This document shows, piece after piece, positions 1 through 29,191 of a DNA stretch of 29,191 bases (within the stretch, counting starts at the first letter, position 1; every line of letters begins with the position of its first letter). The stretch is from a virus. The stretch spans positions 1 to 29,191 of IMG/VR virus record IMGVR_UViG_3300035126_000169, one strand, 5' to 3'. Under the pieces are notes generated by a model. It was given only the letters and a program-made list of their open reading frames with translations, was not told where the DNA came from and did no database searches. The translations under genes and the position numbers were made by a program.

Positions 1-30
1 GGTGTCGGAACCCACGGCCCTCCGTATTGC

Positions 31-60
31 AAAAAAGATTCCTTAGGGGCGCCACCCCTA
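31..60 (-). terminator. Possible intrinsic terminator after the replication operon
   Basis: Read on the minus strand, a perfect 6-bp stem (TAGGGG/CCCCTA, 5-base loop TGGCG, bases 60 to 44) is followed 7 bases later by six T residues (36 to 31). The stem is short and the T tract is displaced, so it is a weak candidate. It lies downstream of the last gene of the operon, where a terminator would be expected. Bases 1-111 otherwise hold only an ORF opening at 103 that runs off the edge and that I do not trust. Confidence 0.3.
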
Positions 61-111
61 TGCGTCTGCAATGCAAGTGCGGTTTTCTTTTGCGTTTACA
101 CATAGCTGGCG

Positions 112-207
112 TCAATTTTGTTTTGCATTAGCGCCTTCTTGCCTAGCAATGGCTAGGGCGGTATAGGCCAGCACAAGATCTCGCGCTAAAGGCCAAGGAA
201 AGGCCAT
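112..207 (-). CDS. Very small coupled ORF, 31 aa, unknown function
   Basis: The ATG at 207 overlaps the TGA of the preceding gene (TGATG junction), the same coupling used throughout this operon. It encodes 31 residues beginning MAFPWPLARD, with a short apolar stretch (LVLAYTALAIA) and a polar end. No family is recognised. Support comes only from the start/stop coupling and the good fit to the operon; it could be chance. Confidence 0.35.
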   Translation of the reverse strand: MAFPWPLARDLVLAYTALAIARQEGANAKQN

Positions 208-650
208 CAGTGCGTGTCCTCGCCTGCCGTGCACGACCGCCTCAGCGCGTCTGCGCTGCTCATGGCGTCTTCGTGATGAGCCACCGTGTCGCGCAAACCT
301 TGCAGCATGATCGCGAGATGCGGGAAGATGGCCTTGATGGCCCGCTGGTCCTGCGTCCATTGCCAGTGCAACGCCTGCCGGGTCAGGCCACGGTTGCGTG
401 CTTGGTCCTCGTAGGACGACACCACAGCTTCGACCTGACCACAGCCAACGTGCAGCACGGTGCGATAGGCCGAGGGTGACAGATCAGCAATGGTCGCCAG
501 CCGGCGCACCAGTGCAGCCCCCTCGGAGTGCTTTACCTCGTCCAGTTCAAGCAGACGCTCGCAGATCTCGGACAGCAGCTTGGCCGCCTCGCTAGTCGCG
601 GCCGGACTGCGACGACTGACAGGCACACGACCTAGCGAGTAGGTAATCAC
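207..650 (-). CDS. Hypothetical phage protein, 147 aa
   Basis: A GTG start at 650 lies one codon after the TAA of the upstream gene and in the same frame. The mostly helical protein has a basic N-terminus, a leucine-rich helix (residues about 20-50) and a segment near LTRQALHWQW followed by a long helix. This could suggest a small DNA-binding protein, but I recognise no named family. It sits at the distal end of the replication operon after the DnaB-type helicase. GC-rich third positions support it as coding. Confidence 0.6.
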   Translation of the reverse strand: MITYSLGRVPVSRRSPAATSEAAKLLSEICERLLELDEVKHSEGAALVRRLATIADLSPSAYRTVLHVGCGQVEAVVSSYEDQARNRGLTRQALHWQWTQDQRAIKAIFPHLAIMLQGLRDTVAHHEDAMSSADALRRSCTAGEDTH

Positions 651-653
651 GGC

Positions 654-902
654 TTAGAGTCCCTCGACTGGATTGAGCACCAGGCGCTCATCGTCCTCAG
701 TCAGCTGGATAGCGTCCAAGCCTTCCATCGGCAGAACGCCCATCTGCTCGCGTGCCTGCACAGCGTCGATGACCTTCTTTAGGCGCTTCAAACGCTCGTT
801 GTACTCTCCGGTTACCGCCTTCTTGTGCGCTTCAAGTTGCGTGATAGCGCGTAAAGCCCGCGACGTTAGTCGGAGCGCTTCGAGTTCCTTATCGTCGGAC
901 AC
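654..902 (-). CDS. Small charged helical protein, 82 aa
   Basis: The start is set at GTG 902 because AAGGAG lies 8 bases upstream. The longer open frame to 953 has only a TTG start without a ribosome site. The protein is strongly helical and charged (KRLKKVIDAV, RLTSRALRAI), probably a short coiled coil, and ends in an acidic tail. Its TAA is followed after one codon by the GTG of the next gene in the same frame. No family is recognised; a phage accessory replication protein is a guess from position only. Confidence 0.6.
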   Translation of the reverse strand: MSDDKELEALRLTSRALRAITQLEAHKKAVTGEYNERLKRLKKVIDAVQAREQMGVLPMEGLDAIQLTEDDERLVLNPVEGL

Positions 903-936
903 AGTCTGATCTCCTTTTTGAGCTTGGCGTTCAGCC

Positions 937-1047
937 TCAAGTGCTTCTGCCAAGCATGGTTTGATACGAGTTTAGGTTTACCTGCCACAGATTATCGGTC
1001 AGAGCGTTATGCTCCACGGTGTCAATACGATAGCGCGCAGTTCTCAA
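937..1047 (-). CDS. Doubtful micro-ORF, 36 aa
   Basis: A TTG at 1047-1045 overlaps the TGA of the preceding 38-aa ORF, and the frame stays open to TGA at 937. A shorter version could begin at a GTG further on. The predicted peptide has a plausible composition (TDNLWQVNLNSYQTML), but there is no clear ribosome site. It is listed because bases 903-1043 would otherwise be unassigned. Confidence 0.2.
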   Translation of the reverse strand: MRTARYRIDTVEHNALTDNLWQVNLNSYQTMLGRST

Positions 1048-1160
1048 AAAACTTGCAGCGCGATGTTATACTTGGCGGCAAGGCTGACGATCAGCTGGCG
1101 CGTGTTGGCGTCAGGTGCGGCGTCATAAAGTCCTTGCAGCGTTTCTTTGGTTGGGATCAT
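1044..1160 (-). CDS. Small coupled ORF, 38 aa, unknown function
   Basis: The ATG at 1160 overlaps the helicase TGA as ATGA, the typical coupling in this operon. The peptide begins MIPTKETLQGLYDAA and has two amphipathic helical segments (ANTRQLIVSLAAKYNIALQV), reminiscent of a small helix-turn-helix-like or regulator fold. No family is recognised. GC-rich third positions and the overlap support it as a real gene. Confidence 0.5.
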   Translation of the reverse strand: MIPTKETLQGLYDAAPDANTRQLIVSLAAKYNIALQVF

Positions 1161-2470
1161 ACGAAATCGTCGTCAGTTGCTTTGGGTTTGATCGGTACGA
1201 ACTGCATACCGAGGCGGTCAAAGGCGAACAGCGCCTCGAGGCCGGCCGGACCGTTGCGACACTTGGCTTGGTACAGAATGACATCCAGCGTGCGTCCTTC
1301 GCTCATTGCATCCTCGTTGGCTGGGTAAAGGAACCAGACCCGATCAGCGTCTTGCTCGATAGCCCCAGACTCGCGCAGGTCAGACAGACGCGGCCGGCGC
1401 TTCTTCTCGCCTTTATCCACCTCGCGGTTCAGCTGCGCCAAGAGGAACACCGGCACCTTGAGCGTGCGAGCGAGCAACTTAAACGCACGCGACATTGCAG
1501 CGACTTGCTGCTCCCGGTTCTCTCGGCCTGATCCAGCCGGCGGCGTGACCAGTTGGAGGTAGTCCACGACCACAGCGCCCAGCCCTTGCGGTGACGCGGC
1601 CAGCAGCCGGCAGACCGCTTCGATCTGCGCAACGCTGCGCGCGTGCTCGACCTCGTAGATGCGGAGGGTTGCAAATGTGGCCAAAGCGTCCAGTTCTGCT
1701 GCGATGGTCTCATCCCATTGCGGCCGCGGATTTACTCTCAGCCGAGCCATGCGAGTAAGTATCTCCTCGGCCGACATCTCAAGCGAGAAGAACGCAGTCA
1801 CCGCCCCCTGCGCGATATTGTGCGCCACTTGGCCGGCGAAGGCCGACTTACCAGCCCCAGGCCGTCCAGCAATGACGATCAGCTGACCTGCCTTGCACGG
1901 CGAGGCCTGCTGGTCCCACTCGGCGCAGATAGACGGCACAGAGTCGGACTGGTCGGGCGTGAGCAGTAGCCGTTTAGCGTTGGCGGCAACCTCGGCCAGC
2001 GTGCGACTCTTGGCCCCTGCAGTGATGTCCTGCGCGCTGCGAATGTGCGGTTCAACGCCAGCCCAGATGTCAGCCCATTCTTTGGCGCTTCCGTCCTTCG
2101 CTGCCTCTAAGCCGGCAGCCATTGCGGTGATAAGCTTCCTACGGCGAGATAGGTCAATGACATCAGCAGTCAAGCGGCGGAGATGCAGGCTGGTCGCCTC
2201 AAGTGCTTCAAGGTTGGCAATCTCAAGGGCGGATGGCTTTGCCTCGCCGTCTAGGCCAGCGATGGCGCGATACAGTCCAGCCGAGTCAGGATGCGTGCCT
2301 TCAGCCAAGCAGACCGAGCCAGCACGCCACAGAGCATGGCAAACCGGATCGCTAAAGTGTTCGGCAAGTACGCCCTCCCCTGCTGCGTATGACCAGCCAG
2401 CGGTGCCAGCGACCATGCAGGCCGAGATAAGGCGGCGCTCGGCCGTTTGGTTTACGCCAGGCGTGCTCAT
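1157..2470 (-). CDS. DnaB-type replicative DNA helicase
   Basis: A hexameric 5'-3' helicase that unwinds DNA ahead of the phage replisome. Its 437 residues match phage DnaB-like proteins. The N-terminal domain (about 1-105, beginning NQTAERRLISAC) resembles the DnaB primase-interaction domain. The RecA-like core has Walker A GRPGAGKS at 202-209, the SLEMS signature near 229-233, Walker B VVVDYLQL at about 300-307, the QLNRE motif at about 346-350 and the RPRLSDLRESGAIEQDAD region at 359-376. The ATG at 2470 overlaps the stop of the DUF1376-like gene, so initiator and helicase are co-expressed. No primase domain or separate primase is visible, so the host primase is probably used. The family is secure. 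Confidence 0.96.
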   Translation of the reverse strand: MSTPGVNQTAERRLISACMVAGTAGWSYAAGEGVLAEHFSDPVCHALWRAGSVCLAEGTHPDSAGLYRAIAGLDGEAKPSALEIANLEALEATSLHLRRLTADVIDLSRRRKLITAMAAGLEAAKDGSAKEWADIWAGVEPHIRSAQDITAGAKSRTLAEVAANAKRLLLTPDQSDSVPSICAEWDQQASPCKAGQLIVIAGRPGAGKSAFAGQVAHNIAQGAVTAFFSLEMSAEEILTRMARLRVNPRPQWDETIAAELDALATFATLRIYEVEHARSVAQIEAVCRLLAASPQGLGAVVVDYLQLVTPPAGSGRENREQQVAAMSRAFKLLARTLKVPVFLLAQLNREVDKGEKKRRPRLSDLRESGAIEQDADRVWFLYPANEDAMSEGRTLDVILYQAKCRNGPAGLEALFAFDRLGMQFVPIKPKATDDDFV

Positions 2471-3216
2471 AGCTGGACCCTCGTCACGCGCGGTCCATTA
2501 TCAGCAAATGACTGCTTAGGAGCGGCACAAAGCGCCCAGTGCTTTGCCAAGGCGGTTGGCGTCAGCGCAGCACCTTCGAAGTGGGAGCGGTAGTTTGCAG
2601 CACGGCGTTTGATCTCCTCGACGGTTAGGTCTGGCATCACGGCGACGATCTGTGAACGGGCGTATGCTGCGGTCTTCCAGTTGGTAACTTCCTCAAGGCG
2701 GCCTCCTCCGATCGTAGCCAAGGCATCGATGAGCGGCTCCCGTTGGACCTTTTTCTTTTCGCCCCCACTTTGCTTCTTATCCGTTTCGATGGGGGGCGGA
2801 GTAGTATTATTAGAAGATGAAGATGAAGATGAAGAGCATCGTTCTGGCATATGGCTTGGCATTGCCACCCCATATGGCTTGGCATTGCCAGGCCTTGCCT
2901 TTCGCCTCGTTTCCCACCCATTTCTGGCGTTTTCTGCCTGTCGATTGCGAAAACTGATGGATTCCTGCCTCACCTGCTCGAGCCGGGCGTTTACCAAGCC
3001 ACCTGCCAGATCGATGCCAAACTTATGCCGGATCGATGCCACCGCATTGCCACCGCATCCCGTCAGGCGTTGAAGCATGGCGTCGTCGTTTGGAATGCTA
3101 CCTTGAGTCCACTGATAGCAAAGGAGGCGAATATAGCCGCCCACCTCCTCAGCGGTCATCATGGCGGTGCCGACCAAGAAATCGCCTGCGTATAACTGAA
3201 AGGCTGGTGCCTTCAT
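2467..3216 (-). CDS. DUF1376-like phage replication protein
   Basis: The N-terminal 95 residues (FQLYAGDFLVGTAMMTAEEVGGYIRLLCYQW) match the DUF1376/YdaU type found in phage replication initiators. A low-complexity linker follows (about 120-160), with eight consecutive serines then Asn, Thr and Pro, and then a helical C-terminal part (about 165-249). The arrangement N-domain, flexible linker, C-domain directly upstream of a DnaB helicase resembles initiator plus helicase pairs, where the C-terminus recruits the helicase; that role is inferred. Two direct-repeat types lie inside the gene and could mark an origin. The ATG at 3216 overlaps the stop of a 33-aa ORF. Confidence 0.8.
   Translation of the reverse strand: MKAPAFQLYAGDFLVGTAMMTAEEVGGYIRLLCYQWTQGSIPNDDAMLQRLTGCGGNAVASIRHKFGIDLAGGLVNARLEQVRQESISFRNRQAENARNGWETRRKARPGNAKPYGVAMPSHMPERCSSSSSSSSNNTTPPPIETDKKQSGGEKKKVQREPLIDALATIGGGRLEEVTNWKTAAYARSQIVAVMPDLTVEEIKRRAANYRSHFEGAALTPTALAKHWALCAAPKQSFADNGPRVTRVQL
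2813..2836 (-). repeat. Hexanucleotide microsatellite encoding poly-serine
   Basis: Three copies of GAAGAT plus one GAAGAG on the plus strand; on the coding strand it reads alternating TCT/TCA serine codons. Unit changes would add or remove two serines without shifting the frame, so linker length in the replication protein could vary between relatives. Confidence 0.9.
2848..2890. repeat. Two 20-bp direct repeats with internal dyads (iteron-like)
   Basis: The 20-mer CATATGGCTTGGCATTGCCA occurs at 2848-2867 and again at 2871-2890, so the period is 23 bp. Each copy contains an inverted TGGCA-x-TGCCA element and the palindrome CATATG. Because 23 is not a multiple of 3, the copies are read in different frames, which argues that the DNA rather than the protein repeat is conserved. 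The location inside an initiator-like gene recalls phage origins built within the initiator gene. Origin function is inferred. Confidence 0.6.
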
Positions 3217-3314
3217 AGAGACAAAAAAAGCCCGCCCACCGAGGAGGTGAGAAATTGGCCGCAGGTGCCGATTCCCCTCGATGAGCGGACAAAGTTTTTG
3301 GTGTTAGTAGTCAT
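3213..3314 (-). CDS. Short ORF, 33 aa, possible leader peptide
   Basis: The ATG at 3314 opens a 33-residue frame whose TGA overlaps the ATG of the replication gene (ATGA). The peptide begins MTTNTKNFVRSSRGIGTCG and ends with an apolar stretch (SSVGGLFLSL). Its last codons run through a GC-rich segment and a T7 tract resembling a terminator, so translation of this ORF could influence read-through into the replication gene. That is speculation; no ribosome site is strong. Confidence 0.4.
   Translation of the reverse strand: MTTNTKNFVRSSRGIGTCGQFLTSSVGGLFLSL
3223..3251 (-). terminator. Possible terminator or attenuator before the replication gene
   Basis: On the minus strand CTCACC pairs with GGTGGG (one G-U pair, loop TCCTC). 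This is followed by CGGGC and seven T residues, all inside the small ORF that precedes the initiator gene. It has the look of an intrinsic terminator, but the stem is short and the T tract is offset by five bases. If it works, it would set the level of the initiator and helicase relative to upstream genes. Confidence 0.35.
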
Positions 3315-3371
3315 CCTGCGATTAGGCTTTCTCACGGCCTATCTCTTGTTTTGCGCCCTATTTGCAGCGCG

Positions 3372-3584
3372 TCAACTGGCTTTTTCGGCCTGCTTTTCCA
3401 ACAGCTGCGCGTGCTCCATCTTCAGCGCCTGGTACGCCTCAAGGAGTTCATCCCGCTCGTGACGAAGCGCAATGTTAGCCAGCGTCTCGTCGTACACCTT
3501 GCACTCTAATTCCACGCGCTGCCTTTGCAGGTCAGCAATGACCGCTCGGTAGTGCGAGGGAAAATCGTTCTTGATGATGCTCAT
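3372..3584 (-). CDS. Small coiled-coil protein, 70 aa
   Basis: An almost entirely helical, heptad-rich protein (residues about 14-65, with DLQRQRVELECKV and ERDELLEAYQAL). No enzymatic motif is present. The ATG at 3584 overlaps the stop of the PD-(D/E)XK-like gene as ATGA. Small coiled-coil proteins of this type are frequent in phage early regions and usually have no known function. Confidence 0.7.
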   Translation of the reverse strand: MSIIKNDFPSHYRAVIADLQRQRVELECKVYDETLANIALRHERDELLEAYQALKMEHAQLLEKQAEKAS

Positions 3585-4075
3585 GGTGCGTTTGCGTACC
3601 CTTGGTCGCTGATGATGTTGATTGAGGATGTCGGGATGACGATTAGCGGCTCGGTGTCGCTCCGGCTTTTAGGTCCACGAGGCCTGCAGCCACCGATCTT
3701 GTGCTTGCTTGCGTCGATATCGACCCAGTTGATGAAACCTAGTTTGTCGGACCACTGCGAGACGTAGACGGCCGGAGTGTTCATTCCATGCTGGCATAGG
3801 CCGAGCGCGTGCCACTTGCGCAAGTTAAGGAAGACCGAGTCGTAGTCGCCAAAAGCGCAGCGATGAATCTTCAGTTCGCCTACTCCGACAATGCGCTCAT
3901 GGCGAACGAAGAACCAGTCGATGGCCGCTAGCTTGCCCATCGGTCGACACTCACAGTTCCAGTGCGCCTCTAGGATCTTAGCCACCGCTGCCTCATTAGC
4001 TTCGTCTTCGTTAGTGCGAAAGATGAGCGAGCCGTCAATGAACCTTTGCGCCTCGCGGCGGTAGAAATCGTTCAC
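3581..4075 (-). CDS. PD-(D/E)XK-type nuclease-like protein, 164 aa
   Basis: Residues 28-69 carry the layout of the PD-(D/E)XK nuclease fold: a helix with a glutamate (NEAAVAKILEAHW), then an aspartate in a strand (AIDWFF, D53) and ELK (E67, K69) in the next strand. A helix with YDSVFLNLRKW follows. The C-terminal 40 residues look extended. The protein may cut DNA during replication or recombination, but the substrate is unknown. The GTG start at 4075 overlaps the preceding TGA. The fold assignment is by motif only. Confidence 0.6.
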   Translation of the reverse strand: MNDFYRREAQRFIDGSLIFRTNEDEANEAAVAKILEAHWNCECRPMGKLAAIDWFFVRHERIVGVGELKIHRCAFGDYDSVFLNLRKWHALGLCQHGMNTPAVYVSQWSDKLGFINWVDIDASKHKIGGCRPRGPKSRSDTEPLIVIPTSSINIISDQGYANAP

Positions 4076-4353
4076 GGCTTTGCCTGTTTTCGCAGCGCGG
4101 TGATCTCAATCGTCAACCGATCATTCGCGTCTCCAAGGGCTTCGACTGTCCCGCGTAGCAGAGCAGCCGTCTTCTGCGCCTTCTCTAACTCGGCTTCCAT
4201 ACCCCACAGGGTAGTGCGTAGGCTCTCCACCGCTTCGTTCAGAGCATCATTCTCTTGTTCTAGCTTTTTGATGTACTGATAAATGGTGTCCCAAGTATCA
4301 GGAAATCGCTGAAAGATTGCGGCAGCATCTATAATTTTTGGTGCATCACTCAC
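4072..4353 (-). CDS. Coiled-coil protein, 93 aa
   Basis: Starts at GTG 4353, chosen because AAGGAGGT lies about 6 bases upstream and because the GTGA overlap with the resolvase stop fits the operon style. Residues about 25-90 form a long coiled coil (KKLEQENDALNEAVESL, MEAELEKAQ). It has no catalytic motif. It is probably an early-region accessory protein of unknown role. Confidence 0.7.
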   Translation of the reverse strand: MSDAPKIIDAAAIFQRFPDTWDTIYQYIKKLEQENDALNEAVESLRTTLWGMEAELEKAQKTAALLRGTVEALGDANDRLTIEITALRKQAKP

Positions 4354-4826
4354 GTCACACCTCCTTCCCGCCGACCCTCGGCCTGGATCGCGTGCTCAAG
4401 TATGAGCAGTGCATCACAGTTCGCCAGCGTCACGCCGTGCTGCGGATAAAGCCGCTTGGCTACGTCACGCAGCGCGCGCTTCCGCTCTGGTCCTTTGAGC
4501 GTTGATCCCAGGCCAATCGTCTTCTGCCACGTCTGCGGACGGACCAGGACAGTTCGGATCTTTAGAGTCTCTAGGATGCCAAGCCATCGACCGTAGTTCT
4601 GGCCGAACTTGAACATGGCAGAGCCAGGCTGAGGTTTGCCGATGAAACCGCCGACCTGCTCGATGTAGGCAACGGCGTGGCCAGTCATGTCGCGCAGCCC
4701 GTAAATCAGTTCAGATTGCGAGGCGAGGCCCATTGTTGGCTTGGTTCCAATATGATCGTGGCGTAGGCCATTTCGCCACGCCACAGCGCCGGATGCGCCA
4801 GGGTCGATTGCAATGATCGTAGGCAT
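4350..4826 (-). CDS. RuvC-like Holliday junction resolvase
   Basis: A 158-residue RNase H-fold endonuclease of the RuvC type. Catalytic acids are visible: D8 in IIAIDPGASGA, E56 in AYIEQVGG and D138 in NCDALLIL near the C-terminus. The RPQTWQK segment (about 96-102) also fits phage RuvC-like enzymes. It would resolve branched DNA from replication and recombination before packaging. The ATG at 4826 overlaps the TAA of the upstream gene by one base. It works in the same module as the RecE-like nuclease. Confidence 0.88.
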   Translation of the reverse strand: MPTIIAIDPGASGAVAWRNGLRHDHIGTKPTMGLASQSELIYGLRDMTGHAVAYIEQVGGFIGKPQPGSAMFKFGQNYGRWLGILETLKIRTVLVRPQTWQKTIGLGSTLKGPERKRALRDVAKRLYPQHGVTLANCDALLILEHAIQAEGRREGGVT

Positions 4827-5110
4827 TAGAAGTCGATTTTATCTTCCGTTTCCTCGCGACCGATTCCCGGAATCGTCACTGTCTTGCCGACCGCAGGCTG
4901 TGCAGGCCGAGCAGGAACGCCGTCCTTGCGCTCGACCACACCGCGGATGTATTTGCCGGAGCCGTTCTTGGCCTCGGCAAGCCAGCCACTCAGCTTGTAG
5001 TCGACGCCATTGATGCGGACCTCGCCGCGGTAGTCTGGCCGCTTCTCGTTGCCACCCTTGTCGTTCTTGAAAAGGCGAAACTTGAGTTCGTTATCGTATT
5101 GTTGGTTCAT
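4826..5110 (-). CDS. Small phage/plasmid-type protein, 94 aa
   Basis: The start is ATG 5110, which has AAGGAG 8 bases upstream and overlaps the TGA of the preceding gene as ATGA; a longer frame to 5203 is not needed. The sequence YDNELKFRLFKNDKGG with RPDYRGEVRINGVDYKLSGWL resembles a widespread group of small beta-rich phage and plasmid proteins often found near recombination genes. The C-terminal 30 residues (PARPAQPAVGK, ending EETEDKIDF) are disordered and acidic, as in single-strand DNA-binding proteins. That resemblance is suggestive only. Confidence 0.7.
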   Translation of the reverse strand: MNQQYDNELKFRLFKNDKGGNEKRPDYRGEVRINGVDYKLSGWLAEAKNGSGKYIRGVVERKDGVPARPAQPAVGKTVTIPGIGREETEDKIDF

Positions 5111-5490
5111 GCTTGGATCTCCTTGATTCGAATTCCACCGACCGCGCGGCCGCCGAAGCGGACCTCTGGATCGTGGTAAAGAAAGATGGTATGGCCTCGC
5201 CATGCCTGAGTGTTAGCGCCGAACATTCGGACCAACGCGCGACGGTTGGCCGAGGTGCGCAAGACTAACTGCTTGGCCTTGCCCTTGAACTTCAGCGCTG
5301 GCACGTTGCGTTCCTTGCGCCCCTTATCGAAGGCAACCTCGTCATAGAGCAGCACGTCCTCAATCTCGGCCGGCACGTCGCCAAGTCCGACCAAGTCCTC
5401 GCTGGCGAGCCACGGTGAGGTGCGAAGCATACCGCTCAGGCCAGTGAAAACCTTCGCGTTGTTCGGTGTCGTTGTGTCGTCGGTGGTCAT
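5107..5490 (-). CDS. Conserved phage early protein, 127 aa, unknown function
   Basis: The sequence has the look of a phage protein family found in recombination regions: SPWLASEDLVGLGDVPAEI, a charged middle (FDKGRKERNVPALKFKG), then KQLVLRTSANRRALVRMFG and a closing beta segment with FLYHDPEVRFGG. I know of no biochemical function. Its position between a RecE-like nuclease and a RuvC-like resolvase suggests a recombination accessory role, for example annealing or DNA binding. The ATG at 5490 overlaps the upstream TGA. Confidence 0.7.
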   Translation of the reverse strand: MTTDDTTTPNNAKVFTGLSGMLRTSPWLASEDLVGLGDVPAEIEDVLLYDEVAFDKGRKERNVPALKFKGKAKQLVLRTSANRRALVRMFGANTQAWRGHTIFLYHDPEVRFGGRAVGGIRIKEIQA

Positions 5491-5690
5491 AACGGATATT
5501 TTCTCATGGTTTCATCAGTTACTCTTCGAAGTGAAATTGGCTTCGTGTTCATCCTAACGGCAAAGTGTTCGTGCGCTGCTTGCAGCCAGTCCAAACGCTT
5601 CTTGTCCCCCTGAAGCACCAACACTTCTTTTTCCAACTGCTTGATGCGTTTGAGATATCGCGCTGCATTGGTGCGTGATGTCGTGCTCAT
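5487..5690 (-). CDS. Small phage protein with N-terminal coiled coil, 67 aa
   Basis: An N-terminal heptad region (YLKRIKQLEKEVLVLQGDKK) leads into RLDWLQAAHEHFAVRM, a pattern seen in short phage early proteins. It has ATGA overlaps on both sides. No function can be assigned. Confidence 0.65.
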   Translation of the reverse strand: MSTTSRTNAARYLKRIKQLEKEVLVLQGDKKRLDWLQAAHEHFAVRMNTKPISLRRVTDETMRKYPL

Positions 5691-5932
5691 GTCCTACCCC
5701 CTTTCCGCTTTAAGCGCTCAGATAGCATGGCGTCGGCGTGTCTATATGCCCATATTGCAAGACTATCGGGCGGGTCGATGGTATTCATCATGCCCATCAA
5801 CGCTGCGGCGGCGAAATAGTCTCGCAACGTCATGCCATCGCTTCCTGTAGCCATGCAGCTTTTGCCATTAGAATTTGTGAAGTGAAACGCCTGAATCGGA
5901 AACGCCGGCCCTCCGTCTGATGGTGTTCTCAT
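5687..5932 (-). CDS. Conserved small phage protein, 81 aa
   Basis: It matches a very common phage hypothetical pattern: GGPAFP near the N-terminus, GMTLRDYFAAAAL in the middle and an AYRHADAMLSERLK helix at the end. The function is unknown. The start is well supported: AAGGAGGTG ends a few bases before ATG 5932, and the ATG overlaps the nuclease stop codon. Confidence 0.82.
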   Translation of the reverse strand: MRTPSDGGPAFPIQAFHFTNSNGKSCMATGSDGMTLRDYFAAAALMGMMNTIDPPDSLAIWAYRHADAMLSERLKRKGGRT

Positions 5933-6825
5933 GCGCCACCTCCTTTCGTCATGCCAGTCAGTTGTTCGGTGTCACCATAAACCCACTTCGGCAGATCAAT
6001 CATGCCCATGAGTCCAACATCTTTGTCGTGGTAGTCAGGCCAGCGTCCAGTTGACTTGCAGTCGGCCAGCTTCTCAAGGAGGTCGTCAATCTCGGTATCG
6101 CCCAAGTCGATTGCCTCAGTCGCCAGCTTCCAGACGTTCACGCGCGGGATTCGATCGGCTTCAATTGCGACGAACCAGAACTCAACCCGCACGTTCTTGG
6201 GGATGAACTGGGCTATCAAGCGCCGATACCATGCAGCCTGCCGATGGTAACCGCGCTGAAAGATTGTCTTGCTGAAAGCAGAAAGCCTCGCGTCCTGCGT
6301 GGTCTTTACGTCGATGACCTGCACGCGATCGCCTCGAAAGTTCACCGCGTCCATGCGACCTTTGCCCCAAGCTGCGCCGGTGTGAGATGCGCCAAAAACG
6401 GATAGCTCCTTGTATGCTCCCTTCAGCAGATGCGCGACAGTCTCGTGAGCAAGTGCGTGCCGAACACTAGACTCAAGCGCGTCTGCCTCATCAGCCGAGA
6501 AGATCGTCTCGCCAGCGTGGCGAGCCATCCAATCCTTGCACTCCTTGGCAGCGCCGTGCCACGGCTTCTCGTCAGGACCGTAGGTCTCAGGCTTGATGAC
6601 GTAGCGAGTCTGACCTTCGAGCAGCAGCGAGTGCAGCGCGCGCCCGAACGACATCGCGGAGGAGTCCTGCCGCTCGACGTGCTTAAAGAGCGCAGGTGAC
6701 TCGGCGAAGCGGTTCAAGTCAGACTGCGTCAGCCCAGGTGCTGCACGGTAGGCGTCATCAGTCATGCCGGCGACGGCGCAGGATGTGTGCGGTCGCCACG
6801 CGCTCGGCGTTGTGAGCATCATCAC
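5929..6825 (-). CDS. RecE-like PD-(D/E)XK exonuclease
   Basis: A 298-residue protein with the signature of phage exodeoxyribonuclease VIII/RecE-type nucleases. It has GRALHSLLLE with H64, KGRMDAV with D159, VIDVKTT with D172 and K174, and QAAWY with Q196. Such enzymes resect double-strand ends 5'-3' to give single strands for annealing. The expected partner annealing protein is not obvious nearby; the 127-aa or 94-aa neighbours are candidates. The gene opens with three consecutive ATG codons (6825, 6822, 6819), so the exact start is uncertain by two residues. Confidence 0.88.
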   Translation of the reverse strand: MMMLTTPSAWRPHTSCAVAGMTDDAYRAAPGLTQSDLNRFAESPALFKHVERQDSSAMSFGRALHSLLLEGQTRYVIKPETYGPDEKPWHGAAKECKDWMARHAGETIFSADEADALESSVRHALAHETVAHLLKGAYKELSVFGASHTGAAWGKGRMDAVNFRGDRVQVIDVKTTQDARLSAFSKTIFQRGYHRQAAWYRRLIAQFIPKNVRVEFWFVAIEADRIPRVNVWKLATEAIDLGDTEIDDLLEKLADCKSTGRWPDYHDKDVGLMGMIDLPKWVYGDTEQLTGMTKGGGA

Positions 6826-7124
6826 AGCGCACCGCCTTCCAGCGCCTCGGCCTGCGCAACAAGCTTTGCGGCACGCTGGCGCAGCTCCTCGGATGAGCGC
6901 GTCGCAAGGTGGTCGATGGCTTCGGCTGGCGTTTCGCAGTAAGTGCTGGCGAGATGCTGATTGCCTACAGCGATACCAACGCCGAAGAAGACCTTGTTGT
7001 CTCCCCAGTATGCAACGGTGACCGAGTGATGACTCGCACCGGGAAACGCGCTCTTTAGCTTACTCATAACCGGAGACAGGAGAACGCGAGCCTGCTCTGC
7101 GGTTGTTGTGTTGTTGTGTTCCAT
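6822..7124 (-). CDS. Hypothetical early phage protein, 100 aa
   Basis: The start is set at ATG 7124, just after the stop of the upstream HTH gene; the frame is open to 7307, but that part overlaps the HTH gene out of frame. The protein has a beta-rich centre (HHSVTVAYWGDNKVFFGVGIAV) and a helical C-terminus (EELRQRAAKLVAQAEAL). No family is recognised. It ends in an ATGA overlap with the RecE-like gene, so it belongs to the recombination operon. Confidence 0.65.
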   Translation of the reverse strand: MEHNNTTTAEQARVLLSPVMSKLKSAFPGASHHSVTVAYWGDNKVFFGVGIAVGNQHLASTYCETPAEAIDHLATRSSEELRQRAAKLVAQAEALEGGAL

Positions 7125-7144
7125 GACCGAAAGTTTGATTCGTG

Positions 7145-7540
7145 CTAATCGGTATCCGGCACGCTGCCGCGCGACTCGGAGGAGGTCGTCGCAGCGTTCG
7201 GGAGTGAGCGTCGCAAAATGCGCTGGCGCTCCTGACGGTTGGTACGATGCGTCCATGTAGATGCGTAATGAAGGCCGACTCGCTTGGCTAGTTCGCGCGT
7301 AGTCCATCCTTCGGCGTCGGCCAGATCAAACAGCGCCTCCTGCTCCGGAGTCAGTGCGATCTTTGAGCGGTGGGAGGCGATTGGCTTTGTGTGGTCCCCA
7401 TTGACCTTGACCGCGTTGCGCTTGATGAGTTTGCGCATCTCCGCCCTTTCCCTCTCGGCTAGTGCTTCCTTCTTCTTCCAGGTCTCGGCGGCGCGTTCCA
7501 TAAAGCGTAGGCAGGACGCGACTTCTTGGGCGGAGGGCAT
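7145..7540 (-). CDS. Helix-turn-helix protein, 131 aa
   Basis: The N-terminal half is a charged helix (FMERAAETWKKKEALAERERAEM). Residues about 62-92 (LTPEQEALFDLADAEG then WTTRELAKRVGLHYAS) form a likely helix-turn-helix of the sigma region 4 or transposase type, so it may bind DNA as a regulator. An in-frame TAA two codons upstream of ATG 7540 fixes the start. Its first 215 bases overlap the tail end of a membrane-protein ORF in another frame. GC-rich third positions indicate that this frame is the one under selection in the overlap. Confidence 0.65.
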   Translation of the reverse strand: MPSAQEVASCLRFMERAAETWKKKEALAERERAEMRKLIKRNAVKVNGDHTKPIASHRSKIALTPEQEALFDLADAEGWTTRELAKRVGLHYASTWTHRTNRQERQRILRRSLPNAATTSSESRGSVPDTD

Positions 7541-7682
7541 CGAGATTTACTGGGTCGACAATTTGAGAGAGCTTGCGCCAGCGATACACGCGATAGATTC
7601 GCCGTGCGCGGAAGAGGACGTGAACAGATGCGGCCAGACTGACCGCGCCGATAATGACAGAGCAGATGAGTGCAGCATTCAC
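7326..7682 (-). CDS. Small membrane protein with doubtful C-terminus
   Basis: GTG 7682 overlaps the TGA of the ribbon-helix-helix gene (GTGA) and has GGAG five bases upstream. Residues 1-24 form one transmembrane segment (ALICSVIIGAVSLAASVHVLF), followed by a basic cytoplasmic stretch (RARRIYRVYRWRK). After about residue 48 the frame runs through the HTH gene and its composition becomes poor, like an out-of-frame reading. Either the genes truly overlap, or an indel or frameshift truncates this protein. Proximity to the lysozyme allows a lysis role such as a spanin or accessory holin, unproven. Confidence 0.5.
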   Translation of the reverse strand: MNAALICSVIIGAVSLAASVHVLFRARRIYRVYRWRKLSQIVDPVNLDALRPRSRVLPTLYGTRRRDLEEEGSTSREGKGGDAQTHQAQRGQGQWGPHKANRLPPLKDRTDSGAGGAV

Positions 7683-7816
7683 CGTTTCTCCAGTGCGGTG
7701 CGTATGGCCTCGCGGACCACATCGGACACGCTTAGTTGCCGCTCGGCCGCCATGGCTTGCAGCTGCTTCAGTTGCTTGGTCGTGATGACCAGTGAGATTT
7801 TAGACTGAGGGAGCAT
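7679..7816 (-). CDS. Ribbon-helix-helix protein, 45 aa
   Basis: A compact CopG/Arc-type fold: strand KISLVITTKQL, helix QLQAMAAERQ, turn LSVSDVV and helix REAIRTALEK. Such proteins dimerise and bind operators. The ATG at 7816 lies 17 bases inside the 3' end of the preceding gene, which also encodes a ribbon-helix-helix-like protein. Its stop overlaps the GTG of the membrane protein. Confidence 0.72.
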   Translation of the reverse strand: MLPQSKISLVITTKQLKQLQAMAAERQLSVSDVVREAIRTALEKR

Positions 7817-7982
7817 TGCGGGAGATGATCTGCTCAAGGAAGGTTGCCGGCTGAATGCCGCGGACCGCGGCTGCCCAGCGGATGCGTTCGATGAGTCGTG
7901 GCTCGATGCGCCAGGGAATCATGACCTTAGCTCCAGCCGGCGATGGCTTGCGACCTGCGCCAGTACGAGTGCCGCCTCTCAT
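7800..7982 (-). CDS. Ribbon-helix-helix-like protein, 60 aa
   Basis: It begins with MRGGTRTGAGRKPSP, a basic leader common in phage DNA-binding proteins. The rest resembles a ribbon-helix-helix unit: strand KVMIPWRI, helix PRLIERIRWAAAVRG, helix PATFLEQIISR. ATG 7982 overlaps the lysozyme stop as ATGA. Two adjacent proteins of this fold may form separate dimers or a heterodimer; a late-gene regulatory role is inferred. Confidence 0.68.
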   Translation of the reverse strand: MRGGTRTGAGRKPSPAGAKVMIPWRIEPRLIERIRWAAAVRGIQPATFLEQIISRNAPSV

Positions 7983-8362
7983 TGCATGGCCCTCCGCACG
8001 CGCTCGGCGTACGCTTTGGTCTGCAACTTCAAGTGGCCTCTAGGTCCGCCATTATGGATGCGCGCCAAGGTCTCGATATCGCCGGCCGCCCACGCTTTCG
8101 GTGCGTAGCGCTTGAGATAGGCGGTCACGACCTTCCGGCTGTATGCCAGATCATCGACCTGCTCATAAGCACCAGCCACGCGGGAGTCGGCATGATAGGC
8201 GCGCATAATCTGCAGCGGTCCACGGCTGCGGCCTTGATCGCCAAGGATGACGCCAGTGCGTCTGCCACCACTCTCGACGACGTGTAGAGCACGCCAGAAC
8301 GACTCGGGCGGTGCTGCGTGGACTGCGCTGGTCAGCAGCGCGATGATGAGTAGTGAGCGCAT
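7979..8362 (-). CDS. Secreted lysozyme resembling i-type (destabilase) lysozymes
   Basis: A 127-residue endolysin-like muramidase. Residues 1-16 form a signal peptide (MRSLLIIALLTSAVHA), so export by the host Sec system is likely. Glu30 (HVVESGG) is followed by GDQGRSRGPLQI, where Asp42 may be the second acid, then RAYHADSRV and a helix with VVTAYLKRYAP. ARIHNGGPRG and a TKAYAERV end complete it. This order, ARIHNGGP above all, resembles animal i-type lysozymes, but the cysteines of those enzymes are absent. A general lysozyme or lytic transglycosylase is the alternative. It would cleave peptidoglycan during lysis. Confidence 0.75.
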   Translation of the reverse strand: MRSLLIIALLTSAVHAAPPESFWRALHVVESGGRRTGVILGDQGRSRGPLQIMRAYHADSRVAGAYEQVDDLAYSRKVVTAYLKRYAPKAWAAGDIETLARIHNGGPRGHLKLQTKAYAERVRRAMQ

Positions 8363-8366
8363 TGGA

Positions 8367-8630
8367 TTAGCGAGAATTTAACTGCCAAGAAAATGTACCA
8401 AGGTCAGCTGCGGCGCGTTCGGCAAGCCATGTCGGAACTGCCCACATATCTTGCGGTTCCACTTGGTAGAAGTCGTCCTTGAGGAACTGGCACTGTGACT
8501 TCGGAAGCCAAGCCAAACGGCGAGAGTGACCGCATCCAACGGCGATTGCTTTTGCCGTTTCGCGGAGCGGCTTCACAAGAATCATGGAGCGATCAGAATT
8601 GATCCAGTCGGTCATCGTTGCGAGGTTCAT
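8367..8630 (-). CDS. Small phage protein, 87 aa
   Basis: The start is ATG 8630; a TTG two codons upstream is less likely. It contains ETAKAIAVGC, LAWLPKSQCQF and VPTWLAERAA, a beta-rich pattern common in short phage and plasmid proteins of unknown function. The stop lies four bases before the lysozyme ATG, so the two are translated together. Confidence 0.6.
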   Translation of the reverse strand: MNLATMTDWINSDRSMILVKPLRETAKAIAVGCGHSRRLAWLPKSQCQFLKDDFYQVEPQDMWAVPTWLAERAAADLGTFSWQLNSR

Positions 8631-8676
8631 GACCAAAACAAAGACAGACTGCCGCTAGCGCTGCAAGCAGATTCTT

Positions 8677-8691
8677 TCGGATTTTATCCGA
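8677..8691. other. Short hairpin in a 97-base intergenic gap
   Basis: The sequence TCGGAT-TTT-ATCCGA is a perfect 6-bp inverted repeat in the gap between the genes ending at 8728 and starting at 8630. There is no T tract, so it is not an intrinsic terminator. It could be an operator or an mRNA hairpin near the 5' end of the lysis segment. I found no convincing -35/-10 pair in the same gap. Confidence 0.35.
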
Positions 8692-8727
8692 TTATTGCAG
8701 CAAGCCAGAGATCAACGAGTTACGCAA

Positions 8728-8931
8728 TTAATCAACTGAGCACGGATCCTTTTGTCGCTCGCCGGACTCTAGCTCAAGATCGCTGCGCACCTCCTCGCAG
8801 CCGGACGGATCAGCCACGAGGTAGTCAATCGTTGCCGCTCGATAGACGTGGCCGACGACGACGTAACCGCAGGACGGGTCAATGCGTGACCGCACCAGTT
8901 CACCGAGTGCAAACTGTGGCGGTCGGTCCAT
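8728..8931 (-). CDS. Small beta-rich protein, 67 aa
   Basis: The segment FALGELVRSRIDPSCGYVVVGHVYR then IDYLVADPSGCEEV looks like a small SH3-like barrel with turns at glycine, similar to many phage hypothetical proteins. It ends in an acidic tail. ATG 8931 overlaps the upstream TAA by one base. No function is known. Confidence 0.6.
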   Translation of the reverse strand: MDRPPQFALGELVRSRIDPSCGYVVVGHVYRAATIDYLVADPSGCEEVRSDLELESGERQKDPCSVD

Positions 8932-9185
8932 TAGGTCGTTCGGTACCAGACGCGCTTCCGTAGTCGTGATCCATCGCGCACGTTGCCATCGAATTTCTCC
9001 AGCTTGCCTGCACGCAAACCTTCGCGGACGACCGAGTAGATCCGGTCCATGCTGACCTTGTGGCGCGTGGAGATCTCCGCAACAGTCAGCCAGCCGTCGC
9101 CGGTTGGCAGACGCTCGGCGCGCAGCACAGCCTCGGCCAGTAGCTTTGCCCAGGCGTCAGTATTTCCGGATGCTTTCCGCGGCAT
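8931..9185 (-). CDS. Winged-helix DNA-binding protein, 84 aa
   Basis: The start is ATG 9185 because GGAGG lies 7 to 8 bases upstream; the longer frame to 9461 only overlaps the phosphoesterase gene. Residues about 27-60 (GWLTVAEISTRHKVS, then MDRIYSVVREGLRAGKLE) fit a helix-turn-helix, and the closing GSRLRKRVWYR strand fits a wing. It is a probable transcription regulator. The gene overlaps the 3' end of the phosphoesterase by 29 bases. Confidence 0.7.
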   Translation of the reverse strand: MPRKASGNTDAWAKLLAEAVLRAERLPTGDGWLTVAEISTRHKVSMDRIYSVVREGLRAGKLEKFDGNVRDGSRLRKRVWYRTT

Positions 9186-9900
9186 AGAATGATCCTCCGA
9201 TTTTTTTACTCTGGAAAAGCTGATAGGTTCCGTCGTCGAACAGCACGCCGTAGCACCAGGCGTTGTCGTGGCGCAGCTTAGAAACCATGTGCGCGTTGTA
9301 GCCCATGTCGATGCGACAGCAACAGCCAATGCCGCGCGCCTCGGCCGGTCCTTCGATGCTTTCAACGGGCGCCGAGTCGGTGGCGTGGACGTGTCCGAAT
9401 AGGCAGTTGCCGTAGGCGATGGCGTGCCGTCGAGCAGCGCCGAGGCCGGCGAAGTAGCCATGCACGACGCGAAGGTGACCCAGTCTTAGCACGCCCAGCC
9501 GAGAATCGTAAGGCAGCATCTTAGCCTTTGCGCCGTGAATCAGACGCGCAATGCGCTTGATGCCCTCGCGTGCGTAGTCTGCGGCAAGGCCGCTCGCGCT
9601 ATCGGCCAAGCGGTAGAGTCTCTCGTCGTGGTTGCCTCTCAGGAAGTGGTTCTCTTTACCACCGTCAAAGTAGGCGCGGATCCACTCGACGCCGGCCGTC
9701 CAGTCATCCTCCAGGCTGTGCATCTTCTCCTCGTCAGATGCTCCCTTGCGCAGATTGCGAAAGTCCCAGCAGTCGCCGGCGTGAATGCGGATCTCTGGCC
9801 GGAAGTCTTTGATGAACGCCAGCAAAGCACGCTGCGTCACCTCGTCGAACTGGTCGCCGTGGTTGTCTGCTGCCACCACGAAGCGACGTCCTCTAGACAT
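9157..9900 (-). CDS. Calcineurin-like metallophosphoesterase
   Basis: A 247-residue two-metal phosphoesterase with the full motif set: DNH at 12-14, GDCWDF at 42-47, GNHDE at 89-93, VHGY at 146-149 and GHVH at 169-172. It could hydrolyse phosphomonoesters, diesters or nucleotides; the substrate cannot be told. It sits immediately after the tail genes with an 8-base overlap. Phage homologues often have this location without known function. DNA end processing, cyclic-nucleotide removal or RNA repair are possible but untested. Confidence 0.88.
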   Translation of the reverse strand: MSRGRRFVVAADNHGDQFDEVTQRALLAFIKDFRPEIRIHAGDCWDFRNLRKGASDEEKMHSLEDDWTAGVEWIRAYFDGGKENHFLRGNHDERLYRLADSASGLAADYAREGIKRIARLIHGAKAKMLPYDSRLGVLRLGHLRVVHGYFAGLGAARRHAIAYGNCLFGHVHATDSAPVESIEGPAEARGIGCCCRIDMGYNAHMVSKLRHDNAWCYGVLFDDGTYQLFQSKKIGGSFYAAESIRKY

Positions 9901-10237
9901 CCTCAGCCTGCGCTAGGTCAGGCAGCGTGATGCCGTTCAGAACTTTGACGCATCGCGGCTCGTTCTTGGCGATGGCGTACATCTGAGCAAGCAATCGGTC
10001 ATTGGCACCGTTGAGCGCTGAGTTGCTCAGGTACTGCGCGAAGACATCGTCACGCACGTTCAGCTGTGCGACCAGTCCAAGCGGATAGGCCGGAGCAGAG
10101 GCAGCCTGCGCAGCGTTGAGATACAGTGCAAGGTAACCTAGTGCGCTGCCGAGGTTGCGGTCCCATTCGACGCTGGTCAGTCGGAGGTAGTCGCCAGTCG
10201 CGCCGTTGGGGAGGGTGATGGAAAGTTTCAGTGCCAT
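9893..10237 (-). CDS. Putative minor virion protein, 114 aa
   Basis: It follows the tail tip gene after only three bases (TAACCTATG). Residues 1-25 (LKLSITLPNGATGDYLRL) look beta-rich, followed by helices rich in alanine. No family is recognised with certainty. Its place directly behind the tail tip suggests a tail or host-range accessory protein. Confidence 0.6.
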   Translation of the reverse strand: MALKLSITLPNGATGDYLRLTSVEWDRNLGSALGYLALYLNAAQAASAPAYPLGLVAQLNVRDDVFAQYLSNSALNGANDRLLAQMYAIAKNEPRCVKVLNGITLPDLAQAEDV

Positions 10238-10240
10238 AGG

Positions 10241-13200
10241 TTATGGAACAAGGCCGTGGTGCTGGAGTGCGGAGATGACTTCGTTGAGCGTCGCTGGAGT
10301 GGTCGCGTAGCGAGTGGATACTACTTTAGACGACTGGACGTAAAGATCGCCCGTGGCGTTATCGACGCGGAACTGCTGCACTGTGCTCGCATCAAAAATG
10401 CGAAAGTTGGTGCCGTACACGTCAACTGCGGTGGTCTCGTTTGCTTCAAATCCTCGTCGCTCGATTGTCGGTGAGACACTGATCGGCACCTTGACCTTTG
10501 TCGCCGTAATCGAGACGGCGTTCATGGTTACGCTGGCAACGGTGCCACCAGTTACGTCGACGGCATCGCTGTCCTGCGCTGAAAGCGTGCCGGTGCCGTA
10601 GACTGCGGAGCCGTTAGCATTTCCAAGAGCGACCCATGAGCTTGCAATGCCGGCGCGGTTTACTGCGCGAATGCGGACATACCCAGGCGGAAGCAGCGAG
10701 TTATACAGGAAAAACTCGGTCTCTCGCGTCTGGTAAACAGTAGGCGATCCACTGCCGCTGAACCATGCATAATCCGTTGCTGAATCGCTATCGGTCGTCG
10801 TCGCCTTGATCTCGTAGTAGGCAAAGTCCCGCTCGGTGTTTGGCGACCACTTGGCGCGAGTTCCGAAATAGAAGATCTTGGTGTTGGCGATGTAAACTGG
10901 AATGACGCCATCCTTTGAAAGCGATCCTCCAGAAGGAGCGGCAGGAGCAGACGTAGACGACGTGGCAGTGTACGGCGAGAACGCAGCCGTGACGACGTTG
11001 CTCGGAATGTTTGTAAACGACCAAGCCTGCGATGCGATGTCGTAGGTGACGCCAGGCGTCAGGTCATCGAGTACCGAGGAGATAGCGCCAGAGTTTCCGA
11101 ACTGGCCGGCGATCTCGTAACCAGTCGCAGCGCCCTGCTTCCGGTAGAGGATATTCTGGATGCGAGCACCGGACGGCAGCGCAGCAACGGTCACAGTGAC
11201 GAGAACGCGAGCGCCGCCATCACTGGCGAGGTAAATCGTGTCGCTGATCTTTGTGAGCGCGGTCGGATCTGAGGGCGCCGTGGAGTCAATCGAGCCAGAC
11301 GTGACGACAACCGGCGTGGCGTTAACCGAGGAAGAGAAGGCCGAATAGTTCTCGGTCGCGTCAATCGCATTGACCCAGTAATAGTACGTCGTTGCAAAGT
11401 TGACCGTCGTGTCGACAAAGCGGTCAGCGCCGACCTCGGCAATCTTGTTCGTGGCAGTCGTTCCCGGCGTCACTCCGGTCGTGTTGCGGTACACGCCGTA
11501 TTCAAAAATGTCGTTGGCCGTGACTGCCGTCCACGAGAGGGAGACCGCTCGGCCCGTACCCACCGCGGCATTGAGGCCGGTTGGTGCATTAGGCGCGATA
11601 GTGTCGCTCGGTGCTGTCCGAGTTAACGCGGTCGAAACTGTGGAGAAGATGCCGGCCGTGTTCACTGCACGACACGCGAACTCGTAACTGATTCCCGGCA
11701 CCAAGTTGTCGACTTCAAACGCCGTGGCCGTGGCAGAATCAACTTGGCCCTCGGTCTTGTAGCCACTGGTTCCGCTGATGCGGCTCAAGATGTCCAGCGC
11801 GATGCCGCCAGTAGGAAGGCCAGGAACAGTGATCGAGATCGCTGCGCTCGTCGTGCCGTCGCTGGACTCATAGACGCGCTCGCTGATGAAGGTCGGAGCG
11901 CTCGGCGTGTTAGGCGGCGTCAGGTCAGGCGAAGACGTGATGGCCTGCGGCGTGGCTTGCGCGCGGTTAGAGAAGCCGGACACATTCTCCAGCCGGTCAT
12001 AAGCGTTGACCCAATAGTAGTACGTCGTTCCGACGTTGACCTCGGCATCGAAGAACCGCGAACTGCGCGCCTCGGCAATCTTGTTGAACGTGGCACTAGC
12101 CGGAGTGACGCCGGTCGTGTTGCGGTAGATTCCGTACTCGGAAAAGTCTGGAGCGGTTACGTCGTCCCAATCTAGGCTGACTGCCTTGCCGCTGCCAATG
12201 TTGGCGGTGAGACTGGTCGGAATATCGGGCGCGGTTGTATCGGGCTGAACAGTGATGCTGGCGCTGACGTAACTTGAGGAAACTTTGAAATAGGACTCGC
12301 CGTAGATGCGCACATCGTAGCGCGTTCCAATGCGAACATCACTCGTGATGTACTCAAGAGTTTGATCTCCAGGCACGCGCGCCCAAGTTAAATAGGTGGT
12401 TGAAGCACTCTCCTTGTAATCTATTCCAACGAAGCCGCCAGACTGTACGAATTCCTCAGATGGCGCAGACCAGGCGACCTTGATCCGCGGAAGTGCGGTG
12501 CCGTCTGCTTGATATTGTTGAGTCGTTCCATCTGCTGCCAGCGTCAATGAAGTAGGAGCAGCAACAATGAATGGATTGGGTAACGTCGTATTCGGTGCCG
12601 CAGTAACTGCGATCTCGTCCGAGACGGTGTAGCTGTAAACCGTCGAATCCATCTCGCGCAAAGTCATGTCGACCGCCAGCTGTGGCGGTTGACCATCCGC
12701 AACGAAGGTCCACTCCATTACTTCGAAAACTTTGTTCGTCCAACCGAGCTTCGTGTTGGAGATCATCACGGTTTCACCGGCGCGTAACTGCATCGCTTCA
12801 AGTCGGAAGCGAGCAGTTAGGATGATCTCTTGGCGTGCGCGCCGTAGTTCAACAACCGCGAGACGCTGCGCGCACGACGGCGAGATCGTAAACGGCAGCG
12901 ATACGTCGCGCGTGTACTTGATTCCGTTGTCCTCGGTGACGTAGGTCGTCGACGTGATAACCGGAAAGTCTGCCGGCTGCCACTGGTTCTCGGACGAAAC
13001 GTAAACGCCCTTGACCGTGTTGACTCGATCTCGCGCACTCGTGCGAGTAGTCACTGACATCGGCCCGACGAAGTGCTTCTCGTTTAAGCTGATTGTCGGA
13101 ATCTGATACGTCGCGGCGTACATCACCACCTTGCCGGATGAGTACGCAAGGAGTCCGCCCATTGCGGACAGTAGCTTTGCAATCGCGGCATCCGGTGCCT

Positions 13201-14047
13201 CGCTGGTCGTAATGCTGCCGTGCGATTCGTAGCGGTTCTCGTAGGTAGCCGGAGACAGTGGCAGAATCTGCACCTGCTCGTCGCAGACATTGGCTGCTAC
13301 GTTGCAGGCGGTATCGTCGATTTCGGCACTCGCCATCGCTAGGCCCAGCGAAGACGTGAGGTAATCACGCAAGCACAGCGCAGGATTGGCAGAGTATGCC
13401 GTCGTCGCTGTGCGCGGATCGTAGACCTTCTTGCCCTTGATAATGAAGGACACGTTGGGAATGCCACCAACGAACACCTCGGTGTTCCACTTCAGCCGAA
13501 CGTAAACGCACGCGATGCCGGTCAGCTTGTGATCGCTGGTCCACTTTCCATCGGTCAGAGACGCGGTGTCGGTAACTAGCGTTGAGAACGCAGTCTGTCC
13601 GGATGCGCCCAGCTTCTTGTAAATGTCCGCATAGCCAGCGTACTTTCCGGTCGCGCTACCATCAGCTGATCCAGTCAGCACCAGATCCTCGTTGAAATAT
13701 ACGTCGCCAATCTCCTCTACCTCATGGCCCGCAGCCGCAATGACCATGTGCAGGTATTCATTCTTGGTTCCAGTAACCGAAAGATAAACGACCGTGCCAG
13801 ACAGCTTGCTCTGGCCGTAAATGATCTGACGCGCCGAGATTGGTGAGCGCACCATCTGACCGCGAGAGCCGAGCGAATCGGCCATGCTCGGCATCTTCGG
13901 CGTAAGCAGCTTTGAGGCCGCCATCGAAGCGCCCACCACTGCCACAGTCTTGACGATCCAGATCGCTGCTGTTTGCGAAATTGCGATGCCTGCCGTCTGT
14001 AGGCCAAGCCAGAGATAGTACGCGGCATTTACAATCAGATTCGGCAT
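10241..14047 (-). CDS. Tail tip / central fibre protein with FN3 domains (J-like)
   Basis: The largest complete gene (1268 aa). An apolar N-terminus (about 8-50) leads into the conserved J-like part (ARQIIYGQSKLSGTVVYLS, EVEEIGDVYFNED, and later the tail-protein-III-type region at about 200-480). Five fibronectin III-like domains follow, at about 497-600, 605-700, 710-810, 815-912 and 920-1025. The C-terminal 200 residues form a fibre-like part that probably contacts the host. It should sit at the distal end of the tail and begin adsorption and DNA ejection. It follows the NlpC/P60-like gene, as in lambda-type tail clusters. Confidence 0.9.
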   Translation of the reverse strand: MPNLIVNAAYYLWLGLQTAGIAISQTAAIWIVKTVAVVGASMAASKLLTPKMPSMADSLGSRGQMVRSPISARQIIYGQSKLSGTVVYLSVTGTKNEYLHMVIAAAGHEVEEIGDVYFNEDLVLTGSADGSATGKYAGYADIYKKLGASGQTAFSTLVTDTASLTDGKWTSDHKLTGIACVYVRLKWNTEVFVGGIPNVSFIIKGKKVYDPRTATTAYSANPALCLRDYLTSSLGLAMASAEIDDTACNVAANVCDEQVQILPLSPATYENRYESHGSITTSEAPDAAIAKLLSAMGGLLAYSSGKVVMYAATYQIPTISLNEKHFVGPMSVTTRTSARDRVNTVKGVYVSSENQWQPADFPVITSTTYVTEDNGIKYTRDVSLPFTISPSCAQRLAVVELRRARQEIILTARFRLEAMQLRAGETVMISNTKLGWTNKVFEVMEWTFVADGQPPQLAVDMTLREMDSTVYSYTVSDEIAVTAAPNTTLPNPFIVAAPTSLTLAADGTTQQYQADGTALPRIKVAWSAPSEEFVQSGGFVGIDYKESASTTYLTWARVPGDQTLEYITSDVRIGTRYDVRIYGESYFKVSSSYVSASITVQPDTTAPDIPTSLTANIGSGKAVSLDWDDVTAPDFSEYGIYRNTTGVTPASATFNKIAEARSSRFFDAEVNVGTTYYYWVNAYDRLENVSGFSNRAQATPQAITSSPDLTPPNTPSAPTFISERVYESSDGTTSAAISITVPGLPTGGIALDILSRISGTSGYKTEGQVDSATATAFEVDNLVPGISYEFACRAVNTAGIFSTVSTALTRTAPSDTIAPNAPTGLNAAVGTGRAVSLSWTAVTANDIFEYGVYRNTTGVTPGTTATNKIAEVGADRFVDTTVNFATTYYYWVNAIDATENYSAFSSSVNATPVVVTSGSIDSTAPSDPTALTKISDTIYLASDGGARVLVTVTVAALPSGARIQNILYRKQGAATGYEIAGQFGNSGAISSVLDDLTPGVTYDIASQAWSFTNIPSNVVTAAFSPYTATSSTSAPAAPSGGSLSKDGVIPVYIANTKIFYFGTRAKWSPNTERDFAYYEIKATTTDSDSATDYAWFSGSGSPTVYQTRETEFFLYNSLLPPGYVRIRAVNRAGIASSWVALGNANGSAVYGTGTLSAQDSDAVDVTGGTVASVTMNAVSITATKVKVPISVSPTIERRGFEANETTAVDVYGTNFRIFDASTVQQFRVDNATGDLYVQSSKVVSTRYATTPATLNEVISALQHHGLVP
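10975..12235 (-). repeat. Tandem duplication of a two-domain FN3 unit in the tail tip gene
   Basis: Residues about 605-813 and 814-1025 of the tail tip protein repeat the same two-domain order. The first domains of both units share EYGxYRNTTGVTP, NKIAE and TTYYYWVNA; the second domains share a GYxxxGQ and LxPGxxY pattern. It reflects an internal duplication of about 630 bp. Confidence 0.75.
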
Positions 14048-14050
14048 GGC

Positions 14051-14467
14051 TTAAAGTTTCCAGAAACGAGCGTCTGCTTGAAGGCCAGTTGGCAAAAATT
14101 CCAGACCGTGCTTTGCTACGAATGCGGACTGCGTACCGAGAACAATTCCGATACAATCACCGTCGCCCGAATCCCGCACGATCAGGTCGCCGGCGGTCGC
14201 CTCGCTCACTGAGGCAGGCCGGGCAACTTCTTTCAGACAGTGGTTCACGAACGGCACTAGGCCGCCAAGAGAGGCGGTGAGGCGATGCGCACCGAGTGCC
14301 GAGTTGTACCGTCCGCGGAAGCCGTCTGCAAGATCGTAGCGCGTTGCTGTCTTGATCCAGTCTGCAGCGAACAGACAGCAATCATGGCTCCCCCATTCAA
14401 ACGCGCGGTTGCGGCGTTCGTCGATAAACTGCGCGAGCAGCGTGCGCCAGTTGTCGACTCGGCTCAT
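14051..14467 (-). CDS. NlpC/P60-like tail peptidase (DUF6950-like)
   Basis: A 138-residue protein with the cysteine peptidase layout of phage tail-associated hydrolases: FEWGSHDCCLFAADW with the candidate nucleophile Cys30, then AGDLIVRD and an IGIVLG strand. The expected histidine is not clear; His119 in AKHGLEF is possible. It may cut peptidoglycan cross-bridges during DNA entry and assist tail tip assembly. It lies where lambda gpK lies, upstream of the J-like gene. Confidence 0.78.
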   Translation of the reverse strand: MSRVDNWRTLLAQFIDERRNRAFEWGSHDCCLFAADWIKTATRYDLADGFRGRYNSALGAHRLTASLGGLVPFVNHCLKEVARPASVSEATAGDLIVRDSGDGDCIGIVLGTQSAFVAKHGLEFLPTGLQADARFWKL

Positions 14468-15111
14468 ATAATGCGGTCTGGATTGCGATCAATTTCAGGC
14501 GGGTCGTTGCCACCGTTCCACAGACTAGGATTCGTCGGGTTGGGGCTGCCCCAGTAAATGGTTTTTTCCTGAATCGCCGTGACGAATTCTAGACCCTTGT
14601 CGGTCGCATCAATGGCAGTCTGTTCCTCGTCGGTGTAGCGACTCTCGCGCACACGGCGAAAGTCGATCAGTCGCGATTCAGCGCTCATCGTAATCTGCGC
14701 TTGCTCGCCATCGTCCGAGATAGCCATCACGTCCATCTTGCCGACAAACACAGTGACAGGTGACGCGATCAGCGAGGCCGTCGTCGACAGCGCACCTAGC
14801 ATGATCGAGCAGTTGCGGCCTTGGTAGTCCTCGTTGAGTGCAAGAGAAATGTACGCAGTCGGAACTCCGGAAAGCTGGAACGTGACTCCACGCGCCGACA
14901 AGTCCGTCGTCTCCTCAATTGGTGCGACGTTCCCGAGATCTCCCAGACCAAGATACCCTTTGCCTGCATAGGTCAGCGTTCCGTATCCAGTCCACAGGTA
15001 AACAGGTGTCGAAAACTCCATGTCCACCATGAGAATTGGTGACAGTTGCGCCGTGGTGACCTCGGCCACCATACCAGCCGTCATGGTCCTGCCTGCTGCG
15101 GTGATGCTCAT
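14464..15111 (-). CDS. Minor tail protein, DUF2163-like
   Basis: A beta-rich 215-residue protein: PVYLWTGYGTLTYAGKGYLG then GLGDLGNVAPIEET and LSARGVTFQLSGVP, a pattern typical of DUF2163 tail proteins placed before the NlpC/P60 peptidase. The C-terminus carries FRRVRESRYTDEEQ and a Trp/Pro-rich end. It probably forms part of the tail tip hub. Confidence 0.78.
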   Translation of the reverse strand: MSITAAGRTMTAGMVAEVTTAQLSPILMVDMEFSTPVYLWTGYGTLTYAGKGYLGLGDLGNVAPIEETTDLSARGVTFQLSGVPTAYISLALNEDYQGRNCSIMLGALSTTASLIASPVTVFVGKMDVMAISDDGEQAQITMSAESRLIDFRRVRESRYTDEEQTAIDATDKGLEFVTAIQEKTIYWGSPNPTNPSLWNGGNDPPEIDRNPDRII

Positions 15112-15689
15112 TGCGGAATCTCCTCGACGATAGAAAAGGACACGCCGTAAATGCCGGCCAATTCAATCGACCAGTCGGTCTGATTGTTTCCTAGGCGAAA
15201 CACACCTTTAGGACTTGAGGTCACAATCGACGTGCCGCCTGAGTAGCTAGCGCGCAGCACTGGAAACACGTCAACAGAACTCGATGAGTTCACCTGGATG
15301 ACCTTGTAGAGTGACGTTGAGATTTGCAGCCAGTCGCCAACGGCAAAGGTGCCAGTCGCGCCAGAGATGCCTAGCGTCGTTCCGTTGGCCGTGGCACTCG
15401 CCACCGTCAGCGTGCCGGTGACGTTTCCTCGCGGCGCGCTGTTGCTGTAGTCGCGGAAGTAGAACGTGCCACGCTGCGCAGCCAACAGAAACGCAATGAC
15501 CTGCTCGGCGTCCGAGCGCACCATTGGAGGACATTCGACTGAGCCAAGCCAGCCCTGCCCAGGCCAGTTGTACTGCTGCACTTGAAACGTGAATGGCGAC
15601 ACCGAGCGTGAACGCGCCGAGACTCCGGTCAGCGATAGCTTGCTGACCTTGAACGGCGAAGGCGGCGTGAGTGGGTATGAGATAGCCAT
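15108..15689 (-). CDS. Minor tail / distal tail protein, 193 aa
   Basis: Beta-rich with QQYNWPGQGWLGSVECPPM, a helix AEQVIAFLLAAQRGTFYFRD and a second half rich in Ser, Thr and Gly (GTLTVASATANG). Its position directly behind the tape measure gene is that of gpM-like or distal tail proteins. ATGA overlap with the next gene. Confidence 0.72.
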   Translation of the reverse strand: MAISYPLTPPSPFKVSKLSLTGVSARSRSVSPFTFQVQQYNWPGQGWLGSVECPPMVRSDAEQVIAFLLAAQRGTFYFRDYSNSAPRGNVTGTLTVASATANGTTLGISGATGTFAVGDWLQISTSLYKVIQVNSSSSVDVFPVLRASYSGGTSIVTSSPKGVFRLGNNQTDWSIELAGIYGVSFSIVEEIPQ

Positions 15690-15692
15690 GGC

Positions 15693-17411
15693 TTAGGCAA
15701 AGGCGCTCCGGTACGAACCACCGCGGCGCACGAGATCGGGAATCGTAACCATCAAACGCTTGCGCTCTTGTTCCAAGATCGGCTGCAACTCAGCGCGCGA
15801 AACGCCAGACTGGATATTGTAGGAGATGTTGATGTTCGGACCGCCGACCGCGCTGCCCATCTGTCCCATGCGGTCGTTGGGAATCACCGTCCCGCTTGAG
15901 CCAGGCACGAACAGTTCAGGCCCTTGTTCACCGACAATATACGGCGAGCCGGCCTTGGCTGGTCCACCTTTAGCCAAGAAGTCTAAGGATCCACTCATTG
16001 ATGCCATGATTCTGGCAATCTTTGAGTTTGGAACTACTGTACCGCTGATCCCAGGCACGAACAACTCTGGGCCCTGTTCACCGACGACATAAGGAGATCC
16101 AGCTTTAGCTGGTCCACCTTTAGCCAAGAATCCGAGACCAGCATTGATGAAGTTACCAATGGACGACGCCAGCGGAGCCGTAATGACGTTGCGGAAGATC
16201 AGCCGCATCAGATCCAGCGCAAGGTTCTTCAAAACATCGGACAACTTCTCGCCGGCAAAAATGGCATCCTCAAACCCCATAGCAATCATTGCGCCGGCTT
16301 CATTGCCAAGGCGACGCTGCTCCTCAAGCAGCGGCAACATATCCTTGTAAACGGCGACCAGTTCCTTTTGCAGCTTGGTTCGGTTCTCCAGATCGCCAGC
16401 ACCAGTGGCGGCGAGTTTAGCCACTAGCTCAGTCTCTCTCGCCTTTAACGCATTCAGCTGCTCGCCGTCTGATGCTTGCCGACCAGAAACCAGCGCCCGC
16501 ATCCTTTCAAAGTCTTCGAACGATGCGGTATAGTCCTCCATCGCCTTGCGTCCAGACTCGCCAGACGCTTCTACAATTTGCTTGATTCGACGCTCTGCTT
16601 CCTCGGTCGTCAGCAATTGTCTATATTTTAGCGCAATGATTAGATCAATCTGCCGAGCGTATTCACGCATCGGGTCCAGCATATCCTTTTCCCGTTCGGC
16701 CATGTCGGCCATCATTTGATCCGCCGAAATTCTTGCCTGCTCTGACTCGTCATTTGTTCGACGAACAGCGTCGATCAGCTGCTCAAATTCATCGGTAACT
16801 TTACCGACTGCTTTGCCGAAGTCATCGGCTCGTTTATCAAATCGAGCGCCCGTGATCTGCGAATCTAGTTTTGAGATCTGAACATTTAGCTTTGCGTATT
16901 CAACATCCAGTTCTCTTAGGCGATTGGCTTCTTCAACAGTAGCTGCACTATCAAACGTGGTGACAGTTCGCACCCTACCAGTGCGATCCATCGTCATTGT
17001 TTCTTTTGTGACGACCGCAGTCTTCTTCCTAAGCGCCTCAATCTCACGCTCCATCTCGATGCGTTTTTGCATCGCAGACTTGAGCTGGCCTTCCTGCGTT
17101 AATGCCTCAAAAGCGGCTGTGCCGTAAATCTTTTTAACTTCCTCTGCGGTTTCTTTGACGATATTTTTAACGTCTTCAAATCGCGTGATAAGTTTTCCTA
17201 TGGCGTCGACTGCTTTATCAATCGCAGCAGTGAGCGAAACGCCCAGAGCAGAGGCAAGGCCAAAACCGAGCGCCTTAGGATCGAAAGCGCGCTTCATGAA
17301 AGCCGCCGCCGCCGCCGACGACTGCTTCAACTGAGCAAGCGAGTTTTGGATATTACCAAACGCTTGTCGAGTCGCGTCAACTGCGCGGATAATGAATGAG
17401 GCTTCAGCCAT
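15693..17411 (-). CDS. Tail tape measure protein
   Basis: A 572-residue protein that sets tail length. The N-terminal part has an alanine-rich segment (SSAAAAAFMKRAFDPKALG). A long helical and coiled-coil centre (about 80-400) follows, with many Lys/Glu heptads. The C-terminus carries the tape measure signature GGPAKAGSPY, VGEQGPELFVP and SGTVxPN, present twice in tandem. The short length suggests a short tail, roughly 85 nm at the usual 0.15 nm per residue. Its ATG overlaps the end of the frameshift extension of the chaperone gene, the normal arrangement in siphophages. Confidence 0.92.
   Translation of the reverse strand: MAEASFIIRAVDATRQAFGNIQNSLAQLKQSSAAAAAFMKRAFDPKALGFGLASALGVSLTAAIDKAVDAIGKLITRFEDVKNIVKETAEEVKKIYGTAAFEALTQEGQLKSAMQKRIEMEREIEALRKKTAVVTKETMTMDRTGRVRTVTTFDSAATVEEANRLRELDVEYAKLNVQISKLDSQITGARFDKRADDFGKAVGKVTDEFEQLIDAVRRTNDESEQARISADQMMADMAEREKDMLDPMREYARQIDLIIALKYRQLLTTEEAERRIKQIVEASGESGRKAMEDYTASFEDFERMRALVSGRQASDGEQLNALKARETELVAKLAATGAGDLENRTKLQKELVAVYKDMLPLLEEQRRLGNEAGAMIAMGFEDAIFAGEKLSDVLKNLALDLMRLIFRNVITAPLASSIGNFINAGLGFLAKGGPAKAGSPYVVGEQGPELFVPGISGTVVPNSKIARIMASMSGSLDFLAKGGPAKAGSPYIVGEQGPELFVPGSSGTVIPNDRMGQMGSAVGGPNINISYNIQSGVSRAELQPILEQERKRLMVTIPDLVRRGGSYRSAFA
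15876..16130 (-). repeat. Tandem repeat in the tape measure C-terminus
   Basis: A 50-residue unit beginning FLAKGGPAKAGSPY at residue 428 recurs at residue 478. The second copy is clearly similar over the first 35 residues (GEQGPELFVPG, SGTV, PN). The underlying DNA has diverged at many third positions, so the duplication is not recent. Confidence 0.85.
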
Positions 17412-17885
17412 GTTTTTTGGTCACTTGCTGCTGATGGTGAAAATAGGCGAGCCAACCAGTCAATTCCTGAGCCGGCATCGCCATGACCTCATGCGCAAAC
17501 TTGCCGAGCTTTTCCGCTAATGCATAGATGGCGAGGAGGTCGGCACCCTCGCCACCGTGGATCAGTTTTTTAGCTCTTCAACTGGCGGCGCAGCCTCCGA
17601 CAGAATGAAGTTGGCGACACGCGCAATGAGATTTGAGTCGGCCTTGTGCAGCAAGGTCATCTTGTGGTCAGCGTTGAACAGCTTGTTGCCGTCCTTGTCT
17701 GCTGCCTTTAAGATTAGAACATCGACTAGAAGCTCCATGTCGTTGTCCTTGGCCTTGCGGTAAAGGCGATTTTTCTCGGCCAGCGTGACTGGCGTTGCGT
17801 AGATCGTCAGCTTCCACTCAAGCACCTCAATTGAGCGGGTGCCGAGCGCGGCGAAGTGTTCGCGTACTAGGTCAATTGCATCCAT
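17404..17885 (-). CDS. Tail assembly chaperone fusion (gpGT-like) by -1 frameshift
   Basis: A 160-residue fusion made when ribosomes slip -1 at A AAA AAC (17571-17565), where codons CTA-AAA-AAC precede the TGA stop. Upstream are the 107 residues of the gpG-like protein. The extension adds 53 residues: LIHGGEGADLLAIYALAEKL and MPAQELTGWLAYF, then a His/Gln/Lys-rich end. The EL-GWLAYF motif is typical of phage gpT-like C-terminal regions. In lambda, gpG and gpGT bind the tape measure and bring tail tube subunits to it. Order here is tube, G, T, tape measure, as expected. Confidence 0.85.
17527..17571 (-). promoter_or_regulatory. Programmed -1 ribosomal frameshift site
   Basis: The heptamer AAAAAAC lies at 17571-17565 in the zero frame as CT(A AAA AAC). 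Eight bases later a 10-bp stem (GGTGGCGAGG with CCTCGCCATC, one G-U pair, 10-base loop) spans 17556-17527. Heptamer, spacer and hairpin have textbook geometry for -1 slippage. The zero-frame TGA lies immediately after the heptamer. Confidence 0.86.
17562..17885 (-). CDS. Tail assembly chaperone, short form (gpG-like)
   Basis: The unshifted product of 107 residues, helical, ending at the TGA right after the slippery site (PPVEELKN). Features such as ALGTRSIEVLEW and TLAEKNRLYRKAKDN fit small tail chaperones. ATG 17885 overlaps the TAA of the tail tube gene by one base. It should be far more abundant than the fusion, and the ratio of the two matters for tail assembly in studied phages. Confidence 0.85.
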   Translation of the reverse strand: MDAIDLVREHFAALGTRSIEVLEWKLTIYATPVTLAEKNRLYRKAKDNDMELLVDVLILKAADKDGNKLFNADHKMTLLHKADSNLIARVANFILSEAAPPVEELKN

Positions 17886-18271
17886 TAGACCGTAACGGTG
17901 CTCAGGGCGCCGTTCCCTTCAATGGAAATCGAACCTTCAACCATGCCGTCGAACGCAGCCGAGATGTCGAACTTCGTCACGATGCCGCCGCCTGTGTAGT
18001 AGGTGGCCGTCGAAGCAGTGCCTTCCGGATAGAGGTTGACCGTAACAGATGAACCAATGGTCAAGGCAATCTGTCCAGCGTCGACTTCGTCCCAGTAAAG
18101 ATCGCCCGAAACAGACCAAGTGCGGAGCGTTGCCTTACGAGTGCGGTAGGTGTCTCCGATGATGGAGTCTTCGACGACATCCGACGAATGCGCAAGCGAG
18201 TAGTTGCGCAGTTCGCCAATGGTGGTGCTGCTGATTCGAACGGTGCCTTCGCGGCCCAGGTGGTTTGCCAT
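17885..18271 (-). CDS. Major tail (tube) protein
   Basis: A 128-residue beta-rich protein: GREGTVRISSTTIGELRNYSL, AHSSDVVEDSIIGDTYR, TWSVSGDLYWDEVDAGQ, then a YYTGGGIVTKFDISAAFDG turn and an EGSISIEGNGAL end. This pattern matches tail tube proteins of siphophages whose subunits stack as hexameric rings. It lies directly upstream of the chaperone pair, as expected. Confidence 0.87.
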   Translation of the reverse strand: MANHLGREGTVRISSTTIGELRNYSLAHSSDVVEDSIIGDTYRTRKATLRTWSVSGDLYWDEVDAGQIALTIGSSVTVNLYPEGTASTATYYTGGGIVTKFDISAAFDGMVEGSISIEGNGALSTVTV

Positions 18272-18272
18272 A

Positions 18273-18707
18273 TTAGTCAGTGGTTAGATAAATGCAGTTG
18301 AAAGTATGACGCGCGACGCCCCAGCGCTTGTCCTCGTCGTCCTCCATCACATATTGCACAGATGTCAGATGAAGGTCGTCACAGGCGCCGCCAAGGGTAA
18401 CATCCTCCAAAACGGCTGCCTCGACCGCGGCCGAGCCGGTGTCGAATAGATCGTCAATGTAGGTCACTCCGGTTTGCGCGGTGAAATAATCAACATGGAC
18501 GGAAAGCTGTCGGTATTGGACACGATTGCTTGGCGCTAGCGAACGCACTTCAATTTGCTCGTCGACGGCATAGACTGCCGCCGCCGGAAACGACATTGAG
18601 GTTAGGGTGTTATTCCGACCTCTTAACAGGTTAGCGGTCGGCACGATTGCACCGCCAGCAGTTAGCTTGGCAGCAATCGCGTTGCGAATTTGTGTGCGTG
18701 TGCTCAT
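18273..18707 (-). CDS. Tail terminator / completion-like protein
   Basis: A 144-residue alpha/beta protein. The N-terminal helix (STRTQIRNAIAAKLTAGG) followed by strands (FPAAAVYAVDE, RQLSVHVDYFTAQ) and the late strand VARHTFNCIYL match the gpU-like terminators that cap the tail tube. It is located between a connector and the tube gene, which supports this. Identification is by pattern and order. Confidence 0.68.
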   Translation of the reverse strand: MSTRTQIRNAIAAKLTAGGAIVPTANLLRGRNNTLTSMSFPAAAVYAVDEQIEVRSLAPSNRVQYRQLSVHVDYFTAQTGVTYIDDLFDTGSAAVEAAVLEDVTLGGACDDLHLTSVQYVMEDDEDKRWGVARHTFNCIYLTTD

Positions 18708-19531
18708 GCAGAGAGAAGCGGAGGTGTGGCGGCCGGAGGAAGTCTGTCACCTTTAACTCGTACAAATCCAAGGTTTACCGCGTGCCCAGCCAGAACACGT
18801 TGCAGCTTTCGCTGAGTGATCGCAATGCGTCCACTCAATGCAGGACGAACAACAATTTGCTGGTATCGCGGAATCTTGACGTTCAGATTTCGCGCGATGA
18901 TAAACGGATTTTTACTGGTATAATCATACGTCACGACGCCGGCCTTGTTCGCCAGCTTTTCGGCATACTTCTTATACTTGGCTCCAGTCGCCTTTGCTGT
19001 AGGGATCCAGCCGGCCAAATGCCAGCCAACGCGCGAGGCCAAACCTACCTTTTCCTTGTTTCCGATCAACGTGTTGAAGTCCTTACGGTAGGCTGCAAAC
19101 GGTCTATTCGCTCTGATTCTGCCGAACCTATCACGCAGCGCAATATGCTTTGCGGCCAGTTCTTGATACGAGCCGAGCATCACCTTACCATGTAGCCAAC
19201 TTAGCGAGGCAAGATTGGGAAGTCGGAACAGTTCATTAAGTTTGTCAGTGTTGCGCCTTCTGATGTAGCCAGCAATCGACTTGTAGAAACCGCCCTGCGT
19301 GGCTCTGCTGTTGAAGTAGTCATAGTCAAGCGGCACCGCTAACTTGCGAATATCGGCCTGCATATTTTGCACGCCGTCTTTCCGCTGTTTTGGCCGCGTA
19401 AACTTCAAGATGTGCTGCGTGACGTACTTTGCTTCTTGCTTGATTACCATTCCATAATCGACGGAAGCAGCCGACGCCAAGCGACCGAGCGCCATTTCCA
19501 GTTCTCGGGTTCTTGCCTCAATGGCGATCAT
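18704..19531 (-). CDS. Neck / minor tail protein, 275 aa
   Basis: A basic protein with an N-terminal helix (RELEMALGRLASAAS) and many Lys/Arg residues, located where HK97 gp10-like neck proteins usually lie. It is longer than those (about 120-170 aa), and the middle part (GKVMLGSYQELAAKHIALRDRFG) is unfamiliar. Function in head-tail joining is inferred from position. ATGA overlaps join it to both neighbours. Confidence 0.55.
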   Translation of the reverse strand: MIAIEARTRELEMALGRLASAASVDYGMVIKQEAKYVTQHILKFTRPKQRKDGVQNMQADIRKLAVPLDYDYFNSRATQGGFYKSIAGYIRRRNTDKLNELFRLPNLASLSWLHGKVMLGSYQELAAKHIALRDRFGRIRANRPFAAYRKDFNTLIGNKEKVGLASRVGWHLAGWIPTAKATGAKYKKYAEKLANKAGVVTYDYTSKNPFIIARNLNVKIPRYQQIVVRPALSGRIAITQRKLQRVLAGHAVNLGFVRVKGDRLPPAATPPLLSA

Positions 19532-19845
19532 ATCGACTTCTTGACCTCGATCTGCACTCCGGTGCCCTCCGCATCAAACTCCATGTTCTCGATGAAGTAC
19601 GTCACTCCAGCGCGCACGACGGTCGTCGTCAGCTGCGGAGCAGTCACGACCTGCGACGCTAAGAAAAACACGGTAAACCTGCCCTCGTCGCGACGCTGAT
19701 CTTCGAACGACTGGAACATATTCCGCGAGTTGTTCCAGACGCCGGTGATGGCCGTGTTGAAGATGCTGAACGTGATGCCAGCCTGATCTTGAATGGCCGA
19801 AAAGTCCGCCTCCAGGCGCGTCGGGTCAAAGTCTCGGACGGTCAT
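19528..19845 (-). CDS. Putative head-tail joining protein, 105 aa
   Basis: A small protein ending in beta strands (TVVRAGVTYFIENMEF, TGVQIEVKKSI), like head-closure or stopper proteins that lie just upstream of the gp10-like gene. Size and order fit; the sequence is not diagnostic. Its gene starts within the stop of a glycosyltransferase-like gene, an unusual neighbour. Confidence 0.55.
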   Translation of the reverse strand: MTVRDFDPTRLEADFSAIQDQAGITFSIFNTAITGVWNNSRNMFQSFEDQRRDEGRFTVFFLASQVVTAPQLTTTVVRAGVTYFIENMEFDAEGTGVQIEVKKSI

Positions 19846-20555
19846 ACTAAAGGGCCAAATGTCACAACCTTGGACTTGGCGGTGATCGTATCATCCTGCG
19901 GCGTGCCGGACGGAATGTGCCAATAGGACGACCGCACGGCATTGCAAATGATGGCAGGTGCTGAGTTAACGGTCATCACCTGCCGAGCGTCACGCAACAT
20001 CCGGATCAGGTCAGGAATGGACCGTGCCGTGAGAAACAGCGACTCAGACCAGCCGGCGGCAATGCACGCCTCGGCCTGCCGCTCCTCGGCCAAGATTCGC
20101 ATCGGAGCGCCGAAGGTCTGGAAGGCATACTGGCAGATGATTGCCGGCGACATCTTGACCGTTTGGCTGTAGCCGAAAGGGGAAACGATGGCGGTCTGTG
20201 GACCGTACAGATGGTCCTCGACGGCTGACATCGTCGGCACTCGATCAAAGACGATTGAACGGTCTAGGCCGTCGCACTCGGGCAGCAGCCCGTACACGAA
20301 GTCTTCCCACGACTTCCCACTAGCGCGGAAAGCAACGTACTTATCCGGCCAGATCTGCAGGTCGATTCGCCGTGCCTTTAGGTCACGCCCAGGCGATGTC
20401 GGCCGCGCGTAGCTGACGGCCTCAAAAACGCCGTAATACTGAGGCAGGCACTCGATGGCTACCTCGTATCCCGCCGACGCAAAGTGCCTCGCTATTGGCA
20501 AGCAACGGAGGATATCGCCCAGCCGCTCGTGGTAGACTAAGACAATGGTCTTCAT
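19842..20555 (-). CDS. GT-B glycosyltransferase-like protein (GT9-like), 237 aa
   Basis: The start is ATG 20555, overlapping the upstream TGA; a longer frame to 20660 only overlaps the neighbour. The N-terminus MKTIVLVYHERLGDILRCLP resembles the opening strand and glycine loop of family 9 (heptosyltransferase-type) enzymes. AIVSPFGYSQTVKMSP and VNSAPAIICNAVRSSYWHIP recall their nucleotide-sugar half. The protein is shorter than a normal GT9 (about 340 aa), so activity is uncertain. Confidence 0.65.
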   Translation of the reverse strand: MKTIVLVYHERLGDILRCLPIARHFASAGYEVAIECLPQYYGVFEAVSYARPTSPGRDLKARRIDLQIWPDKYVAFRASGKSWEDFVYGLLPECDGLDRSIVFDRVPTMSAVEDHLYGPQTAIVSPFGYSQTVKMSPAIICQYAFQTFGAPMRILAEERQAEACIAAGWSESLFLTARSIPDLIRMLRDARQVMTVNSAPAIICNAVRSSYWHIPSGTPQDDTITAKSKVVTFGPLV

Positions 20556-21142
20556 GGCAGCAGTCGGTTGTACTGATCGGCCGTCTTGCCGGCGACCCAG
20601 CCATGGAACCCGAAAGAGCAGGCAGGTCCGCAGTCGCCCTCCTCGATGTAGTGCTCCCATGAAAACTTGGCGGCAATCTCGACTGGCGCGTACTTCATGC
20701 CCAGTTCAGTCAGCGGGCGGTTGAGCACTTGGCAGGTGAACACGTCGCCATTCTGACCAGCCCAGAGCGGAATCGCTGCGGCCGTGGCCTCAAGGAAGCG
20801 CTTTGAACGCAGGCAGAATCCGGTATTCCCGACGCGGTGCTTTGTGCCCCAGGATGCCGGCCAAGGTGCGCCGATCATATCGTACTGCAACCAGTCATCA
20901 TTCCACAGTTGAGGGTTGATGATCCAGCCGTCATGCGAGACGAACAGCGCGTGCGAGGTGTGAACGTGGCGCGCTAGTTCCTCGATCTCGCAGCGCATCG
21001 CGTCTTGGTAGTTCTTAGGCGTGTCAATCAGCACCGAGGCTGCAAAGCCGAACATCCGTTCGCAGTGCCGCATCACGCGAGCGGTCCGCTCTGGATTCGC
21101 TCCATCCGTCGCGATCAGCGTCACATCCTTGAGAGTCTTCAT
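20552..21142 (-). CDS. DUF5672-like glycosyltransferase, 196 aa
   Basis: DUF5672 features are clear: SHDGWIINPQLW, YDMIGAPWPA (residues 88-96), RVGNTGFCLRSKRFLE (103-118), GQNGDVFTC, YAPVEIAAKFSWE and the FGFHGW end. This domain has a GT-A-like fold and is associated with glycan synthesis; donor and acceptor are unknown. ATGA overlaps link it to both flanking sugar genes, so the three are translated as a unit. Confidence 0.82.
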   Translation of the reverse strand: MKTLKDVTLIATDGANPERTARVMRHCERMFGFAASVLIDTPKNYQDAMRCEIEELARHVHTSHALFVSHDGWIINPQLWNDDWLQYDMIGAPWPASWGTKHRVGNTGFCLRSKRFLEATAAAIPLWAGQNGDVFTCQVLNRPLTELGMKYAPVEIAAKFSWEHYIEEGDCGPACSFGFHGWVAGKTADQYNRLLP

Positions 21143-22854
21143 GATGCCTCCTTGGTCACAGCGTCCGGATTGCGCAGCTGAAACAGCGCGCTACCTCGCG
21201 CATAGCGTTCGCGCTGGTTGTTGTGCTGGTAGGTCGCATCTAGTTGACCATGACCGAATTGCGGATGCGCGTGGACAAAGGTGATCTTGTCGCGTGCGTC
21301 GATGACCACGCCATCCTTCCAGGCTCGATGCGAAAACTCGTCATCCGAGAAGACCGACTCGTAGCCAGCGTAGAACATATCGCCCTGCTTCTCCCAGCGG
21401 CCGCGCGACATAATCGCCATGCAAAGCAGCGAGTCCTTGCGTGCGCCGTCGTTAATGGCGATGACGACTTCTTCCTTCGCAAGATCGCGGTTCGCGACTA
21501 GCTCTAGCAGTCGCAAGTCCCAGTGCAGCGGAGGCAGCCAATCATCGGATAGCTGAATGATGAGATCGCCAGACGCCTTGCGCGCTCCCTTGTTCCAAGC
21601 TGCTACGCAACTGCGCTGATCGGAAACGACGTGTTCGAACTGCTGGGACATCTCCATTGATACGTTGTCGTCGAGGTCGACGCAGAAGATGTGCTCCACG
21701 TTGGCCGGATTGAATGCGCTCTGCAGGAACGCCTCACGGCACGCCACGGCCTTGCTTGAACGACCGCGGGTCGCATGGACTAGCGAGATCGTTGGCCGTG
21801 AGTGATTGTGGAACATGGCCTGCAACTCAGCCGCACGCTCCATCTTGCCGGCGTATCGCGCTGCACGCGCGGCCAGATCAATGCCATACCAGCCGTAATG
21901 CTTGGCCTCGTGCGTCCACGGCCGGATCTCGCCTGGCGGTTCCGGCCGGAGCAGTGCCTGCTCGGCCCAGTAAAAGGCGCGTTCCTTGTCCTGCTTCTCG
22001 AAGTAGAGCAGCACCAGCGAGGTCAGCGCCTCGCGACACCAGGGAAACACGCCGTGCGCCTCTAGGCAGTAGCGGATGGCGTCGCGGTGATTGCCGCAGC
22101 ACCGTGCCAAGTTCAGAAGCGCCTCGTACTTAAACGAGTCCATCAAGTTCGGCATCGAGATCGCAATCTTCGCGAACTCCTCCGCGGCCTTGTAGTTGCC
22201 CGAGCAGTAGTGCTCTTGATGAAGGTAAAAATACTGTGCAGCCGTATCGCGAACTGAATTGCGCAGGATTCGCAGATTGCGCGTGCGGTTCTCTCGCTTG
22301 ACCTCAAGCGGTGCGTGGACCCAGACCGGATCGTTTAAGTCCATGTGCTTGTCGCCGGCGAGCAGCAGCAGGTTCTCGTGGACATCGTGGTGCCACTTAC
22401 GGCCGGCATGAAAACTCGCGCGGCGCATGGCTCGTTCACGGTAGAGCTTCTTATTCGTACCGCGGACATCGTAGAGGAATCGCACCATTGCCACCTCCGC
22501 TGCTACGCCGGCCAGCGTTTCGCGCAGACGCTCGGCACCGTCCATGATGTCGTCGCAATCGGCCCAGATCAGCCAGTCACCCGTGCCCTGCCGGAACGAG
22601 TCGTTGCGCGCCTCGCCGAAACTGTCGACGTGCTCCCATTTCTCCGCACCGTACTGGTTTTGATGCTCGGAGAAGATGAAGCGTTTGCCATTGGCTTCGC
22701 ACCAGTCACGCGCGATAGACAGCGTAGCATCCGGTTTCCGCGAGCCGATGGCTCGGACTAGAGAAAGTTCATCAAAGGCCGGAGCGAATGAGTCCAGCAT
22801 CCGGCCGATGTGGTGCTGTTCATTCCCGCAGATGACACAAAGCGAAATGCGCAT
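21139..22854 (-). CDS. Two-domain glycosyltransferase with central TPR region
   Basis: A 571-residue protein in three parts. Residues 1-190 form a family 2-type GT-A domain (ISLCVICGNEQHHIGRMLDS, DWLIWADCDDIMDG with a DxD-like CDD at 100-102). Residues about 200-345 are helical, TPR-like repeats (AQYFYLHQEHYCSGNYKAAEE, ALLNLARCC). Residues 354-560 begin ISLVHATRGR and carry VDLDD (392-396) and SGDLIIQLSDDW (428-439), a second GT-A-like domain. Two catalytic domains in one chain could add two sugars in succession. It lies just after twin terminators behind the capsid gene. Confidence 0.85.
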   Translation of the reverse strand: MRISLCVICGNEQHHIGRMLDSFAPAFDELSLVRAIGSRKPDATLSIARDWCEANGKRFIFSEHQNQYGAEKWEHVDSFGEARNDSFRQGTGDWLIWADCDDIMDGAERLRETLAGVAAEVAMVRFLYDVRGTNKKLYRERAMRRASFHAGRKWHHDVHENLLLLAGDKHMDLNDPVWVHAPLEVKRENRTRNLRILRNSVRDTAAQYFYLHQEHYCSGNYKAAEEFAKIAISMPNLMDSFKYEALLNLARCCGNHRDAIRYCLEAHGVFPWCREALTSLVLLYFEKQDKERAFYWAEQALLRPEPPGEIRPWTHEAKHYGWYGIDLAARAARYAGKMERAAELQAMFHNHSRPTISLVHATRGRSSKAVACREAFLQSAFNPANVEHIFCVDLDDNVSMEMSQQFEHVVSDQRSCVAAWNKGARKASGDLIIQLSDDWLPPLHWDLRLLELVANRDLAKEEVVIAINDGARKDSLLCMAIMSRGRWEKQGDMFYAGYESVFSDDEFSHRAWKDGVVIDARDKITFVHAHPQFGHGQLDATYQHNNQRERYARGSALFQLRNPDAVTKEAS

Positions 22855-22872
22855 GGCATGGTCGAGAACGTC

Positions 22873-22909
22873 AAAAAAGAAACACCGCCCAGCCTATGCT
22901 GAACGGTGT
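22873..22909 (-). terminator. Intrinsic terminator, distal of a pair
   Basis: On the minus strand ACACCGTTCAGC pairs with GCTGGGCGGTGT over 12 bp (two G-U pairs) with a four-base loop ATAG, followed by TTCTTTTTT. It lies 18 bases before the glycosyltransferase start. Confidence 0.88.
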
Positions 22910-22913
22910 CGGG

Positions 22914-22932
22914 CCAATGATGCCATCATTGG
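22914..22932. other. Perfect 9-bp palindrome between two terminators
   Basis: CCAATGATG-C-CATCATTGG has 9-bp arms around one central base. It has no T tract. It may be an operator for a dimeric repressor or a third mRNA hairpin. The symmetry is unlikely by chance. Confidence 0.7.
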
Positions 22933-22938
22933 TGGGGC

Positions 22939-22972
22939 AAAGAAAACCCCACCCAGCCGAAGCCAGGTGGGG
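22939..22972 (-). terminator. Intrinsic terminator behind the capsid gene
   Basis: On the minus strand CCCCACCTGGC pairs with GCTGGGTGGGG (11 bp, two wobble pairs) closed by a UUCG tetraloop, then TTTTCTTT. It starts 26 bases after the capsid stop codon, a strong and classical terminator. Confidence 0.92.
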
Positions 22973-22998
22973 CGTGAACACAACGACCCTAACAAATC

Positions 22999-23964
22999 TT
23001 AGCTGTACTGCGTAGCGACCAGCTGCGCAGCGTTGGTGTTGACGACCTTCTCGGCAACGTAGTGCGACGCGCGCACGATGTTGCTCTTGATGGCCTCATC
23101 ACGGTACGAGAACACGCCGGTCGGGCTGCCGTACTCCTGCCAGTTCAACGTGAAGGCAGCGCCACCTCCAAAATAGCCGGAGGAGGCATCGGTCACGGAA
23201 CCCACCCAGATGTAGTCATTCGACCACGCCTGCGCGGACGAGAACGCCAGACCTTCCTTGGCGGCATCGTAGCTCGCGCGACCAATCAGAACCTCGGAAA
23301 CGCCGAAGACCTCGGCAGCAGCCTGCTGCGAAGCGTTGAGGATGGTGTCCGTCGAGAGGCCCGTACCGCGGAGGCGGTTCTGGAACTTCGTGGACGCCTT
23401 GATGCGGGTCCAGACCGGGTTGCTCATGACAACGCGGAGGTTGTCGCGGCTTTCGCCCAGGGCCAGCAGGCGGTCAATCGCGGCCTCGACATCGAGACCC
23501 ACGTCGAACGTCGCGAGATTCGCGGTCGTGTACGCGGTGCCAGAGTTCGTCGAGGTGAACGTCGACGCATTGAAGATCGTGCTAGAAACGCGAAGTTCAT
23601 GCGCGAGCAGGAGCTTGCGGAGGCACAGCTTGGTCGCGATGACTTCGGCGTCGAAGAAGCGCGACACGTCCAAGGCCACCGTATCGTCTACGGCCTCTTC
23701 GTAGCCGTACTCCAGCGCGGTGTACGTCTCCTGCGTGAAGGCGCGCGTGCCGCGAGCGTAGGTCGCATACGGCGAACGGTTCTTCACGTCGCTCTTGAGC
23801 AGCTGGCCCTCCTTCAACTTGAAGGAAGGATACTGGCCGGCGCGGACGGGAACATTGAGAATGGGCATCACGCGGGTGCCGATCAGGTTGGACTCAAAGT
23901 CCTTGGCCTGTTCAACAACACCGGCGAGATCGCCACGGAAAATTGCAGCAGCGTTCGTATACAT
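22999..23964 (-). CDS. Major capsid protein
   Basis: A 321-residue protein with the features of HK97-fold coat proteins: N-terminal helix (AAAIFRGDLAGVVEQ), an E-loop region (GQYPSFKLKEGQLLKSD), a long spine helix (FFDAEVIATKLCLRKLL), P-domain VEAAIDRLLALGES and NLRVVMSNPVW, and a late segment LIGRASYDAAKEG and VGSVTDASSGYFGG. It has the typical order protease, decoration, coat. A pair of terminators follows directly, in keeping with high expression. The ribosome site is weak. Confidence 0.87.
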   Translation of the reverse strand: MYTNAAAIFRGDLAGVVEQAKDFESNLIGTRVMPILNVPVRAGQYPSFKLKEGQLLKSDVKNRSPYATYARGTRAFTQETYTALEYGYEEAVDDTVALDVSRFFDAEVIATKLCLRKLLLAHELRVSSTIFNASTFTSTNSGTAYTTANLATFDVGLDVEAAIDRLLALGESRDNLRVVMSNPVWTRIKASTKFQNRLRGTGLSTDTILNASQQAAAEVFGVSEVLIGRASYDAAKEGLAFSSAQAWSNDYIWVGSVTDASSGYFGGGAAFTLNWQEYGSPTGVFSYRDEAIKSNIVRASHYVAEKVVNTNAAQLVATQYS

Positions 23965-23975
23965 GGTAGGTGCTA

Positions 23976-24329
23976 TTAGATGTTCTTGGCGATGAACTCG
24001 ATGATCGAGCCATCGGTGCCAGCGGTCGTGAGCGACTTGCCGACGGTGACGGTGCCGGTGGGGCTGATTTGCCCAGACGCAGCCAGATATAGCGTGTCAT
24101 TAATCGTTACGGGACCAGTGACCAGCGTACCCTTCTGGGTGCCGCCGTTGTTCAGGAACTTCACGGTAACGTAGTCGCCGGAAGCCGCGTCGATCTGCGC
24201 GATGCCGTCAACGCTGCCGGTAGAAGCAGCGAGACCGACACCACCGTTGGTGGAGATAACCACCGCGCGGAAGGCGGTGATCGTAGCATTGGCAAGGAAA
24301 GATCCCGTGCCGAAGTATTGGGTGCTCAT
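23976..24329 (-). CDS. Head decoration protein (DUF2190-like)
   Basis: A small beta protein of 117 residues with the typical sequence course of capsid decoration proteins: FRAVVISTNGGVGLA, GSVDGIAQIDAASGDYV and GPVTINDTLYLAASGQI, ending TDGSIIEFIA. It lies between protease and coat genes. Such proteins stabilise mature heads against internal pressure. Confidence 0.78.
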   Translation of the reverse strand: MSTQYFGTGSFLANATITAFRAVVISTNGGVGLAASTGSVDGIAQIDAASGDYVTVKFLNNGGTQKGTLVTGPVTINDTLYLAASGQISPTGTVTVGKSLTTAGTDGSIIEFIAKNI

Positions 24330-24339
24330 GGTGGGTTGA

Positions 24340-24627
24340 TTAGAGTTTCACGATTTCGCCACCCTGCACGCGGGTGCGGTAGGCAGCGTACTCGTTCTTA
24401 TGATTCTGCACGCAGAACGCGATGGCCGCGCTCTTGCTCTTGAGTTCCGTCGCCTTGGCAGCAACCAGCTCTTCAAACTTCTGCGCAGCGGCAGGAGCAG
24501 GAGCAGCGGGAGCCTCGGAGGCGATGGCCTTGGTTACCGGAGCGCCAAAGGACTTGGCAAACTCCTTGACGGCGGCGAGACCAGCAGCCTCGGCGGCCAG
24601 CTTGATCTCGTCGTTACGGGAGGCCAT
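24340..24627 (-). CDS. Possible nested scaffold protein, 95 aa
   Basis: ATG 24627, in the frame of the protease gene, is preceded by AAGGAGGT with a spacing of about four bases, better than the ribosome site of the full gene. The product (MASRNDEIKLAAEAAG..., then an Ala/Pro segment and a helical end) would be the scaffold region alone, as Nu3 is made inside lambda C. Inferred from the ribosome site. Confidence 0.45.
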   Translation of the reverse strand: MASRNDEIKLAAEAAGLAAVKEFAKSFGAPVTKAIASEAPAAPAPAAAQKFEELVAAKATELKSKSAAIAFCVQNHKNEYAAYRTRVQGGEIVKL

Positions 24628-25248
24628 TGCGACCTCCTTGTCGTCAGGCTTCGGCAGCATCGACTCCAGCTTGGAGAGACGCTCGCCCAGGCCCATCATG
24701 GCCGACTCAATCATGCCGGCGATGGCTTTCTTGTCTTCGTCGTTCATAGGGGAAAGTTCTTCGGGTTTCATCGAAAACAGCCCGTCGGCATTTGCCGCGG
24801 GTTCGCTGACCAGATCGCAAGAGTAGATTTCCGAGCAGCGTTGAAGGACCGTTTTCTTGTCGTTCGCAAGTTCGGTCGGACCGCTAAAGGCGATGGACAT
24901 TCCGAACGTGTCCGGAATCTTTTCGGCAATCTCGAAAATGTACGCGCGGTGCGGAGTGTTTTGCAGAACGTGGAAGTTCGCGATCAGCTTGTTGCCGGCG
25001 ATGCGAAAGTCGGTCAGGTATCCGACGATGTCGGCAGCACCGCCGCCGTGGTCCATCTTTACCTTGAGGCCGCCGGAGTAGGTTTCGGCCTGCGCCTTGA
25101 CCTGCTCAATCGTCGTGGCGTCGATATTTACACCGTGGCCTAGTGCTCGGCCTTCGGTGATGACGGCAACGTCGTGAATGACTCCGGTCGATTCGTCGAT
25201 CTGCCCGACAAAGCCACGGGCAAAGTAGGAAGGGCACGCTTCGGTCAT
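24340..25248 (-). CDS. Prohead protease with C-terminal scaffold region
   Basis: A 302-residue protein from ATG 25248 (a GTG one codon earlier is possible). The N-terminal half is a serine protease of the phage prohead type: KVKMDHGGG with His67, FGMSIAFSG with Ser118 and YSCDLVSEPAANADGLFS with Asp145. After residue 165 it becomes helical, charged and alanine-rich (about 165-280), like a scaffold. It would guide head assembly, then cleave the scaffold. A strong internal ribosome site could yield a separate scaffold. Confidence 0.87.
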   Translation of the reverse strand: MTEACPSYFARGFVGQIDESTGVIHDVAVITEGRALGHGVNIDATTIEQVKAQAETYSGGLKVKMDHGGGAADIVGYLTDFRIAGNKLIANFHVLQNTPHRAYIFEIAEKIPDTFGMSIAFSGPTELANDKKTVLQRCSEIYSCDLVSEPAANADGLFSMKPEELSPMNDEDKKAIAGMIESAMMGLGERLSKLESMLPKPDDKEVAMASRNDEIKLAAEAAGLAAVKEFAKSFGAPVTKAIASEAPAAPAPAAAQKFEELVAAKATELKSKSAAIAFCVQNHKNEYAAYRTRVQGGEIVKL

Positions 25249-25270
25249 CACAATTACCGCAAGCGTAAAA

Positions 25271-25468
25271 TCACAGACCGTCGTTGTCCTTCTTATCCAG
25301 GCCGTTGACCTTCTTGTGTAGCCAGATCATCGACAGAACAGAGACGCCGATGGAGGCGACACCAGACAAAATGGCGATGACCACCTGTATGTTTTGCAGG
25401 CTGATGATAGTTCCGATCCATGCACCGGCGTTGGCGAACAACAGTTTAGCTCCGGCGTGATCGTTCAT
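25271..25468 (-). CDS. Small membrane protein, possible second holin, 65 aa
   Basis: ATG 25468 overlaps the holin stop (ATGA), which favours it over a longer frame to 25516. It has one long apolar segment (about 28-52: QVVIAILSGVASIGVSVLSM), preceded by a weaker one (LLFANAGAWIGTIISL), and a basic end (HKKVNGLDKK). It may act as holin partner or antiholin. No family is recognised. Confidence 0.65.
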   Translation of the reverse strand: MNDHAGAKLLFANAGAWIGTIISLQNIQVVIAILSGVASIGVSVLSMIWLHKKVNGLDKKDNDGL

Positions 25469-25896
25469 TTTCGAGGCTGGGAAATCTGCGTGGTCATGCG
25501 CGAACCGAACCACCAAGCGACCGAGGTGCCGGCGAGCATTTGAAAGGACTGGAGTGCGTTGGCCTTCACGGCCTCGTCGTTGATGAGCAGAACAGCGAAG
25601 AACGCACCAACGACCAGAAAGGCGGTAAGAGCCGGACGGGTGACCGCGCGCACGTTAGCCGCCCAGGGAGCGACCTTTTCGGTCATATCCGCGGCGCTGG
25701 CGGTCTGCGATGCGCTGAATGCCTGCCACGCAGCGACTGCCTCGGCGCTGGCAAACTGCTTATCCATCAGGTCCAGCTGGAACTGGTTATCGAGCTTCTT
25801 CTCGCGCAGCCGCATCCAGGTCGTCGCGAGGCTGCCGACCATGCCGAACAAGCCGCCACTCCCGGCGTTAAAAAGCAGTTCCGTGAACCAACTCAT
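25465..25896 (-). CDS. Phage holin, 3-TM (GTA-holin-like) family
   Basis: A 143-residue protein from ATG 25896. It has an N-terminal glycine-rich apolar stretch (GSGGLFGMVGSLATTW), a charged helix (REKKLDNQFQLDLMDKQF), then VRAVTRPALTAFLVV as a transmembrane helix and FQMLAGTSVAWWFGSR as the last segment. The VRP-ALT and WWFGSR features are typical of 3-TM holins. It would form lesions in the inner membrane at lysis. It lies in the head region, far from the lysozyme gene. Confidence 0.8.
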   Translation of the reverse strand: MSWFTELLFNAGSGGLFGMVGSLATTWMRLREKKLDNQFQLDLMDKQFASAEAVAAWQAFSASQTASAADMTEKVAPWAANVRAVTRPALTAFLVVGAFFAVLLINDEAVKANALQSFQMLAGTSVAWWFGSRMTTQISQPRK

Positions 25897-25913
25897 CAAA
25901 AAAGGTGCAGACG

Positions 25914-26360
25914 TTAAACGGGAAGGTCAGGCCAAGTCACACTAAAGGGGAATCCGGCCTGTGTGGTAATGTCTCGCAATCCTTGCCGATAAGTCGCCCA
26001 AGCGCTTTTTGCCGTTCCATTTAGCGGCGTGTCATCTAGTTGAGTCCAATCGCTCGCCGTCAGCTTCGCATTTCGCTCCGATCTGATATTCTCGGCTGCT
26101 TGGCGCTCAATCTCCTGCTTGTCGGCATCGGAGAATGGTGCCCATTGCTTCACCTCGATGACCTCGGTTTCGTGGATGACGAACTTAGATGCGACCATCT
26201 TATCGCCGCCGGTTCCTTCGTCTATGCGACAAGGAAGCCAGCCCAGCTTCAAGAGGTTGGCCGGATCCATTAGATTCAGGCCGGAAACATTGCGCCACGA
26301 CTTTGGCAGTCCGCGTGGACCGTCGACTATCGCTCCATTTTCTACTAGGCAGTAGTTCAT
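25914..26360 (-). CDS. Tail-fibre assembly-type protein
   Basis: A 148-residue protein. The C-terminal part (ERNAKLTASDWTQLDDTPLN, then WATYRQGLRDITTQAGFP and VTWPDLPV) has the pattern of phage tail assembly chaperone/fibre-assembly proteins. The N-terminus MNYCLVENGAIVDGPRGLP is also typical. It lies downstream of the RCC1-repeat protein, with one sugar gene between, so it may fold or attach that fibre. Confidence 0.78.
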   Translation of the reverse strand: MNYCLVENGAIVDGPRGLPKSWRNVSGLNLMDPANLLKLGWLPCRIDEGTGGDKMVASKFVIHETEVIEVKQWAPFSDADKQEIERQAAENIRSERNAKLTASDWTQLDDTPLNGTAKSAWATYRQGLRDITTQAGFPFSVTWPDLPV

Positions 26361-27337
26361 AGTTTTTTGATTAGTTCCGACCGAACTTCACTCAGTGGAT
26401 GCGACCAGTCGCCGTACTGTTGCTGGCGGAAAAGTTTCACTGATTCATACCATACAGACGTTGGCTTCCGTTCGGCCCAGGCGTAGTAGGGCATAATAGG
26501 TACAATCACCCATGTCTCCTTGCCAAGTGCTGCGGAAAGGTGCGCGATTGAGGTGCAGGACGTAATCACCAAATCCAGCCCAGCGATTATGCTGGCAGTG
26601 TCCTCAAAGGTCTTCATCTGTTCCCGCAGGTCGGCAAATGGCAGGCCGTCCACAAGGTTCTCGTCTCGCTGGAGGCTGTACAGCGTAACGCCGTCAATGC
26701 TGTGCAAATCAATCAACGGCTGGGGATCAAAACGGCGATGCTGCTCGTGCTCAAACTTCGGATTTCCCGCCCAGCGGATGCCTACCTTCAACGTGTTCGG
26801 CTTAACGTAGAGCTTTTTGGGTTCGGCGGTGAGGTACGCCTTGCCGGGAAACGTGTCCTTGTCGTAGCCCAGAATGTGCGCGGCTGACATCGAAGGCACC
26901 CAGTAGTCGTAGTGAATGTAGGGCGTTGCTCCGTTGTCGATGCAGACGAACCCATGCCGCGAAAAGAGCGGCATCAACTCGGGAGCGCAGGACAAAACTA
27001 CACGCGCACCTTTCGCCGCGAAGTCCTTGGCAAACCGGAAGTTCATGATCTGATCGCCAAGACCATTCTCGCACCGGAACAACAGTGTCTTGTTGGTCAG
27101 GTCTTCGTCTTTCCAGATTGGACCCGGAATGCGAGGCAGGCCAAAGACGTTGATGAACCGCCCAGCGTCCATCATTTGCAGCCCCTTCTTTAGGTTGCCG
27201 TGACGCATCTCGTGCCAGCCCAGATTAAAAATGATCCGCGCATCGTCCTGTTCCGGGTAGGAACGGAGAACATCCTCAGAAACCTCAGGATGTCCGTTGA
27301 TGCACGCTTGGAGCGCAATGTCTAGTGAGTGAATCAT
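26357..27337 (-). CDS. TPR plus GT-B glycosyltransferase-like protein
   Basis: A 326-residue protein. Residues 1-70 form TPR-like helices (ARIIFNLGWHEMRHGNLKKGLQMMD). From 85 on it resembles family 9 glycosyltransferases: TLLFRCENGLGDQIMNFRFA (85-103), VGIRWAGNP, then DTASIIAGLDLVITSCTSIAHLSAALGK and VIVPIMPYYAW. Such TPR-GT9 fusions are frequent in bacterial glycan loci. It sits between the RCC1-repeat gene and a fibre-assembly gene, so it may modify the fibre; this is inference. Confidence 0.8.
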   Translation of the reverse strand: MIHSLDIALQACINGHPEVSEDVLRSYPEQDDARIIFNLGWHEMRHGNLKKGLQMMDAGRFINVFGLPRIPGPIWKDEDLTNKTLLFRCENGLGDQIMNFRFAKDFAAKGARVVLSCAPELMPLFSRHGFVCIDNGATPYIHYDYWVPSMSAAHILGYDKDTFPGKAYLTAEPKKLYVKPNTLKVGIRWAGNPKFEHEQHRRFDPQPLIDLHSIDGVTLYSLQRDENLVDGLPFADLREQMKTFEDTASIIAGLDLVITSCTSIAHLSAALGKETWVIVPIMPYYAWAERKPTSVWYESVKLFRQQQYGDWSHPLSEVRSELIKKL

Positions 27338-29191
27338 AGCTTCAAAGCGCCACTACTATTGGCGTTTGCAATATATAGACTAAGTTCTTCCCAGTCCGAC
27401 AGTGCTCCGATCTGCACCGGAGAGGATTTGCTAACCGCTGAGCCATCTCCCAGTTGGCCGGATCCTCCACCACCCCAAGCCCACAGCGTCCCATTAGTTT
27501 TGACCGCTAATGAATGAACGTTCCCAGCGGCTACTTGTGCCCAGTCCGAAAGTGCTCCGATCTGTACCGGAGAGGATTTGGTAACCGCTGAGTCATCTCC
27601 CAGTTGGCCGCTTGTTCCCGCACCCCAAGCCCACAGCGTCCCATTAGTTTTGACCGCTAATGCATGAGCGGATCCAGCGGCTACTTGTGCCCAGTCCGAA
27701 AGTGCTCCAATCTGCACCGGAGAGGATTTGCTGACCGTTGTACCGTCTCCGAGTCGACCGGATCCTCCAGCACCCCACGCCCACAGCGTCCCATTAGTTT
27801 TGACCGCTAATGAATGAAAGGATCCAGCGGCTACTTGTGCCCAGTCCGAAAGTGCTCCAATCTGCACCGGAGAGGATTTGCTGACCGTTGTGCCGTCTCC
27901 GAGTTCACCGTTTGTTCCAAAACCCCAAGCCCAGAGGGTTCCATTAGTTTTGACTGCTAATGAATGAGATTGTCCACCGGCTACTTGTGCCCAGTCTGAA
28001 AGCGCTCCAATCTGCACCGGAGAGGATTTGGTGACCGCTGAGCCATCTCCAAGTCGACCGACTCCTCCATCACCCCAAGCCCACAAAGTTCCGTCGGTTT
28101 TGACCGCTAATGAATGAGCGGATCCAGCGGCTACTTGTGACCAGTCCGTAAGGCTTCCGACTTGAACTGGTGATGAAAATGCAGTGGCTTCAGAGTTGTT
28201 GCCAAGAGCCCCATTGAGTCCCGATCCCCATGCCCACAAAGAACCGTTGGATCCAATTGCCGCGACGTGGGCGCTACCAAATGATATAGAAGACCAATCC
28301 GAAGACCCGATTTGTACTGGGGACGATAGATTCCACTGATTCAATCCAAGTTGTCCGCTTGTTCCAAGGCCCCACGCCCAGATTTCTCCGTCAGTTTCTA
28401 TAGAATAGCCAGATGTAGAGCCAGCAGTGATTTGTGACCAACTCGTACTTGATCCAATCTGAACCGGAGAAGATTTGCTTACCACTGTGCCGTCGCCGAG
28501 TTGACCGCTTGATGCTAAACCCCACGCCCACAGCGTTCCATTGGTCTTGACCGCTAAAGAAAAAGCGCCCCCACCGGCTACTTGTGCCCAGTCTGACAGT
28601 GCTCCGATCTGCACCGGAGAGGATTTGGTGGCCGATGTGCCGTCGCCGAGTCGGCCATCTGTTCCCAAACCCCAAGCCCACAAGGTTCCGTTGGTTTTGA
28701 CTGCTAGTGAATGATTGCTCCCAGCGGCAACTTGTGACCAGTCCGATAGCGCCCCAATTTGCACCGGAGAGGATTTGGTGACCGTTGAGCCGTCGCCGAG
28801 TCGACCGCTTGTTCCCAAACCCCAAGCCCACAAGGTTCCGTTGGTTTTGACCGCTAGTGAAAAAGAATTTCCACCGGCTACCTGTGACCAGTCCGACAGT
28901 GCTCCGATCTGCACCGGAGAGGATTTGCTAACCGTTGAGCCGTCGCCAAGTTGACCGGCTATTCCAGAACCCCAAGCCCACAGCGTTCCGTTGGTTTTGA
29001 CCGCTAGTGAATGATTGTCTCCACCGGCAACTTGTGACCAGTCCGATAGCGCCCCAATTTGCACCGGAGAGGATTTGGTGGCCGATGTGCCGTCGCCGAG
29101 TCGGCCATCTGTTCCCAAACCCCAAGCCCACAAGGTTCCGTTGGTTTTGACCGCTAATGAATGAAAGGATCCAGCGGCTACTTGTGCCCAG
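27334..29191 (-). CDS. RCC1-repeat fibre-like protein, 5' end missing
   Basis: Open to the window edge, so the start lies beyond 29191. The visible 619 residues hold 12 units of about 50 residues with the RCC1 signature: KTNGTLWAWG, G-x-LGDG, KSSPVQIG, then SDW-QVAAG and HSLAV. RCC1 units form seven-bladed propellers; twelve visible units mean at least two propellers or an open repeat array. The unit sequence differs mainly after WAWG and at VAAG/VAGG. The last 15 residues (YIANANSSGALKL) form a short tail. A virion fibre or receptor-binding role is inferred from the neighbours. Confidence 0.85.
   Translation of the reverse strand, partial: WAQVAAGSFHSLAVKTNGTLWAWGLGTDGRLGDGTSATKSSPVQIGALSDWSQVAGGDNHSLAVKTNGTLWAWGSGIAGQLGDGSTVSKSSPVQIGALSDWSQVAGGNSFSLAVKTNGTLWAWGLGTSGRLGDGSTVTKSSPVQIGALSDWSQVAAGSNHSLAVKTNGTLWAWGLGTDGRLGDGTSATKSSPVQIGALSDWAQVAGGGAFSLAVKTNGTLWAWGLASSGQLGDGTVVSKSSPVQIGSSTSWSQITAGSTSGYSIETDGEIWAWGLGTSGQLGLNQWNLSSPVQIGSSDWSSISFGSAHVAAIGSNGSLWAWGSGLNGALGNNSEATAFSSPVQVGSLTDWSQVAAGSAHSLAVKTDGTLWAWGDGGVGRLGDGSAVTKSSPVQIGALSDWAQVAGGQSHSLAVKTNGTLWAWGFGTNGELGDGTTVSKSSPVQIGALSDWAQVAAGSFHSLAVKTNGTLWAWGAGGSGRLGDGTTVSKSSPVQIGALSDWAQVAAGSAHALAVKTNGTLWAWGAGTSGQLGDDSAVTKSSPVQIGALSDWAQVAAGNVHSLAVKTNGTLWAWGGGGSGQLGDGSAVSKSSPVQIGALSDWEELSLYIANANSSGALKL
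27390..29191 (-). repeat. Array of about 150-bp repeats encoding RCC1 units
   Basis: About twelve imperfect 150-bp units, many nearly identical at the DNA level. For example, about 90 identical bases are shared by the copies near 28612-28702 and 29062-29152, 450 bp apart. Two units in the middle (about 28141-28440) are the most diverged. The likeness indicates recent duplication or gene conversion, and makes copy number change likely. Confidence 0.9.

Follow-up and report, generated by a model that had tools for sequence, protein, structure and literature searches.

The window analysed here is the entire linear IMG/VR record IMGVR_UViG_3300035126_000169 (29,191 nt), and its last part is occupied by an open reading frame on the minus strand that extends from position 27334 to the window end (618 aa) and has no start codon. 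The translated frame matches the Pfam profile PF00415 in 12 stretches (E-value 3.9e-132, 431 bits, over the Pfam cut-off) and PF13540 with 12 matches above the cut-off, while at the DNA level TRF reports a tandem array at 27390-29191 with a period of 150, 12.0 copies and a score of 1445. An earlier, sequence-only reading of this DNA had described at least 12 near-identical 150-bp RCC1 units. The 12 units and the period of about 150 nt are borne out but the near-identity is not: the full gene has ten 50-residue units (nine lie wholly inside the window) that are 75-90% identical in DNA, and units 7 and 8 (28147-28443) are clearly divergent, which is visible as a 447-nt step in the repeat spacing. 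The longest exact repeat between units of the gene is 92 nt.

The contig end cuts the gene, whose 5' end lies beyond the window. This end is probably an assembly break, since it corresponds to gene position 318 and falls within an 84-nt exact repeat (gene positions 282-365). The overlapping contig L009 (IMGVR_UViG_3300044638_001459) is 100% identical to the window across 5,874 nt and extends past the window end. It contains the full gene, whose 724-aa product starts with a leader and a half-blade, continues through 13 full units and ends in a second half-blade, i.e. 14 blades. The features in the window are the following:

27334..29191, minus strand: RCC1 propeller gene, 3' part (618 of 724 codons); the whole gene is L009 5152-7326
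29044..29191, minus strand: unit 2, truncated by the window end
28444..29043, minus strand: units 3 to 6, four regular 150-nt units
28300..28443, minus strand: unit 7, divergent, predicted final unit of the inserted propeller
28147..28299, minus strand: unit 8, divergent, where the outer propeller is predicted to resume
27397..28146, minus strand: units 9 to 13, five regular 150-nt units
27337..27396, minus strand: C-terminal half-blade DWEELSLYIANANSSGALKL, which with the N-terminal half-blade would close the outer propeller
26357..27337, minus strand: predicted glycosyltransferase gene (TPR-like plus GT-B; nearest fold family GT9, i.e. heptosyltransferases and TibC); its start overlaps the RCC1 stop (ATGA)
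25914..26360, minus strand: tail-fibre assembly chaperone (PF16778); its start overlaps the stop of the transferase gene

Gene neighbourhood

The gene order in L009 is the end of a portal-like gene (a putative identity, from reading the sequence), a 1169-aa fibre gene with a tail-fibre PHROG match at its C-terminus, the RCC1 gene, the transferase gene, the PF16778 chaperone gene and then the head genes of the window. The fibre gene is directly upstream of the RCC1 gene, its stop being 1 nt apart from the RCC1 ATG, and ATGA overlaps are found at both the RCC1/transferase and the transferase/chaperone junctions. A fibre-assembly gene had been thought to adjoin the array; it is indeed nearby, but the adjacent gene is glycosyltransferase-like and the chaperone comes after it.

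The model of the transferase combines TPR-like helices with a GT-B fold, the nearest folds being GT9 (Z 16.2) and TibC (Z 15.7). TibC modifies an adhesin. The likeness to TibC-type GT9 protein heptosyltransferases is one of predicted GT-B fold, at 11-13% identity; the neighbour transferase has extra N-terminal TPR-like helices. The GT9 profile PF01075 did not confirm the assignment among 24 members of the transferase family, where the best E-value was 0.00039 and the member in the window scored 13.4 bits against a cut-off of 22, and a comparison of the transferase sequence with solved structures gave no match at E up to 1.

The pairing of the two genes was followed in public metagenome contigs, probably mostly short-read, and the tallies cover the 80 closest loci of each search rather than a census, with close loci that are not independent of each other. 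Anchored on RCC1, 58 of the 80 loci have the transferase directly 3' of the RCC1 gene. Anchored on the transferase, in a set that overlaps the former, RCC1 lies directly 5' in 71 of the 80, and the remaining loci either have RCC1 via overlapping frames (4) or are at or near contig edges (5). The upstream genes have a tail-fibre PHROG in at least 26 of 38 cases (phrog_9017), with a collagen or Mtd domain at the N-terminus of some. Of 41 genes that come next, 10 encode a fibre chaperone, 7 a methyltransferase and several another transferase.

Among isolates, the Synechococcus phage BUCT-ZZ01 has a fibre gene, an RCC1 gene and the same transferase, LIBA6276 has an RCC1 gene beside a fibre gene, and S-SRM01 has three RCC1 genes among the distal fibre, a TPR protein and sugar-modifying genes. 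The S-SRM01 segment at 1671-14501 (locus L161), where the RCC1 genes lie among a TPR protein, a 2OG-Fe(II) oxygenase, a sulfotransferase, a glycosyltransferase and a nucleotide-sugar epimerase, looks like a glycan-decoration cassette beside the distal tail fibre. We also considered that the neighbour transferase N-glycosylates the NGT present in each unit, and rejected this idea because sequons are not commoner beside the transferase (share 0.27, as compared to 0.31 in loci without one; Mann-Whitney p 0.99); several transferase-linked RCC1 proteins have no sequon at all.

Predicted propellers and blade number

The AlphaFold2 model of the 724-aa protein was built with 26 relatives and has a pLDDT of 90.6 and a pTM of 0.85, with the N-terminal leader below a pLDDT of 50. 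UVR8 matches residues 51-393 of the model (Z 54.3, 341 residues, rmsd 1.5 A, 31% identity). The match to HERC2 RLD2 begins at residue 21 and ends at residue 724 (Z 52.1, 350 residues, 1.6 A), and other structures likewise match a residue set with these end points. Both alignments give, in prediction, a closed seven-bladed propeller, and together they indicate that one propeller is inserted in another, i.e. that the protein is predicted to consist of an inner propeller, contiguous at 51-393, nested inside an outer one made of residues 21-50 and about 394-724. Such an arrangement would explain both alignments, and the odd units 7 and 8 would mark the junction where the chain crosses between the propellers; this nesting is read from a single AlphaFold model and from where the alignments begin and end.

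UVR8 has the same seven-bladed fold, but it is a single propeller and a plant UV-B photoreceptor. A further match is BLIP-II (1jtd_B; Z 31.9, 32% identity over 265 residues), a bacterial RCC1-type seven-bladed binder that differs in being a single propeller, a secreted inhibitor and non-phage. BLIP-II binds beta-lactamase. A match to an RCC1-type fold by itself says nothing of function (such as Ran or nucleosome binding).

A blade profile was applied to the RCC1 proteins of the retrieved viral loci, which were clustered at 90% identity into 108 clusters. The number of blades ranges from 7 to about 56 and is a multiple of seven in 98 of the 108 clusters: 7 (50 clusters), 14 (33), 21 (7), 28 (4), 35 (1), 42 (2) and 49 (1). 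In several of the ten off-seven clusters the first or last half-blade was missed (e.g. 55 blades where 56 are expected), one starts at the contig start and one carries a long insert. The lineage of the window has 14 blades in every distinct genotype except one close group formed by L022 (12 blades), L089 (13) and L090 (14 hits, one blade being shortened by about 63 nt), of which L089 and L090 come from the same metagenome. L022 and L090 are 99.3% identical in the downstream flank, and 300 nt are absent between copies of a 67-nt exact repeat when the two are compared. The shortened arrays of this group may be assembly errors (collapse or misassembly), so an earlier concern about assembly collapse is fair in their case, but in two other genotypes separate metagenomes gave the same 14-blade gene (L017/L018/L019, identical; L012/L013/L015, nearly so, with one residue different).

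In another group, phages with transferases 94-98% identical have 21, 35, 42 and 49 blades, and L073 and L111, whose transferases are 98% identical, have about 28 and 21 blades, respectively. In these sequences the length differs between close phages by whole propellers. A simple tandem duplication of a whole propeller was rejected as the source of the extra propellers, as L042, L049, L079 and L066 share few long alignments and only L079 and L066 among them show propeller-sized blocks (1.05-1.18 kb at 81-82%). In one phage group (L114, L133, L134 and L141) the propellers are separate genes rather than one chain, with rows of 7 to 8 single-propeller RCC1 genes, each with its own leader.

Variation among units and between relatives

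The blades of L009 are 82% identical in DNA within the gene, as compared to 66-68% with blades at matching positions and 67% with blades at non-matching positions in relatives. Since blades of relatives are no closer at matching than at non-matching positions, the L009 units are, on this comparison, evolving in concert and the blade position is not remembered. Homogeneity within the gene is weaker or absent in other genes, and in the close pair L016/L017 the blade position is remembered (86% vs 59%).

The amino-acid variation clusters at eight positions of the 50-residue unit (9, 10, 11, 13, 26, 28, 29 and 39), and the variability profiles of 11 genes are similar (r 0.71-0.84 with L009). UVR8 was mapped to the unit by HMMER alignment, with the numbering fixed by the D96N, D107N and W285A entries. 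In UVR8 the dimer is held by the salt bridges R286-D96/D107 and R146-E182 (PMC5091643). W233, W285 and W337 fall on unit position 9, R234, R286 and R338 on position 10, and E182, R146, D96 and D107 on positions 26, 28 and 39. These five interface positions (9, 10, 26, 28 and 39) rank 3, 1, 2, 4 and 8 of 50 in variability (permutation p 5e-6), in other words five of the eight hypervariable positions match the UVR8 dimer interface.

With variable positions picked from other genes, pN/pS between the L009 units is 1.38 at variable positions and 0.18 elsewhere. In the other, more diverged genes, where silent sites are near-saturated, the values are 0.7-1.0 and 0.2-0.4, and the L016/L017 comparison yields 0.80 at variable positions, 0.29 at other positions and 0.12 in the transferase. 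This pattern suggests, but does not prove, diversifying selection at the variable positions. The RCC1 genes of L016 and L017 also show more silent change at the variable positions (dS 0.40 vs 0.21), a hint that blocks of sequence were imported in addition to point mutation.

The RCC1 gene evolves faster than its neighbour in three close pairs: the RCC1 proteins of L010 and L011 are 66% identical while their transferases are 99% identical, and the respective values are 74% and 96% for L022/L024 and 83% and 96% for L016/L017. Even though the RCC1 proteins of L010 and L011 have diverged to this extent, their leader, first half-blade and junction blades are conserved. At fixed length, the variation consists of changes at a few residues per unit plus the replacement of blades.

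The sequence-only reading had supposed a mechanism without a reverse transcriptase, and this holds as far as the searched records go: PF00078 has no match in the window or in the records, mostly fragments, of 8 relatives, and we rejected the target of a diversity-generating retroelement as an explanation on the same grounds. The variable codons are spread beyond adenines.

A candidate adhesin and competing explanations

We consider it probable that the product of the RCC1 gene is a receptor-binding adhesin sitting at the tip of the tail fibre, built of two propellers with a diversifying contact face, and with the neighbour transferase as a putative modifier of the adhesin or the fibre. The proposal joins computed features (the modelled fold and its closure, blade numbers in multiples of seven, concerted evolution, hypervariable positions and gene pairing) with what we infer about virion location, receptor binding, the role of the leader and the substrate of the transferase. 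A location in the virion is suggested by the gene context and by the published detection of the RCC1-like Gp1 of GAP32 as a structural protein by mass spectrometry (PMC5259590). The adhesin would be carried at the end of the fibre encoded by the gene just upstream, to which the short flexible N-terminal leader (about 20 aa) would attach it, as its position suggests. The inner propeller would be inserted after the first half-blade, and the half-blades at the two chain ends would pair to close the outer one. Blades would stay alike through gene conversion or unequal exchange, while about eight loop positions per blade vary on one interaction face, presumably the binding surface, and any gain or loss of array length would be limited to whole closed propellers (7 blades each). 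Modification of the adhesin or the fibre may fall to the adjoining glycosyltransferase and, in other phages, to methyltransferases and further transferases. The tail-fibre tip adhesin gp38 of T4-like phages is encoded by a variable gene directly downstream of the fibre gene, the same gene position as that of the RCC1 gene, although its fold is entirely different. A receptor-binding role had been proposed at the outset, and both the gene context and the pattern of variation support it, short of proof.

Other explanations have to be weighed against the adhesin. The protein may act outside the virion, as a binder in or outside the host cell (an inhibitor, or a blocker of rival phages) whose variable face tracks a changing host target. 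It belongs to the same fold family as the tight protein binder BLIP-II, and variable interface positions would suit any arms race; we nevertheless hold this to be unlikely, as the gene here has a fibre gene on one side and a fibre chaperone nearby on the other, and a fibre neighbour is seen at 26 of 38 loci. Somewhat less likely still, the propellers could be a structural or decorative part of the fibre that bears glycans made by the transferases or methyltransferases, the variable positions being unconstrained surface loops. The frequent transferase directly 3', the methyltransferases and other transferases among the next genes and a pN/pS near 0.7-1.0 in most genes would agree with such a role, but the variable positions coincide beyond chance with the partner-facing positions of UVR8, the ratio exceeds one in the least saturated gene (L009), and glycosylation at the NGT of the units failed as an explanation.

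It is very unlikely that recombination freely adds and removes single units and that copy number itself switches host range. The 300 nt missing in L022 relative to L090 could be taken for such an event, but the shortened arrays are confined to one contig group where collapse or misassembly is likely, and both the predominance of multiples of seven and the recurrence of the same 14-blade genes in separate metagenomes speak against it. Change of copy number, as first suggested, therefore lacks support unit by unit and is supported for steps of whole propellers, together with sequence turnover. Most improbable of all is a role of the protein in arranging the DNA packaged inside the head. The RCC1 name, the PHROG category (DNA metabolism) and the DNA ordering proposed by the phAPEC6 authors for RCC1-like proteins (PMC7247149) count against the adhesin, but the gene sits in a fibre cassette, and fast-evolving partner-facing residues and concerted evolution would be unexpected for an internal DNA-binding protein. 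The Rak2-like jumbo phages (GAP32 Gp1, phAPEC6, 121Q) also encode RCC1 repeats, although these are absent from the hits of the tblastn search and so only distantly related, and their function (DNA ordering) is a guess.

It is interesting to compare the phage RCC1 genes with the HNWD genes of Podospora anserina (het-d/het-e WD40, PMC12222747), which are the best parallel we found. Both have alike repeats that evolve in concert with a few hypervariable sites per repeat, and HNWD proteins too are predicted to form a pair of seven-bladed propellers with divergent 'cryptic' blades; their short-read assemblies are likewise unreliable (PMC12222747). On the other hand, HNWD repeats are WD40 and not RCC1, the proteins are fungal immune receptors without a transferase partner, and their 10-12 conserved repeats show length polymorphism at the level of units, whereas the total in phage RCC1 goes by sevens.

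Phage RCC1 genes currently carry annotations such as 'DNA metabolism' or 'chromosome condensation'. Should they turn out to be fibre-tip adhesins, host-recognition genes could be predicted for a large group of aquatic phages, and in every blade the binding residues would already be named. The length of a repeat protein would then be set by ring closure (multiples of seven), there would be a second, independent HNWD-type design in which a uniform repeat scaffold carries diversifying contact residues, and since a glycosyltransferase recurs as the partner, whether the adhesin or fibre is modified can be put to the test. The chances seem to us about even that the genes form a widespread class of phage adhesins, with 1 to 8 closed RCC1 propellers, whole-propeller gain and loss, concerted evolution about a hypervariable binding face, a dedicated glycosyltransferase and diversification of host recognition free of reverse transcriptase, convergent with HNWD.

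A few observations concern the remainder of the phage and its host. The gene at 21139-22854 (minus strand), adjoining the major head protein gene (22999-23964), encodes 571 aa with a GT2 domain and two matches to PHROG glycosyltransferases, and this is an unusual location for a glycosyltransferase. A host call via the transferase in bacterial genomes was abandoned, as it led to four MAG contigs from unrelated phyla. Three of these (L156, L157 and L159, from MAGs binned as Pseudomonadales, Planctomycetota and Patescibacteria) also carry RCC1 repeats, and such contigs could be prophages or misbinned phage contigs. At 10241-14047 (minus strand) there is a J-like central tail fibre of 1268 aa with fn3, the N-terminal half of which resembles tail proteins of Roseobacter phage (best matches 32-38%) and Pelagibacter phage; this resemblance hints at an alphaproteobacterial host.
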